A stretch of DNA of 42,345 nucleotides from a virus. The DNA lies in the IMG/VR virus record IMGVR_UViG_3300032820_002177, positions 1 through 42,345 of that record; one strand, given 5' to 3'. The notes under the pieces are model-generated. The model was not told the DNA's origin and searched no databases. It saw nothing but the letters and a program-made list of their open reading frames with translations. Below are positions 1-42,345 of this stretch, piece by piece (positions within the stretch are counted from its first letter, which is position 1; each line of letters opens with the position of its first letter). Made by a program: the position numbers and the translations under genes.

Positions 1-83
1 CCCAAAAAGCAGATTGGCATGCACACGCTGAAGCATTTGATGATTTGGAAACACTAGTTGTCACGCTTGGCAAGGATAAATGA
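1..83 (+). CDS. 3' end of an upstream gene (partial)
   Basis: An open frame enters from the left edge and stops with TGA at 81-83. The visible C-terminus ends in DDLETLVVTLGKDK. Its stop overlaps the start of the next gene in an ATGA arrangement (ATG at 80), which supports it being real. Too little is visible to name a family. Its position just before a T4-like gene 43 suggests a replication or recombination gene, but that is only context. Confidence 0.55.
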   Translation, partial: QKADWHAHAEAFDDLETLVVTLGKDK

Positions 84-361
84 TAACCAATGTTAGGAAT
101 TTTTGGAAAGAAAGTTTTCGTTTAAGTCCTACAGCATTTTATTGTGAATTATTAGAAGCAACTCTTCTTATTTCTGCAAGTGCAATTTTAACATTTACAA
201 TCTTAAGCCCTGCTACAAAAATTTTTATACCAATGTATTTTATTGGATCTATACTAGGTGTAGTCAGTGCTATTATTAGAAAGGCTGCATTCGTAATTGT
301 ATTATGCTCGTGGTTTATTATAATGAATTTTATCGCTTTAATTAAACTCTTTATATTATAG
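80..361 (+). CDS. Small predicted membrane protein
   Basis: A 93-residue protein with about three hydrophobic segments (roughly residues 20-45, 50-66 and 70-92), rich in Ile, Leu, Phe and Ala, with few charges after the basic N-terminus. It is probably an inner-membrane protein. No family is recognised. The start overlaps the preceding stop (ATGA), and it lies 15 bp before the DNA polymerase gene, so it is likely cotranscribed. Small membrane proteins in phage early regions often act in host takeover or superinfection exclusion, but nothing here shows that directly. Confidence 0.6.
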   Translation: MITNVRNFWKESFRLSPTAFYCELLEATLLISASAILTFTILSPATKIFIPMYFIGSILGVVSAIIRKAAFVIVLCSWFIIMNFIALIKLFIL

Positions 362-376
362 GAATATATATTATTA

Positions 377-3046
377 ATGAGTTATGCTGACGCATATTTT
401 GACAGAGACTCTGATATAATTAGAGTTGTCGAACGTAAAGAAGGTAAGCGGCGTTTTACAGAATATCCTGTAAAATATACCTTTTACTATGAAGACCCTA
501 AAGGCAAATATAAAAGTGTCTATGGAGATCCACTAAGTCGAATAGTATGTAAGAATACAAAAACGTTTCGAAAAGAAGTTGCAATTAATAATTCAAAAAA
601 ATTATTTGAATCAGATATTAATCCTATTTTTCAATGTTTAAGTGAAAATTATTTAAACCACGAAGCACCAAAACTTAATATTGCCTTTTTTGATATTGAA
701 ACAGATTATGATCCTGAGAGGGGATTTGCAGATCCAAGTGATCCTTTTATGCCCATAACTGCTATTAGTGTACACCTTCAATGGTTAAATACTCTTGTTA
801 CACTTGCTGTTCCTCCTAAAAAACTTACAATAGACGAAGCACAAAAACAAGTAAAAGAATTTGACAATACATTACTATTTGAAAAAGAAGAAGAAATGCT
901 CGAAGCATTTCTTAACTTAATCGAAGATTCGGATCTTTTAACTGGGTGGAACTCGGAAGGTTATGATATTCCTTATACCGTAAATAGAGTTTCACGTGTA
1001 TTAAGCAAAGACGACACTCGACGATTTTGTTTATGGGGTCAGCTTCCTAAAAAACGAGAATATGAAAAATATGGAAGAGAAGTTTTTACTTATGACTTAG
1101 TGGGTAGAGTACATTTAGATAGTTTAGAATTATACCGTAAATATACATATGAAGAACGGCATTCTTATAGACTAGATGCAATAGGTGAAACCGAAATAGG
1201 AGAAACTAAAACAGTTTATGAAGGTACATTAGACCAACTTTATAATAATGACTTTAGAACATTTATAGAATATAATAGACAAGATGTTTCTCTATTAGAC
1301 AAACTAGATAAAAAATTAAAATTTATTGATTTATCAAACGAACTTGCTCACGCAAATACTGTTTTATTACAAACTACAATGGGTGCTGTTGCTGTAACAG
1401 AACAGGCAATTATTAATGAAGCACACCACAGGGGTTTACAAGTACCTAATAGACCAAAACGAGATAAAGAAAATACAGGAGCAGCTGGTGCTTATGTAGC
1501 ATTTCCTAAAAAAGGATTGCATAAATGGATAGGGTCAATGGATTTAAATTCATTGTATCCTAGTGTAATCCGTGCATTAAATATGGCTCCTGAAACAATC
1601 ATAGGACAATTACGTCCTGACTTAACAGATGATATGGTGCAAACTGCAACTACTCTTGAAAAAAAATCATTTGCTGGAGCGTGGGAAGGGAGGTTTGGTA
1701 CATTAGAATATGATGCTGTTATGGAAAAACGTAAAGATGTTCCTCTTACCATAGACTGGGAAGAAGGACATTCTGAAGTAGTAAGTGGTGCAGAAGTTTA
1801 TAATCTTATTTTTAATTCACAAAATCCTTGGATGTTAAGTTCTAATGGTACTATTTTTACTACAGAGTTTGAAGGAGTTATTCCGGGCATTTTAAAACGT
1901 TGGCATGCTGAACGTAAAGAATTGCAAGAAATGTTAAAAAAAGCAAAAGATGCAGGTAATAACACAGAAATTGTATTTTGGGATAAACGTCAACTAGTTA
2001 AAAAAATTAACTTAAATTCATTATACGGTGCTATTCTTAATCCTGGTTGTAGATTTTTTGATAAACGTATTGGACAATCAACTACATTAAGCGGTAGAAC
2101 AATTGTTAAACACATGAGTGCTGAAGTTAATAAAGTTATTACAGGAGAATATAATCATGTAGGCGAAGCAGTTATTTACGGTGATACTGATTCAGTTTAT
2201 TTTTCAGCATATCCGATATTGAAAAACGACATTGAATCAGGAAAAATACCTTGGTCGAAAGAAAATGTTATTACTCTTTACGACCAAGTAGCAGAAGCTG
2301 CAAACTCTACATTTCTTAACTTTATGTCTAAAGCATTTCATTGTCCAAAAAGTCGCGCTGATGTTATTAAAGCAGGTAGAGAAATTGTTGCACAATCAGG
2401 ATTATACATTACTAAAAAACGTTATGCGGCATTAGTATATGATATTGAAGGATTTCGAAATGATTCAGAAGGAAGTTTGGGGAAAGTAAAAGCAATGGGG
2501 TTGGATTTAAGAAGGTCCGATACTCCTGTTTTTATGCAAGAATTTTTAAGTGAACTTTTATTAATGGTACTAACTGAAGCTGAAGAAAAAGATATATTAG
2601 AACGTATAACAGTATTTCGTAAAGAATTTGAAGGAAGACCTGGTTGGGAGAAAGGTTCTCCCAAACGTGCAAATAAAATAGGGCACTATCGTCGATTAGA
2701 AGAAAAACAAGGCAAAGCAAATATGCCTGGTCATGTTCGAGCGAGTATTAATTGGAATACTTTAAAACGTATGAATGGTGATAAATATTCTCAAGAAATA
2801 ACTGATGGAATGAAAGTTATCGTTTGTAAATTAAAAACCAATCCTCTAGGATATACAAGTGTAGCATATCCAACAGACGAATTACACATACCAAACTGGT
2901 TTAAAGAATTACCATTTGACGGTGGCGCAATGGCTGAAACTATTATTGATAATAAATTAGACAATTTAATTGGGGTACTAAATTATAATCTAGAAGATAC
3001 CAAACAACACAATACATTTGCAAGTTTATTTGAATTTGGAGAATAA
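377..3046 (+). CDS. 43: Family B DNA polymerase (T4 gp43-like)
   Basis: Replicative phage DNA polymerase with 3'-5' proofreading, 889 residues (T4 gp43 is 898). Exonuclease motifs are visible: Exo I FFDIETD (D106, E108), Exo II around N192-D197 (GWNSEGYDIPY) and Exo III YNRQD (Y299-D303). Polymerase motifs follow in order: motif A DLNSLYPS (389-396), motif B with KKINLNSLYG (542-551) and motif C YGDTDS (601-606), then a KKRYA element. All catalytic carboxylates are present, so the enzyme should be active. The start ATG follows AGGAATATA at a slightly long spacing. The probable sliding clamp follows at once under its own promoter. Confidence 0.97.
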   Translation: MSYADAYFDRDSDIIRVVERKEGKRRFTEYPVKYTFYYEDPKGKYKSVYGDPLSRIVCKNTKTFRKEVAINNSKKLFESDINPIFQCLSENYLNHEAPKLNIAFFDIETDYDPERGFADPSDPFMPITAISVHLQWLNTLVTLAVPPKKLTIDEAQKQVKEFDNTLLFEKEEEMLEAFLNLIEDSDLLTGWNSEGYDIPYTVNRVSRVLSKDDTRRFCLWGQLPKKREYEKYGREVFTYDLVGRVHLDSLELYRKYTYEERHSYRLDAIGETEIGETKTVYEGTLDQLYNNDFRTFIEYNRQDVSLLDKLDKKLKFIDLSNELAHANTVLLQTTMGAVAVTEQAIINEAHHRGLQVPNRPKRDKENTGAAGAYVAFPKKGLHKWIGSMDLNSLYPSVIRALNMAPETIIGQLRPDLTDDMVQTATTLEKKSFAGAWEGRFGTLEYDAVMEKRKDVPLTIDWEEGHSEVVSGAEVYNLIFNSQNPWMLSSNGTIFTTEFEGVIPGILKRWHAERKELQEMLKKAKDAGNNTEIVFWDKRQLVKKINLNSLYGAILNPGCRFFDKRIGQSTTLSGRTIVKHMSAEVNKVITGEYNHVGEAVIYGDTDSVYFSAYPILKNDIESGKIPWSKENVITLYDQVAEAANSTFLNFMSKAFHCPKSRADVIKAGREIVAQSGLYITKKRYAALVYDIEGFRNDSEGSLGKVKAMGLDLRRSDTPVFMQEFLSELLLMVLTEAEEKDILERITVFRKEFEGRPGWEKGSPKRANKIGHYRRLEEKQGKANMPGHVRASINWNTLKRMNGDKYSQEITDGMKVIVCKLKTNPLGYTSVAYPTDELHIPNWFKELPFDGGAMAETIIDNKLDNLIGVLNYNLEDTKQHNTFASLFEFGE

Positions 3047-3053
3047 AAAATCC

Positions 3054-3082
3054 TTGACAAACAAAGACTTATACATTATAAT
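3054..3082 (+). promoter_or_regulatory. Host sigma-70-type promoter for the clamp gene
   Basis: TTGACA at 3054-3059 and TATAAT at 3077-3082, separated by exactly 17 bp, in the gap between polymerase and clamp. A good Shine-Dalgarno (AAGGAGAG) precedes the clamp ATG. Both hexamers match consensus perfectly, which implies strong early or middle transcription by host RNA polymerase. Confidence 0.88.
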
Positions 3083-3107
3083 ATAATAACTAAAGGAGAG
3101 AACAGGC

Positions 3108-3839
3108 ATGAAAGACATTTTACAAGACATAGTAACACACACTCATTCACTAGGCTTTTTAGAATTAATTAAAATTTCATCAGAAAATGAAACCACAACT
3201 ATAGACTCTATGGCTGAAGATCGTTCAGTTATACTTACAGCAACAACACATCAAAGTGTATCTGAATTTACAAATACATTTGGTATGCCAAATTTAGATA
3301 AATTATCATTACATTTAAAAAATCCAGAATACAAAGAATCAGCTAAAATTAATGTAGTTGAAGCTGAACGTAACGGCGAAACTATTCCTACTCATATTCA
3401 TTTTGAAAATAGTGCAGGCGATTTTGAAAACGATTATCGTTTTATGAATAAAGCAATTATAGATGAAAAACTTAAAACTGTAAAATTTAAAGGCGCTAAA
3501 TGGGATGTTACATTTTCACCTACAGTAGCATCAATACAACGTATGAAATTAATGAGTGCGGCACACGCTGAAGAACCTACTTTTACTGTAAAAACCCAAA
3601 ACAATAATTTAGTATTTTACTTTGGTGATGCTAGTACACATGCTGGTTCATTTGTGTTTCAACATGAAATAAGTGGCGAACTTAAACACTCATGGAGTTG
3701 GCCTATTGCACAAGTCCAAGCCATACTCAATTTAGATGGTGATATTACTATGAGTATTTCTGATCAAGGTGCTATGCAAATTAGTGTAGATAGTGGATTA
3801 GCTAATTATGATTATATTCTACCCGCTCAAAGTAAATAA
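3108..3839 (+). CDS. 45: Probable sliding clamp (T4 gp45-like)
   Basis: A 243-residue protein, close to T4 gp45 (228). The call rests on its place right after gene 43, its size, and a sequence of alternating beta strands with the C-terminal YDYILPAQ stretch reminiscent of PCNA-fold clamps. The clamp would ring DNA and tether polymerase. In T4 it also activates late transcription through gp33/gp55, which matters here because several late-type promoters lie downstream. It has its own consensus promoter and a strong RBS. No invariant motif defines this family, so the call is probable and not certain. Confidence 0.75.
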   Translation: MKDILQDIVTHTHSLGFLELIKISSENETTTIDSMAEDRSVILTATTHQSVSEFTNTFGMPNLDKLSLHLKNPEYKESAKINVVEAERNGETIPTHIHFENSAGDFENDYRFMNKAIIDEKLKTVKFKGAKWDVTFSPTVASIQRMKLMSAAHAEEPTFTVKTQNNNLVFYFGDASTHAGSFVFQHEISGELKHSWSWPIAQVQAILNLDGDITMSISDQGAMQISVDSGLANYDYILPAQSK

Positions 3840-3856
3840 ATCTAGCGACAGTTACG

Positions 3857-5401
3857 TTGAATAAAAATTTAACAGTAGAACAAAACGACTACGCTATTTT
3901 TCTACCTGCTATAAGTGGTTTCTTTGCTACTTATATAGGAAAGCAACGATATGACGAATACGTAGAAACGTCCCGGATACCATCAAACTTTCCAAACAAT
4001 ATAGAAAGTATGAATTGGCTAAATCCTCAAAAAGGTTTATTCAACTATCATTGGTCATTGTACAGTGCAGGACACGCTGAACTAAATGTAAATAAGCATT
4101 CTCCTAAAGAAGATATGGTACGGAATAGAGATCGAAATAACAGTTGGATACTAGGAGATTCGGGAGGTTTCCAAATTGGTAAAGGCGTATGGGAAGGTGA
4201 TTGGAAAGATCCTAATTGTCCTAAAGCTAAAAAGAAACGAGAACAAGTTCTAACGTGGCTTGATGCGTATGCTGATTACGGTATGATACTTGATATACCT
4301 GCTTGGGTATCACGTTCACCAGCTGGGCAAAAAGCTACAGGTATTACAACATACCAAGAAGCTGTAAATGCCACACGCATTAATAACGAATACTTTATGA
4401 AAAACAAGTCTGGTGCTTGTAAATTCTTAAATGTATTACAAGGTGAAAATCATACTGATGCTGAAGATTGGTATCAGCAAATGAAAGACTATTGTGATCC
4501 TAAAAAATATACAGATCACTTTAATGGGTGGTCGATGGGTGGTCAAAATATGTGTGATATACACCTAGTATTAAAAAGACTTGTGGCATTACGTTTTGAT
4601 GGACTATTAGAAAAAGGTTTACATGACTATATGCACTTTTTAGGTACATCTAAACTTGAATGGGCAGTATTACTAACTGACATACAACGAGCAATTCGTA
4701 AATATCATAACAATAACTTCACAATAACATATGATTGTGCAAGTCCGTTCTTAGCAACTGCAAATGGGCAAGTTTATATTCAAACAGAAACAGAAGATAG
4801 AGCTAAATGGGTATATCGAATGGTTCCAAGTATCGATGATAAAAAGTATGCTACAGATAATCGTTTATTTAAAGATGCAGTATTACAAGACGGTATATTT
4901 AAAAACTTTGAAAATTCTCCTATAACAGACGGATTAAAAGTTTCAGATATTTGTTGTTATAAGCCTGGTGATCTAAATAAAATAGGTAAAGAAGGCAAAA
5001 CTAGTTGGGATTCTTTTAGTTATGCAATTCAAATGGGACATAATGTTTGGCATCATATTAATGCAGTACAAGAAGCAAACAGACAATATGATAATAATAT
5101 AATTCCAAAAATGCTAGTAGATGAAAGATTTAATAGAATTTATTTTAAAGATGTGATAGAAGCAATTTTTATGACAGACAATCGAGATACTGCTAATGCT
5201 ATTATAAAAGAATTTGATAAATTTTGGACTTCTATTATTGGAACTAGAGGATTAACGGGAAAACGGTCTATTAATGCAAGTGCCATGTTTAATTCATTAT
5301 TTGAAATAGAAGATAATACTAAAATAAATGATCTCGACGAAGAAGATTTTTCTGAAGAACAAGAACATGTGTTAGAAGTATTAGAAGAAGAACAACTTTA
5401 A
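3857..5401 (+). CDS. tRNA-guanine transglycosylase-like protein (DpdA-like DNA base exchanger)
   Basis: A 514-residue protein with the signature series of the TGT fold: DSGGFQ (D101-Q106), the loop LQGENHTDAEDW equivalent to the TGT VQGG segment (about 194-205), GWSMGG (224-229, TGT GYAIGG), FLGTS (261-265, TGT MGVG) and DCASP (D293), where TGT carries its nucleophilic Asp. A segment MGHNVWHH (393-400) resembles the TGT zinc-site helix, but the full Cys-x-Cys-xx-Cys ligand set is not evident. Phage and island-encoded DpdA proteins of this superfamily insert preQ0-type bases into DNA. FolE, QueE and a QueD-like gene nearby support that role over tRNA modification. The only plausible start is TTG at 3857; the C-terminus is very acidic. 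Confidence 0.77.
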   Translation: MNKNLTVEQNDYAIFLPAISGFFATYIGKQRYDEYVETSRIPSNFPNNIESMNWLNPQKGLFNYHWSLYSAGHAELNVNKHSPKEDMVRNRDRNNSWILGDSGGFQIGKGVWEGDWKDPNCPKAKKKREQVLTWLDAYADYGMILDIPAWVSRSPAGQKATGITTYQEAVNATRINNEYFMKNKSGACKFLNVLQGENHTDAEDWYQQMKDYCDPKKYTDHFNGWSMGGQNMCDIHLVLKRLVALRFDGLLEKGLHDYMHFLGTSKLEWAVLLTDIQRAIRKYHNNNFTITYDCASPFLATANGQVYIQTETEDRAKWVYRMVPSIDDKKYATDNRLFKDAVLQDGIFKNFENSPITDGLKVSDICCYKPGDLNKIGKEGKTSWDSFSYAIQMGHNVWHHINAVQEANRQYDNNIIPKMLVDERFNRIYFKDVIEAIFMTDNRDTANAIIKEFDKFWTSIIGTRGLTGKRSINASAMFNSLFEIEDNTKINDLDEEDFSEEQEHVLEVLEEEQL

Positions 5402-6279
5402 TGACAACCTTTTTTGTAGAATTTGAAGAAAACAATAATAAACTTGTTTTAGAATTTATTGTTTACGAAACTCCAATAGGAGTTAAATGGGCTGAAGAGC
5501 TTAAAGCTCAGCTTCTACGCACAGAAGAACTTTTCGAAAATGATAGATTATATAATTTTGGAAATAATTGGCCAACAGAAAAAATTGTTTCTAAACTTAA
5601 TAATTGTATACAATCTATCAACGAATGGAAGGAATTTATTCCATATAAACTAGATATTCCAGTAAATCAAGAAATACTTAATCAACTACACAAATATTTT
5701 GAAGACATGCGTGGTGGAGTGCTCTCCCCAGGGGAATTTTGGAATGAGGCTCCAAAAAATATAAAAAAATGTATTTCAGACTACAATGTATTAATACATC
5801 GACTAGAAGATAAACAAAATAATTTAATAGCAAGACCGAGAATAGTTATTACATTTAAAAGTCGACCTAGGCATTTACTAAATGATAATGATTTTGATTA
5901 CTTTTCTAAAAATATTAATTTTGGAGAAGTTTATGTAAATTATTGTGAAGTAGGAAAACCATTATGGGATGTCTTTAAAGACGATGATAATATAGTAGGT
6001 GAACATAATATTAGACCATTAAAATATTATTCATCAGATATGTCTATATATTTTACTACAGGATCAATGAATTCTAAAATGCATTTATTTGATCAATGGT
6101 GGCACAGAAATGAAAATTTTCTTAACTCTTTAGGCTTTTACAAAGGCGATAAAAAACTTGCTATAGGTCTTCTTCCGGTTGCTAAACTGGTAAAAGACCC
6201 TACATTTAATAATCAATACTACATTGATGAAATTTCAAAATATAATACAATTTCCAAAGTGAGGATAAAAAATGACTAA
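5401..6279 (+). CDS. Unrecognised protein in the modification cluster
   Basis: A 292-residue soluble protein with no motif I can assign. It starts immediately at the stop of the TGT-like gene (TAATG), so the two are probably translationally coupled. This makes it a candidate partner of the TGT-like protein. The middle contains Lys- and Arg-rich strands (RPRIVITFKSRPRH, about 151-164), and the C-terminal half is rich in Trp, His and Tyr. No signal peptide or membrane segment is seen. Confidence 0.6.
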   Translation: MTTFFVEFEENNNKLVLEFIVYETPIGVKWAEELKAQLLRTEELFENDRLYNFGNNWPTEKIVSKLNNCIQSINEWKEFIPYKLDIPVNQEILNQLHKYFEDMRGGVLSPGEFWNEAPKNIKKCISDYNVLIHRLEDKQNNLIARPRIVITFKSRPRHLLNDNDFDYFSKNINFGEVYVNYCEVGKPLWDVFKDDDNIVGEHNIRPLKYYSSDMSIYFTTGSMNSKMHLFDQWWHRNENFLNSLGFYKGDKKLAIGLLPVAKLVKDPTFNNQYYIDEISKYNTISKVRIKND

Positions 6280-6481
6280 TTTTGAAAATCGAAAAAATGA
6301 ACTGCAATATCAAATAATTAACCTAGAAAAAATACATAGAGAACTTGACAATTTTATAGAATCTTGCTATAATAATAGTTATATAGATGATAATATTCGT
6401 AAAATGAAAATTACTAAACTTCGATTAAAAGATGAAATTTGTAGAATCAATGAAAAACTGTCGCAACTGGAATTAGGATGA
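6272..6481 (+). CDS. Small coiled-coil protein
   Basis: A 69-residue, highly charged protein whose sequence is largely helical with heptad-like Leu/Ile spacing (ELQYQIINLEKIHREL early, LRLKDEICRINEKLSQLEL at the end). It is probably a short antiparallel coiled coil. It overlaps the preceding gene by 8 bp and has the RBS GAGGA. Its stop overlaps the next start (ATGA). Function not recognisable; perhaps an adaptor within this cluster. Confidence 0.55.
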   Translation: MTNFENRKNELQYQIINLEKIHRELDNFIESCYNNSYIDDNIRKMKITKLRLKDEICRINEKLSQLELG

Positions 6482-7023
6482 AACGAGACTATTTTACAGG
6501 TAAACATGATGATGTGATCTTTTTCACAGGCGTCGAAGTAGAAAAAACTCCTGCATATGATCTTGATACACTATTTGTTGTGGGAGCCCAACCTATAAGT
6601 GATATTTTAGAACAAATTGAAAAGGGTTACACAACACACATTTATCTTGGAGCTAACCAAAGTTTCCATATAGATATATCTCAAAATCATCAAGGAGAAA
6701 TTAAATTATGGTCTGATATTATATTTAAATTACTTGATAAAGGATATTGGGTTACATTAGATTATGATATAAAATATCACAATTGGGTACTTGATTGTAA
6801 CTTTAACGAACATCAAAAGTTTATATCTCAAATTAGTGTTAAATTACCATCCATTGAGAAATTAAATTATAATGCTTGTATTAAAATTGATGATCGTGAT
6901 TATAACTATTCTAATCCTGGTGTATGGGTACACACCGTACATGATTTAAAAAAACGTAAAGTCTTTACACCATGGAGTGAATATGAAGACGACGAACCGT
7001 TAGGAAACGAAAATAATGAATAA
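6478..7023 (+). CDS. Conserved marine T4-like phage protein of unknown function
   Basis: A 181-residue protein. Notable segments are LFVVGAQPISDILEQI (32-47), IYLGANQSF (about 55-63), YWVTLDYDIKYHNWVL (about 89-104) and ISVKLPSIEKLNYNACIKIDD (about 119-139), ending acidic. The text has the flavour of a conserved protein of marine T4-like phages, but I cannot attach a reaction to it. It sits between coupled genes and directly before the QueD-like gene, with ATGA and 8-bp overlaps, so a role in 7-deazaguanine synthesis or transfer is conceivable but unproven. No Cys triad or nucleotide-binding loop is visible. Confidence 0.6.
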   Translation: MKRDYFTGKHDDVIFFTGVEVEKTPAYDLDTLFVVGAQPISDILEQIEKGYTTHIYLGANQSFHIDISQNHQGEIKLWSDIIFKLLDKGYWVTLDYDIKYHNWVLDCNFNEHQKFISQISVKLPSIEKLNYNACIKIDDRDYNYSNPGVWVHTVHDLKKRKVFTPWSEYEDDEPLGNENNE

Positions 7024-7456
7024 AATGGATGACATGATTATGGATAAAATGAAGGAAGAACGACATAGTAAAATTATGAGAAATGCAAATCGAATGATTT
7101 GGGTTACATTCCGAAAAGAAGGAATTCATAAATATCCTGCGGCTCTAGATGATCCAAAACTTGCTACTGGTGACAAGTTTGATGTATCATTTTTAGGATT
7201 TTTACATCGACATACATTTCATTTTAAAGTAGCAATAGAAGTTTTTCATGATGATAGAGATATAGAATTTATACAATTTAAAAGATGGTTGGAGGAACTA
7301 TATGAAGGGGAACTAAATGTAGACTATAAGTCTTGTGAAATGATGGCTGATGATTTATATGAAAAAATTTCAGCTAGATATCCAAGTAGAGAAGTACACA
7401 TTGATATATCTGAAGATGGCGAAAACGGTTGCCATGTCCAGTATACAAAAGACTAG
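7016..7456 (+). CDS. QueD-like (6-pyruvoyl-tetrahydropterin synthase family) protein
   Basis: A 146-residue protein resembling the QueD/PTPS tunnel fold. GIHKYPAA (H38) matches the first zinc His region, and FLHRHTFHFKV (H64, H66) matches the HGHxF pair. IEFIQFKRWL (83-92) matches the mV.DF..lK segment, SCEMMADDLYEKI (106-118) matches the t.E.la segment, and HIDISEDGENGCHVQY (128-143) matches the v.Et....a.Y ending. QueD converts the FolE product to 6-carboxy-tetrahydropterin, the substrate of QueE. The catalytic Cys usually found just before HGH is replaced by hydrophobic residues here, so activity may differ. Context with FolE, QueE and the TGT-like gene supports the call. Confidence 0.62.
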   Translation: MNKMDDMIMDKMKEERHSKIMRNANRMIWVTFRKEGIHKYPAALDDPKLATGDKFDVSFLGFLHRHTFHFKVAIEVFHDDRDIEFIQFKRWLEELYEGELNVDYKSCEMMADDLYEKISARYPSREVHIDISEDGENGCHVQYTKD

Positions 7457-7467
7457 AGGACAAAATA

Positions 7468-7662
7468 ATGACTACGAACTTTCCTCCAATTAACGAAATT
7501 TTTGACGATTTAGATAAGTTTCGTGATTACTGCCGATTTGAAGGTAAGGTCTATGATGAGAGAGATCTTTATAATGAAAAATCTAGAGTATGGCGTTCTT
7601 ATCAAAAATACTTAACTTGGAAAGCAAATAAAAAGCAAAGTAGCCCACGAAAACGAAGATGA
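7468..7662 (+). CDS. Small basic conserved phage protein
   Basis: A 64-residue protein. The start chosen is ATG 7468, preceded by GAGG at proper spacing, not an upstream codon inside the QueD-like gene. The sequence is an acidic Phe/Asp-rich N-terminus, then a Tyr-rich helix (ERDLYNEKSRVWRSYQKYL), then a very basic tail (SSPRKRR). It looks like a conserved small gene of T4-like marine phages. Function unknown; the tail could bind nucleic acid. Confidence 0.55.
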   Translation: MTTNFPPINEIFDDLDKFRDYCRFEGKVYDERDLYNEKSRVWRSYQKYLTWKANKKQSSPRKRR

Positions 7663-8744
7663 CAGTTTATATTGTAGACATAGAAGCAGTAGATACACGA
7701 TACACTAAACAGTGGAAGGAATATCTACCTAACCAATTACAGAAAGCTACTAAAAATGAAGTTATTGTTATTAGTGGAGGTGAAACTCCTCAAACAACAA
7801 CTCCGGGAGCATTCTTAAACTTTGGTGGCACTAATGTTTATAAAAGTAAACAATTAGAAAAAATAGGAGAAATGTTTTGTAAAGGAAAAGTAAAAACAGG
7901 CGATTACTTTTTATATACCGATGCATGGAATCCTACAGTCATACAACTAAAATATATGGCAGAGCTATTAAATGTAAAAATTAAATTAGGTGGACTATGG
8001 CATGCAGGCTCTTATGATCCGGCGGATTTTTTAGGTAGATTAATCGGAAATAAACCCTGGTGTAGATATGCAGAAAAATCTATGTTTGAGGTATATGATC
8101 ATAATTTTTATGCTACAGACTTTCATATTAACATGTTTTCAAATGAATTAAAACAAGGCGATACTGCATTGGATTATTGGATTAATAAACAAAAAGAAAA
8201 AAATAAAATAATCCGTTGTGGTTGGCCTTTTGAATATTTAAATAAATCATTAGCTCAATATACTGGTATGAAAAAACGAGATTTAATTTTATTTCCGCAT
8301 AGAGTTGCTCCTGAAAAACAACCTGAAATATTTAGAGATTTAAAAAATGATTTTCCTAATTATGAATTTATTGTGTGCCAAGATCAATTATTAACAAAAA
8401 ATGAATATCATAATTTATTGGGTGAGGCTAAAATTATTTTTAGTGCAAATCTACAAGAAACTTTAGGTATTAGTTGGTATGAAGGAGCATTAGTAGATGC
8501 ATTACCAATGGTACCTAATCGACTAAGTTATGACGAAATGGGTTTAAATGAATTTAAATATCCTTCAGAATGGACTATAAATTATAATTCTTATCTAAAA
8601 AATAAAGAACATATTAAAACAAAAATAACAGACTATATAGAAAATTATGATTCTTATCTTCCATTAATTAAAAAACAAGTTAACAAATTAAAAGAAAACT
8701 ATTTTAGTGGGCACAAACTATATAAGGTAATAAACAATGAATGA
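7659..8744 (+). CDS. GT-B glycosyltransferase (GT4-like, EX7E motif)
   Basis: A 361-residue retaining-type glycosyltransferase candidate. The C-terminal half has the donor-binding pattern LILFPHRVAPEKQPEIF (209-225), a beta-alpha unit YEFIVCQDQ, then AKIIFSANLQETLGISWYEGALVDALPMV (257-285). This contains the EX7E motif (E267 and E275) typical of GT4-type GT-B enzymes. The acceptor is unknown. Lying among DNA-replication and 7-deazaguanine genes and not beside tail genes, it could glycosylate DNA bases as T4 alpha/beta-glucosyltransferases do, or act on a host glycan. ATGA-type overlaps on both sides put it in the same operon. Confidence 0.78.
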   Translation: MTVYIVDIEAVDTRYTKQWKEYLPNQLQKATKNEVIVISGGETPQTTTPGAFLNFGGTNVYKSKQLEKIGEMFCKGKVKTGDYFLYTDAWNPTVIQLKYMAELLNVKIKLGGLWHAGSYDPADFLGRLIGNKPWCRYAEKSMFEVYDHNFYATDFHINMFSNELKQGDTALDYWINKQKEKNKIIRCGWPFEYLNKSLAQYTGMKKRDLILFPHRVAPEKQPEIFRDLKNDFPNYEFIVCQDQLLTKNEYHNLLGEAKIIFSANLQETLGISWYEGALVDALPMVPNRLSYDEMGLNEFKYPSEWTINYNSYLKNKEHIKTKITDYIENYDSYLPLIKKQVNKLKENYFSGHKLYKVINNE

Positions 8745-9129
8745 TAAAAATTTTACATGGGATGTAACTCCTGCTGAAGCAGAAGATTACAAATTTGAAC
8801 ACGACGGTATTACTATAACAATTAATACAGATGCTAAACCTCGAATGGCTCCGATAACCCACCAATATCAAATAGGTGGTATCTCAACTACAAATAATAC
8901 TCAAGGTGCTGGTCTTGGACAATACACCTATGACACAAATGGACAAATTAAAGAGTTTGGAAAAGCTAAGGCTGCAGATGATTGGCCTAATGAATCTGTA
9001 ATAGAAGAAATGATTAAAAAATATCCAGGTCTTAAAATTCAATACGATAAGTTTATGACTGTATATAATTTAGTTAAAGATGACTACACATACGAGGAGC
9101 ACTATGAAAAAGTTGATGGCTCTATTTAA
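8737..9129 (+). CDS. Conserved hypothetical phage protein
   Basis: A 130-residue acidic protein of unknown function. A Gly/Thr/Asn-rich middle (ISTTNNTQGAGLGQYTYDT) separates two charged regions, and the C-terminus has IEEMIKKYPGLKIQYDKF. The RBS is AAGG, 8 nt or so before ATG 8737. It overlaps the glycosyltransferase gene by 8 bp. No domain recognised. Confidence 0.55.
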   Translation: MNDKNFTWDVTPAEAEDYKFEHDGITITINTDAKPRMAPITHQYQIGGISTTNNTQGAGLGQYTYDTNGQIKEFGKAKAADDWPNESVIEEMIKKYPGLKIQYDKFMTVYNLVKDDYTYEEHYEKVDGSI

Positions 9130-9535
9130 AAATAGAAAAAGAGTAATTTATGATCGTTTTAATAAGGTACCTTATCTAATTCGATATTATTTATTTTTGC
9201 AAGATCGGAAAAGATTTCCTTTCAATATTACATTACATAAAATTTTAGTTAGCGACATAGATGATTTACATGATCATCCTTGGAACTATGCTACACTAAT
9301 TTTAAAAGGAGGTTATTGGCAACATACTCCAGAAGGCAAACACTGGTGTGGTCCGGGACATTTTCGTTACTGTAAAGCATCTGATTTACATAGATTAGAA
9401 TTATCAAAAATAGATAATAAAGAAATTCCTTGCTGGAGTCTTTTCTTTATGGGAGTGAAGAAACAAGAATGGGGATTTATTAAAAATGGTAAGTGGATTC
9501 ATAATGAAACTTATTTGAAAGAAAAATATTCATGA
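9104..9535 (+). CDS. Cupin-like protein
   Basis: A 143-residue protein starting at ATG 9104, chosen because GAGGAG (9094-9099) sits at ideal spacing; it overlaps the previous gene by 26 bp. The core DLHDHPWNYATLILKGGYWQ, followed by PGHFRYCKASDLHRLEL, reads as the two cupin motifs, with an HxH metal site in the first and a His in the second. Single-domain cupins of this kind are usual in T4-like marine phages. The reaction is unknown; sugar or small-molecule metabolism is likely. The stop overlaps the next start. Confidence 0.65.
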   Translation: MKKLMALFKNRKRVIYDRFNKVPYLIRYYLFLQDRKRFPFNITLHKILVSDIDDLHDHPWNYATLILKGGYWQHTPEGKHWCGPGHFRYCKASDLHRLELSKIDNKEIPCWSLFFMGVKKQEWGFIKNGKWIHNETYLKEKYS

Positions 9536-10002
9536 TGAAAAAACATTATTATAGTTGGCAGGATATAGAAACAATGTGTATTAACATTGTAATTCAAATG
9601 GCTAAAGACAAATGGTTACCTAATTATATTGTTGGAATTACTCGCGGAGGAAATATACCAGCTACTATAATAAGCAATATGTTAGCTATTAGATGTGAAA
9701 CATTAAAAGTTAGCTTTCGTGATGATACTAAAAAATCTGAATCAAATAAAATAATGGCTAATGATTCTTTAAATAAAAATATTTTAATAATTGACGATAT
9801 TAATGATACCGGTGCTACATTTAATTGGATTAAAGAAGATTGGAATATTACAGGTCAACCAAATCTCCGTTTTGCAGTTTTAACTGAAAATTTGTCTAGC
9901 GAATTTGGAGGTGTAAATTACTGGAGTCACGAAGTAAACAAAGCTGACGATAATGTATGGTTAGTGTATCCCTGGGAAAATGTGGGGGGATATCGTGAAT
10001 AA
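9532..10002 (+). CDS. Phosphoribosyltransferase (type I PRTase)
   Basis: A 156-residue protein with the PRPP-binding motif ILIIDDINDTGAT (84-96) preceded by a hydrophobic strand, and the upstream loop VGITRGGNIPA (34-44) that binds pyrophosphate. This is the architecture of hypoxanthine/xanthine-type PRTases. It probably salvages a purine or modified base to its nucleotide. Near preQ0/7-deazaguanine genes, a role with a deazaguanine base is an attractive inference. Starts at tandem ATGs overlapping the cupin stop. Confidence 0.85.
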   Translation: MMKKHYYSWQDIETMCINIVIQMAKDKWLPNYIVGITRGGNIPATIISNMLAIRCETLKVSFRDDTKKSESNKIMANDSLNKNILIIDDINDTGATFNWIKEDWNITGQPNLRFAVLTENLSSEFGGVNYWSHEVNKADDNVWLVYPWENVGGYRE

Positions 10003-10210
10003 TATTGTAGAATTTAAAAGAAAGACAGAAGTATTTGTTTTAAAATTTAAAACACCTGACGTTATTAAATTTACAAAAGGAGATAAGCATTCTGATATTA
10101 TGTTAGAAATGGAACAGAATAATGGTACTGCATGGGTACCTGCACCTAATATTAATGAAGCTCGAAAAAGATTACATACAATGATGACTATATTAGAATG
10201 GAAGGAATAA
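9995..10210 (+). CDS. Small conserved phage protein
   Basis: About 71 residues if read from GTG 9995, which follows GGGGGA at good spacing. An in-frame ATG at 9980 would add five residues. Sequence: a strand-rich basic N-terminal half (VEFKRKTEVFVLKFKTP), then helices ending ARKRLHTMMTILEWKE. No family recognised. It is tightly packed between the PRTase and HIT genes. Confidence 0.5.
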   Translation: MNNIVEFKRKTEVFVLKFKTPDVIKFTKGDKHSDIMLEMEQNNGTAWVPAPNINEARKRLHTMMTILEWKE

Positions 10211-10211
10211 A

Positions 10212-10631
10212 ATGACAGAAAAAAAAGAAATACCTTGGACTGATATTTTAATCGATACAAGAAATTATACTGTTTATAAAGACGGATTTCCTGTTACAGA
10301 AGGACATGTTCTGTTTGTTCCAAAAAATGATGATTGGAAAAATCTAACAGAATGTTTTGAAGCAGCCTATAAGTGGGGATATGATTGGCTTAAACGAGGA
10401 TACTGTGATGCTTTTAATATAGGGCAAAACGTAGGAGAGGCAGCTGGCCAAACTGTTATGTACCCTCATATCCATTTAATTCCTCGACGTAATGGTGATA
10501 TGAGTGATCCGCGTGGAGGTGTTCGACATGTTATTCCTGAAAAGGGAAATTACAAAAGAGATAAGAAAAAAGAAGAAGAAGATAAACAGTGGGCAGAAAT
10601 GACCGCGCATCAAGAAAGGTTTGATTTTTAA
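10212..10631 (+). CDS. HIT-family (histidine triad) nucleotide hydrolase-like protein
   Basis: A 139-residue protein. GHVLFVPKND (31-40) and AFNIGQNVGEAAGQ (67-80) lead to TVMYPHIHLIPRR (81-93), the HIT motif region. In canonical HxHxH the middle His is the nucleophile. Here the first position is Tyr (Y84), while H86 (nucleophile position) and H88 are kept. HIT proteins hydrolyse or transfer nucleoside phosphates such as Ap4A or AMP-lysine. The RBS AAGGA precedes ATG. Function in the phage is not known; alarmone or nucleotide clean-up is plausible. Confidence 0.85.
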   Translation: MTEKKEIPWTDILIDTRNYTVYKDGFPVTEGHVLFVPKNDDWKNLTECFEAAYKWGYDWLKRGYCDAFNIGQNVGEAAGQTVMYPHIHLIPRRNGDMSDPRGGVRHVIPEKGNYKRDKKKEEEDKQWAEMTAHQERFDF

Positions 10632-10644
10632 TAAGGAGAATATA

Positions 10645-10842
10645 ATGAGAGAAAAACTTTTAGAGGCTTTTAAAAGTCATGCAACTGGAATGATTTCTAA
10701 GCATGTAGCTAACGTTGAGGTATTTTTAGCTAGTCCAGTAGGAGTAGCTGAACACCCTGATACAATTGATACTATTGAAAAAGAATTGGAAAATATTGCT
10801 CATTGGCATGATATGTTAGAGATGTCAGAAAAATATTTTTAA
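10645..10842 (+). CDS. Small conserved T4-like phage protein
   Basis: A 65-residue, helical, His-rich protein, from ATG 10645 behind a clear AAGGAG. Residues such as HATGMISKHVANVEVFL and a C-terminal LENIAHWHDMLEMSEKYF look like a conserved small protein of T4-like marine phages, to my recollection. No activity can be assigned. It is the last gene before a host-type promoter, so it may close the preceding transcription unit. Confidence 0.6.
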   Translation: MREKLLEAFKSHATGMISKHVANVEVFLASPVGVAEHPDTIDTIEKELENIAHWHDMLEMSEKYF

Positions 10843-10847
10843 ATTAC

Positions 10848-10876
10848 TTGACAAAAACCTAAATATCATGTATTAT
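10848..10876 (+). promoter_or_regulatory. Host sigma-70-type promoter for folE-queE
   Basis: TTGACA at 10848-10853 and TATTAT at 10871-10876 with a 17-bp spacer, upstream of FolE. The -35 is perfect and the -10 has one or two changes. It would give a leader of about 40 nt. Confidence 0.82.
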
Positions 10877-10883
10877 AACAATG

Positions 10884-10909
10884 GAGTAAGACGTCCTCGT
10901 CTATAACTC
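10884..10909 (+). promoter_or_regulatory. Hairpin in the folE leader, directly before the RBS
   Basis: AGACG (10889-10893) pairs with CGTCT (10898-10902) around a TCCT loop. The outer GAGT (10884-10887) pairs with ACTC (10906-10909) across a small asymmetric loop. The structure ends right at the Shine-Dalgarno CGGAG. It could stabilise the mRNA 5' end or modulate initiation. It does not fit the preQ1-I riboswitch layout. Confidence 0.5.
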
Positions 10910-10923
10910 GGAGAATTAAATTT

Positions 10924-11601
10924 ATGCTTACAACTGCGGAAATAATAAAAAAACGATTAAAAGAAGCAAACATTAGATATCATTGTAATGATAACATTTC
11001 TGAATTTATTGAAGAAGGTGAATTAGAAATTTTACAATTAGAAGTGGAAGATGCATTTAGTAATGTTTTGAATTCTTTAGTTATTGATACAAATAATGAT
11101 CATAATACTAAAGAAACAGCAAAACGTGTAGCAAAAATGTTTATTAAAGAAATCTTTAAAGGAAGATATGAACCTTGTCCAAAAGTTACAAGTTTTCCTA
11201 ATATGGGTTACAAATCACTTTATACTAGCGGACCTATTTCTATTCGTAGCACTTGCGCTCATCACTTTCAAAATATTGTTGGAAGTTGCTGGGTAGGTAT
11301 TATTCCAGAAGAAGAAGTTATTGGTCTTAGTAAATTTAATAGACTAGCACATCATATTGCAGAACGACCGCAAATACAAGAGGAAATGACTACACAAATT
11401 AGTAATGCGCTTATAGAGTACGCTAAAACAGAACATGTTGCTGTTGTTGTAAAAGCAGAACATCATTGTATGACACAACGAGGTGTTAAAGAACACGAAA
11501 GTGATATGACTACTGCAATTATGCGAGGAGCATTTGAAACTGATTCTGCATTAAAACAAGAATTTTATAGTGTTTGTTTAAGTATGAAAGGTCATAATTA
11601 A
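10924..11601 (+). CDS. folE: GTP cyclohydrolase I
   Basis: A 225-residue enzyme converting GTP to dihydroneopterin triphosphate, the first step of both folate and 7-deazaguanine (preQ0) synthesis. Zinc ligands are visible: C111 and the adjacent HH (STCAHHF, 109-115) and C182 (EHHCMTQRGV, 179-188). The core GLSKFNRLAHHIAERPQIQE (134-153) is the family signature. It has its own promoter and a leader hairpin. QueE follows after 2 bp, so the pair forms a dedicated unit for deazaguanine synthesis, not folate. Confidence 0.96.
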   Translation: MLTTAEIIKKRLKEANIRYHCNDNISEFIEEGELEILQLEVEDAFSNVLNSLVIDTNNDHNTKETAKRVAKMFIKEIFKGRYEPCPKVTSFPNMGYKSLYTSGPISIRSTCAHHFQNIVGSCWVGIIPEEEVIGLSKFNRLAHHIAERPQIQEEMTTQISNALIEYAKTEHVAVVVKAEHHCMTQRGVKEHESDMTTAIMRGAFETDSALKQEFYSVCLSMKGHN

Positions 11602-11603
11602 AT

Positions 11604-12476
11604 ATGAAATTAAGGTATTCAGAAGCATTTTATTCCGTCCAAGGCGAAGGAAAATTTGTAGGAGTACCTAGTGTATTTTTGCGTACTTTTGGTTGCAATT
11701 TTCGTTGTATGAACTTTAGCTTACCTCGAGGTACAAAAAAAGATAAACATAATCCCGAAGTAAAAAAATTATTAGATAATGGAGTACATTTAACTACAAA
11801 GAACTTTAATGATTTACCTATTATCCATACAGGATGTGATACATATGCAAGCATCTATCCCGAATTTAAAAAATTTATGATGGATAAAACAATAGACGAG
11901 GTTGTTGAACATCTTTTATCACTTACACCTGAAGGTAAATGGACAATGCAAAATGGGCAAGACATTCATCTTATCTTTACAGGAGGTGAACCTTTGTTAG
12001 GATGGCAAAGGCTTTATATAGAACTATTAGATCATCCTAAAATGAAAGACTTAAAAAATGTTACATTTGAAACAAATACTACCCAAACTCTTAGAAAGGA
12101 TTTCAAAGAATTTTTATCAACTCAGAACAGATTTAAAATTACTTGGAGTTGTTCCCCAAAACTTAGTATTAGCGGAGAATCTTGGGAAGATGCAATTAAC
12201 CCTAACTTGGCAGTTGATTATGCTAGTGTTAATGGTAGTGAACTTTATCTTAAGTTTGTTGTCGCTGACAAAGTGGATGTGGACGAAGTTGGAAAAGCTG
12301 TTAAAGAATACAAAAACGCTAACTTGGACTGTCCAGTCTATCTTATGCCGCTTGGGGGACGTTCTGAAGAATATAACTTTACCTATCCCGAAGTTGCGAA
12401 ACTCGCAATGGAAAAAGGATGGCGATTCACACCACGATTACACATCAGTCTCTTCGGAAATGCATGGGGAACTTAA
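11604..12476 (+). CDS. queE: 7-carboxy-7-deazaguanine synthase (QueE), radical SAM
   Basis: A 290-residue radical SAM enzyme that turns 6-carboxy-tetrahydropterin into 7-carboxy-7-deazaguanine. The N-terminus YSEAFYSVQGEGKFVGVPSV (5-24) is the QueE substrate-binding start, followed by RTFGCNFRC (27-35) and FTGGEPLL. The [4Fe-4S] cysteines are C31, C35 and C78 (GCDT). The third Cys, normally two residues after the second, is displaced by a 42-residue insertion. The GCDT context that ends the usual motif is intact, so it likely still closes the cluster site. It follows FolE closely and is presumably active. Confidence 0.93.
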   Translation: MKLRYSEAFYSVQGEGKFVGVPSVFLRTFGCNFRCMNFSLPRGTKKDKHNPEVKKLLDNGVHLTTKNFNDLPIIHTGCDTYASIYPEFKKFMMDKTIDEVVEHLLSLTPEGKWTMQNGQDIHLIFTGGEPLLGWQRLYIELLDHPKMKDLKNVTFETNTTQTLRKDFKEFLSTQNRFKITWSCSPKLSISGESWEDAINPNLAVDYASVNGSELYLKFVVADKVDVDEVGKAVKEYKNANLDCPVYLMPLGGRSEEYNFTYPEVAKLAMEKGWRFTPRLHISLFGNAWGT

Positions 12477-12549
12477 AAATGTTGATAAAGTTGAAACTGC
12501 AATGAATCGGCCTATAGATATAGACAAATTACGAGGATCAGGATTATGA
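12460..12549 (+). CDS. Possible 29-residue small protein
   Basis: A short frame from ATG 12460 overlapping the end of QueE, ending with a TGA that overlaps the next ATG at 12546 (ATGA). The peptide ends NRPIDIDKLRGSGL. The ATGA junction and the otherwise empty 70-bp gap favour a real coupled small gene, but the RBS is weak. It may simply carry ribosomes to the next gene. Confidence 0.35.
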   Translation: MHGELKNVDKVETAMNRPIDIDKLRGSGL

Positions 12550-12929
12550 AATGGCTAGACAAACTATTAAAAAAAGAAAATTCTAATGAAGAAATAAAAG
12601 AACTTTCGAACGAAGAAATTCGTCGAAAAACATTAGAATTAGAAAAACAAGAAGCAACTAAAAATGGAAAACCATGGGTTGCTGTATTAGATACACAAAT
12701 TAATACTAACGATATTAGAAATGGTTTCTTTGAACTTGATTGGAACAACGAATTTATTGAGCAACTTATTGATGCAGGTTATTCAGGAGAAGCAAACGAA
12801 GAAATAGTTGATGCTTGGTTTAGAACTATTGTTATTCAAATGTTAGAAGAAGAAGGACTTGATCCTGATAGAGAAATGGGTTATATTAACGTAACACCTA
12901 TAGGAAAAGGTAAATCTGAAGTATCGTGA
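12546..12929 (+). CDS. Acidic conserved phage protein
   Basis: A 127-residue, strongly acidic protein. The N-terminal third is a charged helix (SNEEIKELSNEEIRRKTLEL). It is followed by GKPWVAVLDTQINTNDI, then FFELDWNNEFIEQLIDAG and EEIVDAWFRTIVIQML, ending GKSEVS. It looks like a conserved T4-like marine phage protein of unknown role. RBS GAGGATC precedes the ATG. The stop overlaps the next GTG start. Confidence 0.6.
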   Translation: MKWLDKLLKKENSNEEIKELSNEEIRRKTLELEKQEATKNGKPWVAVLDTQINTNDIRNGFFELDWNNEFIEQLIDAGYSGEANEEIVDAWFRTIVIQMLEEEGLDPDREMGYINVTPIGKGKSEVS

Positions 12930-13615
12930 TATATAAATTAAAAAGTAAACGTCCAGGAAGTCCATATGCTCCTAGTTGGGACATTAGTTTAGGATCATAT
13001 CAATGGGAAGACAGTGAAAAGATTAAAACTATAAAAGAATTTTTATTATCTAAAGAAGAAGAAATTCTTAAATTAGAGGTTAATCAAGATGCTGGAACTG
13101 GATTAGGTGAAGAATCTGTAACTACACGGTATGGACGTTACAATGTATTTGGGTTAGGGGAAGAATGTCCTGAAATAAACAACTTATTTAAATTTATACA
13201 AAAATCTTATCTTGAATTTATTAAAGAAGATGATACAATACTTCTTCCTTTAAAAATAATTTGTTGGTATAATATTATAAGAAAAGGACAAGAAATTAAA
13301 GAACACTCTCACGGAGCAGGTGAGATTATTTACCTAAGTGGAAATGTGCATCTAGATAATTATGACTCTGTAACTAGATATGTTGAGCGCGGAATGGACT
13401 GTTGTATGCCGAACATTGCTGGTGGATTAACGATTTTTCCTAGTTACGTTAGTCATAGTGTTGCAGAATGGCAAAACGATTATCCTCGACTAAGTTTAGC
13501 ATTTGATTTATATATTGATATACAACCATACTATCCTTCTGCAGACGATGACGGACATCCAATAACTTTTATGAACTTTGATATACTTAATCAGTTAGCT
13601 GACCCACGCAATTAA
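12926..13615 (+). CDS. 2-oxoglutarate/Fe(II) oxygenase-like protein
   Basis: A 229-residue protein starting with GTG at 12926 (overlap with the previous TGA). The C-terminal half follows the phage 2OG-Fe(II) oxygenase pattern: WYNIIRKGQEIKEHSHG (about 114-130, with H127 and H129), a strand IIYLSGNVHL, then GGLTIFPSYVSHSV (166-179, distal H177) and a substrate-Arg position in YPRLSLAFDL (R188). The acidic metal ligand is not obvious (E133 is a candidate). Substrate unknown; nucleotide or protein hydroxylation is possible. Confidence 0.65.
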   Translation: MIYKLKSKRPGSPYAPSWDISLGSYQWEDSEKIKTIKEFLLSKEEEILKLEVNQDAGTGLGEESVTTRYGRYNVFGLGEECPEINNLFKFIQKSYLEFIKEDDTILLPLKIICWYNIIRKGQEIKEHSHGAGEIIYLSGNVHLDNYDSVTRYVERGMDCCMPNIAGGLTIFPSYVSHSVAEWQNDYPRLSLAFDLYIDIQPYYPSADDDGHPITFMNFDILNQLADPRN

Positions 13616-13628
13616 AGGAATAACTTTT

Positions 13629-14600
13629 ATGAGCACATATATTTTAGTAGATACTGCTAATACATTTTTTCGAGCTAGACATGTAATCCGCGGTGATCTT
13701 GATACAAAAATAGGTATAGCTTTACATATTACCTTAAGTAGTATTAAAAAAGCATGGCAGGATTTTAAAGCAGATCATGTTGTATTTTGTTTAGAAGGGC
13801 GAAGTTGGCGGAAAGACCTCTACGAGCCTTACAAAAGAAATAGGCAAGTTACTACTGTTACAGACGAAGATAAAGTATTTTGGGAAATCTTTGATGAATT
13901 AAAAGATTTTATAACTACTAAGACAAATTGCACTGTAATGCAACATCCTCAATTAGAAGCAGATGATTTAATAGCAGGATGGACTCAATTACATCCAGAA
14001 GATAATCATATAATAATTTCTTCCGATGGAGATTTTACTCAACTTATTGCTCATAATATTAAGCAATATAATGGAGTTAGTAATGTTTTAATAACTCAAG
14101 AAGGATATTTTGATGATAAAAAGGGTAATTCAATAATAGATAAAAAAACAGGAAAAAGCAAACCTGCACCCGATCCTGAATGGTTATTATTTGAAAAATG
14201 TATGCGTGGAGATACTAGCGATAATGTGTTTAGTGCATATCCTGGAGTACGTAAAAAAGGCACAAAAAATAAAGTAGGATTAATAGAAGCATTTGAAGAT
14301 AAAAAAACTAAAGGATTTAATTGGAATAATATGATGCTTCAACGTTGGATCGACCACGACGGAAAAGAACATAGAGTATTAGATGATTATAATCGAAATG
14401 TAATACTATGTGATTTAACAGCACAACCTGATGATATTAGAAAAATAATTGACGATACAATTAAAGAACATAAAAAAGCTAAAAATATCTCAAATGTAGG
14501 TATACGTCTTATGAAATTCTGTGCTAAATGGGACATGCAAAGAATTTCCGATCAAGTATCATTTTATGCAGAACCTCTTAACGCAAGGTATCCCCAATGA
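13629..14600 (+). CDS. rnh: RNase H / 5'-3' exonuclease (T4 Rnh-like, FEN family)
   Basis: A 323-residue enzyme that removes RNA primers and flaps from Okazaki fragments. Metal-binding acids are in the expected order: D8 (ILVDTAN), E110-D112-D113 (LEADDLIAG), D133-D135 (SSDGDFTQLI) and D195-D198 (MRGDTSDNV), followed by a helix-hairpin-helix-like AYPGVRKKG stretch. T4 RNase H is 305 residues. RBS AAAGGA. Together with gp43 and the clamp it belongs to the replisome set. Confidence 0.93.
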   Translation: MSTYILVDTANTFFRARHVIRGDLDTKIGIALHITLSSIKKAWQDFKADHVVFCLEGRSWRKDLYEPYKRNRQVTTVTDEDKVFWEIFDELKDFITTKTNCTVMQHPQLEADDLIAGWTQLHPEDNHIIISSDGDFTQLIAHNIKQYNGVSNVLITQEGYFDDKKGNSIIDKKTGKSKPAPDPEWLLFEKCMRGDTSDNVFSAYPGVRKKGTKNKVGLIEAFEDKKTKGFNWNNMMLQRWIDHDGKEHRVLDDYNRNVILCDLTAQPDDIRKIIDDTIKEHKKAKNISNVGIRLMKFCAKWDMQRISDQVSFYAEPLNARYPQ

Positions 14601-15070
14601 CAGTAAAAGCAAAAGAAATCTTAAACGGAAAATTCTGGATTGTAGAAAAAAAGGGTAATAATATAGGTACTTTATCATTTAATGATGATCGATTTATGTT
14701 AAATAATGCTTCAGGAACTTGTTTTTTTGCAAATGAAAACCAATTAAAGGAAAGGCTTGGAGAAGAAATATTCTGGCAAAAATTAAATATTACAGAAATT
14801 TTACCTCCTAAAAAAGATGTTTACAATTATCCTACTAGTTGTATACCATTTAATCCTGTATATGATGTTAAACGTAAATTACCAATGTTTAGTAAATCAA
14901 AAAAATCAAAAAGTCTTTATTGTGCAGGTTATTTTATAATACGATTTAATAAAGGTTGGGTTAAATCATTTTGCCCTAAACTAATTACTATAGAACGTTA
15001 TGAAAATAAAGGACCTTTTCGTACTGAAATAGAAATGAGACAGGAACTATCAAATGCCAACAAAAAATGA
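14597..15070 (+). CDS. Conserved marine T4-like phage protein
   Basis: A 157-residue protein with an N-terminal strand-rich half and a C-terminal stretch SLYCAGYFIIRFNKGWVKSF followed by CPKLITIERYENKGPFRTE. This is, to my recollection, strongly conserved in T4-like marine phages. It overlaps RNase H (ATGA) and the next gene (17 bp). Function unknown; the position suggests replication or recombination support. Confidence 0.6.
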   Translation: MTVKAKEILNGKFWIVEKKGNNIGTLSFNDDRFMLNNASGTCFFANENQLKERLGEEIFWQKLNITEILPPKKDVYNYPTSCIPFNPVYDVKRKLPMFSKSKKSKSLYCAGYFIIRFNKGWVKSFCPKLITIERYENKGPFRTEIEMRQELSNANKK

Positions 15071-15299
15071 ACCTTTAAATACTAGTTCAATTCAAAACTT
15101 TATTCAATTAGTAAAATCTGCTGATGCTTCTAATTCAAAAGAAATCCGAATGCCTATATCTCAAGCAAAAAATCTTGCATTTACATTAGGTATAACAATG
15201 GCACGTTTAGAAGGTGATTTAGAAAAACTTGTTAAAGAAGACCAGTCAGGTGCTAATGAAATAATAGAAATAAACATGGATGCAGGTAACAAATGGTGA
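15054..15299 (+). CDS. Small conserved phage protein
   Basis: An 81-residue protein: Ser/Asn-rich N-terminus (NTSSIQNFIQLVKSADASN), then a helical region ISQAKNLAFTLGITMARLEG, then an acidic tail. It overlaps the preceding gene and ends the run of coupled genes before an intergenic region with a late promoter. No family assigned. Confidence 0.55.
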   Translation: MPTKNEPLNTSSIQNFIQLVKSADASNSKEIRMPISQAKNLAFTLGITMARLEGDLEKLVKEDQSGANEIIEINMDAGNKW

Positions 15300-15311
15300 A
15301 TTAACTACCCA

Positions 15312-15366
15312 CTTAATTAGTCAACTTCTATAAAAAGATAAATATATATGAAGTTAATTAATTAAG
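15312..15366 (+). repeat. Long inverted repeat enclosing a late promoter
   Basis: Arms 15312-15328 (CTTAATTAGTCAACTTC) and 15350-15366 (GAAGTTAATTAATTAAG) are complementary over 17 positions with one mismatch and one G-T pair. The 21-nt loop (15329-15349) contains GATAAATA. This occupies nearly all of the 76-bp gap between two genes. Confidence 0.75.
15337..15344 (+). promoter_or_regulatory. Candidate T4-type late promoter
   Basis: GATAAATA, matching the NATAAATA motif of T4-like late promoters, about 32 bp before the ATG at 15376 and centred in the loop of an inverted repeat. Confidence 0.55.
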
Positions 15367-15375
15367 GATTGAGTT

Positions 15376-15663
15376 ATGAGCAGGCCTAAACCTAATGTTC
15401 TATTAGAACATGTAGATAAAAAAAGTTATAAGAGTGAACAAATTTTAGAAGCAGAAGCTATCTGGGCTGTGTTTTATAATGGATCTCCATTTAATTTAAA
15501 AACATCCAATATACTTACAAGTTATCCTGGTCCCAAATATAAAAAAGTAAGTTTCAGTAATCCCGGGCATGCTATAAATTTAGCAAAAAAATTAAATGAA
15601 ACTTTTGATTGTAATGATTTTACTGTAGTTAAATTATTAAGTGGTGAAGTTGTGAAAGAGTGA
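15376..15663 (+). CDS. Conserved marine T4-like phage protein
   Basis: A 95-residue protein beginning MSRPKPNVLLEHVDKKSY, with PGPKYKKVSFSNPGHAINLA (about 51-70) as the core. It is basic in the middle and resembles a conserved small gene of marine T4-like phages. RBS AAGGA. A late-type promoter motif lies upstream, so it may be a late gene. The stop overlaps the next ATG by one base. Confidence 0.6.
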   Translation: MSRPKPNVLLEHVDKKSYKSEQILEAEAIWAVFYNGSPFNLKTSNILTSYPGPKYKKVSFSNPGHAINLAKKLNETFDCNDFTVVKLLSGEVVKE

Positions 15664-16043
15664 TGAATTGGAAAGAAACATATACTAAAATCTTCCTTCA
15701 ACAATCCCAAAAATCAATAAACAAATCCACTTTAAAAGAATATACTCGTAAGTGGTGGAAAAATACTCGAAAAGAGGGTGGTTTAAGGCTTACAGAAGAT
15801 GGATTTCAATTTATAACTGAAGAACTACAGTTACAAACTTATAGCATACCTTATCCAAAAGACTTTGAATTTACAACCCAAGTCATAATTTGGATGGATA
15901 ATTTTATTAATTGTCCATACCACTTAGATCACAAAAAAATAATAGTAACTAACGAAAAAAAAGCTCTCGAATTACACCTTTTTTCAGGTGATATAAAAAA
16001 ATACGGAATAAGCAAAGCTCTTAGCCGCCAAAAAAATTCCTAA
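15663..16043 (+). CDS. Conserved phage protein of unknown function
   Basis: A 126-residue basic protein. ATG 15663 is preferred; an adjoining in-frame GTG adds one residue. The N-terminus is a basic helix (STLKEYTRKWWKNTRKEGG), and the C-terminus contains CPYHLDHKKIIVTNEKKALE and LHLFSGDIKKYGISKAL. This looks like a widespread small marine T4-like phage protein. A nucleic-acid role is possible from charge only. Confidence 0.6.
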   Translation: MNWKETYTKIFLQQSQKSINKSTLKEYTRKWWKNTRKEGGLRLTEDGFQFITEELQLQTYSIPYPKDFEFTTQVIIWMDNFINCPYHLDHKKIIVTNEKKALELHLFSGDIKKYGISKALSRQKNS

Positions 16044-16061
16044 ATTTTGGCAAAAAATCTC

Positions 16062-16089
16062 TTGACTTTTACGCTAGAGATGTTATTAT
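16062..16089 (+). promoter_or_regulatory. Host sigma-70-type promoter for the MoxR gene
   Basis: TTGACT at 16062-16067 and TATTAT at 16084-16089 with a 16-bp spacer. An alternative -10 (TATATA, 16087-16092) gives 19 bp. It lies in a 91-bp gap just before the AAA+ gene. Confidence 0.72.
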
Positions 16090-16094
16090 ATAAG

Positions 16095-16115
16095 AACAGT
16101 AAGGCACTGACTGTT
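16095..16115 (+). promoter_or_regulatory. Hairpin in the MoxR leader
   Basis: AACAGT (16095-16100) pairs with ACTGTT (16110-16115) over a 9-nt loop near the expected transcript start. An inner CAGT/ACTG pairing is an alternative. It may be an mRNA 5' stabiliser or an operator. Modest evidence. Confidence 0.35.
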
Positions 16116-16134
16116 AATTAAAAAGGAATACATT

Positions 16135-17229
16135 ATGGCTGAGAATGACATCATTACTAGGACAGTAAGTCCTAATAAGGCTAAAAAAAGTATTAATCAT
16201 GCAATGCTTAAAAGGCGCCCGATTTTCTTATGGGGTCCTCCAGGCATTGGAAAATCGGATATTGTACGCCAAATTACAGATGATTTGGAAAAATCATTAT
16301 TAATTGATATTCGATTAAGTCTTTGGGAGCCCACCGATATTAAAGGCATTCCGTATTTTGATAGCAATACAGGCACAATGGTTTGGGCACCTCCTGGAGA
16401 ACTTCCTTCCGAAGAATTAGCTAAAAAATACAAGAATATTGTATTACTTTTAGACGAGATGAACTCTGCGGCGCCTGCTGTACAAGCGGCAGCATATCAA
16501 CTTATTCTTAATCGTCGAGTTGGTACATATAAATTACCTGACAATGTTATGATCGTTGCGGCAGGTAATCGAGAAGCAGACAAAGGTGTTACATATCGTA
16601 TGCCGGCTCCATTAGCTAATCGTTTTGTACACTTAGAAATGGCTGTCGACTTTGATGATTGGTTTCAATGGGCAGTAAATAATGATATCCACCAAGATGT
16701 AGTAGGATATCTTACTTTTGCTAAAAAAGATTTATACGATTTCGATCCTAAATCACCTAGCAGGTCATTTGCAACACCTCGTTCTTGGTCGTTTGTAAGC
16801 GAATTACTTGAAGATGATTTGGACGAAAATACCACTACCGATTTGGTTAGTGGCGCAGTAGGCGAAGGTCTTGCTGTGAAATTCACGGCTCACCGTAAAG
16901 TGGCGGCTAGCATGCCTAACCCAACTCATATTTTGGAAGGCAAAGTTAACGAGCTTAAGACTAAAGAAATCAGTGCCATGTATTCCTTAACAGTCTCGCT
17001 CTGTTACGAGCTAAAGGAGGCTTGTGATAAGAGTGATAAGAAGTTTGACGAAAAAGTTAATAACTTCTTAAGGTTCGCAATGGATAATTTTGATACTGAA
17101 TTAGTTGTTATGGGCATTAAACTTGCTCTTACCCAATATGGGTTACCAATTGATCCAGACGAAATTGCATGCTTTGATGAGTTCCATGAGCGTTATGGTA
17201 GGTATATTACTGCCGCCCAGAAGGCTTAA
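16135..17229 (+). CDS. MoxR-type AAA+ ATPase
   Basis: A 364-residue AAA+ ATPase. Walker A GPPGIGKS (34-41), Walker B LLLDEMN (104-110), sensor-1 region VAAGNREAD (141-149) and the RMPAPLANRF segment (155-164) with the likely arginine finger. MoxR ATPases work with VWA-domain partners as chaperones that remodel or metal-load protein complexes. The gene immediately downstream is such a partner. It has its own host-type promoter and is closed by a strong terminator, so the ATPase and its partner are made from separate transcripts. Confidence 0.92.
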   Translation: MAENDIITRTVSPNKAKKSINHAMLKRRPIFLWGPPGIGKSDIVRQITDDLEKSLLIDIRLSLWEPTDIKGIPYFDSNTGTMVWAPPGELPSEELAKKYKNIVLLLDEMNSAAPAVQAAAYQLILNRRVGTYKLPDNVMIVAAGNREADKGVTYRMPAPLANRFVHLEMAVDFDDWFQWAVNNDIHQDVVGYLTFAKKDLYDFDPKSPSRSFATPRSWSFVSELLEDDLDENTTTDLVSGAVGEGLAVKFTAHRKVAASMPNPTHILEGKVNELKTKEISAMYSLTVSLCYELKEACDKSDKKFDEKVNNFLRFAMDNFDTELVVMGIKLALTQYGLPIDPDEIACFDEFHERYGRYITAAQKA

Positions 17230-17243
17230 GGTGAGATGAGTTT

Positions 17244-17274
17244 GGCCGTTCTCAACAAAAACGGCCGTTTTTTT
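17244..17274 (+). terminator. Rho-independent terminator
   Basis: Perfect 7-bp stem GGCCGTT (17244-17250) / AACGGCC (17260-17266), 9-nt loop, then G and seven T. It lies 14 bp after the MoxR stop. The T-run abuts the next promoter's -35 box. Confidence 0.92.
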
Positions 17275-17275
17275 C

Positions 17276-17304
17276 TTGACATTTGCTGTAAAAAGTGGTA
17301 TAAT
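17276..17304 (+). promoter_or_regulatory. Host sigma-70-type promoter for the VWA protein gene
   Basis: TTGACA at 17276-17281 and TATAAT at 17299-17304, 17-bp spacer: perfect consensus, immediately after the terminator U-tract. Confidence 0.9.
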
Positions 17305-17337
17305 ATATATATACTAAGGCATAAGGGATAAGGCACA

Positions 17338-18606
17338 ATGAGCGTAGAAGGCAAAAAAAACTGGGCTCCTAATCCAGACATTACTGCTAAAGAATTAAAG
17401 GCAATGCGTGTCGAGGTTTTGGATAATATCATAGTTGCACGAGTTGGATTACTACTTCGTCATCCATTTTTTGGTAATATGGCAACTCGGCTACGCATCA
17501 AATCTGCAGATGATTGGTGCCCTACTGCCGCAGTTGACGGGCGAAATCTTTATTACAATACTCAATTCTTTCATGCAATGTCTAACAAAGAAATTGAATT
17601 TGTAATTGCTCATGAAATTTTACATTGTGTTTTTGATCATTTTACCCGAAGAGAAGATCGAGACGCTATGATACACAATATAGCTTCAGACTATATTGTT
17701 AACAATCTTTTAGTTCGTGATAATATAGGAGAAATGCCTAAACTAATAGACTGCTACCAAGATTTTAAATATAACGATTGGACTTCTGAAGCAGTCTATG
17801 ATGATATATTTAAAAATTTAGACGAAAAAGAATTAGAGCAACTTGGAGAACTCCTAGACGAGCACGTTGATTGGAGTAAGGATGAAGGTAACGGCGACGG
17901 TGCAGGTGAAAAAAACGGTAACGGTAAACCTAGTTATTCTAAAGATGAACTTCGAAAGATACGAGAAGAAATTAAAGAAGGTATGATGCAGGCTGCTCAA
18001 GCCGCTGGCGCTGGTAATATGCCGGGTGAAATTACTCGGATGATTAAAGAACTTACCGAACCTAAAATGAACTGGCGTGAAATAATTCGACAACAAATCC
18101 AAAGTATTATTAAAAACGATTATACTTTTATTCGTCCGTCACGAAAAGGTTGGCATACTGGAGTTATTTTACCAGGAATGAATTTTGAAAATACTATTGA
18201 TATTTGCATTAGCTTAGATATGTCTGGATCAATCGGTGACGACCAAGCTAAAGATTTTCTGTCAGAAGTTAAAGGTATTATGCAAGAGTATAGAGACTAT
18301 CAAATTAAACTATGGTGCTTTGATACTAAGGTACACAATGAAGCAGACTTTGATGGCACCGGTGGTGACGACTTATTAGACTATAAAATAAAAGGCGGTG
18401 GTGGTACAGAATTTGAAGCTAACTGGAAGTATATGAAAGAAAATGATATTGTACCGAAAAAATTTATTATGTTTACAGATGGATATCCCTGGGGTAGCTG
18501 GGGAGATGAAAACTACTGTGATACAGTTTTTGTTATCCATGGTAATAACGATCAAAATTTACAAGCCCCATTTGGCATAACTACTCACTATGAAGAAGCA
18601 GCCTAA
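17338..18606 (+). CDS. VWA-domain protein with a zinc-protease-like HExxH motif (MoxR partner)
   Basis: A 422-residue protein. The N-terminal domain has FVIAHEILHCVFDH (88-101), an HExxH metal site in a putative metallopeptidase-like fold. A Gly/Asn/Asp-rich linker (about 183-200) follows. The C-terminal von Willebrand A domain carries the MIDAS sequence DMSGS (294-298), and a later GGGTEFE and FTDG match the remaining metal-site loops. This HExxH+VWA arrangement is known in bacterial operons with MoxR ATPases. The two probably act together on a host or phage protein complex. RBS AAGG. The stop overlaps the next gene by 17 bp. Confidence 0.88.
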   Translation: MSVEGKKNWAPNPDITAKELKAMRVEVLDNIIVARVGLLLRHPFFGNMATRLRIKSADDWCPTAAVDGRNLYYNTQFFHAMSNKEIEFVIAHEILHCVFDHFTRREDRDAMIHNIASDYIVNNLLVRDNIGEMPKLIDCYQDFKYNDWTSEAVYDDIFKNLDEKELEQLGELLDEHVDWSKDEGNGDGAGEKNGNGKPSYSKDELRKIREEIKEGMMQAAQAAGAGNMPGEITRMIKELTEPKMNWREIIRQQIQSIIKNDYTFIRPSRKGWHTGVILPGMNFENTIDICISLDMSGSIGDDQAKDFLSEVKGIMQEYRDYQIKLWCFDTKVHNEADFDGTGGDDLLDYKIKGGGGTEFEANWKYMKENDIVPKKFIMFTDGYPWGSWGDENYCDTVFVIHGNNDQNLQAPFGITTHYEEAA

Positions 18607-18877
18607 ATTAAAAGATCCTAATCCTTTAAATTTCTTTAACATACGTAAACTTAATACAGTACCTCCTCATTTTGAATTTATATCAATTCCGATGCACTAT
18701 AATTTACAAGATAGCATCGAAAAATGGATACTAAAGAACTTAAAAGGACGGTTTTATGTTGGTCAAAATATCAATTTATCTACTAGTAATACGTTAACAC
18801 CTGTATTACAAATAGGATTTGAAGAGGGAAAAGAAATGAGCTATTTCACTTTAGCTTGCCCTCATTTAAAATACTAG
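18590..18877 (+). CDS. Conserved small phage protein
   Basis: A 95-residue protein: basic Pro-rich N-terminus, then IEKWILKNLKGRFYVGQNI (about 43-61), and a conserved-looking end SYFTLACPHLKY. It resembles a small gene common in marine T4-like phages. Its last 16 codons lie in a 54-bp sequence repeated after the next gene, so its 3' end has been duplicated. It overlaps the VWA gene by 17 bp. Confidence 0.62.
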   Translation: MKKQPKLKDPNPLNFFNIRKLNTVPPHFEFISIPMHYNLQDSIEKWILKNLKGRFYVGQNINLSTSNTLTPVLQIGFEEGKEMSYFTLACPHLKY

Positions 18878-18883
18878 TAAATA
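18830..18883 (+). repeat. 54-bp direct repeat, copy 1
   Basis: Matches 19525-19578 at 50 of 54 positions by eye. It contains the last 16 codons and stop of the preceding gene plus TAAATA after it. The repeat unit is 695 bp and includes exactly one gene. Confidence 0.93.
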
Positions 18884-18889
18884 TCAAAA

Positions 18890-19525
18890 ATGAATAATCA
18901 AAATTATGCAGTTGTTCCTTTATTTTCTTCTCCCGTATTTGAGTCAGGAGAACAATTTGAAATATCTAAATCCTTTTTAGATTTTATCAAAAATGTAGAA
19001 GTAACTGCTTGTTCTCCTGAGAACAAGGAACATCGGAATTCAGTTAATTCATATATCTTAGAACTAAAAGAATTTGCTGACTTAAAAAAATTTATAGTAA
19101 AACAGCTTGCTATATATGTTTATGAAGTTTTAAAAATAACAACTGCACATAATTTTTATATAACACAATCTTGGTTAAATTTTAATGAACGTGGAGAGGA
19201 TCATCATCAACATTGGCATCAAAATAGTTTAATTAGTGGAATTTTTTATATAGCTGGAGATTTTTGTCCTACAGCCGTTTTAAGTAGAGAAGGTGATCCA
19301 CCTTTTGGTAAAAATTGGGCATTTGAATTAGAAGAATTTAATGTTTATAATAGTGGTAAATGGACATTTGAAAATAAAAAAAATTCACTGCTAATATTTC
19401 CTTCTACAGTAGAACATTATGTTGAAGCATATAAAGGTTTTGATACAAGAATTACTTTATCTTTTAATACTTTTGTTAAAGGAAATTTGGGCCTGGGTCC
19501 TAATAAAAATGAACTTATATTATGA
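18890..19525 (+). CDS. 2OG-Fe(II) oxygenase-like protein (inserted gene)
   Basis: A 211-residue protein of the phage 2OG-Fe(II) oxygenase type: SWLNFNERGEDHHQHWHQNS (94-113, His-rich metal region), SGIFYI (116-121), then SLLIFPSTVEHYVEAY (166-181, distal H176) and RITLSFNTFVKGNLG (R187). It has no clear Shine-Dalgarno sequence (the ATG follows an A-rich ATATCAAAA), unlike most neighbours. It is flanked by a 54-bp direct repeat, so it appears to be a later insertion or the product of a recombination that duplicated the flank. Substrate unknown. Confidence 0.8.
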   Translation: MNNQNYAVVPLFSSPVFESGEQFEISKSFLDFIKNVEVTACSPENKEHRNSVNSYILELKEFADLKKFIVKQLAIYVYEVLKITTAHNFYITQSWLNFNERGEDHHQHWHQNSLISGIFYIAGDFCPTAVLSREGDPPFGKNWAFELEEFNVYNSGKWTFENKKNSLLIFPSTVEHYVEAYKGFDTRITLSFNTFVKGNLGLGPNKNELIL

Positions 19526-19572
19526 AAGAAATAAGCTATTTCACTTTAGCCTACCCCCATTTAAAATACTAG
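19522..19572 (+). pseudogene. Duplicated 3' tail of the gene at 18590
   Basis: ATG overlapping the oxygenase stop (ATGA), then 16 codons reading MKEISYFTLAYPHLKY and stop. This is nearly identical to the C-terminus ending EMSYFTLACPHLKY of the gene at 18590-18877. It is a remnant left by the duplication or insertion and not a whole gene, although it could still be translated by coupling. Confidence 0.8.
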
Positions 19573-19578
19573 TAAATA
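19525..19578 (+). repeat. 54-bp direct repeat, copy 2
   Basis: Second copy of 18830-18883, with four substitutions. It is followed by a sequence with an RBS (GAAGGAG) leading to the next gene, which probably represents the original downstream flank of the gene at 18590. Confidence 0.93.
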
Positions 19579-19602
19579 GTACGCACGAAGGAGATTTTAT
19601 AT

Positions 19603-19851
19603 ATGACAAAAGAACAACCTCAAGACACTGCAATATCACAAGAAGCTTCTCCGACAGCCGAACAGTCTAATCTCGAATTAACCGTTAATGACTTAAATCT
19701 GTTACGTCAAACTATCGATGTAGCTACACAACGAGGTGCATTTAAAGCAAATGAGTTATTAACTGTAGGGACTGTTTATAATAAGTTAGAAACCTTTCTG
19801 AGTGCAGTGTCTGAGCAACAAAAGACACAAGGAGAAACAAATGAGCCTTAA
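19603..19851 (+). CDS. Small conserved phage protein
   Basis: An 82-residue protein with a Ser/Gln/Thr-rich N-terminus and the core LTVNDLNLLRQTIDVATQRG (26-45) followed by AFKANELLTVGTVYNKLETF. It resembles a conserved small gene of T4-like marine phages. Strong RBS AAGGAG. Overlaps the next gene by 11 bp. Role unknown; helical, possibly an assembly factor. Confidence 0.6.
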   Translation: MTKEQPQDTAISQEASPTAEQSNLELTVNDLNLLRQTIDVATQRGAFKANELLTVGTVYNKLETFLSAVSEQQKTQGETNEP

Positions 19852-20449
19852 ACATGTAGGTAGAATTAAAAAGAACCAAAGAAAAGTAATTGTAGCATAT
19901 AGAACTGTTCCGGGGGATGCCCACAGTGCTGTAGTAGTTACAACTGAAAATCTTATGGCAGAAGAGCATGATGCTTTAATGAAAACAATAGAATCAGATG
20001 CAGGACAAAGTGCTAATGAATTTGCAGAAGCAATGGCTAGAGCAACTCTACCAGATGGACGTAATATGCTTGCTGCCTTTCATACTACCGGCAAAATGAT
20101 TAAAGTTGAAACTAAAACTGTAGAAATGCAACCCGATCAGCAAACTACAATTGATTTAGATGAACTTAATAAAATGATTGCAGAGCAAAAAGGTGTTAGT
20201 ATAGATGATCTTGCTATTACTGACGAACCAAGGACCAACACACCTCCTGCTGTTACTGTAACAGACATCCCCCCTCCTGCTAGTACTACTTCAGCCGATG
20301 CAGTATTAACAGATGAAGATTTAGCGGCTCAATATCGTAGTCAAGCCGATTCGTTGTTTAAAGAGGCAAAGAGACTAAGAGGTCAAGCTGAAGAGCTTGT
20401 TCCTACAAAGAAAAAAGCAAAGTCTTCTGAAAGTGTCGCCGCGGCATAA
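19841..20449 (+). CDS. Conserved T4-like phage protein with a disordered linker
   Basis: 202 residues from ATG 19841, chosen because AAGGAGAAA lies just upstream. The N-terminal domain (MSLKHVGRIKKNQRKVIVAYR through about residue 115) looks compact. The stretch about 130-160 is Thr/Pro-rich and probably disordered; it is followed by an Ala/Lys helix ending KKKAKSSESVAAA. It resembles a conserved protein of marine T4-like phages. Function unknown. It overlaps the next gene at its 3' end. Confidence 0.6.
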   Translation: MSLKHVGRIKKNQRKVIVAYRTVPGDAHSAVVVTTENLMAEEHDALMKTIESDAGQSANEFAEAMARATLPDGRNMLAAFHTTGKMIKVETKTVEMQPDQQTTIDLDELNKMIAEQKGVSIDDLAITDEPRTNTPPAVTVTDIPPPASTTSADAVLTDEDLAAQYRSQADSLFKEAKRLRGQAEELVPTKKKAKSSESVAAA

Positions 20450-20753
20450 AAATAAACTACCAAAACATGTAATAGATGTATGGCCTGATGTTTTTGGAGA
20501 AGTAGACATAAAGGTAATTCCTCTCGAGTACTTACATTCTATTAGAGTTGTATTTAAGGATGGAAAAATTTGGGATATCGATATTGCTAATTCCAACACT
20601 GATGATTCTGAGGTAAATATACAAGAAGAACTAGAAGGAATATTTCAAGCATACGAAAATGATATTTTAAATGTAGATTTTCGCTTAGATATCGAACGTG
20701 TAAAACAAGATATTAAAAAGCGTACTGCTTTTTTTATGAAAAAGAGAAGATAA
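20433..20753 (+). CDS. Conserved T4-like phage protein
   Basis: About 106 residues from GTG 20433; an upstream in-frame TTG (20397) is less likely. The core is PKHVIDVWPDVFGEVDIKVI, then YLHSIRVVFKDGKIWDIDIA, and a C-terminal VDFRLDIERVKQDIKKRTAF with a basic tail. The pattern looks conserved in marine T4-like phages, where it usually lies near structural genes. Here a tail-fibre gene follows. No enzymatic motif. Confidence 0.6.
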   Translation: MSPRHKNKLPKHVIDVWPDVFGEVDIKVIPLEYLHSIRVVFKDGKIWDIDIANSNTDDSEVNIQEELEGIFQAYENDILNVDFRLDIERVKQDIKKRTAFFMKKRR

Positions 20754-20754
20754 A

Positions 20755-20797
20755 GAATATAGTATCAAGGCATAAATACATATAAGAAACTATATTC
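20755..20797 (+). repeat. Inverted repeat enclosing a late promoter
   Basis: Perfect 9-bp arms GAATATAGT (20755-20763) and ACTATATTC (20789-20797). The 25-nt loop holds CATAAATA. Same layout as the repeat at 15312-15366. Confidence 0.72.
20771..20778 (+). promoter_or_regulatory. T4-type late promoter for the fibre gene
   Basis: CATAAATA, a NATAAATA late motif, 34 bp before the fibre ATG at 20812. RBS CAGGAG follows. Confidence 0.7.
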
Positions 20798-20811
20798 CAG
20801 GAGTTTTATAA

Positions 20812-22059
20812 ATGGCTTTAAGATTACGACGCGGAACCAATGCAGAAAGAGCTGTCATCACCCCTGTAGAAGGCGAATTGCTTTATACTACAGATACTAA
20901 AGATATATATGTAGGAGATGGTACTACGCAGGGTGGTACTAAAATAACAGCATTAACAGAGCTTGTAGAAGATACAACACCACAATTAGGTGGTAATTTA
21001 GATCTTAATAGCAACAATCTTACTGGCGTAGGAAATATAGTAATTGATGGTACGTTAACTGTTCCTCAAATAGTTACTGATCTCTTAGCTGATGATAGTA
21101 CATTAGTTTTTGATTCAGCAACTCAAAGATTAACAGTTGAAGATATTGTTATAGCAGGAAGTACAACTATTATTGACGGTAGTACTAATGCAACTAATCT
21201 TAACTCACATCATAGTACTGTAACACCAAGTCGGGTAAATTTAATACGATCAAAAGGCACGTCAGGCACGCCTGAAACCCTTGTAGATACTGACGACATA
21301 TTTCATCTTAATTTCGTAGGGTATGATGGTACACAATATACAACTGGATCAACTATTAAGAGTACAATAGACGGTACTGTATCTTCAGGTGTTATGCCAG
21401 GTAATTTAGAATTTACTGTTGGTACTAATCGCGTTCTTGATTTAAAAGCTAATGGTACCATAATCCTTCGAGGTGCAACTGCTTTAGTATCTGCTTTTGA
21501 CAGTACTAATGCTTATTCCTTTAACTTTACAAAATCAAGAGGAAATATTGATACACCTACAACAATTTTAGATGGAGATAAAATTGGAACTATAGGTTGG
21601 AGAGGACATGATGGTACTACTCATCTTATTGCTGCCGAAATTGACGCATACGCCAATTCTATTGAACCATCTAATATCCAAGGACTATTAAAATTTAATA
21701 TTTCTAATCCTTCTAGTACACTTGTAACTGCAATGCAAATTGACACAAATAAACTAGTAACAATGTATGGTGGCTTAACTGTAGCAGGTAGTAACATTGT
21801 ATTAGACGGTGTAAGCATTTTAGGAAATGCTATTTCTGCTAATGATTCTAACTCTAACTTAGAACTTGCAGGTGGAGGAACAGGTACAGTATCTACTGCA
21901 CACTTAACAACTACTAGCTATTTTCAAAATGCTGTATATGCAAACGATACAGCTAGAGATGCAGCCGTAACGTCACCTGCCGCTGGAATGGTAGTATTTA
22001 ATACAACAGGTACTAAATTCCAAGGATATACCGGCGCGGCCTGGGTTGATTTAAATTAA
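20812..22059 (+). CDS. Tail-fibre-like structural protein
   Basis: A 415-residue protein. The N-terminus LRLRRGTNAERAVITPVEGEL, then LYTTDTKDIYVGDGTTQGG (24-42), is the N-terminal motif shared by many phage fibre and tropism-determinant proteins. The middle is low-charge and repetitive, Thr/Asn/Asp/Gly-rich (DLNSNNLTGVGNIVIDG-like beta-helix turns). The C-terminus (ARDAAVTSPAAGMVVFNTTG, then TKFQGYTGAAWVDLN) is a typical fibre tip module. It likely contributes to host binding. A late promoter and strong RBS precede it. Confidence 0.85.
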   Translation: MALRLRRGTNAERAVITPVEGELLYTTDTKDIYVGDGTTQGGTKITALTELVEDTTPQLGGNLDLNSNNLTGVGNIVIDGTLTVPQIVTDLLADDSTLVFDSATQRLTVEDIVIAGSTTIIDGSTNATNLNSHHSTVTPSRVNLIRSKGTSGTPETLVDTDDIFHLNFVGYDGTQYTTGSTIKSTIDGTVSSGVMPGNLEFTVGTNRVLDLKANGTIILRGATALVSAFDSTNAYSFNFTKSRGNIDTPTTILDGDKIGTIGWRGHDGTTHLIAAEIDAYANSIEPSNIQGLLKFNISNPSSTLVTAMQIDTNKLVTMYGGLTVAGSNIVLDGVSILGNAISANDSNSNLELAGGGTGTVSTAHLTTTSYFQNAVYANDTARDAAVTSPAAGMVVFNTTGTKFQGYTGAAWVDLN

Positions 22060-22062
22060 TTC

Positions 22063-22091
22063 TTGACTTTTTATTTCGCCCATAGTATAAT
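22063..22091 (+). promoter_or_regulatory. Host sigma-70-type promoter for the radical SAM/oxygenase operon
   Basis: TTGACT at 22063-22068 and TATAAT at 22086-22091, 17-bp spacer, starting three bases after the fibre gene stop. GGGAGAA serves as RBS for the ATG at 22111. Confidence 0.88.
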
Positions 22092-22110
22092 ATAACTGTG
22101 GGAGAATTGT

Positions 22111-23052
22111 ATGGAGTATTTTGAATTAAATCCTGAAGATAATACATTTTCAAATATAGTAATAGACTTAACTCATCGATGTAATATGGAGTGTGCAAAC
22201 TGTTACATTCCTAATCGTGACATTCCGGATCTTAATAAAAACAAGCTATATAATTTTTTAGAAAAACTTCCTAATCGAACATATATTCGTTTAATAGGTG
22301 CTGAACCTACTATGCGAGAAGATATTTTTGAAATAATTTCAACTGTTAAAAAAATAGGACATAGACCTAGCCTTACTACTAATGGATTAAAACTCGGGCA
22401 ACTTTCTTATGTTGAAAAATTAAAAGAAGCCGGCTTACGCTTATTATTACATAGCATGAATGGTGCCGATGACGATGAAATATATAAAATTCTAGATAAT
22501 GGAAAATGGGCAACTATAAAAGTTCGAGCATTAGAAAATATTTTTAAATGCAAACTTCCAGTTAATACTGGAACAATTATAGCCAAGGGTACAAACGAAC
22601 AAACAATTGGAAGACAAGTTAAAACATTTATCAATTCCGCAATAAAAACTGGAGTTAATTTTAACACAACAAAACCTTATAATCGAATTACACCTGTACT
22701 AAGAATTAAAAGTGTAGGATTAATAGGAAGAAATATGGGAGGAAATTGTGCATATGAAATTTTTGAATTAGCACAATTGGCGTCTGAACAATTAGATATT
22801 TCTTATAATTTAATTACTAATAGTAAAGCTACTTCGGGTGTAGTAAAAGCAGGTGCATACGGTGAAGCAGAAACCAGTCTATTATTTCCTTATGAAACGG
22901 AAGCAGGGAAAATCTTTATAAGATTAATTGATTGGCGCATTAATGACGAAGGAGTTATCGACCATGACAATCCTAACAGAGGTCGTTTAACTGAAGACTG
23001 GACTGTTGCTCCTTTCTTTGAACATTTAAAGAAGAATGAATTTGGATATTAA
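22111..23052 (+). CDS. Radical SAM enzyme, substrate unknown
   Basis: A 313-residue radical SAM protein with the CX3CX2C cluster motif CNMECANC (C24, C28, C31) and a GAEPT (63-67) in place of the usual GGEP SAM-binding motif. TTNGLKL follows. No C-terminal SPASM cysteine cluster is seen. It is the first gene of an operon with a protein of uncertain fold and three oxygenase-like proteins, which looks like a small biosynthetic or tailoring pathway. Overlaps the next gene by 17 bp. Confidence 0.88.
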   Translation: MEYFELNPEDNTFSNIVIDLTHRCNMECANCYIPNRDIPDLNKNKLYNFLEKLPNRTYIRLIGAEPTMREDIFEIISTVKKIGHRPSLTTNGLKLGQLSYVEKLKEAGLRLLLHSMNGADDDEIYKILDNGKWATIKVRALENIFKCKLPVNTGTIIAKGTNEQTIGRQVKTFINSAIKTGVNFNTTKPYNRITPVLRIKSVGLIGRNMGGNCAYEIFELAQLASEQLDISYNLITNSKATSGVVKAGAYGEAETSLLFPYETEAGKIFIRLIDWRINDEGVIDHDNPNRGRLTEDWTVAPFFEHLKKNEFGY

Positions 23053-23674
23053 GGTAACAACACATAAAATTAATCGAGAAATTCAATCTGAAATTTTAAC
23101 ATTTCTTCAAGATCAAACAGAATTTGGTCGATTAGAAAAAAATTATACAAAAGAAAAATTAGATTTAGATATATGTGATGCTATTTCTATTATACGTGAT
23201 AAAAACGAAATACTTTCTTTTAGTACATTATTAAATCGAAATCTTTTTGGTAATGCTATTCGATGTGTAAATCGATTATATAAATCACCCGTATATCGAC
23301 ATCGTAATTTAGATCATTACAATAGAATTAAACTTGTTACATTCGAAATGATCCAGCAACAAATGTCATTTGCAAAAGAAAATAATTATGATATTATCTT
23401 TATGAGTCGAGAATTAAAAGATATTAATGTTAAAAATGAAAAATCTTTTAATTCAACTGCTATGAATAGATGGAAAGAATATCTACCTGATAAAAATAAC
23501 TGGATTTATAGTCCAGATATGCATTTAGTTATTCCTCCAAAAACTACTAAAACAAACTGGCAATCAATTCTTTATTATAAATTAAAAGATAATGTCGGAT
23601 TACAACTAGAAAAAATCTCATTAAATAAATATAATGAGTTGTTTATTAAAGGGGATATTAATGAAAATTTCTAA
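23036..23674 (+). CDS. Unrecognised protein, possibly GNAT-like
   Basis: A 212-residue basic protein. The part about residues 95-130 (IKLVTFEMIQQQMSFAKENN, then YDIIFMSREL) and AIRCVNRLYKSPVYRHRN (about 75-92) resemble the late strands and helix of GNAT-type acyltransferases, but the acetyl-CoA loop is not clear. If correct it would acylate a product of the radical SAM enzyme. Confidence in the fold is low; the gene itself is secure from its coupled position. Confidence 0.45.
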   Translation: MNLDIKVTTHKINREIQSEILTFLQDQTEFGRLEKNYTKEKLDLDICDAISIIRDKNEILSFSTLLNRNLFGNAIRCVNRLYKSPVYRHRNLDHYNRIKLVTFEMIQQQMSFAKENNYDIIFMSRELKDINVKNEKSFNSTAMNRWKEYLPDKNNWIYSPDMHLVIPPKTTKTNWQSILYYKLKDNVGLQLEKISLNKYNELFIKGDINENF

Positions 23675-24527
23675 TATAAAATTTGGAATTCAAGTTGAAG
23701 ATATTGACTATCACAGTATAGACGATGCTGTTACTGTCAGAAATTTTATTGGTACTAAAAGAATTGTAGTAGTCAAAAATCCAACACCTGTTCCTGCTAA
23801 AGATCTTTTAACTTTTTACCAAAATATTGGAGATGTAGTTGCTCAAGAAAAGGAAGTAGTAGGATCTGGAGTAGACGGATTACATGAATTTGTAAGAGTT
23901 AAACGCAATGGTTTATTTACTGGTGCTGAAGATGGAGAATTAGAATGGCATTGCGCAGGAATGAATAGAAACGGTGCAGAAGATATAGTTGCAATATATA
24001 TGAATAAACCTGGAGTAGACGGTGGAGACACTTATTTTAGTGATACTCAAACTGCATATGAAGATTTAGACGAAGAAACAAAAGAAAAAATTGATGGACT
24101 AAAATCAAAAATAGTAAACTATCCTGAGAAAATGCTAGTAGGAGATACATTTTATAAAAATGTTTTTGCAAACGAACAAACTTTTAAAGCATTTAAAGAT
24201 ATAGATGGCATTGCAGCTCATACAAAACAAACATCGCGAAAGAACCTTGTTACTACTCACCCATTAAACAATAAAAAAGGTCTTCATTACCCCTGGTCGG
24301 TTATTAGAGGTTTTGCTGGTATAGATAAAAGAGAAAGTCATGATCTATATTATAAACTTAAAAATCATACATTAAATGACAAATATGTATACAAACATGT
24401 ATGGGATCAATATGATATTTGTTTAAGTGATCAACATCATAGTTTACATAGGAGAGATGCTTATGACGGTGACCGTGAATTATGGAGATCTGGAATCTGG
24501 TACAGATCTGAAAACGTTACTGTATGA
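23661..24527 (+). CDS. TauD/TfdA-like Fe(II)/2-oxoglutarate enzyme with HxA in place of HxD
   Basis: 288 residues from ATG 23661 (RBS AAAGGGG). The TauD layout is clear: LEWHCAGMNRNG (H97, C98, A99) where the family has WHxD, then GGDTYFSD, and LSDQHHSLHRRDAYDG with distal His H263 and the following RELWRSG Arg for 2-oxoglutarate. The Asp metal ligand is replaced by Ala99. In Fe/2OG halogenases such as SyrB2 the same Asp-to-Ala/Gly change opens a halide site. In other cases it marks loss of activity. The next gene is a second TauD-like protein with an intact HxD. Confidence 0.8.
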   Translation: MKISNIKFGIQVEDIDYHSIDDAVTVRNFIGTKRIVVVKNPTPVPAKDLLTFYQNIGDVVAQEKEVVGSGVDGLHEFVRVKRNGLFTGAEDGELEWHCAGMNRNGAEDIVAIYMNKPGVDGGDTYFSDTQTAYEDLDEETKEKIDGLKSKIVNYPEKMLVGDTFYKNVFANEQTFKAFKDIDGIAAHTKQTSRKNLVTTHPLNNKKGLHYPWSVIRGFAGIDKRESHDLYYKLKNHTLNDKYVYKHVWDQYDICLSDQHHSLHRRDAYDGDRELWRSGIWYRSENVTV

Positions 24528-25173
24528 ACATGGATTCGTTCATATAAAAAATGACCAACCATTAACTATAAACCAATTTGCTGAATTTGCTAAAACTCTT
24601 GGCAAACCATTAACAACAGTAAAACATGTACTAGACGACGATCGCATAGTACAAGAAGTTAGTAGTAACGAATTATTCAAAAATAATGAAGTTGATTGGC
24701 ATAATGATTGGAGTTATGGACGAGGAAATTATTTTGGTGTAACTTTATATAATAAATCTAATGGTAATTTAGCTCCTACACATTTTATTGATATGAAGAT
24801 TGCATTAGAAGCATATGATAACATAGATTTATTAAGAAGGGTAACAGGATATTATTATCCTCCAAAAGATTTACATTATTGTTTTACTACAAAACAACTA
24901 GAAATACTAAAAATGCAAAATATACATAGACCTTTTATATTTGAGCATCATGTAACTAAGGATAAAGTTCTTTATTTTAGTCCAGGAACATTATTGAAGG
25001 CGGATGGTCCAGACATTGATATTGATAAACTAGTAGAACACTGTTGTCAATTCTCTTGGCAACACGAATGGAAAGATAACGACATAATAATTTATGATAA
25101 TATTAGAGTAATGCATAAACGAGATGCATTTACCGGCGAACGTGTCTTATGGCGAACACAATTTATAATATAG
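24463..25173 (+). CDS. TauD/TfdA-like Fe(II)/2-oxoglutarate dioxygenase
   Basis: 236 residues from ATG 24463, chosen because AGGAGAG (24450-24456) is at ideal spacing. It overlaps the previous gene by 65 bp. The facial triad is complete: H80 and D82 (VDWHNDWSYG) and distal H218 (IRVMHKRDAFTGERVLWRTQ), with the 2OG-binding Arg following. Likely hydroxylates or desaturates a small molecule. It follows a TauD-like protein with a defective or altered triad, so one may act on the product of the other. Confidence 0.85.
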   Translation: MTVTVNYGDLESGTDLKTLLYEHGFVHIKNDQPLTINQFAEFAKTLGKPLTTVKHVLDDDRIVQEVSSNELFKNNEVDWHNDWSYGRGNYFGVTLYNKSNGNLAPTHFIDMKIALEAYDNIDLLRRVTGYYYPPKDLHYCFTTKQLEILKMQNIHRPFIFEHHVTKDKVLYFSPGTLLKADGPDIDIDKLVEHCCQFSWQHEWKDNDIIIYDNIRVMHKRDAFTGERVLWRTQFII

Positions 25174-25185
25174 GCTTAGTTAAAA

Positions 25186-25767
25186 ATGGAAATAGATTAT
25201 TTAGATCCAAATACAAATATTGATGATTTTGTAATTCCCTTAAATATTAATTATTCTCAGGAAATTTTTCAAAATATATTTTACGAGTATTATAATAAAG
25301 AAGTTAAAAGTAATTATACAAGCTATGATGCCTGCTCTGAACTAAAAGAATATTTTACAGATTTCTTTAAAAATCAGTGGCCTTTATCAAAACATTTTAT
25401 GCTTGGTTGGTACTCTCCAAAAAGCAGACCTAATAAAAACTCTGTACCTATCCATATTGACTACGATGTAGCTTCTATAGTGATTCCTATTTTAGGTTGT
25501 ACAAAAGAATGTTTAACAAATATTTTTTTACCTGTTAATGAATTAAATTTAAATAACAACAATAGAGCAATACTTCCACAAGGAGAATTTAAACATATTG
25601 CAAGTTTTGCATTTACTAATCAAATATGTTTATTAAATACTGGCATGTGTCATAATATTTGGAAAACATCTACAACCGATACTATACGTTATCTATGGAG
25701 ATGCGAGTCTAATTTATCTTGGAACGATGCAAAAAGAATTATTTTAGAAGCAAATGATTCGACCTAA
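25186..25767 (+). CDS. Oxygenase-like protein (HxD...H triad)
   Basis: A 193-residue protein with VPIHIDYDVASIVIPILG (87-104), where H90-x-D92 suits a metal site. The strand CLLNTGMCHNIWKTS carries H156, and TIRYLWRCE a candidate Arg. This is the order expected for a small double-stranded beta-helix 2OG-Fe(II) enzyme. The family is not named with certainty. Last gene of the operon; its 3' end overlaps the convergent minus-strand gene by 29 bp. Confidence 0.55.
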   Translation: MEIDYLDPNTNIDDFVIPLNINYSQEIFQNIFYEYYNKEVKSNYTSYDACSELKEYFTDFFKNQWPLSKHFMLGWYSPKSRPNKNSVPIHIDYDVASIVIPILGCTKECLTNIFLPVNELNLNNNNRAILPQGEFKHIASFAFTNQICLLNTGMCHNIWKTSTTDTIRYLWRCESNLSWNDAKRIILEANDST

Positions 25768-27268
25768 TTCCATCGCATACTTTTTCTAATAATTTAGAAA
25801 AAGCAACAATATCTCCATCTTGAAAAACTTTAGTATAAAATTCTTTTGAGGACATTATAATATTAAGTTCGTTTGCTGTACCATTAGGAAATAATGCATT
25901 ATCAAAAGTTTTTATAATTAAATCTGTACGTAATCCATTATTATTTTTCATGTCATCAAATACTGCACTTAATACAAATTTTAAATCTCTATTACATTTT
26001 TGACTATGACCTACTGATTCAATTTCGTTACTATTTTTTTCTAATACTAGGTTTACTAATTCTTCTCCCAATGCATCTAAAACAGGAGGTGAACTTTTTA
26101 ATTGACTAATTTTTTTATTAATACTAGTAATTCCATCCCAATATCTAGTTGCTACTGCAATAGTTTCAAAATTACCACCATTTTGTAAATCAGTTACAAT
26201 TGCATCAATATTATAACCTGTGTCTCGACTACATTTCTGAAATTGAATTTCATCATGAACACTAGGATAAGTTGTCTTAAACCAAGTCATTGCTTCTTCT
26301 ACAATAGATTTTTTATGTGTTAAAATTAAATTACTAGCATTTGAATATTTAGAATCTTGCGATAGAAAAGTAGGAACAGCACTAAGACCTTTTACAGTAA
26401 TATTATTAACAGTATTTTTTAACTCAGTTACTCTTTCTGCTGAATCAACTTCACCATTAGTAATTAATAATTTATTAATTATTTCTTCTACTTTATTATT
26501 AACAGCAACAGCATAAGTTTCTTCTTTAGGCCCTAATTGCGAAGTTAACTCTGGCCATTCAACAACTCTTTCTACACTAGGTTTAGGTATTCTGAAAGCC
26601 GGACGGTCGTACGTTCCTATTCCTAACATAAATCCTGTATGTCTTGAATCTCCTAATAACGGTATAGAAACCCTATCTTGTACGTAACCAAAACATTGAC
26701 AAAATGCTGCATCTAATTCGTAACTATTTGCAAGCACTGATATTACATAAGCATACATAGCAGACGCTGCTAAATAATTCATTTGATAACCTGCACTTCG
26801 TTCTAGCCAAATATCGTCAGTTGACAGGGTATTATTTTTAATTCTTTCGCCATTAGATTTAGACTGAAACTCTGAATATTTAAATACTAAAAGATAAGGT
26901 GCTAAAACTTGAGGATTAAAACTAAAATACTTGTTATTTCCTTCTGTATGAAATGGTAAATCAGATGTTAATAACCCCCTAGTAATTTCATCTGCTTCTG
27001 CATATTTTATTTTATTTAACTGAAAACTAGTATCTATTAAATGATGAAGTGTGTGGGGAAGAAGGTCTCTCTTTTTTGCATGAAATTCTGGACCATATAC
27101 TTCTACTTTAAAATCATAATTAGAATTTTTTACTGGTGTTAAATCTATTGCTTTCTTTAAAATAGCTTCAATATCTTCTTTTTTAGGGGCACTATCTTTA
27201 AAAAATTTATGATTTTCGCGACGTTCCATTGCTTGGAACATATCAATTTTAGGGGCAAATTTTAGCAT
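25739..27268 (-). CDS. Nitroreductase-like domain fused to T4-cyanophage-type structural repeats
   Basis: A 509-residue protein. Residues about 10-60 (FQAMERRENHKFFKDSAPKK, then a PVKNSNYDFKV segment) and about 158-225 (GYQMNYLAASAMYAYVISVL; HTGFMLGIGTYDR) match the FMN nitroreductase fold. From about 250 on it is helical, with two copies of a KC.RD motif: QKCSRDTGYNIDAIVTDL (344-361, then GGN and RYWDG) and QKCNRDLKFVLSAVFDDM (423-440). This recalls the KCRRDxGYIVDAxxxDL...GGN repeats of T4-like cyanophage structural proteins. A TATAAATA late promoter and strong RBS precede it, so a virion-associated flavoprotein is possible. Confidence 0.7.
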   Translation of the reverse strand: MLKFAPKIDMFQAMERRENHKFFKDSAPKKEDIEAILKKAIDLTPVKNSNYDFKVEVYGPEFHAKKRDLLPHTLHHLIDTSFQLNKIKYAEADEITRGLLTSDLPFHTEGNNKYFSFNPQVLAPYLLVFKYSEFQSKSNGERIKNNTLSTDDIWLERSAGYQMNYLAASAMYAYVISVLANSYELDAAFCQCFGYVQDRVSIPLLGDSRHTGFMLGIGTYDRPAFRIPKPSVERVVEWPELTSQLGPKEETYAVAVNNKVEEIINKLLITNGEVDSAERVTELKNTVNNITVKGLSAVPTFLSQDSKYSNASNLILTHKKSIVEEAMTWFKTTYPSVHDEIQFQKCSRDTGYNIDAIVTDLQNGGNFETIAVATRYWDGITSINKKISQLKSSPPVLDALGEELVNLVLEKNSNEIESVGHSQKCNRDLKFVLSAVFDDMKNNNGLRTDLIIKTFDNALFPNGTANELNIIMSSKEFYTKVFQDGDIVAFSKLLEKVCDGIRSNHLLLK

Positions 27269-27289
27269 CTGGTATCTCCTATATGCGTA

Positions 27290-27297
27290 TATTTATA
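27290..27297 (-). promoter_or_regulatory. T4-type late promoter (minus strand)
   Basis: TATAAATA read on the minus strand, about 22 bp before the ATG at 27268, with AGGAGAT as RBS. Perfect match to the T4 late consensus. Confidence 0.8.
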
Positions 27298-27997
27298 TAA
27301 TACCTATTAACATAAAACGGTTATAGGCTTTTAATTCAAAAACGCCACTATATAATATTGTGTTCATAGGACATTGTTCTTTAAATTCTTCTAAATCTTT
27401 AACACAATTATTATGTTCCGGTAAACCAAAATAATTATTACTTTGTAATATAACTAATTTATCTTTTGGTAATTTACGATACCATCTCTCAAATTCTTTA
27501 ATATGTTCACAGCTAGTATTGATAATAGTATCAGGTGCATCTATAAGCTCAACTTCTGATCCATCAGAACGTTTAGTATGATATAAAGCTTCATAATAAT
27601 TAAGTTTTAAAATATCTTTTGTTATTGCTTTAAACTTCCATCCATCGATAACCTTTGACTTATTAAGACTATCTGCAATAGGTGCACAGTTCTCATCTAT
27701 ATCAAAACTTCTTATTATATTAATATTAAATTTACCTTCAAATAACATATTTGCCAATAGTCCATACCAGCCTGCACAAATAAAAACTTTACCTAAAGTA
27801 GGACTTATTTTTGATTCACATACTTTTTCTAATTCTTCAACTAACCATTTTTTACTTTTAAGTTGTCCCCAGCTTAATACATCAGATAAGTCTGCGTCGA
27901 AGTGATCAACAGCATTCCTTAAATTTTTAAATATAGGATCACCGGTCAATGCAAACATTCGTCCAAAAACATCTTTGTCATCTTGCCATTCAATCAT
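27293..27997 (-). CDS. SAM-dependent methyltransferase-like protein
   Basis: 234 residues from ATG 27997, supported by AGGAG 7 nt upstream; it overlaps the preceding gene's stop by 8 bp. The centre reads as a Rossmann methyltransferase: KVFICAGWYGLLANMLF (motif I-like but without the Gly-x-Gly), IRSFDIDENCAPIAD (motif II acidic end), DTIINTSCEHIKEFERWYRK (motif IV-like) and LVILQSNNYFG. Methyl acceptor unknown. Last gene of the long minus-strand run. Confidence 0.6.
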   Translation of the reverse strand: MIEWQDDKDVFGRMFALTGDPIFKNLRNAVDHFDADLSDVLSWGQLKSKKWLVEELEKVCESKISPTLGKVFICAGWYGLLANMLFEGKFNINIIRSFDIDENCAPIADSLNKSKVIDGWKFKAITKDILKLNYYEALYHTKRSDGSEVELIDAPDTIINTSCEHIKEFERWYRKLPKDKLVILQSNNYFGLPEHNNCVKDLEEFKEQCPMNTILYSGVFELKAYNRFMLIGII

Positions 27998-29069
27998 TAA
28001 ACTGCTCCTGTAACCAATCAAAGTCATTAATTTTTTTAAGCAATTCTATATTATCAGCATTTTCTAATCCATACTTTCTTCCAGCTATTGCACCCTTAAT
28101 TGCCCATTCTCCATATTTTTCTTGTTGATTAAACTCAGTACACCATATTTCTAAACGTTTATTAGTTTCGTCATTTTTTTGACCCGGAATAATTTTACTT
28201 GCTAATTTTACACATTCTCTAAATGCACTTTTCCAAGTATTAAAAGGATCAGTATTAAATGCTGTTATATTAGATATTTCTTGTATAGGCTTAAATTTTT
28301 TACTAATAGTAGTTGTCATGTCGGTAGTTGTTACATCCATATCTAATGTTAATTTACGAGGAAGAAGTTTAACTCCTCCATGACCATACACTAAACTATT
28401 AATAGGATTTTGACTACGCCAAACATGTACTATATCTACCTCATGCCTACTTAACTGATGGTTAAATTCAAATTCGTCCATTATTAAAGCATCAGCATCG
28501 ACTACATAAAACATTTCTGTACTAACTATCTTTGCTGCTTCTATATGTGCTTGGTGAATTCCTTTAACTCCGTTTATTCTTTGTGCATATGGAACTTTTT
28601 CTAATAATTTAAAATAATTTTCATCAGCATTTAATTCATTATAACTAATGAATACAACATCATACTGCTTATCTTGACTTGCAATAATTTCAATTTCTTT
28701 TTTATTTACAAAAAACTTATATTCAATTTCTCTATCGCTTACTTCTAAATTTTTTGGAATTAACGAAACTCCACTTACATACGAAGTTGTTGGAGCTTGA
28801 AAAGTGCCTTCTGAAGTACGTTCTACTTCAGAAACTATTTTTAAATTTTTAAAAACATGTATTAAATTTTGATCCCATTCTTCTGGCACAAATGAAAAAT
28901 CAAAACTATCTTTTACTTGAACTATATCTCCCCATATAGTCCAAAACATATTAGTGAATATTTTATTTTGTGCCTCTCTAAAGGTCATAGCATGCTTTAA
29001 TGTAACAAATTTTTTCTTTAAAACTTGCCATTGAAGGTCTTTTTTCCCTATATAAACTATATCATACAT
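27990..29069 (-). CDS. Glycosyltransferase-like protein (GT-A, DAD motif)
   Basis: A 359-residue protein. After an N-terminal region of unknown fold, residues about 135-200 read YDVVFISYNELNADENY (136-152), VPYAQRINGVKG (159-170) and FYVVDADALIMDEFEF (DAD at 191-193), a nucleotide-sugar/metal motif. The same module occurs in the gene at 36022-36963, so the two are paralogues. It likely transfers a sugar, but donor and acceptor are unknown. It starts immediately at the preceding gene's stop. Confidence 0.65.
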   Translation of the reverse strand: MYDIVYIGKKDLQWQVLKKKFVTLKHAMTFREAQNKIFTNMFWTIWGDIVQVKDSFDFSFVPEEWDQNLIHVFKNLKIVSEVERTSEGTFQAPTTSYVSGVSLIPKNLEVSDREIEYKFFVNKKEIEIIASQDKQYDVVFISYNELNADENYFKLLEKVPYAQRINGVKGIHQAHIEAAKIVSTEMFYVVDADALIMDEFEFNHQLSRHEVDIVHVWRSQNPINSLVYGHGGVKLLPRKLTLDMDVTTTDMTTTISKKFKPIQEISNITAFNTDPFNTWKSAFRECVKLASKIIPGQKNDETNKRLEIWCTEFNQQEKYGEWAIKGAIAGRKYGLENADNIELLKKINDFDWLQEQFND

Positions 29070-30365
29070 TTAATATTTTCTACCATATCTCATTTCATCA
29101 AATAATTTTAAAAATTTTACTTGATGAGTTATTCCTAAATATTTTTCTCTATTAACTTTAGTAAATTCTTTTACTTGCTCTAATTTTTTTTCAGTATCAC
29201 AACTATTTCGTATGCGAATAAGCTCATCACAAATTAATTTTGCTCTTTTAGGAAAATCTAAAAATGTATCATATTCTTCATTGATAATATCATAAAACGT
29301 AAAATAGCCTTCTCTATTTAAATATTTAATAAGTTGACAACTTCCAAGAATAATAAAAGGTTTACCCATAGCAATTAATTGCCATATTTCAAAATTTGTA
29401 AATAAAGAATTTATTTCATCCATATATTGATCATTTTTATGGGCTGCAAAACGAGGCGTTACTATAGTAAATAAACTATCTTTATGATATGATATATCGT
29501 CTTTTAAATTAAAATTTATTCCTTCTTCTTGTAATATAGAAATTATTTTTTTCTTCTTTTCTACATATTCATCATCTCTATAAAGATCTAACAAATTAGG
29601 ATCTTTATAATTTATTTCAAAATCTACAGGATGATAATTAATAATTCCTTCATTATCTAAATTATTTGCTATTAATTCACTGATGAGACTTAACCTATGT
29701 ATAGAAGTATTTTTAGTTACAGAATAAAATAATTTTTTAGGCTTAAACTTGTCTATATCAAACTGCTTTATAGGTAAAATTGGTGCTCCTAAAAAATGAT
29801 TATAACCAAAATTTGTGTATTTTCTTTTACAAATTTTATCACAAATAATTAATCTACTTTCAATTTGCCACCAATCTAAAGAATAAGTCTTATAAGGTTG
29901 GAGTAATTTTTTATAAGAATTATTTAAATCACTTGTTACAATAAAAATATTATTATAAGAAATTCCTATAGATAAAAACTTATCTGCTAAATCTTTAACA
30001 TATAATAATTCTTGCCTACCTTGAAACTCCAATCCTAAAAGTAAAAGTTTTAATTCACCTCTTTGTAAATATTCTAATGTTTCCCCAGGTATATTTAAAT
30101 TAATACCTCCTACATCTACTTCTAAAGGATAAAATAAATTTAAACAAATATTTCCATCTGTAAATAATTCTATATTACAATCATTTTGCAACATTGTATA
30201 ATAGAAACTAGATATTATTTTTACAATAGGTTGCTCAGAACCTGGCTCAAATCTAGGCTTTCCTAAAGGGAAAGGCCACTTCCTTTTATCAATAAAATAT
30301 TCACCAATACCATTTGGTACTGGCCCTTCTTTTGTAATTCGATCATAATAAAAATTAATCGGCAT
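29070..30365 (-). CDS. Glycosyltransferase-like protein (uncertain)
   Basis: A 431-residue protein. Its C-terminal part SLFTNFEIWQLIAMGKPFIILG and LIKYLNREGYFTFYDIINEEYD resembles the donor-side of phage and viral glycosyltransferase-like proteins, where a 'gKPFI..G...l..L...GF.tF' pattern recurs. The central stretch KPKKLFYSVTKNTSIHRLSLISEL is also GT-B-like. No strict catalytic motif is visible. It abuts its neighbours within one base on both sides in the long operon, which supports a shared carbohydrate role. Confidence 0.5.
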   Translation of the reverse strand: MPINFYYDRITKEGPVPNGIGEYFIDKRKWPFPLGKPRFEPGSEQPIVKIISSFYYTMLQNDCNIELFTDGNICLNLFYPLEVDVGGINLNIPGETLEYLQRGELKLLLLGLEFQGRQELLYVKDLADKFLSIGISYNNIFIVTSDLNNSYKKLLQPYKTYSLDWWQIESRLIICDKICKRKYTNFGYNHFLGAPILPIKQFDIDKFKPKKLFYSVTKNTSIHRLSLISELIANNLDNEGIINYHPVDFEINYKDPNLLDLYRDDEYVEKKKKIISILQEEGINFNLKDDISYHKDSLFTIVTPRFAAHKNDQYMDEINSLFTNFEIWQLIAMGKPFIILGSCQLIKYLNREGYFTFYDIINEEYDTFLDFPKRAKLICDELIRIRNSCDTEKKLEQVKEFTKVNREKYLGITHQVKFLKLFDEMRYGRKY

Positions 30366-31318
30366 TAGTGCTTACGATAAGGTTGTCGCCAATCACGAGG
30401 ATCATTTGGATCATAGTAGTTTGCAATATAATCGGCATCATCTTTACTAGGCAAAATAAGTTCTTCTGGAACTGAATAAACTTTTGTTTTAGGTAATAAA
30501 TCTAATTCAGTCATTTCTTTATCAAGAACTTCTGACCAAGCAATATGACCACATTCCTGAAAATGGTGCCATCGCCCATCTTTTTTAGGATTGTGTCCTT
30601 TATTAATTAAATGCGCATAATAAATTTCTTCAGGATCAAAAGGATGCCGATAATAAATATCTTTTGCTAAAATTTTACACCCTTCTAAATCAAAAGATTT
30701 ATCTTCTTGATTAAACTCATCAGGGAAAGGATGCTTAAGAACACCTTTTATTTTATGAAATGGTTTAACACATTCTACTGCATTAAACATATAATATGAT
30801 ATATTTTTATCTCGCAAAAAAGAACGTAAAAGTTGATATTGAAAAAGATGATTATACACTTGAACATCATAAGGTTGAAGAGCTATTAAATCTCTCCATA
30901 ATTTCCAAAATTTTACAATTTTTTTATCTTGAAGTTTTGTCCAGTTTGGCATTAAATCAATATGCGCCGAAAGCAATTTTAAATTACCTTCATAAGGAAG
31001 TGCTAATCGGGGATAACCTGACCAGCCAATTAATGAAATTATCTCAGAAGGATCATATTGTGTTAATAATTGATTTACTTTCCTTACTGTATTTCTCATT
31101 ATTGTTATATTATCTAATCCTGCATGACATACATTAACGTGACGTAAATTATTTTTTCTAGAAAGGTGTCCTGCAAACGAACGATATTGTTCTTCTCTAC
31201 GTATTTCTTTACGAAAACGATGACTTTTTGGATAACCTTGTTCTCCTAAAATTTCAAATCCTGCAGAATGACTACAACCTGTTACTAATAATACTTTAAG
31301 TTTAGATGTATCTAACAT
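30365..31318 (-). CDS. SGNH-hydrolase-like protein
   Basis: 317 residues from ATG 31318 (RBS GGAGG; stop of the upstream gene overlaps by one base). LLVTGCSHSAGFE near the N-terminus matches the GDSxS-type block I of SGNH esterases, NVCHAGLDNITIMRNT matches block II/III, and HHFQECGHIAWSEVL near 255-270 matches the C-terminal block with the catalytic His. This family of phage proteins may be a sugar O-acetyl esterase or transferase. The Cys in place of the block I Asp is unusual. Confidence 0.62.
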   Translation of the reverse strand: MLDTSKLKVLLVTGCSHSAGFEILGEQGYPKSHRFRKEIRREEQYRSFAGHLSRKNNLRHVNVCHAGLDNITIMRNTVRKVNQLLTQYDPSEIISLIGWSGYPRLALPYEGNLKLLSAHIDLMPNWTKLQDKKIVKFWKLWRDLIALQPYDVQVYNHLFQYQLLRSFLRDKNISYYMFNAVECVKPFHKIKGVLKHPFPDEFNQEDKSFDLEGCKILAKDIYYRHPFDPEEIYYAHLINKGHNPKKDGRWHHFQECGHIAWSEVLDKEMTELDLLPKTKVYSVPEELILPSKDDADYIANYYDPNDPRDWRQPYRKH

Positions 31319-33402
31319 CAAAATTCCTCCTTGCTTACCATTAAATCACCTCCACACAAACAATTTAAAGAAGAACACATTATTGGTCTGCGTAAAGAAT
31401 TCCAATCAATTCTTTGCCAATGATCTAATGTACCTATAAACCCTCCTTCATGACAATTACCTCTTTTAATGCTTCCATCACGATCTATAAATAACGATTC
31501 TTTACCAATATGACAATTATAATTAAAAAAGTTTGTTTCTCCATTTCTAATAGGATCTTCTGATAATTCAAATACTTTTTGATCTTCATTCTTATATTTA
31601 ATAAAAATATCCTTAGCAGGGTGTTTTTCTCCACTATGGGTACCTCTGTGACGTCTTATATGTTTAAAATTATTAATAAATTCTAATTGATCATCTGTAT
31701 ACTTTATATCACAAAGTTTAAAACCTATATTACCATACTGTTCATCAATAATAACTGCATCGATATTAGCTTTTGTTTCTTCTTTAATACGTTCTAAAAA
31801 ATCCATTGTTTGATCCCAGTATAACGGGTCTAACATTATTCTAGCTGTTGTGGGTGCTAAACCAAAAGATATATTTAACTTTCTAATATATTCATCTTCA
31901 GTCTTATTCGGAAACACCATTGCTGGATGAAAACTAGCACATACTTGTGTAACATATTTAAAAGTTCTTTCTATAAATTGCTCTGACCTTGTAAGATTCG
32001 TTGATAAATTTATATGATGAGAGTTGTTATGTACTTCTTTAACTAGTTGAGAGAAAAAAGGACTTAATGTTGGTTCTCCTCCACTTAATGAAAAAATTAT
32101 TTTACGGTTGTCATTTTCTATAGAATAAAAATTAAATAAATGTTTTAAAAATGGTAAAATATGATGCCAGTTATATTTGTGATTTTTTCCATTTTGAAGA
32201 ATAGGTGGACAATAACGACAACTATATGTACATACATCATTTATTATCCAAGTAATTATACTAGTTTTAGGATTAAAAATTTTTTCTATCTTTTTACCTA
32301 CTACTGGTTTTGGTTTTTTCCAAACAGGTTTACGATGTATCGGCGTAGAAAATGGTGGTCTTTTATGGTGAGCGTCTCTTGGAACTACTGCCATTGAATA
32401 AATGGTATTAAATTGTTTAAAATTATCATTTATAATACCTATACTTGGCAAATAAAACTCTTCACATTGTTCCCAAATCAGTTCCCCAATCTTAATATAC
32501 CCTTCTCGATTTTCAATAAAATTACCAAATTTAAATCCTAATTTTTCATTAACTTGTAAATCATGCCATTTAGTAGAATACCAATATATATCCTTAGGAG
32601 TGTCATTATTAGGAGATAATCTAACATGCACTTCATTAGACCAAGTTGTTTGTGGAGCAATTGCATTTCGATCTATTGCATCTTGATCACCATCTATAAC
32701 AATATGATGTAAATTTTTTCCTAAGGTGTTATAACCCAAACAAAAATCTCCAAATTTTAAAAATGGACTCATACTATAAAAATCTTCCGATTCTAAAATA
32801 AAATCTGTTCTTGGATTAAAACTAATAGTCATATTACCACGAGTATTATATCCTTCTTCTACCGGGGTTACTTCATGTGTATGTATTAATGAATTTAAAG
32901 TTTGAAAAGCACTATTAAGTTCTTCATTAAAAGTTCTTCCTGGCCATATATTTGCAAGGGGAGAATTTTCAGGTATTCTTAAATACGCATCTCCCCACCA
33001 GTCTTCTTCTAATTTTTCTTCTAAACGTTCTCCATACCTCTCATAACATTCATGAAGCACATTGAGGAAATTATTATCTAACCGTGTATTACCTCTTGAA
33101 TCAATAAAAGTTTTAATTTTAGGAATTTGTTCGTCATAATATTCGTTTATTTTTTTAATAATAGTTTCTAATTTTTTTAAATTTTTATTCCTGTCGGGAG
33201 AAGATGTTTTAAATGCCCGATCTTTATAATCATGAGCACCGCTAGTTAATTCTATAAAATGCTCTAACCATTTATGTGCTATAGGAATATCATATAATTG
33301 AAAGAACAAATCTAAGTAATCCCAAGTAGCAGGATCCGTTAATGTAATTCTTATTACAGGATCTACTACTACATCATTAAGTTTATCGTATTCAATTTGC
33401 AT
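31318..33402 (-). CDS. Two-part radical SAM protein with C-terminal Cys cluster
   Basis: A 694-residue protein. Residues 1-380 are a domain I do not recognise (Trp/Asp-rich, ESEDFYSMSPFLKFGDFCLG at about 204-223). Residues from about 380 form a radical SAM core: CTYSCRYC (C391, C395, C398) and LSGGEPT (439-445). The C-terminus has several Cys (YNCHIGKE, RGNCHEGG, IMCSSLNCLCGGD), consistent with a SPASM-type auxiliary iron-sulfur site. SPASM enzymes often modify peptides. The N-terminal domain may bind the protein substrate. Overlaps both neighbours. Confidence 0.83.
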   Translation of the reverse strand: MQIEYDKLNDVVVDPVIRITLTDPATWDYLDLFFQLYDIPIAHKWLEHFIELTSGAHDYKDRAFKTSSPDRNKNLKKLETIIKKINEYYDEQIPKIKTFIDSRGNTRLDNNFLNVLHECYERYGERLEEKLEEDWWGDAYLRIPENSPLANIWPGRTFNEELNSAFQTLNSLIHTHEVTPVEEGYNTRGNMTISFNPRTDFILESEDFYSMSPFLKFGDFCLGYNTLGKNLHHIVIDGDQDAIDRNAIAPQTTWSNEVHVRLSPNNDTPKDIYWYSTKWHDLQVNEKLGFKFGNFIENREGYIKIGELIWEQCEEFYLPSIGIINDNFKQFNTIYSMAVVPRDAHHKRPPFSTPIHRKPVWKKPKPVVGKKIEKIFNPKTSIITWIINDVCTYSCRYCPPILQNGKNHKYNWHHILPFLKHLFNFYSIENDNRKIIFSLSGGEPTLSPFFSQLVKEVHNNSHHINLSTNLTRSEQFIERTFKYVTQVCASFHPAMVFPNKTEDEYIRKLNISFGLAPTTARIMLDPLYWDQTMDFLERIKEETKANIDAVIIDEQYGNIGFKLCDIKYTDDQLEFINNFKHIRRHRGTHSGEKHPAKDIFIKYKNEDQKVFELSEDPIRNGETNFFNYNCHIGKESLFIDRDGSIKRGNCHEGGFIGTLDHWQRIDWNSLRRPIMCSSLNCLCGGDLMVSKEEF

Positions 33403-34648
33403 TTTCTAAAACCTTATAAAATTCCGGAAATGTTTTTTTAAAACTTGTATTCCGTATTTTGTCTAATTTATCTCGATAATCAATAAATTGAGGATATAAA
33501 TCTGATAAATCTTCACTATCCATAAAATCTAATTGCGGAAGTATTTTTTCTCGCCACTGTTTATTATATTTTAACTCTTCAAAACTTTCCCATTTTTTCC
33601 TTATTTCAGATTTAATTGATTTAGGAAAAACTTTAATAGATAGGTATCTCGGCCAATGTACTGTTCCGGCATGAAATACTCCACTATGATGTAAATGGCC
33701 TACTCTTTTAAATTTACTCTTAAGCATGTTTTCTGCAAACTCAGGTATATAATACACGTTCATTGCATGAATTGTTGCTAAAACTTTCACATCAATATTG
33801 TCAGGTGTTTTATCTAACTTTTTAAGATTTCCAGAAATTAATTCCCAATTAGCCGGGTATCGTACATATTCTAAATGTTCTCCCCAAGCGTCTATACTAG
33901 CCATTACTTCTACAAACTTAAATTCCTTCCATAAATTTACTATTTCCTCAGAAATAATAGTTCCATTAGTATGATAACGCAATTCTATATTTTTACTATA
34001 ACCAAACTTTACTAAATTCTTTATTAACTGTAAATGTTCTTTTATAAGCAGAGGTTCGCCGCCAGCAAAAATAAGATGCCTTATAGTAGAAAACATTGGT
34101 TCAAAATCTTTCCAAAGTTTTTCTTTTTTATACCATTCAAATTGATCGGTATCTATATTTGATTTATGCTCCCAGTCCCATTTAGCATCTGTCTCTAAAA
34201 TATCTTTAAGTTTTTTAGCATTACTTAACCACATACTACTATCTTGAGGACGACACATAACACATTGTAAGTTACAAGTATTACCTAATCTTAAATCTAG
34301 AGTTATAAAATTTTCAGTTAGTGTTCCATCTTTCTTTGTAGATGAAATTAATTCTGCAATTCTATCCTCTCCTAATTTATTCTCCCAAAGAACATTTTCA
34401 TTTATTCTATGACTGCGGATACCTGCCGCTTCTTCTTTATAGCAATGGTCACATGCTGATACCTTTTCACCTTTTAACATTTTTACACGAGCATCTTTAA
34501 AATGCTCACTATTCCATATAGTATCAACACTATCCTTATTAAAATTTAACTTATGAGAATTCTGTGCTACACAACAAAGTAAAGCACTTCCGTCGGTCCA
34601 AGTCGCAATATGGGTCCAAGGTAAGATACAAAATGTTTCTGATTTATT
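33392..34648 (-). CDS. Radical SAM protein with N-terminal Cys region (twitch-type), paralogue 1
   Basis: 418 residues from ATG 34648, which overlaps the upstream stop by 5 bp; no strong RBS, so translation is probably coupled. Cysteines C8, C26-C27, C67 and C70 (FCILPW, LLCCVAQ, CDHCYKEE) precede the radical SAM core CNLQCVMC (C126, C130, C133) and FAGGEPLL (196-203). The N-terminal set resembles a SPASM/twitch auxiliary cluster placed before the core. It is clearly paralogous to the next gene upstream. Substrate unknown. Confidence 0.83.
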   Translation of the reverse strand, partial: NKSETFCILPWTHIATWTDGSALLCCVAQNSHKLNFNKDSVDTIWNSEHFKDARVKMLKGEKVSACDHCYKEEAAGIRSHRINENVLWENKLGEDRIAELISSTKKDGTLTENFITLDLRLGNTCNLQCVMCRPQDSSMWLSNAKKLKDILETDAKWDWEHKSNIDTDQFEWYKKEKLWKDFEPMFSTIRHLIFAGGEPLLIKEHLQLIKNLVKFGYSKNIELRYHTNGTIISEEIVNLWKEFKFVEVMASIDAWGEHLEYVRYPANWELISGNLKKLDKTPDNIDVKVLATIHAMNVYYIPEFAENMLKSKFKRVGHLHHSGVFHAGTVHWPRYLSIKVFPKSIKSEIRKKWESFEELKYNKQWREKILPQLDFMDSEDLSDLYPQFIDYRDKLDKIRNTSFKKTFPEFYKVLENAN

Positions 34649-36032
34649 CATTTTTAAAATCATCCCAAACACTTGGATCCACTTGTAGTTTTTCATAATA
34701 AAGATCTAACTCCGATGCTAAATCGGGTATCAAGTCTTTAAAACTTTGTGAACGCTTTTTATCTAAAATGTCTGTCATTGTTAAAAATTGTTTATATAAC
34801 TCGTCATGCTTTACATGTAACTCTTTTCTAAATAAAGAAATTATTCCATCAACACTTTCTTTTACTAAGTTATTACTAGAATAACGATCACTACTATCTC
34901 TATATACTTCTAAATTTTTTGCGCCTATTTCTCGAATACTCTGAGGAATTATAGTTACATCTAAAAATGTTGGATGATTATTAATTAAAAAATTTACATT
35001 AATATTCTTTTTATAATCCTTGGATATACGATCGGCATAATACAAAAGATTATGACAATCTAAAATGTTATAAACTTGTACAACAGGTGTTATTCCTAAA
35101 TCTACATTAGATAATTCTGCTAACTTTCTAAAATTCTTTTCAACATGGGTCCATTTAGCAGGATATCTAATATAATCATTAACTTTTTCATATCCATCTA
35201 AACTACAATTAATTTTAAGGCTCTTAAATTGGCTAACTAATTTTAAAAATTTATCAGTAACATTAGTACAATTAATATTAAAAAATAATTCTATATCTTG
35301 ATTATATCCTGCAGAAATACATTCTTCCATAAATCTATAATTATTTTCTATTAATGTCGGCTCTCCTCCTGTCATATAAACTTTCTTAAGATTAGGAATC
35401 ATAGATATAATTTCATTCCATAAAAAATTTCGATCAAATACAGTTTGAGCCTCTTTTAAATGAAGAGGATTTGCCCCAAACTGGTCTCTCCATACCTTAG
35501 AATATTCATTATATACAGGACTATCAGCTTCTACACCCCCTTCAAAAAGTTGGAAATGCTCTTTTGCTAACTGACTACTATTCCAAGGATTACACATACG
35601 ACATTTTAAATTACATAAATTTCCTAATCTTAAATCTAAATAAACAGGCGGCAATGAGATTTTATAATTATTATCTATAGCTTCTTGAATATAATCATTA
35701 AATACTTCTCCTAATCTATGCTCCCATTCTGCTGTCATCATTGAACGAAAACTTATTGCACCCATTTCTTCTTGCTTATAACAATTAGCACATGCTTCTA
35801 ATTTTGTACCATTAAGCATTGCTTTTCGAGTTTCAATCATTGTATAACTATTCCAAGACTCTAAAAGACTTGTATCTTCAATACTTAATTTTTCTCCAAG
35901 CGTTCCGTCAATTGTAGGTTCTTCTCTTAAAATTGCTTTAGGACCAAATGCTATACAACAGTATCTTGTAAAAGTATCTGTATTAAGCATAAGACCGATA
36001 AAGGGCATTGCACAAAACGATTTATTTTTCAT
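34644..36032 (-). CDS. Radical SAM protein with N-terminal Cys region (twitch-type), paralogue 2
   Basis: 462 residues. Same layout as its neighbour: C7, C25-C26, C81 and C84 (SFCAMPF, RYCCIAF, CANCYKQEE), then the core CNLKCRMC (C140, C144, C147) and YMTGGEPTL. Shared phrases include LDLRLGN.CNL.C and IRYPA.W. The tandem pair probably arose by duplication and may act in sequence or as a heterodimer. Overlaps the preceding gene by 11 bp. Confidence 0.83.
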   Translation of the reverse strand: MKNKSFCAMPFIGLMLNTDTFTRYCCIAFGPKAILREEPTIDGTLGEKLSIEDTSLLESWNSYTMIETRKAMLNGTKLEACANCYKQEEMGAISFRSMMTAEWEHRLGEVFNDYIQEAIDNNYKISLPPVYLDLRLGNLCNLKCRMCNPWNSSQLAKEHFQLFEGGVEADSPVYNEYSKVWRDQFGANPLHLKEAQTVFDRNFLWNEIISMIPNLKKVYMTGGEPTLIENNYRFMEECISAGYNQDIELFFNINCTNVTDKFLKLVSQFKSLKINCSLDGYEKVNDYIRYPAKWTHVEKNFRKLAELSNVDLGITPVVQVYNILDCHNLLYYADRISKDYKKNINVNFLINNHPTFLDVTIIPQSIREIGAKNLEVYRDSSDRYSSNNLVKESVDGIISLFRKELHVKHDELYKQFLTMTDILDKKRSQSFKDLIPDLASELDLYYEKLQVDPSVWDDFKNE

Positions 36033-36963
36033 TATCTTTTATCTCATTATCTATGATATTAACTGTGGGTACTCTATCAGGATTACGAAAAACTTTTTTA
36101 AAAAATTTACTTTGACCTGCATTAAATGGGAGGGGATCAATAGGTATATTAGTTTTACGAACTAGCATTTCTCCTAGCTCAATTATCTTATCTAATAAAT
36201 TTTCTTCTTTAACTTTATTATTTTCCCACATCTCATTTAAATATTTAAAATTACGAACATTTATATAATCCCAATCCGTACACATAGTTTTATATAAACC
36301 ATGTCTAGCACCATACACTGCCCACAATCCATTGTCTACATCTGCTCCTACCATTTGCCAAACCCATAAACGATGTAAATTTTTCCAATGCCCTTTTAAC
36401 AAATACGAACTATCTTTAGGTCTTACTCCTCTGTCAAGAGCCATTTTAACACCTTCTCGAAATCCGGCTCGCCAGGCTTGGTGAGGATTTTCATTATTAT
36501 AAACATCTGAAAAACATGCATTTTGTTGAATATATTCTAAGTCCCAACAAAAATCTACTTGTGCATGAGGATTATCTGATGCTGCATTCTCATGAGTACG
36601 CATATTTAAAACATGTTTTTTTGGCCAACATTTTAATCCTCCATTGCCATACATTAGCCCATTAATAATATTATAACCACACCAACTTATAACTGCATTC
36701 TCTAAATTAATATGTTCATCAAAATTAATTGACTGACGTAAAAATTCTTCTTTAATAATATTATCTCCATCAACAGTAATAAATCGATCTGTTTCTGAAA
36801 GATTGGCGCAGGCTTTGTGTGCTGAATCTGATCCTTCTACTCCATGAACTCGTTTTGCCCAAGGAACTTTAGAACATAAATCAGCATAATTCTTTTCTGC
36901 ATTTGGCTCATCATAACTCAAATAAATGATATCATAATCTAAAACTTTAAAAATTTTGCTCAT
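36022..36963 (-). CDS. Glycosyltransferase-like protein (GT-A, DGD motif), paralogue
   Basis: 313 residues. LDYDIIYLSYDEPNAEKNY (8-26), VPWAKRVHGVEGSDSAH (33-49) and RFITVDGDNII (60-70; DGD at 65-67) repeat the module in the gene at 27990-29069, here at the N-terminus. The downstream part has GLMYGNGGLKCWPKKHVLNM, matching VYGHGGVKLLPRKLTLDM in the paralogue. A nucleotide-sugar transferase function is likely; acceptor unknown. 4-bp overlap with the upstream gene. Confidence 0.68.
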   Translation of the reverse strand: MSKIFKVLDYDIIYLSYDEPNAEKNYADLCSKVPWAKRVHGVEGSDSAHKACANLSETDRFITVDGDNIIKEEFLRQSINFDEHINLENAVISWCGYNIINGLMYGNGGLKCWPKKHVLNMRTHENAASDNPHAQVDFCWDLEYIQQNACFSDVYNNENPHQAWRAGFREGVKMALDRGVRPKDSSYLLKGHWKNLHRLWVWQMVGADVDNGLWAVYGARHGLYKTMCTDWDYINVRNFKYLNEMWENNKVKEENLLDKIIELGEMLVRKTNIPIDPLPFNAGQSKFFKKVFRNPDRVPTVNIIDNEIKDNEK

Positions 36964-37529
36964 TCTATTGTCCTATGATAATATTCTTCATGTTTTACAT
37001 AAGAATATAAACTAATATCTTTTCTGCTAATAGTTTTGTTATTAGATTTTTTAATTGTAAAAATTTTATTATTAAAAAATCGTTCCATAGGTACTTCTAA
37101 TACATCTAATAAAACATTTGGATTATTTTCTTCAGTTACATATATCTTTTTTATTTTATTCAGTTGCATAACATGAGTTAAAAATTTAGTATAAACACCA
37201 GTTAATTTTGCTCGTGCTTGCCATTCTTTCTTTTTTTGATTTTGAATAATATAAAATATATTATCTTTCATTGATTTAGTTTTAGTTTTAGGGAATTCAT
37301 GAATACTTCTTGCTATATCAACTTCTAGTTCTTCTGACCTTATTAAATTAAATTCTCCATTAACTTTATCTAATAATATACGATGATCTGAAATACTAAA
37401 CTCTCCAGAAACAAATTTTACATAAGTTTCTTGATCAACTTCTATATAACTATTAGTATTTTCTGGGGATAATTCATTTGTACATTGAAGAATAGTTCCG
37501 TATTCTAAATCATAATAAATATAAAACAT
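36960..37529 (-). CDS. Unrecognised operon protein
   Basis: A 189-residue protein with a strand-rich N-terminal half starting MFYIYYDLEYGTILQCTNEL, and a Lys-rich C-terminal half (QNQKKKEWQARAKLTGVYTK, LEVPMERFFNN). No enzyme motif, membrane segment or signal peptide. It sits between two glycosyltransferase-like genes with 1-4 bp overlaps. A structural or substrate-binding role in this pathway is possible, but I cannot say more. Confidence 0.5.
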   Translation of the reverse strand: MFYIYYDLEYGTILQCTNELSPENTNSYIEVDQETYVKFVSGEFSISDHRILLDKVNGEFNLIRSEELEVDIARSIHEFPKTKTKSMKDNIFYIIQNQKKKEWQARAKLTGVYTKFLTHVMQLNKIKKIYVTEENNPNVLLDVLEVPMERFFNNKIFTIKKSNNKTISRKDISLYSYVKHEEYYHRTIE

Positions 37530-38356
37530 TATAAAGACTCCAATCTTTTAAGAAATTTATCAGTTAAAAATTCTTGGTCAACATAATGAAGAACATTATT
37601 TTGTATATAATTCCCTAGAAGTAAAGTTTTATCATTTCTTAAATAACTCCCTATACTTTTTGTCCATTTCTCAGGAACATCATGCCATCCCTGTAGATGA
37701 GGTTTCATGTGAGTAAACGTAATAGTTGAATCTGATTGTGTTATTTCTTTTTCATTATTTAAAATTTTACTAGCTATACTGCAACATAAATCTATACTGC
37801 ATCCTTGCTGGAAAAGATCAGGAGCACATTTATCATAAAACAGTTCCCAATTTACAACTATTAATTCTAATAAAGTAAAAAATGAATGGGAATAATCACA
37901 TTTTTTAAAATAATGAATTGCACTATAAAGATCTGGAAGATTGTTTGCATCAAATGTTTTTCTATAATGTCTACTAGTAACTATTTCATTTCGAAAATTC
38001 CTAACATTACTAACAAAAAACAAATCTCTTTCTGAAAGAAAATTCCACCATTGTGAAATCTTATGTAATACTAACATATCAGCATCCATAACAATAGTAT
38101 ATTCATATGGAGTTACATGATATACTTTCCATCTATTCTCTATTTTCCAATGACTCAATTCTGCTTGATCATTCCAGGGAATCTTAATTATTTTATCAAA
38201 AACCTTTTGATATTTTTTTGGAACTTTATCATTAGTAATTAATGAAACTTTTTGATCTTTATTAAATTTATGAATACTTAACGCAAGAGCATACGCTTGC
38301 CGTACATAATCCGTATCAGGATTATTCTGTGCTAATATACAAAATCCTTTACTCAT
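37529..38356 (-). CDS. Glycosyltransferase-like protein (GT-A/GT8-like, DAD motif)
   Basis: 275 residues from ATG 38356 (overlaps the upstream stop; an in-frame start at 38368 is possible). The N-terminus KGFCILAQNNPDTDYVRQAY, then ALALSIHKFN, and later YEYTIVMDADMLVLHKI (DAD at 91-93) are the usual nucleotide-sugar binding strand and metal motif of GT8-like enzymes. THMKPHLQGWHD near 220 could hold the second metal His. Paralogous to the next gene upstream. Confidence 0.7.
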   Translation of the reverse strand: MSKGFCILAQNNPDTDYVRQAYALALSIHKFNKDQKVSLITNDKVPKKYQKVFDKIIKIPWNDQAELSHWKIENRWKVYHVTPYEYTIVMDADMLVLHKISQWWNFLSERDLFFVSNVRNFRNEIVTSRHYRKTFDANNLPDLYSAIHYFKKCDYSHSFFTLLELIVVNWELFYDKCAPDLFQQGCSIDLCCSIASKILNNEKEITQSDSTITFTHMKPHLQGWHDVPEKWTKSIGSYLRNDKTLLLGNYIQNNVLHYVDQEFLTDKFLKRLESL

Positions 38357-39206
38357 TTTTAAACTCAATATCTATCATTCTATTCAAACTAAATTTATTC
38401 ATTACATGAACATTTGAATTAGACATAGTTACTCCGAGAAAATTTCCTGGAGGTGATGCTTCTATTACAAAAAATAATTTATTATCTTTTATTTCATATA
38501 AAATATCCTTGTCTGTTGATACATACATATTACCTGGAAGAACTTTTGGCCAATCATTTGACTGAAACCCATTTAAAATATGAATTGCAATACTAAATGC
38601 AAAATCATTTCTATATAAACTTCCTGGAATTTGATATATTAATTTATAAAAACTCCAATTTTCTTTAATATGTTTAATTAAATTAAAATAAGCTTCTGTC
38701 ATTTTACTTTTTTTAAAATAAAAAGCAGTTGCCCATCTTAAATTTATAGATTTATCACTTACTCTATTAAAAGGTTGGAATTCTCGTTCTTTAAATATAT
38801 CTATAGGATCTTTATAAATTAAAAAATCTTCATTTAACTCAAAACAATTTAATAAATCATTATTGCAAACAATAAAATCTACATCAATAACTAATGTTTC
38901 GTCAAAAGGTGAAATATCATAACAATCTGGGCGAGTATGATTTTTCCACAACAATATTTTTTCTGTGTATGCTCCATCAAAAAATTTTCTTGTTTGATAA
39001 GTAGACAAATTCTTCTTTAACTCAATTATTGAATCAATATATTTTTTGTAAAAGGGAAACGAATCTTTTACATAAGAAGAAGACTCTGTAGCTAACGCTA
39101 CAGGTAAATTTAAATGTTCTTTTATTTTTTTAGCACAATAAATTGCCTGTTTTACATAGTCAATTTGTGAATTATTTACTGCAAATAATAAAACTCCAGA
39201 TTTCAT
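38349..39206 (-). CDS. Glycosyltransferase-like protein (GT-A/GT8-like, DVD motif)
   Basis: 285 residues. SGVLLFAVNNSQIDYVKQAI (3-22) and FDETLVIDVDFIV (101-113; DVD at 108-110) match the same blocks in the gene at 37529-38356, so this is a tandem paralogue. It likely uses a nucleotide sugar. The start overlaps the preceding stop (ATGA). Acceptor unknown; the neighbouring fibre genes make protein glycosylation one candidate. Confidence 0.68.
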   Translation of the reverse strand: MKSGVLLFAVNNSQIDYVKQAIYCAKKIKEHLNLPVALATESSSYVKDSFPFYKKYIDSIIELKKNLSTYQTRKFFDGAYTEKILLWKNHTRPDCYDISPFDETLVIDVDFIVCNNDLLNCFELNEDFLIYKDPIDIFKEREFQPFNRVSDKSINLRWATAFYFKKSKMTEAYFNLIKHIKENWSFYKLIYQIPGSLYRNDFAFSIAIHILNGFQSNDWPKVLPGNMYVSTDKDILYEIKDNKLFFVIEASPPGNFLGVTMSNSNVHVMNKFSLNRMIDIEFKNE

Positions 39207-39550
39207 ATGTTTAATAAACCTTCAGATGTCCTTTTTTCTTTTAATTCATTAAACTTAATTAAGTATTCATTTACATTTGTAAAATAAACATTTAAAATTT
39301 TATCCAAAAATTCTTCTAAATCGTCTATTTCTATTGGAGTATTATTATCATCTACGAAAATAGCCGAAGTTTGATTTTTTTGTAATAAAGTATTACAAAA
39401 ATTAATTAATTCTTTATTAACTACAAATTTACCGCCTCTTTCATAATATACAGAATTTTCTAAAAACTTTTCATATATTAACTTACGTTGATTATTCAAC
39501 GTAACCATAAAATTAGAAAAATCTAGAGCTTTTTCAAGTCTTTCGTCCAT
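39203..39550 (-). CDS. First gene of the minus-strand operon, unrecognised
   Basis: A 115-residue, mostly helical, acidic protein beginning MDERLEKALDFSNFMVTLNN. It resembles small conserved proteins next to fibre genes in marine T4-like phages. A strong RBS (AGGAGG) and a host-type promoter precede it, so it is the most highly translated member of the run. Its role is unknown; regulator and chaperone are both possible. Confidence 0.55.
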   Translation of the reverse strand: MDERLEKALDFSNFMVTLNNQRKLIYEKFLENSVYYERGGKFVVNKELINFCNTLLQKNQTSAIFVDDNNTPIEIDDLEEFLDKILNVYFTNVNEYLIKFNELKEKRTSEGLLNI

Positions 39551-39569
39551 ATAAGCCTCCTATCTAAAG

Positions 39570-39584
39570 CTATACATTGTATAG
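39570..39584 (-). repeat. Palindrome at the operon promoter
   Basis: CTATAC (39570-39575) and GTATAG (39579-39584) around ATT. It overlaps the -10 region and start point of the promoter. It could be an operator or an mRNA 5' hairpin; AT-rich, so chance is possible. Confidence 0.4.
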
Positions 39585-39611
39585 TATATACTTAAGACAG
39601 AGAAATGTCAA
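39583..39611 (-). promoter_or_regulatory. Host sigma-70-type promoter of the minus-strand operon
   Basis: On the minus strand TTGACA (39611-39606) and TATACT (39588-39583) with a 17-bp spacer. It starts at the 3' end of the fibre gene and points to the 115-residue gene. No other promoter is seen until 27290. Confidence 0.82.
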
Positions 39612-40651
39612 CCTATATTTTGAAGATTTACATATGTAGGCGTAGCAACTGTAACTCCATCTACTACTGATGCTCGTACTTGAGTCATTGTAAGACCCAA
39701 ATCTCCTGTAACTCTGTCATCTACATTACTACCGTCTGTATCAGCATCATTCCATTCAAATCTAAAAACAACAGAATTAGTTGAGAGTAATTTAGCTTTT
39801 ATTGTAAAATTATTTTCTGCGTAATTTGGAGCTGATCCTGATTTTGAAAAAATGTCTTGATAAGATGTAGTTAACTCATGAAACCCTATAGCTGATGCAA
39901 CTGTATGCGGCCCTGTAGCAGTAGTAGTTGTACTATGCACTTTAAAAGAAATAATTCCAGAATTTGTTATAATTGCATCCCAATCTACATCTTTTTGATT
40001 GGTGGATTCATTTGTTAATGCAGAAGACATATTTATAACACCTCCTGTATTAAAAAAGTGACGTCGATGATCTTGGGTAGTTGCTGCAATATCGATTCCA
40101 TCGTCAGTTTTACATATATATCCGCCGGCAAAAACTAATTGAAATTCTGCACTTAATCCTGCAGCAGGCCAATCAGAAGTATATGACGCACCTGTATCAG
40201 CCGATTGTACTTTTGTTTCTAGAACTGTTTGTGTAGCATGTACTGTTAAATGATCTACTTCAATTGCAGGAATAAGCGGTGGAATATCATTTACACCTTT
40301 TGTAGCATCTGGATTAACAACTGTAAATGTATCTGGTGTTCCTGGTGTACGCTGAACAGTGTCTCCTGATCCTGTATTTGACTCATCTGCTCCTATAATA
40401 TTTCCGGATACTATCTGATTAATTCCAATGGATGTATTAAATTGATGCCCATATACCATATTAAGATCTGTAAATAATCCACCCCATTGACCTGCGGTTA
40501 TATCATCTACGCCGGCCGGTGCTACCATTCCAGTATTAGCCATAGCTTGACCATAACCTTTATCACCTGATCCTATGCCTAGAATAAGATTTATACGAGT
40601 AACAGCGTCATTATGTTCAGTAATTTCAACATTATCACCTGGTGAAACCAT
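39608..40651 (-). CDS. Fibre/structural protein, paralogue A
   Basis: 347 residues. The N-terminus has INLILGIGSGDKGYGQAMAN, and the C-terminal domain contains HRRHFFNTGGVINMS, a motif seen in T4-like marine phage fibre-type proteins, followed by FHELTTSYQDIFSKSGSAPN. The middle insert is Thr/Pro/Asp-rich and absent from paralogue B. A late promoter (AATAAATA) and RBS AAGGAGA precede it. Probably a virion tail or fibre protein. Confidence 0.75.
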   Translation of the reverse strand: MVSPGDNVEITEHNDAVTRINLILGIGSGDKGYGQAMANTGMVAPAGVDDITAGQWGGLFTDLNMVYGHQFNTSIGINQIVSGNIIGADESNTGSGDTVQRTPGTPDTFTVVNPDATKGVNDIPPLIPAIEVDHLTVHATQTVLETKVQSADTGASYTSDWPAAGLSAEFQLVFAGGYICKTDDGIDIAATTQDHRRHFFNTGGVINMSSALTNESTNQKDVDWDAIITNSGIISFKVHSTTTTATGPHTVASAIGFHELTTSYQDIFSKSGSAPNYAENNFTIKAKLLSTNSVVFRFEWNDADTDGSNVDDRVTGDLGLTMTQVRASVVDGVTVATPTYVNLQNIG

Positions 40652-40680
40652 TATATCTCCTTGCGAATAAAGTACTCATA

Positions 40681-40688
40681 TATTTATT
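40681..40688 (-). promoter_or_regulatory. T4-type late promoter (minus strand)
   Basis: AATAAATA on the minus strand, 30 bp before the ATG at 40651, in the 67-bp gap between the two paralogous fibre genes. Confidence 0.65.
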
Positions 40689-40718
40689 CAAACAATGAAA
40701 TATATTAATTTTATTGAA

Positions 40719-41621
40719 TTATAATTCTACTGTATTAGAATATGTTGGACTAGGAACTGAAACATAAATTCCGGACGCACGGCGTTGGGTAATAGTACTA
40801 GTAAGAGTTCCTGTAACATTTTCGTCAGGAGTACCACCTGAATCATCTTGGAATCTTATATCAAATTCTATAATTCTACTATCAACTTCTTTTGCTGTAA
40901 TTCGAAACAAATTTTCATCATAATTATAAGCAGATCCTGATTTTTGAAATACTGTTTGGTGTGTACTTGTTAATTCAAAATTTCCTATAGCACTAGGTGT
41001 TCCATTACCAGAACTTGTAGTTGCATGTATTGCAAAAGATACTATCCCTATACCTGACAATAATCCTGCCCAATCTGCATCTTTAGACCCTGCACCATTA
41101 GATAATTGTCCTTGAAATCTAACCTCTCCACCTGTATTAAAAAAATGTCTACGAGCATTATCAGTAAAAAATGTTACTTGAAAAGTATGTATAACAGTAC
41201 CATTCCAGTCTTGTGTTCTAGTACTAGAAGTTGCTGCTTCAACAGATGCTTGAGTATCATCGCATAAAAGTTTATCAGATTCTACAGAATCTACTATACT
41301 AATAAAATCATTATAGCCTTTTAAACTATTTGTTCCACCGCCAGATAATACCACATCATCTGCACCAATTCTATCTGTAATTTCAACAGTTGCTATATTA
41401 GTTAAACTACCTGATTGATGTGCTCTACATTTATCTATATCAGTTTTAAGATTTACCATTTTTTCAGCAGTTATTACTGAATTAGCTGAAACAACATTAC
41501 TTGATAAAACTTGACCATACCCTGTATCTGTAGATCCTACTCCTAAAACAGTTTCAACACGGCTTTGTAATCCATTATATGTTGCAGCCGTGATAACATC
41601 TTGAACACTTACAGTAGGCAT
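40719..41621 (-). CDS. Fibre/structural protein, paralogue B
   Basis: 300 residues. VETVLGVGSTDTGYGQVLSS at the N-terminus and RRHFFNTGGEVRFQGQLSN with NFELTSTHQTVFQKSGSAYN in the C-terminal half align with paralogue A throughout, apart from a shorter centre. Tandem duplication is clear. A late promoter overlaps the upstream gene's stop. Virion structural function inferred. Confidence 0.75.
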   Translation of the reverse strand: MPTVSVQDVITAATYNGLQSRVETVLGVGSTDTGYGQVLSSNVVSANSVITAEKMVNLKTDIDKCRAHQSGSLTNIATVEITDRIGADDVVLSGGGTNSLKGYNDFISIVDSVESDKLLCDDTQASVEAATSSTRTQDWNGTVIHTFQVTFFTDNARRHFFNTGGEVRFQGQLSNGAGSKDADWAGLLSGIGIVSFAIHATTSSGNGTPSAIGNFELTSTHQTVFQKSGSAYNYDENLFRITAKEVDSRIIEFDIRFQDDSGGTPDENVTGTLTSTITQRRASGIYVSVPSPTYSNTVEL

Positions 41622-41646
41622 GGTGCAATCCTATTATAATTTTGAA

Positions 41647-41654
41647 TATTTATA
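41647..41654 (-). promoter_or_regulatory. T4-type late promoter overlapping a stop codon (minus strand)
   Basis: TATAAATA on the minus strand. The TAA within it (41652-41650) is also the stop codon of the gene upstream. It lies 26 bp before the ATG at 41621. Confidence 0.72.
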
Positions 41655-42345
41655 CTTTGAGTATGCATTCAACTAGTTTCTCTCTTTCTTCATTATTTGT
41701 TTCTAAAGAAATACCAACCATTCCACTAGTTACGTTAGTTGAACAAACTCCATCATTATAAACATACACTGATTGACCTTTATCAACAGGTCCTGTAACA
41801 CGAACTGGTAAGCGTCCTGTTAATCCTATTGCTTGACCTTCACTGTCTCCGTTCATAAGATAAGCAGGTGATTCAGAAATTACACCTATACACATATCTT
41901 CAGAAGATGCTGCTGTAGTTTCCCCTTCACCACCAACTGCCATTGCAGTTCCTGGTGGATAAAGTGTATCAGTAGTATATTTTTCTGCCAAGTCAGCATA
42001 TTGTGCTTGTGTTGCTATACCTACAAAATACGCTGCTTTTAGTGAACCAACTGGTATTGTTTGAGAATTTATTACTTCTTCTACAGACGTTCTTACTGCA
42101 ACAGTTCCTGAACTTGATGTTTCACTTCCTGTTCTATTAGTTCCACTTACAACTAGTGCTGTAGCTTTTTCTGCTAATCCTGTAAAATTGTCTGCATAAA
42201 CATTATTAAATTTATGATCAGTACTACCTAATGTTACAACTTCTGTAGTAATTTCATCACTCTGTAACCCTGGAATTACAGAATTTGAATACATTCTTAA
42301 CGGATTTTTTACAACTCCTAAGCTATTCTTTGCTTTAAATGAAAT
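41650..42345 (-). CDS. Structural/fibre protein (5' end outside the window)
   Basis: At least 231 codons. The frame is open to the right edge, with 17 codons before the first visible ATG at 42294 and no stop, so the true start is probably outside. STDHKFNNVYADNFTGLAEKA is the typical pre-tip motif of T4-like marine fibre proteins. The tail section ADLAEKYTTDTLYPPGTAMA, then GVISESPAYLMN, GLTGRLPVRVTGPVDKGQSV and GMVGISLE, matches the C-terminal domain of cyanophage YadA-like structural proteins. Function: virion fibre or tail protein. Confidence 0.8.
   Translation of the reverse strand: MSFKAKNSLGVVKNPLRMYSNSVIPGLQSDEITTEVVTLGSTDHKFNNVYADNFTGLAEKATALVVSGTNRTGSETSSSGTVAVRTSVEEVINSQTIPVGSLKAAYFVGIATQAQYADLAEKYTTDTLYPPGTAMAVGGEGETTAASSEDMCIGVISESPAYLMNGDSEGQAIGLTGRLPVRVTGPVDKGQSVYVYNDGVCSTNVTSGMVGISLETNNEEREKLVECILKV

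Follow-up and report, generated by a model that had tools for sequence, protein, structure and literature searches.

A viral gene cassette that probably exchanges 7-deazaguanine for guanine in DNA by a branch bypassing preQ0

The window analysed here, 42,345 nt of viral DNA (IMG/VR record IMGVR_UViG_3300032820_002177), is a 42 kb fragment of an incomplete viral genome. It carries a cassette that probably directs the replacement of guanine in phage DNA with a 7-deazaguanine, along a branch that avoids preQ0, with possible decoration by a glycosyltransferase and recycling by a phosphoribosyltransferase (PRTase). In the pathway that we propose, GTP would be converted to 7-carboxy-7-deazaguanine (CDG) by FolE and QueE, both encoded in the window, together with a true QueD encoded elsewhere in the genome or by the host. 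A QueD-fold paralog would then take the place of QueC: in a DpdL-like role, it would act on CDG and most likely take off or change its carboxyl group. The product would be exchanged for guanine in DNA by a TGT-fold protein, by means of residues D101 and D293, so that virion DNA would carry the modified base. The glycosyltransferase may add a sugar to the base or to its precursor, and a purine PRTase probably recycles the guanine expelled by DpdA.

Cassettes of the window type are common in marine viral contigs, and the virus of the window is a marine giant-phage relative. The cassette is also found in cultivable phages, namely the PA5oct group (P. aeruginosa PAO1), ACP17, X1, BUCT-ZZ01 and Phosso, where the genes of the module are mostly annotated as hypothetical. 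The present analysis adds a DpdA subfamily missed by family libraries and corrects a QueD assignment; it also predicts a branch that needs no QueC and probably includes glycosylation. If this is true, sugar-decorated deazaguanine, as suggested by the linked glycosyltransferase, would represent a novel strategy by which phages disguise their DNA.

Gene content and conservation of the cassette

All open reading frames (ORFs) reported in a first-pass annotation of the window were present at the positions assigned to them, and all features described below lie on the + strand. The order of the cassette genes was retained in 35–65 other viral contigs per gene in IMG/VR, with DpdA identities of 72–99% across the syntenic contigs. 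The clustering of these genes is therefore not due to chance. Expressed as a fraction of the IMG/VR loci with room for the gene, synteny was complete for orf4 (65/65), the QueD paralog (63/63), the glycosyltransferase (56/56) and the PRTase (44/44), and was found in 45 of 49 loci for a cupin, 35 of 37 for a HIT-family protein and 35 of 36 for FolE.

An ORF of 292 amino acids (5401..6279) is not conserved, being found among cassette loci only in the near-identical locus L002, and probably lies outside the pathway. The conserved ORF orf4 (6478..7023, 181 amino acids) is linked to DpdA; a homologue is present in PA5oct (43%) and another directly before the DpdA gene of ACP17. The AF2 model of orf4 (pTM 0.81) matched no PDB entry by structure comparison, and no relationship to the other cassette proteins was detected by profile comparison or structure. 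Two small conserved ORFs, of 77 amino acids (7429..7662) and 130 amino acids (8737..9129), were syntenic in 71 and 47 loci respectively.

The predicted DNA guanine transglycosylase

The protein of 514 amino acids encoded at 3857..5401 is predicted from its modelled structure, profile–profile comparison and motifs to be a DpdA-type DNA guanine transglycosylase. Its TTG start codon lines up with the ATG of its homologues in the alignment. Searches with the protein and its profile against Pfam, NCBIfam, PHROGs and PDB sequences gave nothing usable, and fold comparison was therefore needed. The AF2 model was of moderate confidence (pTM 0.78, pLDDT 72.5). Foldseek comparison of this model with the PDB gave 32 matches at E≤0.001, every one of them a TGT or archaeosine TGT (best E-value 1.4e-6, to a TGT; 2.1e-4 for 1iq8), with low TM-scores to TGT of about 0.4–0.55. 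Among the viral models in BFVD, it matched DpdA2 of Vibrio phage nt-1 (4.6e-9) and the TGT of Motura (1.0e-9).

When profiles were compared using hhalign, the window DpdA matched a multi-sequence DpdA2-type profile at 95.6% (E 1.1e-8), with DSGG(F/L)Q and a later Asp co-aligned. Matches to single DpdA2 sequences were weak (50–86%), and higher values were reached only with the multi-sequence profile. Both catalytic Asp residues of TGT (DSGGxQ and DxxxP/DxxS) are present in the window protein, as D101 (DSGGFQ) and D293 (DxxS). Both are invariant in 25 aligned DpdA-family sequences, and both align with nt-1 DpdA2 and ACP17 gp123; in the alignment with E. coli TGT only D293 does so. Predicted structure and profile–profile comparison thus bear out the first-pass description of this protein as TGT/DpdA-like, and the predicted enzyme would probably swap a deazaguanine for guanine in DNA.

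The TGT fold would also suit a cassette that modified host or phage tRNA and not DNA, and queuosine in tRNA uses the same early genes (PMC6884629). This is nevertheless a most improbable reading. The zinc-site motif of tRNA TGTs, CxCxxC, was found in none of 25 DpdA-family members and was present in E. coli TGT, the positive control. Clustering with tRNA TGTs that have a full zinc site, named in the first-pass annotation as contrary evidence, was thus looked for and not seen. In addition, the viral structural neighbours of the protein are DpdA2-type, and there are no tRNA genes in the window.

The predicted DNA transglycosylase was also compared with other DpdA proteins. The window DpdA profile found nothing at E≤10 in the records of nt-1, 9g, CP220, HCTV-5, ACP17 and X1. 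At the level of sequence, it is a subfamily distinct from the DpdA2, 9g, CP220 and HCTV-5 proteins with which it was compared. DpdA3, DpdA4 and DpdL were reportedly described by Cui et al. 2023. The window-type DpdA pattern gave at least about 600 matches, in marine viral contigs, in one scan. An IMG/VR scan with the Phosso DpdA recovered two relatives, and scans with the DpdA proteins of PA5oct and Vibrio phage 2.275.O found nothing. The gene for the 2.275.O homologue adjoins QueF, YhhQ, QueC, FolE and QueE, and DpdA is linked to deazaguanine synthesis genes in phages.

FolE, QueE and a QueD paralog

FolE, GTP cyclohydrolase I, is encoded at 10924..11601 (PF01227, 1.2e-46; 158.8 bits, cut-off 27), and QueE, 7-carboxy-7-deazaguanine synthase, at 11604..12476 (phrog_2076, 1.6e-49). 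The three [4Fe-4S] cluster cysteines of QueE, C31, C35 and C78, are spaced as in Vibrio phage nt-1 QueE, and these residues and GGEP align with the QueE proteins of nt-1 and 9g. Both assignments had been made in the first-pass annotation and are solid. Together with the TGT/DpdA fold, its motifs and its linkage, they support the proposal made there of a phage 7-deazaguanine DNA-modification cassette around a DpdA.

The same annotation took FolE, QueD and QueE all to be present, which is wrong for this fragment. Judged by its residues, the QueD-like protein of 146 amino acids encoded at 7016..7456 (phrog_17812, unknown function) is a distant QueD paralog and not QueD; we consider it a candidate CDG-processing enzyme. 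The position of the catalytic Cys27 of QueD is occupied by L60, and the segment containing the catalytic Asp70-His71 is missing. The paralog retains the zinc-type histidines H38, H64 and H66 (H...HxH), a pattern seen in most of the family alignment. Its match to the QueD profile was moderate (70.8%), and a search of the window for PF01242 gave no match. A QueD-family protein that does carry the catalytic residues coexists with the paralog in ACP17, phiST, RHph_I1_18, BUCT-ZZ01, Phosso, PA5oct and X1, and such proteins are also found in the marine contigs G001, G009 and G014.

In QueD proteins of the HGY type the Cys and Asp-His are kept and some of the zinc histidines are missing, the reverse of the arrangement in the paralog. 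The idea that the pair of QueD-fold proteins forms one mixed enzyme was weakened by the occurrence of HGY-type QueD without the paralog in QueC-bearing phages, for example Motura.

Distribution of QueC

QueC was not found in the 42 kb of the incomplete genome that make up the window. No QueC match over the cut-off was obtained in PA5oct, Phosso, ACP17, X1, RHph_I1_18, phiST, Bakedbeans, Ahp1, BUCT-ZZ01 or G001. Weak matches in G004, G015, G014 and X1 fell below the cut-off with partial coverage of the model, and were rejected. QueC was present in nt-1, 2.275.O, 9g, CP220, Motura, phi38:2, HCTV-5 and PhiXhv-15, control phages that were picked by hand and are not a random sample, and none of these was recovered in searches for the paralog. 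In the phages examined the paralog occurs where QueC is missing, with one ambiguous case, Vibrio phage D479, in which the paralog is accompanied by a partial QueC-family match over the cut-off. Because QueC is absent from the complete genomes of PA5oct, Phosso and ACP17, a pathway that does not run via preQ0, the third of the options offered in the first-pass annotation for the missing QueC, is favoured.

It is unlikely that the cassette belongs to an ordinary preQ0 pathway, in which 7016..7456 would be a divergent working QueD, QueC would be supplied by the host or the unseen part of the genome, DpdA would insert preQ0, and the glycosyltransferase and other genes would be passengers. Such a pathway would be compatible with the fragmentary state of the window, the frequency of QueC in hosts, the QueD-like zinc-His pattern and Glu retained by the paralog, and the grouping of one DpdA homologue with QueC and QueF. 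However, the paralog lacks the catalytic residues of QueD and coexists with QueD in at least seven phages, the three complete genomes named above have no QueC, and the glycosyltransferase and paralog are kept together across phages of different DpdA types. The preferred reading is that the paralog acts on CDG in place of QueC.

The glycosyltransferase

The gene at 7659..8744 encodes a GT4-type (EX7E, GT-B) glycosyltransferase of 361 amino acids, a candidate base glycosyltransferase. The window protein itself had no significant Pfam match; PF00534 (Glycos_transf_1) was matched by 5 of 17 members of its family (best 8e-12), and E267 and E275 of the EX7E motif are invariant. Membership of this family upholds the first-pass call. 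The gene lies beside or near that of the QueD paralog in marine viruses, PA5oct, Phosso, ACP17, X1 and BUCT-ZZ01, and the two co-occur with two different DpdA types. It was missing from seven QueC-bearing control phages, and also from five paralog-bearing phages; paralog and glycosyltransferase are therefore separable. A distant homologue is located two genes from Gat-QueC in PhiXhv-15.

We tentatively suggest that the DNA of these phages contains, in place of guanine, a 7-deazaguanine that bears a sugar, produced in the absence of QueC by an adapted QueD fold and a glycosyltransferase specific for the base. A glycosylated purine in DNA would have its parallel in animal tRNA, where queuosine occurs in mannosyl and galactosyl forms. 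There is a substantial chance that the deazaguanine cassette is real and that the target of the glycosyltransferase lies elsewhere, in a pyrimidine base or in a cell-surface or virion glycan. GT4 enzymes are versatile, a phage glycosyltransferase can serve other purposes, and the five paralog-bearing phages that lack the gene are consistent with this, as is the presence in PA5oct and Phosso of a PF00303 protein, from a family that comprises thymidylate synthase and pyrimidine hydroxymethylases. However, PF00303 was not found in the marine contigs G001, G009, G012 and G014 or in the complete genomes of ACP17 and X1, which therefore have no known hydroxymethylpyrimidine route of that kind. The position of the gene among deazaguanine genes, in the marine loci as in the five cultured phages listed above, and the location of its PhiXhv-15 homologue, also argue for a deazaguanine acceptor.

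PRTase, cupin and HIT genes

The product of 9532..10002 is a purine (xanthine/guanine-like) PRTase (PF00156, 3.3e-11) whose best NCBIfam match is xanthine PRTase, and is a candidate for guanine salvage. Its gene adjoins QueE in BUCT-ZZ01 and is near QueE in PA5oct; it was not detected at the module in ACP17, X1 and Phosso. A cysteine-dioxygenase-like cupin of 151 amino acids (9080..9535; phrog_4786 'cysteine dioxygenase', 3.6e-35) was not detected in cultured relatives. A HIT-family hydrolase/transferase of 139 amino acids is encoded at 10212..10631 (PF01230, 2.2e-9). The PRTase and HIT assignments made previously are solid, and that of the cupin agrees with its phrog_4786 match. The accompanying suggestion, that these interleaved genes act further on the base, finds support in the case of the glycosyltransferase and the PRTase, whose linkage recurs in unrelated phages.

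The PRTase might instead place ribose-5-phosphate on CDG, in the manner of TubE, a CDG-specific phosphoribosyltransferase (PMC6112128), with a modified dNTP then polymerised and the TGT-fold protein serving some other role. The presence of the gene in every locus with room for it, and beside QueE in BUCT-ZZ01, would fit such a nucleotide-level route, which we regard as very unlikely: DpdA has both catalytic Asp residues in every aligned locus, no dedicated kinase is linked within the window, the PRTase is undetected at the module in three of the cultured phages, and its best family match is to xanthine/guanine PRTase. Recycling of expelled guanine is the role that we prefer.

Comparison with known systems

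The DNA of Vibrio phage nt-1 carries dPreQ0 (PMC6884629). Its DpdA2/preQ0 pathway (Hutinet 2019, PMC6884629) has in common with the window the TGT fold with DSGG(F/L)Q and a later Asp, FolE, a QueE of the same subfamily, and a large myovirus setting. It differs in that a search of the nt-1 genome with the window DpdA profile gave no match at E≤10, and in that the window is without QueC and has the paralog and glycosyltransferase, which are absent from nt-1. Acidovorax phage ACP17, Xanthomonas phage X1 and Synechococcus phage BUCT-ZZ01 combine FolE, QueE, the paralog and the glycosyltransferase with no QueC, as in the window, and ACP17 shares the orf4 homologue and BUCT-ZZ01 the PRTase; their DpdA, however, is a DpdA2-type protein and not of the window type. 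Window-type DpdA proteins are found in Pseudomonas phage PA5oct and Sinorhizobium phage Phosso (33% and 28% identity respectively), which resemble the window module in having the glycosyltransferase, paralog and QueE, with a true QueD and no QueC. They differ from it in that no HIT or cupin gene was detected at the module, and the Phosso genes are scattered.

DpdL, as reportedly named by Cui et al. 2023, is a 7-carboxy-7-deazaguanine decarboxylase, said to be active on CDG in phages that lack QueC. The likeness of the window paralog to DpdL lies in its expected position in the pathway. In the tubercidin pathway, TubC is a FolE, TubE a PRTase and TubF a decarboxylase (PMC6112128). TubF is UbiD-type, and that pathway works on nucleotides without a transglycosylase; what it shares with the proposed pathway is that CDG is reached by a FolE-type route, after which a PRTase and a decarboxylation step follow.

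The deazaguanine cassette and its setting

The IMG/VR record (42,345 bases) is a genome fragment, and the ORFs named in the first-pass annotation were found where it had placed them. A family B DNA polymerase gene (377-3046) lies upstream of the cassette, with its best public-phage matches in jumbo phages (Phosso, 49%; Atu_ph07; Vibrio 2.275.O; 121Q). Elsewhere in the window, multiple CxxxCxxC proteins resembling radical SAM enzymes are encoded at 22111-23052 and 31318-36032, the latter cluster on the minus strand amid glycosyltransferase-like ORFs. By eye, ORFs at 12926-13615, 18890-19525 and 23634-25173 resemble Fe(II)/2-oxoglutarate oxygenases, and three Ala/Gly/Ser/Thr-rich minus-strand ORFs (39608-42294) resemble structural or fibre proteins.

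Gene order was compared in IMG/VR loci with enough room downstream of the DpdA-type gene (3857-5401, plus strand). Present downstream were orf4 (6478-7023; 65/65 loci), the QueD-fold gene (7016-7456; 63/63), a GT4-type glycosyltransferase (7659-8744; 56/56), a cupin (9080-9535; 45/49), a PRTase (9532-10002; 44/44), a HIT protein (10212-10631; 35/37) and FolE (10924-11601; 35/36), and QueE (11604-12476) ended the cassette in 36 loci. The ORF at 5401-6279 was without conservation in these loci. The orf4 model was confident (pTM 0.81) and had no match in the PDB; homologues occur in PA5oct and, ahead of DpdA, in ACP17. The PRTase gene adjoins QueE in BUCT-ZZ01 and is near it in PA5oct. BUCT-ZZ01, a cultured freshwater Synechococcus phage, encodes QueE, xanthine-guanine PRTase, QueD, FolE, a DpdA2-type protein, the QueD-fold protein and the glycosyltransferase in one run (L126:7450-13524); its DpdA, QueD-fold protein and glycosyltransferase are annotated as hypothetical.

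The DpdA-type protein

The TTG start of the 514-residue protein aligns with the ATG of its homologues. Neither the protein nor its profile was recognised by Pfam, NCBIfam, PHROGs or PDB sequences. An AlphaFold2 model built from 23 window and viral-contig sequences (pTM 0.78, pLDDT 72.5) matched 32 PDB chains at E <= 0.001 in Foldseek. Every one of these is a tRNA-guanine transglycosylase, with archaeosine TGT 1iq8 in last place. Named matches among viral models were the Achromobacter phage Motura TGT, the nt-1 protein (DpdA2), a mycobacteriophage queuine tRNA-ribosyltransferase and a 259-residue phiST protein, which from its length we take to be the gene near the phiST deazaguanine genes. Comparison with a profile of five DpdA2-type proteins (95.6%, E 1.1e-8) paired DSGGFQ (D101) and a later Asp (D293), both invariant in 25/25 family members, including those of PA5oct, Phosso and Vibrio 2.275.O. 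The zinc motif of tRNA TGTs was found in 0/25, so clustering with tRNA enzymes carrying a full zinc site is not what is seen. By fold and motifs the protein is thus a DpdA, yet the family profile, run against the full records of nt-1, 9g, CP220, HCTV-5, ACP17, X1 and others, recovered no member; it therefore forms a separate sequence subfamily, CP220 and HCTV-5 serving as stand-ins for DpdA3/DpdA4 of Cui 2023. The original reading of a probable phage 7-deazaguanine DNA-modification cassette is upheld.

In Vibrio phage 2.275.O (L086:11905-21290) a DpdA of this family lies within a QueC, QueF, YhhQ, FolE and QueE cluster, and therefore also accompanies a preQ0/preQ1 pathway.

A QueD paralog and the missing QueC

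The product of 7016-7456, first called QueD-like, belongs to phrog_17812 (unknown function). It aligns with QueD (70.8%, E 3.8e-5) and retains H38, H64, H66 and the C-terminal Glu; Leu60 occupies the position of the catalytic Cys, and the Asp-His segment is missing. Its own conserved motifs are EGxHxxP, HRHxF, DRxxEF, KSCEM and EDGE. Another QueD-family protein, in which the catalytic residues are intact, is clustered with this paralog in ACP17, phiST, RHph_I1_18 and BUCT-ZZ01, and encoded away from it in PA5oct, Phosso, X1 and the marine contigs G001, G009 and G014. The 7016-7456 gene was therefore misnamed: it is not QueD. The QueD type of the paralog-bearing phages is that adjoining QueC in Motura, and therefore probably performs the QueD step. 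In a widespread phage QueD type (L104, L105, L106, L088:10798-11274), HGY replaces the zinc HGH and the first zinc His is often missing; Cys and Asp-His are kept.

No QueC was found in the window, as first reported. Screening of 25 related contigs and of PA5oct, Phosso, ACP17, X1, RHph_I1_18, phiST, Bakedbeans, Ahp1 and BUCT-ZZ01 likewise gave no match above the cut-off. The absence thus belongs to a pattern and does not stem solely from the window being a fragment. Conversely, when all phage records were queried with the paralog, none of eight QueC-bearing phages was recovered (nt-1, Vibrio 2.275.O, 9g, CP220, Motura, phi38:2, HCTV-5, PhiXhv-15). These phages were hand-picked rather than sampled, so the contrast should be read as a suggestion, not as a test. 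Vibrio phage D479 carries the paralog together with a partial match to the QueC family above the cut-off.

The glycosyltransferase

The glycosyltransferase family is GT4-like (PF00534 in 5/17 members), with an invariant EX7E Glu. Searching 21 records with its profile detected it in the marine contigs, PA5oct, Phosso, ACP17, X1 and BUCT-ZZ01, and in none of seven QueC-bearing controls or five paralog phages. In each of these six settings its gene is adjacent or close to that of the paralog. The DpdA is DpdA2-type in ACP17, X1 and BUCT-ZZ01 and of the window type in the marine viruses, PA5oct and Phosso; glycosyltransferase and paralog therefore track the pathway, not one DpdA. No PF00303 member was found in G001, G009, G012, G014, ACP17 or X1, and therefore no T4-type pyrimidine hydroxymethylase.

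Xanthomonas phage PhiXhv-15 (L134:6669-9903) provides a second linkage of this superfamily to deazaguanine synthesis, in the uninterrupted order Gat-QueC (annotated GlmS), PIG-L-type deacetylase and distant glycosyltransferase homologue, the first two domains being read by eye with a supporting QueC match. The gene run suggests a sugar-bearing archaeosine-type base.

A proposed pathway

From gene identity, linkage and motif loss we infer a new form of phage 7-deazaguanine DNA modification. FolE, QueD (encoded outside the window) and QueE would yield 7-carboxy-7-deazaguanine (CDG). The nt-1 QueE is of the same subfamily as the window QueE, and nt-1 DNA carries dPreQ0 (PMC6884629); this QueE type therefore works. 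The paralog would then stand in for QueC, our preferred guess being decarboxylation of CDG to 7-deazaguanine. DpdA would insert the deazaguanine base in place of guanine in DNA, and the glycosyltransferase would probably attach a sugar. The guessed decarboxylation agrees with the step reportedly named DpdL in Cui 2023. The PRTase may salvage guanine released by DpdA, or may behave like TubE, which couples CDG to PRPP (PMC6112128).

Follow-up and report, generated by a model that had tools for sequence, protein, structure and literature searches.

Aliphatic Fe(II)/2OG halogenases such as SyrB2, BesD, WelO5 and DAH have a 2OG oxygenase fold in which Ala or Gly takes the place of the facial-triad carboxylate (HXA/G for HXD/E), letting halide bind the iron, and in which both His ligands and the 2OG-site Arg are kept (PMC8407142; PMC12346261). 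The annotation rule for such halogenases is HXG/A (PMC12871659). When D-to-G/A swaps were made in other 2OG enzymes, they mostly yielded no halogenation (PMC12346261). A halogenase encoded by a marine virus has been described, VirX1 of cyanophage Syn10, which is a flavin enzyme that acts on aromatic compounds (PMC8407142). Marine T4-like phages have been noted to carry radical SAM (rSAM) genes in a tail-fibre island, as seen in the pelagimyophage host recognition cluster, an island of tail fibre and glycosyltransferase genes between VrlC and gp14 (PMC7029224).

Here we describe an operon of a large marine bacterial virus that encodes an rSAM enzyme, a GNAT-fold protein and three oxygenase-like proteins, one of which, TauD1, is a candidate halogenase judging from its sequence. 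TauD1 resembles SyrB2, BesD, WelO5 and DAH in its fold, its HXA site and its retained His and Arg residues. It differs from them in that it belongs to the TauD/TfdA family (PF02668), its nearest solved relatives are TauD/TfdA hydroxylases, its sister proteins carry HXN or HXH, and it is known here from its sequence and a model. Its fold and chemistry are unrelated to those of VirX1. The TauD/TfdA dioxygenases (TauD, AAD-2, RdpA, AtsK, ScoE) share the fold of TauD1 over its whole length (VIA Z 24 against TauD), but the metal-binding Asp/Glu is Ala in all TauD1 orthologues. The neighbouring TauD2, in contrast, has the full HXD...H...R site of these dioxygenases. In the literature searched, no account was found of this operon or of an HXA TauD in a virus, and a term search of the pelagimyophage report, which names rSAM cassettes, gave neither this gene set nor an HXA TauD (PMC7029224).

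Gene content of the operon

The window is the whole stretch of DNA that was analysed, 42,345 nucleotides (positions 1 to 42,345 of IMG/VR virus record IMGVR_UViG_3300032820_002177). The operon and its border contain the following features:

20812-22059, + strand: tail-fibre-like gene bordering the operon upstream (Mtd_N match; PHROG tail fibre match)
22063-22091, + strand: putative sigma-70-type promoter, TTGACT-17-TATAAT (consensus match 11/12)
22111-23052, + strand: radical SAM enzyme, 313 aa, with CxxxCxxC (CNMECANC) (Pfam PF04055, E 5e-16)
23036-23674, + strand: GNAT-fold protein p2, 212 aa (predicted fold; Foldseek and VIA matches are GNATs)
23661-24527, + strand: TauD1, TauD-family protein with HXA replacing HXD (H97, A99, H263, R272, R276), candidate halogenase (Pfam TauD, E 9e-29)
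24463-25173, + strand: TauD2, canonical TauD-family dioxygenase (HND...H...R) (Pfam TauD, E 4e-24)
25186-25767, + strand: p5, Asp_Arg_Hydrox-like Fe/2OG oxygenase (conserved HxD...H...R)

The five ORFs run from 22111 to 25767 downstream of the promoter. Successive ORFs overlap by 17, 14 and 65 nt, and the last is preceded by a 12-nt gap. Promoter-like sites matching at least 9/12 positions were not in excess in 6 kb (34, compared to 35.5 in shuffles). On the + strand of the whole window, five sites matched at least 11/12 positions, compared to 2.3 expected; the operon promoter is one of the five, all of which have a 17-nt spacer and lie directly upstream of a gene start. A T4-type late promoter, TATAAATA, was also considered and was rejected since it showed no enrichment (4 observed vs 13.7 expected). 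Both an Rfam scan and a tRNA scan were empty.

The Cys motif of the rSAM enzyme is invariant in its family alignment. Its closest solved structures are Tes, MoaA and BlsE, which share the rSAM core domain (profile positions about 16-223 for Tes and MoaA), but its C-terminal part, with a conserved RGRLT...APFFEHxK, is its own and has no SPASM match. It scored below all curated equivalog cut-offs among the models listed. The AF2 model of p2 had a pLDDT of 90 and a best VIA Z of 10.1 with GNATs as the matched rows, and 4 of the 26 family members matched Acetyltransf_1. The R/QxxGxG/A acyl-CoA binding motif was not visible by eye in the 26-row p2 alignment and, thus, the use of acetyl-CoA by p2 is only putative. 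TauD1 and TauD2 scored 101.6 and 86 bits against Pfam TauD, for which the cut-off is 27, and HXD is present in every row of the TauD2 alignment, as HND with the distal H and R in TauD2. For p5 itself there was no credible family match, including to PF05118 (Asp_Arg_Hydrox); this family was matched by 5 of the 17 relatives in the p5 alignment (best E 1e-6).

The initial annotation had placed a radical SAM enzyme, a possibly GNAT-like protein, two TauD-like proteins and a third oxygenase-like protein, all overlapping or nearly so, behind a single TTGACT-17-TATAAT promoter. The coordinates, the promoter match and the Pfam matches bear this out, the GNAT fold is confirmed by the AF2 model and VIA, and the third oxygenase is supported by the conserved HxD...H...R and the relatives matching Asp_Arg_Hydrox.

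Conservation and genomic surroundings

The contigs in IMG/VR that carry TauD1 were recovered by profile search; a scan with the single TauD1 sequence gave nothing. All 19 keep the order rSAM-GNAT-TauD1-TauD2, and in 12 of them a p5-family gene lies no more than 5 kb from TauD1. At the DNA level, isolated phages gave no match; a TauD1 protein search had Mosig EXVC030M as its sole match. Scanning genomes with the TauD1 profile gave no bacterial relatives. Some were reached through the rSAM profile, and a class-wide search then gave HXA and HXN TauDs in bacteria, which rules out a virus-only distribution. Partial versions of the operon are present in bacterial genomes. In related loci of viruses and bacteria, rSAM and GNAT genes stand together with those for 2OG oxygenases, a fatty acid desaturase and ACP, and relatives also have a KdsA/DAHP-synthase-type gene.

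The convergent block at 25.7-39.2 kb encodes three further rSAM proteins, glycosyltransferase-like proteins and an SGNH hydrolase-like protein. Sequences that look structural are limited to 25739-27268 (tail-fibre-like) and 39.6-42.3 kb; the downstream block is mostly more biosynthetic genes. The window, a fragment, has a fibre gene and glycosyltransferase-like genes and may belong to a cluster of the pelagimyophage type; the operon is best read as part of a phage host-recognition island. The earlier placement of the operon between a fibre gene and a convergent structural block, therefore, holds for the upstream fibre gene but not for the block. Calling the operon a non-standard phage module is correct only in part: rSAM cassettes were noted earlier in marine T4-like tail-fibre islands (PMC7029224), although no description of the operon itself was found. 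The same annotation took the operon's products for enzymes that make or modify a small molecule, and the conserved linkage supports this: the rSAM-GNAT-TauD1-TauD2 set was found again in 19 of 19 contigs, with partial versions in bacteria, instead of as homologues scattered individually.

TauD1 and the product of the operon

The HXA site of TauD1 is the most unusual feature of the operon and was not remarked upon in the initial annotation.

A99 is present in 20/20 HXA rows and aligns to the Asp of E. coli TauD and of 5bke. The TauD alignments and tree include a row for E. coli TauD, and PDB alignments independently show the Asp at this column. H97, T124 (the 2OG-site Thr), H263, R272 and R276 are invariant. 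Thus, TauD1 lacks the canonical HXD/E facial triad though it matches the family profile. The HXA rows form one clade with support of 100/100, and dN/dS is 0.04-0.09. The TauD1 model has a pLDDT below 50 at residues 88-100 and, therefore, the metal site is predicted only. Characterised halogenases were not among the structural matches listed for TauD1, an absence that excludes nothing.

The best explanation, which we hold tentatively, is that the operon genes are inherited together as a tailoring pathway with a host-type promoter, in which TauD1 most likely halogenates. In the pathway that we infer, including its reaction order, substrate, halogenation and place of action (the cell, not the virion), the operon would be expressed from the host-type promoter during infection and the rSAM enzyme would carry out a demanding C-H or C-C reaction on a small precursor. 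The GNAT-fold protein may transfer an acyl group or carry out related CoA/ACP chemistry. TauD2 would hydroxylate through a normal 2-His-1-carboxylate iron site, and the carboxylate-free iron site of TauD1 would most likely bind chloride or bromide and halogenate an unactivated carbon. A further oxidation could be added by p5. The pathway's product, formed in the infected cell, would probably be either a small molecule or a sugar or lipid group at a surface.

Another possible, if doubtful, explanation is that the operon decorates a surface glycan, a lipid or the tail fibre, for host recognition or the exclusion of competing phages, and does not make a free small molecule. This explanation bears on the substrate and fits both proposals for TauD1 given here. 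The adjoining fibre gene and the island of glycosyltransferase-like, SGNH-like and further rSAM proteins are consistent with it, as are the KdsA/DAHP-synthase-type gene, desaturase and ACP of relatives. Also, modification of the host O-chain has been proposed for glycosyltransferases of the pelagimyophage island (PMC7029224). However, none of the five operon proteins matched a family of sugar or lipid enzymes, and the flanking genes vary among relatives while the four-gene core is constant.

Returning to halogenation, TauD1 could be a viral Fe/2OG radical halogenase that founds a lineage in the TauD/TfdA family and uses seawater chloride or bromide to form a halogenated product in infected cells, the HXN/HXH relatives then being other cases in which nature has redesigned the 2OG iron site; taken as a whole, we consider this rather unlikely. 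A missing carboxylate does not have to imply halogenation, since the sister proteins carry HXN or HXH. Together with an HXD+HXA tandem in a bacterium, these sisters show that TauD proteins lacking this carboxylate make up a wider clade. The principal alternative, which we also regard as rather unlikely, is that TauD1 is not a halogenase and is either a non-catalytic or altered partner in a heteromer with TauD2 or an oxygenase with two protein ligands only. An HXD TauD always follows the HXA TauD1 (19/19 contigs; 14/14 non-redundant loci), tandems of HXD with HXN or HXA are seen again in other viruses and a bacterium, and the altered ligand is A, N or H across the wider clade, all of which would fit a partner. 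Such a dead subunit would not need the remaining metal and 2OG positions, yet these are invariant, and an HXD TauD is absent nearby in 11/16 HXN and 3/3 HXH tabulated loci, some of which are ended by a contig edge.

If TauD1 does halogenate, marine T4-like and jumbo phages would own C-H halogenation chemistry, virus infection would be linked to marine organohalogens and a new enzyme scaffold would be at hand. Even without halogenation, the Ala/Asn/His TauD clade, with the rest of the site intact, probes the limits of the 2-His-1-carboxylate rule, and the four-gene operon offers a well-defined starting point for learning the products of rSAM cassettes in marine phage islands.

A modified nucleotide, DNA base or viperin-like chain terminator is a very improbable product: the window includes the preQ0-pathway genes FolE and QueE, and a natural product pathway has an Fe/2OG halogenase acting on 2'-dAMP (PMC12766721), but FolE and QueE lie 10 kb from the operon and no ORF searched had a Pfam match to a known base-transfer or TET/JBP family. 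The rSAM enzyme weakly matched prokaryotic viperin models (PADLOC pVip, 8e-14; NCBIfam viperin_w_prok, 37 bits), and its identity as a prokaryotic viperin was rejected, as the NCBIfam cut-off is 180 bits and the TrsS, Tes and MoaA models outscore the viperin model.

Gene order and promoter of the operon

The operon lies on a linear virus record of 42,345 bases. The initial annotation of five genes behind a TTGACT-17-TATAAT promoter was confirmed by the ORF layout, the promoter and the family matches. The genes overlap or are almost adjacent, and a convergent minus-strand block borders them on the far side. Features of the window are as follows.

3054, 6345, 10848 and 17276, plus strand: four other near-perfect sigma-70 promoters, 17-nt spacer, gene start directly after
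10924-12476: FolE (GTP cyclohydrolase I) beside a radical SAM gene resembling QueE, which together cover part of the preQ0 pathway
12926-13615 and 18890-19525: two extra Fe/2OG oxygenases outside the operon (2OG-FeII_Oxy_5)
20812-22059: tail-fibre-like gene bordering the operon upstream (Mtd_N domain, PHROG tail fibre match)
22111-25767, plus strand: the operon, in the order rSAM (radical SAM enzyme), p2, TauD1, TauD2, p5
31318-36032, minus strand: three consecutive radical SAM proteins, one with a SPASM domain match; glycosyltransferase-like and SGNH-like neighbours

Five promoter sites of at least 11/12 were found on the whole plus strand of the window, against 2.3 expected from shuffles. 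All five have a 17-nt spacer and stand directly ahead of a gene start, suggesting that the virus uses host-type promoters and that the operon begins at one. Upstream of the rSAM gene, two related contigs, L001 and L010, likewise carry sites of 11/12 and 12/12, which most other relatives lack at that position. The likely starts of TauD1 and TauD2 are ATG 23661 and ATG 24463; a purine-rich stretch lies upstream of both.

rSAM matched Radical_SAM (E 5e-16), with the motif CNMECANC, and its closest solved structures were Tes, MoaA and BlsE; it fell below the curated equivalog cut-offs of every model among those listed. p2 is predicted to have a GNAT fold from a confident model (pLDDT 90; VIA Z 10.1), and no R/QxxGxG/A CoA loop was visible in its alignment. 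p5 itself had no credible family match; 5 of its 17 relatives matched Asp_Arg_Hydrox, and H90-x-D92...H156...R166 are conserved.

The metal site of TauD1

TauD1 and TauD2 belong to the TauD family (E 9e-29 and 4e-24, respectively). E. coli TauD has Asp at the column of TauD1 A99, where every TauD1 orthologue carries Ala in place of the metal-ligand Asp/Glu (WHSAG or WHCAG; YHCAG in L003). The PDB alignment to 5bke has Asp there. H97, T124, H263, R272 and R276 are invariant across all 20 HXA rows and, one T124 excepted, are kept in the HXN, HXH and HXD rows; in TauD, the Thr and the first Arg bind 2OG. In the tree, the HXA rows form a single clade (support 100/100) and the carboxylate-less rows separate from the HXD rows (82/89). 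In close pairs, dN/dS of TauD1 was 0.04-0.09, with similar values for TauD2 and rSAM. The invariant residues, the clade and the low dN/dS indicate that the TauD1 active site is retained with one ligand altered. The AF2 model has the correct fold (Z 24).

In known Fe/2OG enzymes, loss of the carboxylate lets halide take up the vacated position on the iron (PMC8407142, PMC12346261). HXG/A is a halogenase annotation rule, and the same paper warns of false positives (PMC12871659). Since halogenation was mostly not obtained in hydroxylases with an engineered D-to-G/A swap (PMC12346261), Ala at A99 alone is, by analogy, insufficient. TauD1 is a candidate halogenase, a reading we hold as possible but doubtful because sister proteins carry HXN (phage Mosig, L064-L076 and others) or HXH (L101-L103, L107), the motif, at residues 88-100, is modelled with pLDDT below 50, the TauD1 matches listed include no halogenase, and an HXD partner is constant. 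A serious rival is that TauD1 is a non-catalytic subunit in a heteromer with the HXD TauD, since the two always travel together; the invariance of all five remaining site residues argues against it.

Viral TauD-family proteins with HXN or HXH and an otherwise intact site occur in L064-L076, L083, L100-L113, L230 and L234, with HXD+HXN tandems in L100, L108, L110, L230 and L234.

Relatives in viruses and bacteria

A TauD1 profile scan of IMG/VR yielded 19 contigs, all with at least 51% identity and some of them near-copies (14 non-redundant loci). In all 19, rSAM lies upstream, GNAT directly before TauD1 and TauD2 less than 1 kb after; the order is thus conserved, as opposed to the scattered homologues that would have spoken against a cluster. 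The p5 family was within 5 kb of TauD1 in 12 of the 19, on the same strand in 7. A scan with rSAM found at least 91 relatives in IMG/VR; three TauD1 contigs (L086, L091, L097) were missing from the first rSAM list. rSAM without TauD1 is common, frequently accompanied by GNAT, TauD2 or other 2OG genes.

The rSAM relatives in MAGs look like they include true chromosomes.

L115, Geminicoccaceae: rSAM and TauD (HND)
L119, Bdellovibrionales: rSAM-rSAM-TauD (HTN)-2OG-GNAT
L120-L123, alphaproteobacterial contigs: GNAT-like ORF ahead of rSAM (by eye)
L125 and L126, Bdellovibrionota: rSAM with an Asp_Arg_Hydrox-like gene
L126 and L128, Bdellovibrionota: rSAM with a desaturase-like gene

When the search was extended class-wide from L119, an HXD+HXA TauD tandem turned up in L273. 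In L280 and L282, HXN TauDs (the TauD of L282 is broken) cluster with apparent genes for a SPASM rSAM, a desaturase, a GNAT protein and several 2OG oxygenases. The parts list is thus common to phages and bacteria.

L119, L273, L280 and L282 are Bdellovibrio-class genomes. Their chromosomal clusters combine carboxylate-less TauDs with rSAM, GNAT, desaturase-like genes and several 2OG oxygenases.

L114 is a 335-kb contig filed under Neomarinimicrobiota. It matches the window genes that lie at 16135 and 17338 (84% and 74% identity), and it carries another rSAM/TauD2 cassette in the same slot behind the fibre gene. It is a phage relative of the window, and its MAG is therefore virus-contaminated.

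Fatty acid desaturase-like and acyl carrier protein genes lie near viral rSAM relatives (L049:4369-6990, L057:5339-7190), and a desaturase-like gene lies beside one in Bdellovibrionota (L126:1457-3144). These neighbours hint at acyl or lipid substrates for part of the rSAM family.

The surrounding island and the role of the operon

The minus-strand block, previously called structural, is rather a second biosynthetic island: it holds three further rSAM proteins with glycosyltransferase-like and SGNH-like genes (these two assigned partly by eye), and fibre-like or structural genes stand at its ends. The block resembles the pelagimyophage host recognition cluster, for which radical SAM cassettes have been described (PMC7029224); the region type is therefore already known. 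A literature search, with most subscription journals outside its coverage, found no description of the operon or the HXA site. The proposal of small-molecule tailoring in a non-standard phage module is partly supported, upheld by the conserved linkage and weakened as to novelty. Most probably the operon serves to tailor a small molecule or a surface group within the infected cell.

The window DNA polymerase shares 45-49% identity with its counterparts in the jumbo phages Phosso, Atu_ph07 and Vibrio phage 2.275.O, and Gp23 capsid protein occurs in 5 of 10 contigs carrying rSAM relatives. The FolE and QueE-like pair may be a sign of 7-deazaguanine in the phage DNA.

Follow-up and report, generated by a model that had tools for sequence, protein, structure and literature searches.

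Gene content of the locus

The window, i.e. the whole stretch of DNA analysed (42,345 nt, IMG/VR virus record IMGVR_UViG_3300032820_002177), carries on its plus strand a compact, presumably biosynthetic cassette of four genes, the first of which (22111..23052) encodes a radical SAM enzyme with the cluster motif CNMECANC (Pfam Radical_SAM, E 4.8e-16). The three cysteines of the motif are invariant, and orthologues of this enzyme adjoin the third cassette protein, TauD-A, in homologous loci; its similarity to TrsS, MoaA and Tes models was weak and fell below every NCBIfam equivalog cut-off. It should be added that PADLOC models of viperin (pVip) also matched it weakly (E 8e-14), probably through the shared radical SAM core alone. 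The second gene (23036..23674, plus strand) overlaps the radical SAM gene by 17 nt and that of TauD-A by 14 nt. A Pfam search with its product returned no match, and it was recognised as a GNAT-fold acyltransferase from its AlphaFold2 model (pLDDT 86.6), Foldseek matches to GNAT acetyltransferases (E 8.7e-7) and its position, kept in homologous loci.

TauD-A (23661..24527, plus strand) is a protein of the TauD/TfdA fold of Fe(II)/2OG enzymes without the metal-ligand carboxylate (HxA), as characterised by Pfam, alignment, AlphaFold2/Foldseek, tree and dN/dS analyses. It is followed by TauD-B (24457..25173, plus strand; Pfam TauD, E 4.5e-24), a TauD-like oxygenase of canonical type in which both HxD (WHNDW) and the distal His are intact, and whose family keeps the motif WH[N/H]D throughout. 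Overlaps between the cassette genes of the window span 14-71 nt, which suggests that they form one transcript. Downstream lies a gene for a 193-aa protein (25186..25767, plus strand), possibly a further 2OG-type oxygenase as judged by eye from the pattern HID...HNIW...RYLWR; it had no Pfam or PHROG match, and its homologues come after the cassette in several loci.

Of the 20 homologous loci, 19 share with the window the order radical SAM, GNAT, TauD-A (HxA) and TauD-B (WH[N/H]D), occasionally interrupted by one inserted gene. The exception is an 11-kb contig (L048) with two tandem HxA paralogues (WHNA) and no TauD-B, with a gene for a DNA polymerase on one side and genes of sugar-nucleotide type on the other (named by eye). 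Moreover, a scan with the radical SAM protein returned 180 viral stretches, the best 80 of which were analysed together with the window, several being truncated or near-identical. TauD-A was present in 18 of these loci, all 18 with GNAT and TauD-B, and a further 15 had TauD-B without TauD-A. TauD-A thus looks like an optional tailoring step added to a radical SAM/TauD-B core, and not like an obligate helper. The radical SAM family, which occurs in approximately 180 viral stretches, goes together with oxidative partners that vary between loci (L181-L259; TauD-B or other proteins that are 2OG-like or desaturase-like), as though a phage pathway had diversified around it. Taken singly, the fold family, the logic of the motif and auxiliary metabolism in phages are already known; of a conserved HxA TauD in a phage radical SAM/GNAT/TauD cassette the literature searched gave no description, nor of any phage cluster of radical SAM and TauD genes.

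Elsewhere, the window encodes GTP cyclohydrolase I and a QueE-like protein (10924-11601 and 11604-12476) and an unmatched 514-aa protein (3857-5401) in which a likeness to tRNA-guanine transglycosylase/DpdA-like enzymes was noted by eye; together they may point to 7-deazaguanine DNA modification. Two more 2OG-Fe(II) oxygenases (PF13759) are located at 12926-13615 and 18890-19525, and the minus strand at 31318-36963 has several radical SAM proteins among uncharacterised genes, unusually dense for a phage.

Fold and active site of TauD-A

The stop-free open reading frame of TauD-A encodes 288 aa; the longest frame begins at 23634, and the ATG at 23661 agrees with the N-termini of homologues. PF02668 (TauD), the sole Pfam match, covers residues 8-276 (E 9e-29, 101.6 bits against a cut-off of 27), and the protein does not belong to Asp_Arg_Hydrox (PF05118). 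With the NCBIfam equivalog of taurine dioxygenase (TauD, EC 1.14.11.17) it scored 31.8 bits, far below the cut-off of 313. The AlphaFold2 model (pLDDT 84, pTM 0.86) has the TauD-like double-stranded beta-helix, and its best Foldseek matches in the PDB were TauD/AAD-2 proteins (5bke, E 1.9e-17; TauD 1gy9, TM 0.74); confidence dips at residues 81-110, which cover the motif (62-77 in ten-residue blocks).

W96-H97-C98-A99-G100 stands where canonical TauD members carry WHxD, so that Ala, as seen from the translation and from homologue and structure alignments, replaces the metal-binding Asp (codons of H97-C98-A99 at 23949..23957, plus strand). The register was established by aligning a profile of 20 homologues with solved structures, in which A99 falls opposite the ligand Asp of WHTD (6d1o), WHSD (5bke) and FHAD (1nx4). 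His263 (SLHRRDAY; 24447..24449, plus strand) aligns to the distal metal-binding His of the TauD family, and Arg276 (LWR; 24486..24488, plus strand) is the expected binder of the 2OG C5-carboxylate, a role which we take over from what is known of that family. The protein has its fold, both His, the 2OG Arg and its length in common with TauD/TfdA enzymes (AAD-2 5bke, RdpA/AAD-1, TauD 1gy9 and CarC 1nx4), but differs from them in the Ala, in an identity of only about 20% and in its phage cassette context. Judging from sequence, TauD-A is a TauD/TfdA member by descent from which the canonical active site is absent: the HxD...H facial triad occurs in none of the 20 homologues, which all have HxA.

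Conservation and selection

A viral scan with TauD-A as a single protein found no relatives, but a motif-based DNA scan (EWHCAGMN) succeeded, returning three IMG/VR contigs with homologues 66-70% identical. Alignment-based scans extended the set to 20 loci. Twenty distinct proteins, the one from the window included, were compared, at 49-70% identity to the latter. A99, H97, H263 and R276 are invariant in all 20 proteins, and residue 98 varies (C in 5, S in 13 and N in 2). The scan patterns GDRELWRxGI, EDGELEW and [ED][DN][IV]V[AV][MI]YM leave out residue 99, and the searches thus did not select for Ala. Ala99 is encoded by GCA, GCT and GCC among homologues and has therefore been kept through synonymous change, and the four close pairs whose dS was moderate (0.37-0.98) gave a dN/dS of 0.05-0.09. 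HxA has thus been maintained in a functional protein and did not arise by decay; sequencing error or a local pseudogene as the source of Ala99 was ruled out by the 20 homologues and by purifying selection.

These results bear on the preliminary description of this DNA, which had seen H97-C98-A99 in place of WHxD, intact distal H263 and 2OG Arg regions, an intact TauD-like neighbour and a phage setting. All of this was confirmed, the neighbour being TauD-B with its WHNDW. It had further proposed to check the register of A99 and the conservation of Ala, and had named Asp in close relatives as an observation that would speak against its reading; the register agreed with the solved structures and Ala was found in 20 of 20 homologues. 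No Asp at residue 99 was found in close relatives, for which scans blind to this residue likewise returned Ala only.

In cellular genomes, two scans of GTDB genome contigs, with a reach of close relatives only, gave no homologues of TauD-A, and the plasmid-borne TauD proteins examined had HxD in seven of seven cases. Matches in named phages were weak only, the best being 26% identical.

Probable relationship to phage TauD proteins with HxN motifs

This best match, from Pelagibacter phage Mosig (QOI69039.1, L049:5788-6594), is annotated as a ‘taurine dioxygenase’ and has the motif WHSNG; the ‘taurine catabolism dioxygenase’ of Prochlorococcus cyanophage P-HM2 (ADO99782.1, L174:1090-2148) likewise has WHSN. 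From the hosts of these relatives, the cassette carriers are apparently viruses of marine bacteria. A scan with ELGWHSNG returned at least 120 IMG/VR loci (L052-L171), at least 118 of them with an open reading frame bearing the motif, and paralogues in the loci listed carry WHAN, WHVN, WHQN, WHTN, WHCN and, in a few cases, WHTD or WHSD. Several HxN paralogues lie close together in some genomes, e.g. L110 and L148 (WHTN, WHVN, WHAN, WHSN). Their surroundings (L049, L052-L171) include genes for FA-desaturase-like, redoxin, Asp_Arg_Hydrox, nitroreductase and GNAT proteins, to which the Mosig cluster (MT647606.1, 50517-63080) adds an annotated aminotransferase and a methylase, altogether resembling small-molecule biosynthetic clusters.

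In the phylogenetic tree the HxA proteins formed one clade (SH-aLRT 99-100), joined to HxN proteins at SH-aLRT 94-95, with the plasmid-borne cellular TauDs, all HxD, outside. AU tests rejected neither a pairing of HxA with TauD-B (p 0.25) nor one with cellular proteins (p 0.28), and the joining of HxA and HxN is therefore held as probable only. A second sign of kinship between the two systems comes from locus L154, where a radical SAM gene of the cassette family directly precedes an HxN TauD and a GNAT gene of the cassette family follows a few genes further. TauD-A thus probably belongs to a larger, mostly HxN radiation of phage TauDs that includes the Mosig and P-HM2 proteins. The HxN proteins, as probable sisters, have likewise lost the carboxylate, but have Asn instead of Ala, and their clusters are usually larger and contain desaturase, redoxin and AspH-like genes. 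It should also be added that DQ for DN before the distal His was considered as a compensating change and dropped: within the clade, HxD proteins have DQ as well, so that it looks like a clade marker.

Since this probable wider clade is mostly HxN, the loss of the carboxylate in the HxA proteins may be older than halide binding and not specific to it.

Proposed function and alternative explanations

Three outcomes fit a two-His site of this kind: halide on the iron, water on the iron as in AspH, or no chemistry at all. TauD-A is in our view quite probably an active Fe(II)/2OG enzyme with such an iron site. The likeliest single chemistry is that of a radical halogenase, with a rough probability of 0.42, and in this sense we refer to TauD-A as a putative halogenase that would bind halide. 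H97 and H263 alone would hold the iron, leaving the usual carboxylate site open; the radical SAM and GNAT enzymes, by their co-occurrence, would build or activate a substrate, TauD-B would hydroxylate it, and TauD-A would carry out a second C-H functionalisation as a tailoring step of the cassette.

Known Fe/2OG halogenases (SyrB2, WelO5, BesD, AdaV/AdeV and DAH) belong, as far as known, to other branches of the superfamily and do not form one family, so that homology to a proven halogenase is a supportive and not a defining criterion. TauD-A, for which halogenation is putative, has in common with them HxG/A in place of HxD/E, as seen in homologue and structure alignments, and the retained distal His and 2OG Arg (H263 and R276, both invariant). 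Beyond the fold, homology to them was not detected: none was among the PDB sequence matches, which were oxygenases only. If TauD-A is a radical halogenase, it would to our knowledge be the first Fe/2OG enzyme of this kind in the TauD/TfdA branch. Halogenation by a phage-encoded protein has a parallel in VirX1, reportedly a flavin-dependent halogenase of cyanophages, for which a literature search gave indirect mentions only; as a flavin enzyme it is unrelated to TauD-A in fold and mechanism.

HXG/A is an accepted signature for mining Fe/2OG halogenases (PMC12871659; PMC11186838), and in SyrB2 a chloride pocket takes the carboxylate’s place (PMC4019311). Searches with this signature also yield false positives (PMC12871659). 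In favour of an active two-His enzyme that halogenates we count the fixation of Ala99 in spite of variation at residue 98, with H97, H263 and R276 unchanged in the same 20 proteins, together with the low dN/dS, the register against WHxD structures, the TauD fold and the synteny of the cassette; against halogenation, the best PDB matches of TauD-A, which are hydroxylases, the rarity with which a D-to-G/A exchange by itself yields a halogenase (PMC12346261), and the probable nearest clade being HxN, Asn being no known halogenase signature and some HxN genomes having several such paralogues. The earlier reading of a halogenase-like site stands in part: HxA/G is a halogenase signature, but not a unique assignment, for AspH hydroxylates with the same two-His site.

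Indeed, human AspH (Asp/Asn beta-hydroxylase) is an active hydroxylase with two His and water in this very site, and its substrates are not halogenated (PMC13168262). By sequence alone, TauD-A resembles it in having two His and no carboxylate ligand, and could be a hydroxylase or desaturase in which second-shell residues place water in the carboxylate site and oxidation proceeds without halide. The invariant acidic residues D91, E93, D128 and D257 could steady this water, the nearest structures are hydroxylases, and the mostly HxN composition of the wider phage clade suggests that carboxylate loss is tolerated generally and not selected for halide. Yet the motif strictly fixed in this clade is HxA and not HxN, which looks like a requirement for a small residue, and AspH is of a different family with different substrates (EGF-like domains), a precedent by analogy only whose water-filled site is established for AspH alone. 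We regard such an oxidation as the main rival of halogenation, though as less likely than not.

Still less favoured, and in our opinion unlikely, is a TauD-A without redox chemistry that would serve TauD-B as partner, scaffold or substrate binder, as the preliminary description had offered for its neighbour. Oxygenases with D-to-G/A mutations are usually without halogenation (PMC12346261), so that loss of the carboxylate alone need not give a new activity; within the cassette TauD-A always adjoins TauD-B. However, the loss or drift of other catalytic residues expected of a pseudoenzyme was not found: all are invariant at dN/dS of 0.05-0.09, and a pure scaffold need not keep H97, H263 and R276 down to about 50% identity. 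The idea of support for the neighbour is weakened further because TauD-B occurs without TauD-A in the 15 loci among the best 80 of 180 (plus window), and proteins of TauD-A type occur without TauD-B in L048. A cryptic canonical hydroxylase, with another Asp or Glu serving as metal ligand from elsewhere in the sequence, is very improbable: the invariant D91, E93 and D257 lie close to the motif in sequence, but E93, four residues before the metal His in the aligned register, presumably occupies a substrate-contact position of TauD, and D257 is a conserved Asp that HxD members carry besides the ligand Asp.

Returning to the putative halogenase, the broader proposal, a widespread phage-encoded Fe/2OG radical halogenase whose radical SAM/GNAT/TauD pathway would yield a halogenated compound in the course of infection, is one we advance tentatively and at somewhat less than even odds. 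On this reading, the ‘tauD’ genes of aquatic phages would more generally represent a radiation of enzymes that have no carboxylate (HxN/HxA) and whose chemistry does not concern taurine.

Implications for phage TauD proteins

If TauD-A halogenates, phages would carry aliphatic C-H halogenases together with a compact pathway that uses them; biocatalysis would gain a new branch of enzymes, and phage chemistry a new type. Should it not halogenate, annotation is still affected: viral tauD has been interpreted in a marine virome study as taurine-sulfur metabolism (PMC8940887), and many phage TauDs, those of the HxA cassette and the HxN proteins of Mosig, P-HM2 and over 100 contigs, carry no catalytic carboxylate and are probably not taurine dioxygenases of the ordinary kind. 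Furthermore, the pair of HxN and HxA groups makes the evolution of 2OG enzymes around carboxylate loss directly testable.

Follow-up and report, generated by a model that had tools for sequence, protein, structure and literature searches.

In pelagimyophages, the host recognition cluster is a variable island that holds tail fibres, glycosyltransferases and radical-SAM cassettes and that adjoins VrlC. VrlC is regarded as standing in for gp7 in the baseplate, and the radical-SAM cassettes come and go (PMC7029224). No nitroreductase is mentioned for this cluster in that paper, nor is one named in the literature found. The genome of Pelagibacter phage Mosig EXVC030M (MT647606; genome note PMC7892664) carries two genes, Mosig_00082 and Mosig_00093, each annotated as 'putative nitroreductase domain-containing protein'. 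That this fold is able to work on peptides is evident from two relatives of the nitroreductases, the peptide-modifying SagB (PMC8939145) and AlbA (PMC11055893). How enzymes modify phage virion proteins has received little study.

The stretch analysed here (the window) is a viral contig of 42,345 nucleotides with 31% G+C. Its DNA polymerase is of the T4-superfamily type, with the jumbo phages Phosso and Atu_ph07 as nearest relatives (45-49%), and the source phage is an ocean-type, T4-like phage. The gene under study was found where the preliminary description had placed it, as an ORF with an ATG start whose product combines an N-terminal nitroreductase domain with C-terminal repeats of the KC.RD type:

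25739..27268, minus strand: whole ORF, 509 aa, comprising both parts
26534..27268, minus strand: nitroreductase-fold domain, aa 1-245, recognised by family profiles, predicted fold and conserved residues
26369..26509, minus strand: partial KC.RD unit, aa 254-300, corresponding to unit positions 80-126; weak, domain E 0.02
26036..26332, minus strand: KC.RD unit 1, aa 313-411, with KCSRDTGYNID at aa 345; domain E 5.8e-13
25904..26008, minus strand: degenerate KC.RD unit 2, aa 421-455, with KCNRD at aa 424; domain E 2.3e-4
27276..27280, minus strand: AGGAG ribosome-binding site, 7 bases 5' of the ATG
27290..27297, minus strand: TATAAATA, an element like a T4-type late promoter, 22-29 bases 5' of the ATG

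Searched on its own, the window protein gives no match to the nitroreductase fold in Pfam, NCBIfam or, by phmmer, the PDB. A PF00881 search of its own genome returned nothing for the first half of the 509-aa ORF, tblastn with this half found no relative among isolated phages, and two close-relative scans of viral contigs gave no match to it. The entry to the family came from the neighbouring gene at 27990-29069, whose relatives in viral contigs led to locus L045. At the same position in the gene order, L045 encodes a 312-aa protein that consists of a KC.RD unit followed by a nitroreductase-like region (PF00881 weak, E 0.0034). A strand motif common to this protein and the window protein, NPQ.LAP[YW]LL, served as the query against the viral collection. 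It occurs in 36 viral stretches, compared to two matches among bacterial and archaeal genomes totalling 257 billion bases; both of the latter lack a family HMM match and were rejected as members. A further profile-guided scan added more members. Judged from sequence searches, the family is phage-restricted and comprises about 30 sequences. All relatives except those of Mosig are metagenomic, with loci collected via a common motif or a common neighbour.

The family places the first half of the window protein in the nitroreductase superfamily, as the preliminary description had proposed. When the window protein is left out of the family HMM, this HMM still detects it (E 4.1e-23), the match covering almost the entire profile, and five of nine scanned members (L104, L134, L122, L106 and L137) reach Pfam's own cut-off for PF00881, the best with E 2.3e-7 over positions 1-167 of 167. 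The window protein itself stays under the Pfam gathering score. This score is a detection threshold and not a defining trait, and membership rests on profile and fold. Searched against the PDB, a family profile of 22 rows, the window protein among them, recovers mainly nitroreductases (best E 4.9e-7). Structure prediction, which had been suggested as a check, yields a model of this half from a 28-row alignment (AlphaFold, pLDDT 78, pTM 0.76); the single-sequence prediction of the window protein reached a pLDDT of only 32. The solved folds closest to the model are the nitroreductases 3of4, 3gbh and 4dn2, with Z up to 16.8, and the peptide-acting AlbA is matched with Z 15.4. Among viral structure models there are only three good fold matches, one of which is called NfnB nitroreductase. 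We conclude that residues 1-245 are a real domain of the nitroreductase fold. We note that the family is thus partly hidden under Pfam thresholds, yet spread across viral contigs.

Superfamily members hold the FMN phosphate with an N-terminal Arg and a C-terminal basic residue, and both are present in the window protein. R17 is the Arg of the RRS/RHS motif (Arg in 22 of 24 rows, Lys in two), in a region that aligns to RHATKHF of 2b67. The basic residue at position 229 (Lys or Arg in 23 of 28 rows) precedes P230. Of the FMN-binding Arg and Ser proposed for checking, the equivalent of the FMN-phosphate Arg is kept; the Ser that follows it is Asn19 here. Of the positions conserved across the 28-row alignment, the window protein retains R17, P45-x-K47, N118-P-Q120, C190, G216/G218 and K229-P230; missing from it are the Gly residues conserved at 169 and 184 and the Ser after P45. 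The near-invariant C190 and the invariant K47 (codons at about 26699 and 27128) lie by the predicted flavin pocket. C190 is presumably located in a loop near the flavin N5, going by the alignment to other nitroreductases and by what is familiar from NfsB. To our knowledge, a Cys and a Lys of this kind are not typical of characterised nitroreductases, and we regard K47 and C190 as candidates for a family-specific chemistry.

The second half was described as carrying two KC.RD...D repeats. In a search of all six frames, the window has KC.RD only at aa 345 and aa 424 of this protein. The first repeat is real; the second is degenerate, its motif reading KCNRDLKFVLS without the second D, and a weak third piece lies ahead of both. 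Residues 254-455 therefore hold one good and two decayed units. An HMM of KC.RD units, constructed from nitroreductase-linked proteins with the window protein left out, matches the whole window protein in three pieces (E 1.8e-22) and P-HM2 gp7 with E 2.5e-14; it gives no match to Mosig VrlC. The second half also matches four PHROG families of phage tail or virion proteins, the best being PHROG 4527 (E 1.5e-14), and tblastn with it returns cyanophage gp7, VrlC, tail-fibre and structural genes. The proposed kinship with virion structural proteins is thus borne out. In the isolates considered, KC.RD units are found only in genes of 9-20 kb, mostly annotated as structural, and in the family loci searched with the KC.RD HMM, units without a nitroreductase occur solely in giant genes.

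Family members combine the enzyme and the KC.RD unit in several ways. Stand-alone enzymes without KC.RD are found, for example, in L105, L114 and L140. The unit is located in front of the enzyme in L045, L090, L093, L104, L128, L154 and the second gene of L142; inside the enzyme, between the first strand and the next helix, in L107, L134, L137 and L155; and behind it in the window protein. In L107 and L153 the family gene is called in two overlapping frames that break at the KC.RD insertion, reflecting a frameshift either of the phage or of the assembly. On a maximum-likelihood tree the KC.RD states require at least five changes, a count that does not distinguish gain from loss. Grouping every KC.RD form into one clade is rejected, with a p-value that is rough given the long branches. 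The window protein, L140 and Mosig_00082 form one group (support 97/97), and the nearest relative of the window copy is L140, at 33% at best. Several phages harbor two divergent family members: L124 (6184-6894 and 8069-8731), L142 (8001-8555 and 14991-16091) and Mosig (Mosig_00082 and Mosig_00093).

The late-type promoter named in the preliminary description is also present. The octamer TATAAATA is rarer in the window than expected by chance (4 observed, 13.7 expected). TAAATA stands at promoter distance before only three of the 38 scanned ORF starts of the window—the gene under study and the starts at 40651 and 41621, both of which are tail-like. Among family genes, 8 of 27 have TAAATA at late-promoter distance, with 0.35 expected from density; against the 8.9% of all scanned starts that have it the binomial P is 0.002, although some of these genes are close relatives and the counts are not fully independent. 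The octamer TATAAATA does not precede every family gene; it is missing, for example, from the operon members L045, L090 and L093. Its position some 20-30 bases before the start would fit a T4-type late gene and is supportive of late expression, without proving the timing.

The genomic surroundings add a further element of the comparison:

27293..28027, minus strand: upstream neighbour, conserved before the family gene in L045/L087, L090, L093, L142 and L143
27990..29069, minus strand: next upstream neighbour, the 'MYDI' protein, 359 aa, in the same conserved order
31318..36032, minus strand: three radical-SAM ORFs of the same cassette (31318-33402; 33392-34696, with SPASM; 34644-36032)
22111..23052, plus strand: radical-SAM ORF on the other side of the gene, PF04055 E 4.8e-16
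39608..42294, minus strand: tail-like genes; 41650-42294 matches Peptidase_G2 and tail-fibre families

The product of the upstream neighbour looks like a SAM methyltransferase, though it has no library match. The 'MYDI' protein likewise has no library match; viral contigs contain more than 160 relatives of it, and the same methyltransferase-like gene often comes after them. The recurring order is the 'MYDI' gene, the methyltransferase-like gene, the family gene and a radical-SAM gene. The window has the first three of these, with the radical-SAM genes more distant. A radical-SAM gene adjoins 23 of 29 family genes, compared to 69 of 238 other genes (29%) in the same loci, an association that may be inflated because the loci were collected via a common motif or neighbouring gene. 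It adjoins 10 of the 11 KC.RD-bearing family genes. For the remaining six of the 29 there is no adjoining radical-SAM gene; in the window the nearest is three genes off or more.

Some further features of these loci are worth recording. Radical-SAM arrays, several with SPASM, occur in the window (31318-36032) and in L072, L118 and L082, with up to about 10 such genes per 20 kb stretch, all within one phage island. Between the methyltransferase-like and the family gene, L045, L090, L093, L142 and L143 share about 70 conserved codons that end in a LPSKVGPGKDVKLVMEN-like sequence, possibly a small protein or a peptide substrate. In the window, a GTP cyclohydrolase I gene adjoins a QueE-like radical-SAM gene (10924-12476), as in 7-deazaguanine DNA modification; two TauD-like dioxygenase genes (23634-24527 and 24427-25173) are neighbours and overlap as called; and the tail-like proteins of 39608-40651 and 40719-41621 share the motif RRHFFNTGG.

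Taken together, we tentatively read the gene product, at slightly less than even confidence, as a late flavin oxidoreductase that belongs to a modification cassette of the host recognition cluster and is docked, through its KC.RD units, to proteins of the tail or baseplate. The gene would be expressed late; its first half would most likely form an FMN-binding homodimer, as is characteristic of this superfamily, and would transfer hydride, in an oxidation or a reduction, acting on a substrate that the radical-SAM/SPASM enzymes of the cassette produce or use. The KC.RD half may dock the enzyme onto gp7/VrlC-type tail or baseplate proteins, or co-assemble with them, and the chemistry would then take place, as the virion matures, on parts of the tail or parts that recognise the host. 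The fusion of enzyme and repeat, together with the radical-SAM genes beside its relatives, suggests that these phages alter the chemistry of their own tails or of their host-recognition parts, and the repeated fusion to a unit of giant baseplate and tail proteins names the tail or baseplate as a likely site of action, with FMN as a testable cofactor. Against the docked enzyme stands the partial decay of the KC.RD units in the window protein. Since many relatives do without KC.RD, docking is also not needed for the basic chemistry.

A different use of the same repeats was envisaged in the preliminary description: the protein would be a minor constituent of the tail or baseplate, anchored there by KC.RD, and would act at the host surface or be delivered on infection. 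The restriction of KC.RD units in isolates to very large, mostly structural genes argues for such a virion flavoenzyme, as do the late-type promoter in common with two tail-like genes and the proximity of family genes to tail genes and VrlC in L140 and Mosig. Yet KC.RD is absent from the nearest relative, L140, and from both proteins of Mosig, so virion attachment via this unit is not the general rule of the family. The genes moreover lie within enzyme cassettes and not in structural operons, and their radical-SAM neighbours agree no less well with a role in maturation or modification; we consider a simple virion enzyme quite unlikely. The cassettes could also belong to a cytosolic enzyme that synthesises unusual sugars or lipids destined for the host envelope, for example in superinfection exclusion. 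Such an enzyme would work with the radical-SAM, aminotransferase, carbamoyltransferase and dioxygenase genes of the cassette, with KC.RD as an oligomerisation or scaffold domain. The two Mosig genes, amid aminotransferase, ArnB-like, carbamoyltransferase, TauD and FMN-reductase genes, agree with this, and glycosyltransferases of the host recognition cluster have been argued to alter host surface glycans (PMC7029224). The repeated joining of a giant-tail-protein unit in three arrangements is left unexplained, however, and we hold this account, including the scaffold role, to be unlikely. Finally, the divergence of the window copy (no closer to its nearest relative than given above), its missing Gly and Ser residues and its partly decayed repeats might indicate that the domain has lost its enzymatic role and now provides a tail accessory protein with a dimerising structural module. 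The otherwise retained invariant or near-invariant residues—R17, K47, NPQ, C190, GxG and K229—make this very unlikely.

Returning to the docked flavin oxidoreductase, a wider generalisation is conceivable but doubtful: marine T4-like phages would possess a maturation system for their own tails, in which radical-SAM/SPASM enzymes modify host-recognition parts together with a flavin oxidoreductase, recruited through the KC.RD unit that it has in common with giant baseplate and tail proteins. The flavoenzyme-KC.RD fusions nevertheless provide a handle on the role of radical-SAM arrays in marine phage host-recognition islands.

Compared with the systems described at the outset, Mosig_00082 and Mosig_00093 belong to the same family as the window protein (HMM E 4.6e-17 and 2.1e-9, respectively). 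They are located between tail-fibre genes and VrlC, amid MoaA-like (radical-SAM), aminotransferase and carbamoyltransferase genes, and unlike the window protein they have no KC.RD units (191 and 293 aa). The family gene clusters resemble the pelagimyophage host recognition cluster (PMC7029224), while the window lineage differs from pelagimyophages in its Phosso- and Atu_ph07-like DNA polymerase. The gp7/VrlC-type cyanophage giants (P-HM2 gp7, S-MbCM7 VrlC, S-PM2 T4-GC 734) carry KC.RD units homologous to those of the window protein, but in proteins of thousands of residues as opposed to 509. With the PF00881 superfamily (NfsB, NfsA, NfrA, BluB, IYD, SagB, AlbA) the window family shares the fold, the order of elements, the N-terminal Arg, the Pro loop and the C-terminal basic-Pro pair; it differs in its own NPQ.LAP[YW] strand motif, the invariant K47 and the near-invariant C190, and the window protein differs additionally in its fusion to KC.RD units.

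Follow-up and report, generated by a model that had tools for sequence, protein, structure and literature searches.

Glycosyltransferases and radical SAM enzymes are frequent in marine phage genomes, where they are mostly classed as auxiliary metabolic genes. What such enzymes act on is the question raised by a run of them beside the fibre genes of IMG/VR virus record IMGVR_UViG_3300032820_002177, of which the whole 42,345-nt stretch was analysed here (the window). The record comes from a T4-superfamily giant phage, and its major capsid protein is 72% identical to that of Vibrio phage 2.275.O. Identity with moraphages, which have core glycosyltransferases of four families and are grouped with gut and mouth phages, was judged unlikely given this capsid match. 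The locus is carried by giant phages of bacteria from oceans and lakes, a lineage not yet in culture. A first-pass annotation had described eleven tailoring genes in one contiguous operon from 39.6 to 27.3 kb under a single TTGACA-17-TATACT promoter. Its own list sums to twelve, and twelve genes run on the minus strand from the promoter at 39,611 to 27,293; the contiguity held, as all eleven junctions overlap or abut. The features are as follows.

41650..42345, minus strand: fib3, tail-fibre-type (phrog_22593, phrog_19602), running off the window
41647..41654, minus strand: TATAAATA, T4-type late motif 5' of fib2
39608..41621, minus strand: fib1 (39608-40651) and fib2 (40719-41621), a pair of paralogous virion fibre genes lying immediately 5' of the operon
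39583..39611, minus strand: host-type (sigma-70-like) promoter TTGACA-17-TATACT, highest-scoring of all sigma-70-type matches between 24 and 42 kb
39203..39550, minus strand: g0, 115 aa, first operon gene, conserved family A9
38349..39206, minus strand: g1, GT8/glycogenin-like glycosyltransferase, DxD VIDVD (profile A5 and motif)
37529..38368, minus strand: g2, second GT8/glycogenin-like glycosyltransferase, DxD VMDAD, TTG start (profile and motif)
36960..37529, minus strand: g3, 189-aa beta-rich protein with a fixed place between g2 and g4
36022..36963, minus strand: g4, GT-A-fold glycosyltransferase-like, GTl family, DxD TVDGD (AF2 model, family A4)
34644..36032, minus strand: g5, radical SAM with N-terminal twitch domain, CNLKCRMC (NF033640, motif)
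33392..34696, minus strand: g6, radical SAM with N-terminal twitch domain, CNLQCVMC (NF033640, motif)
31318..33402, minus strand: g7, N-terminal accessory domain, radical SAM (CTYSCRYC, residue 391) and SPASM-like Cys C-terminus
30365..31321, minus strand: g8, SGNH-like/DUF6071 protein, TTG start (PF19547)
29070..30365, minus strand: g9, 431 aa, glycosyltransferase-like by motif
27990..29069, minus strand: g10, second GT-A-fold glycosyltransferase-like, GTl family, DxD VVDAD (alignment and motif)
27293..28027, minus strand: g11, methyltransferase-like, family A6, activity predicted from motifs
27290..27297, minus strand: TATAAATA, T4-type late motif 5' of gene 25739-27268, at the downstream operon border

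Between the end of the host-type promoter and the ATG of g0 lie 32 nt, and the strict sigma-70-type pattern occurred four times in the window, where 0.27 occurrences would be expected. Among unique related g0 upstreams, such a promoter was found in 72 of 92, versus 4 of 92 after shuffling, and the spacer was 17 every time. A chance promoter at g0 was ruled out, since matches of at least 11/12 occurred in 66 of these 92 upstreams versus none of the shuffled ones. The promoter proposed for the operon thus has unusually strong support, with its spacing kept across related g0 upstreams. The late motif TATAAATA occurred four times in the window, below the 13.7 expected by chance, and two of these copies lay about 20-26 nt 5' of the starts of fib2 and gene 25739-27268. 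Late promoters had been claimed for the flanking genes in general; the claim stands for these two genes but not for fib1, the fibre gene nearest the operon, which has no TATAAATA of its own. Gene 25739-27268 had also been called a nitroreductase fusion; Pfam found no nitroreductase part in it, and PHROGs recognised a tail-fibre segment. Across the lineage, the late motif preceded fib3 in 87 of 91 related upstreams (versus 1 shuffled) and fib2 in 68 of 144 (versus 5 shuffled). It was present 5' of g0 in 1 of 92 upstreams, and at the core enzyme genes together (g0, GT8, g3, GTl and twitch radical SAM) in 1 of about 600 unique upstreams. This comparison strongly backs the placement of enzymes and fibres in different promoter classes, and because the classes differ, the two groups are probably expressed at different times.

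Matches in viral contigs numbered more than 500, and the comparison of loci drew on the 80 best of each of three scans. Within this best-match set, the order fib2, g0, GT8, GT8, g3, GT-A-like was kept in 64/64 fibre-anchored loci, and fib2 preceded g0 in 74/74 g0-anchored loci. Similarly, g1-g2 stood behind a fibre gene in all 60 GTl-anchored loci with 6 kb upstream. The linkage of enzymes to fibres was therefore borne out for the small protein, the GT8 pair, g3 and the GT-A protein, which are constant beside the fibres. It did not extend to the radical SAM trio, whose conserved linkage with fibre genes had been suggested as a check. The radical SAM set varies and is absent from a dozen or so loci, and the core is kept without it in L060, L062, L065, L071-L073, L078-L080 and L085-L087. 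Behind the fixed core, then, the radical SAM genes form a cassette that varies but is usually present. The core invariants comprise three glycosyltransferase-fold proteins (g10 is a fourth in most loci), with no synthetase and no exporter. Cargo of the island includes UDP-glucose dehydrogenase and a NodU-type carbamoyltransferase, and adenylate-forming, amidotransferase-like and ATP-pyrophosphatase-like genes occur in the island or its chromosomal counterparts. The lineage comparison strongly supported a content of glycan-tailoring enzymes.

The paired glycosyltransferase-like genes g1 and g2 proved to be a glycogenin-like GT8 pair with a DxD in both. PDB matches of profile A5 were glycogenins only, with E about 1e-5, and were confined to the 110 N-terminal residues. 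The Pfam GT8 domain gave no match above cut-off in 31 family members, so the pair is filed as GT8-like only. The AF2 model of g3 had a pLDDT of 88, yet Foldseek found no PDB fold match for it. For g4, also modelled at pLDDT 88, the best matches were GT-A enzymes (Z at most 9.9, Foldseek E 5e-4); these are weak (TM 0.25-0.35), and nucleotidyltransferases of similar topology also score 8-9. The top ranks of the GTl fold search, likewise weak, were the peptide glycosyltransferases SunS/ThuS and the PBCV-1 capsid glycosyltransferase. Both g4, as modelled, and g10, by alignment to the GTl family, are GT-A-fold glycosyltransferase-like proteins and putative transferases. The earlier glycosyltransferase calls stand for g1, g2, g4 and g10, whereas g9 (glycosyltransferase-like) and g11 (methyltransferase-like) matched no family in database searches and carry their labels by motif. 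Fusion of g11 behind g4-g10 in L055, L064 and L088 suggests that these proteins act jointly. At least 588 viral matches were obtained for g4; among 50,697 phage records, tblastn gave no match for g0, g2, g4, g7, g8 or g10.

Scored across the whole NF033640 profile, g6 (393.6 bits, E 1.1e-117) and g5 (341.8 bits, E 5.6e-102) both exceeded its curated cut-off, 170 bits, and they contain the CxxxCxxC motif, and the two tandem radical SAM proteins are therefore twitch domain-containing enzymes. We found no NF033640 member with a known reaction, and a literature search for twitch radical SAM proteins in phages returned nothing. The two-part radical SAM/SPASM-like protein g7 has an unrelated N-terminal half, and its halves are separate genes in L006. 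Relatives of this N-domain were judged by direct BLAST and hhalign; an iterated profile drifted into twitch proteins and was discarded. The SGNH-like hydrolase gene g8 encodes a DUF6071 protein (PF19547, E 1.7e-7, above its cut-off) with a GCSHS motif. No RiPP-type precursor peptide was recognised beside a radical SAM maturase among ORFs other than very short ones, and Cys-rich C-termini in the lineage belong mostly to the enzymes themselves.

Islands at fibre loci are already known; the rigid core order and the conserved promoter switch distinguish the present one. Fibre loci of marine T4-like phages have been described as general hotspots for glycosyltransferase and radical SAM genes, interpreted as O-chain modification (PMC7029224). 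The host recognition cluster of pelagimyophages in that report is likewise a T4-superfamily island at the fibre locus with GT8-type glycosyltransferases and radical SAM genes. It is hypervariable, with little synteny and mixed content, whereas the lineage studied here is a different one of giant phages with a fixed fib2-g0-GT8-GT8-g3-GTl core and a conserved promoter switch; the comparison with the pelagimyophage cluster draws on its published description, and the tblastn of g0, g2, g4, g7, g8 and g10 covered the 50,697 phage records. Jumbo cyanophage clusters share several paralogous glycosyltransferases and sugar-modifying enzymes, and the parts of that report consulted stress NDP-sugar synthesis, halogenase and 2OG-oxygenase genes and mention no radical SAM (PMC7824862). 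In mycobacteriophages, glycans are carried on virion proteins, with capsid and tail-tube targets (Freeman 2023, cited in PMC12619734); the fibre linkage, the several glycosyltransferase-fold genes and the radical SAM genes distinguish the present locus. The cultured phages Phosso and Atu_ph07 have, as here, a fib3 homologue followed by several radical SAM genes, and an accessory protein resembling the g7 N-domain (hhalign probability 87%). No glycosyltransferase was recognised in them; they carry instead a cupin and a protein with CHxS repeats at its C-terminus. Searches with the Phosso CHxS protein gave no relative among viral contigs and, in phage records, only that of Atu_ph07.

We propose that soluble early enzymes build and tailor a glycan, more probably on the phage's own fibres than on the host envelope, and give this reading as a whole about even odds. 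Host RNA polymerase would transcribe the operon early, and the enzymes would already be in place once fibre proteins are made. A sugar chain would be started and primed by g1/g2, the glycogenin-like pair, and lengthened by the GT-A proteins g4 and g10. Its sugars may be diversified through epimerisation, dehydrogenation, deacylation or methylation, carried out by the radical SAM enzymes g5-g7 together with g8 (SGNH-like), g9 and g11 (methyltransferase-like). Of the possible acceptors, the phage's own fibre (fib2, fib1, fib3) would be the likeliest. The host-range locus and its sugar decoration would move as one cassette, and phages would differ in their decoration through the variable cargo between g4 and g11. 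Glycogenins prime a glycan on a protein, and the fibre acceptor is supported by the fact that g1/g2 match glycogenins only. It is favoured further by the 64/64 fibre linkage and by the scarcity of membrane proteins: a simple hydropathy count predicted no membrane segment at all in 753 of the 765 proteins on the operon strand, and not one multi-pass protein. Homologues of fib2 and fib3 in phage PA5oct are MS-detected proteins, the latter a virion structural protein, and PA5oct has none of these operon enzymes. Such fibres without enzymes count against the proposed reading, as do the weak fold matches of g4, the fibre-free chromosomal clusters, the published view of marine fibre loci as general hotspots tied to O-chain modification, and the fact that peripheral glycosyltransferases acting on lipid-linked glycans lack membrane segments too.

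These clusters also bear on the alternatives. In Bdellovibrionota chromosomes, GTl, methyltransferase-like, twitch and other radical SAM genes cluster beside housekeeping genes with no fibres; this portion of the pathway can therefore do without one, and our certainty about the fibre acceptor is tempered accordingly; a literature search for a Bdellovibrio counterpart returned nothing. A GTl homologue also lies near glycosyltransferases in Photorhabdus. Together with the early-type promoter and cargo such as UDP-glucose dehydrogenase and carbamoyltransferase, these homologues fit a modification of the host envelope, in which early enzymes alter the O-chain or another surface glycan and block binding of competitors or of the phage's own progeny. 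The position at the fibre locus could then reflect co-evolution of receptor binding and receptor masking. This is the published reading for pelagimyophages and cyanophages alike, and for the present locus we consider it less likely than not. One fibre pair is linked in every locus, stiffer than a host-directed function requires, and the lack of multi-pass proteins implies that no flippase, polymerase or ligase is encoded. A stand-alone O-antigen or serotype-conversion locus, which would encode multi-pass proteins such as these or those of GtrA/GtrC type, was ruled out on this ground.

A small molecule that diffuses or is linked to a nucleotide, for example a modified sugar or an antibiotic-like metabolite, is an improbable product; the fibre linkage would then be purely positional. 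The adenylate-forming, amidotransferase-like and ATP-pyrophosphatase-like cargo, the several radical SAM enzymes and the secondary-metabolite cluster proposed for jumbo cyanophages point that way; a core of glycosyltransferase folds lacking synthetase and exporter, and its unbroken fibre linkage, argue against it. DNA is the classical target of phage glycosyltransferases, and this phage probably modifies its DNA by a 7-deazaguanine pathway elsewhere in the window. Glycosylation of phage DNA by the operon, like that by the T4 glucosyltransferases, is nevertheless highly improbable: the operon has no pyrimidine-hydroxylating gene, its place is beside the fibres and not among the genes for DNA modification (3.9-12.5 kb), and bacterial chromosomes carry clusters of its homologues.

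Returning to the fibre as acceptor, the rigid gene order, the lack of multi-pass membrane proteins and a promoter switch kept in dozens of contigs make the neighbouring fibre a directly testable target. If the fibre is confirmed as that target, radical SAM enzymes with no known reaction would acquire a substrate class, and fibre sequence alone would not suffice for host-range prediction in a widespread aquatic phage lineage. More tentatively, the fibres may be glycoproteins on which a GT8-like-primed chain is rewritten by radical SAM enzymes, an exchangeable cassette giving each phage its own fibre glycan. Such phages would then carry a fibre-bound, phage-encoded glycan code for host recognition or for hiding from anti-phage surfaces.

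The operon, twelve minus-strand genes running from g0 (39,550) to g11 (27,293) behind the fibre genes fib1, fib2 and fib3, was confirmed with small corrections as the contiguous unit that the first-pass annotation had described, together with its promoter:

39,611-39,583 (-): TTGACA-17-TATACT promoter, overlapping the end of the fibre gene 39,608-40,651

No junction among the twelve genes downstream had a positive gap, and the strict promoter pattern occurred four times in the window versus 0.27 expected. The T4-type late motif TATAAATA was rarer than expected, with copies just before fib2 and before 25,739-27,268 (-). The latter gene, a nitroreductase fusion in the first-pass annotation, had no Pfam match, and PHROGs placed a short-tail-fibre segment at residues 287-380.

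The proposed use of a host-type promoter for the enzymes versus late promoters for the fibres was examined on unique 100-base upstream stretches, with shuffled copies as control. A sigma-70-type promoter matching 10 or more of 12 positions preceded g0 in 72/92 stretches versus 4 shuffled, 66 of the 92 reaching 11 of 12 versus 0 shuffled, and the spacer was 17 in every case. The late motif NATAAATA, counted within 60 bases upstream, preceded fib3 in 87/91 (1 shuffled) and fib2 in 68/144 (5 shuffled), whereas g0 had it in 1/92, and none was found within that distance of GT8, g3, GTl (GT-A-fold glycosyltransferase-like) or twitch genes among the unique upstreams. In some loci a further sigma-70-type promoter stood ahead of a GTl gene (26/102). 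The two promoter classes are thus conserved across the lineage. By analogy with T4 biology, the host-type promoter would lead to early expression.

The profile of g1 and g2 matched only glycogenins in the PDB but nothing of the GT8 type in Pfam, and the pair was therefore filed as GT8-like. g4 and g10 belonged to one large family with no assignment in Pfam, PHROG or NCBIfam. The AlphaFold2 model of g4 (pLDDT 88) had a GT-A fold; its top Foldseek matches were the SunS/ThuS peptide glycosyltransferases and the PBCV-1 capsid glycosyltransferase (E 5e-4 to 1e-3, TM about 0.25-0.35), and VIA-align against B4GALNT1 gave Z 9.9 with an rmsd of 3.0 over 140 residues. These matches bear on the predicted fold, not on function. 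g5 and g6 were unambiguous members of NF033640 (radical SAM, N-terminal twitch domain) with CxxxCxxC intact. In g7, an N-terminal domain with no database match was fused to a radical SAM domain ending in a SPASM-like cysteine pattern, the two halves being separate genes in one related locus (L006). g8 was a DUF6071 protein with a GCSHS motif; g9 and g11 were called glycosyltransferase-like and methyltransferase-like solely by sequence motifs. The g7 N-domain represents an unnamed family, whose members also neighbour radical SAM genes in L006 and in one Bdellovibrionaceae genome (L122); a free-standing homologue (24% identity) at 5401-6279 (+) in the window adjoins a transglycosylase-like gene.

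Scanning with the g4/g10 family yielded at least 588 viral matches, of which the best 80 were examined. All 60 of these loci that extended 6 kb or more upstream of g4 kept the order fibre, (g0), g1, g2, g4, with g0 unrecognised in one. Downstream of g4 the content varied: twitch radical SAM proteins, a second radical SAM family (about 355 residues, 67 genes), UDP-glucose dehydrogenase, a NodU-type carbamoyltransferase, an adenylate-forming enzyme and SGNH-like proteins. g10 and g11 often stood at the far end, and about a dozen of the best 80 loci had the core alone, without radical SAM genes. Three loci encoded g4, g10 and g11 plus a repeat region as a single polypeptide of 890-1110 residues:

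L055:9983-13315: four-part fusion
L064:9998-13174: four-part fusion
L088:9983-12655: four-part fusion

The methyltransferase-like domain and the two GTl domains are linked in these fusions by tandem repeats roughly 24 residues long (consensus like LRKAVTEKNVHSLFRLLGDEHED); in other loci such repeats make up the N-terminus of a stand-alone g11. The operon therefore has two modules, a constant core tied to the fibre and a tailoring cassette that varies. Since g4 had been the seed, two more scans were seeded with fib2 and g0; each gave more than 500 matches, from which only the top 80 were kept. g0, GT8, GT8, g3 and GTl lay downstream of fib2 in 64/64 loci with enough sequence, and fib2 preceded g0 in 74/74 with enough upstream; because some contigs were near-duplicates of one population or common to both sets, these are not 138 independent events.

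The overall interpretation, early-made enzymes modifying fibres or host glycans, was supported in part: the promoter classes stood, and the phage fibre as acceptor was given an even chance. In Pseudomonas phage PA5oct the homologous fibre proteins have been detected by MS, and one carries the annotation virion structural protein; they end their gene block, and no enzymes of the operon type were recognised there. As a point against the fibre reading, across 84,980 genomes scanned, Bdellovibrionota chromosomes (L114, L117, L119-L122, L124, L128) carried clustered GTl, methyltransferase-like, twitch and other radical SAM genes, with succinyl-CoA ligase, NDK and UvrA genes as neighbours; no fibres, g0 or GT8 pair were found at these clusters. 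Three Photorhabdus genomes had a lone GTl near glycosyltransferase-like genes. The tailoring module thus occurs in cells as well, serving a purpose of theirs, and only g0, g1, g2 and g3 are tied to the phage fibre. The host envelope was kept as a less likely acceptor, with other products ranked lower still. Among 765 operon-strand proteins of 120 residues or more, a simple hydropathy count predicted no membrane segment for 753 and two or more for none, which counts against both an autonomous O-antigen pathway and Gtr-type serotype conversion.

The 42,345-base window corresponds to a single IMG/VR virus record. A contig extending it (L005/G002), its operon proteins mostly 97-100% identical to the window's, carried genes resembling those for a T4-type major capsid protein and for prohead, baseplate and gp46/gp47-like proteins, read by eye from position and sequence. 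The capsid protein shared 72% identity with its counterpart in Vibrio phage 2.275.O (349 kb) and 68-70% with the ones in Phosso, XaC1, GAP32, CBB and BF. It recurred at 83-91% identity in 9/9 long records with the operon: eight viral contigs, 165-268 kb in length, and one genome bin assigned to Neomarinimicrobiota that includes a contig of 335 kb. The carriers therefore form a single coherent group of T4-superfamily giant phages, represented here by environmental DNA only. The Candidatus Neomarinimicrobiota entry, with the operon on PBPT01000016.1 (335 kb; L106/L130) and the capsid gene in the same genome, is probably a misbinned giant-phage genome.

Two further gene sets were observed in the window:

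20812-25173 (+): second fibre-adjacent tailoring set, converging on the operon's downstream end; behind a second fibre-type gene come a radical SAM gene (22111-23052), one unknown and a pair of TauD-family oxygenase genes
3857-5401, 10924-12476 (+): DSGGFQ-motif protein (tRNA-guanine transglycosylases/DpdA; TTG start), GTP cyclohydrolase and QueE-like protein

The latter set suggests 7-deazaguanine modification of the phage DNA.

This kind of locus is already known, since counterparts exist in the hypervariable host recognition cluster of pelagimyophages, with GT8 genes and radical SAM cassettes (PMC7029224), in jumbo cyanophage glycosyltransferase clusters, interpreted as capsular polysaccharide systems (PMC7824862), and in moraphages with four core glycosyltransferase families (PMC12619734). 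What is new is the rigid core with its promoter switch, the linkage to the fibre seen from both ends, the presence of a cassette counterpart in cells and an unnamed GT-A family that counts hundreds of members. By tblastn, g0, g2, g4, g7, g8 and g10 matched none of 50,697 phage records, and g6 had distant matches in KVP40-like vibriophages.

In two cultured phages, a fib3 homologue was followed by a radical SAM set:

L135:10999-19148: Sinorhizobium phage Phosso
L136:11811-19460: Agrobacterium phage Atu_ph07

The conserved set comprised a cupin, three to four radical SAM/SPASM proteins and a protein of about 300 residues with the C-terminal end YCHTSCHASCHSSRSRR or FCHSSCHASCHNSRSRR, conserved as CH[TS]SCHASCH[SN]SRSRR; this protein is a candidate for modification by the radical SAM enzymes. 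Two of these enzymes resembled RiPP maturases such as PapB, DynA and DarE, far under curated cut-offs, and an accessory protein resembled the g7 N-domain (hhalign probability 87%, E 4e-6, thin alignments). The combination of fibre gene and radical SAM set thus recurs in the company of other genes, and both phages, being cultured, are usable as a bench system.
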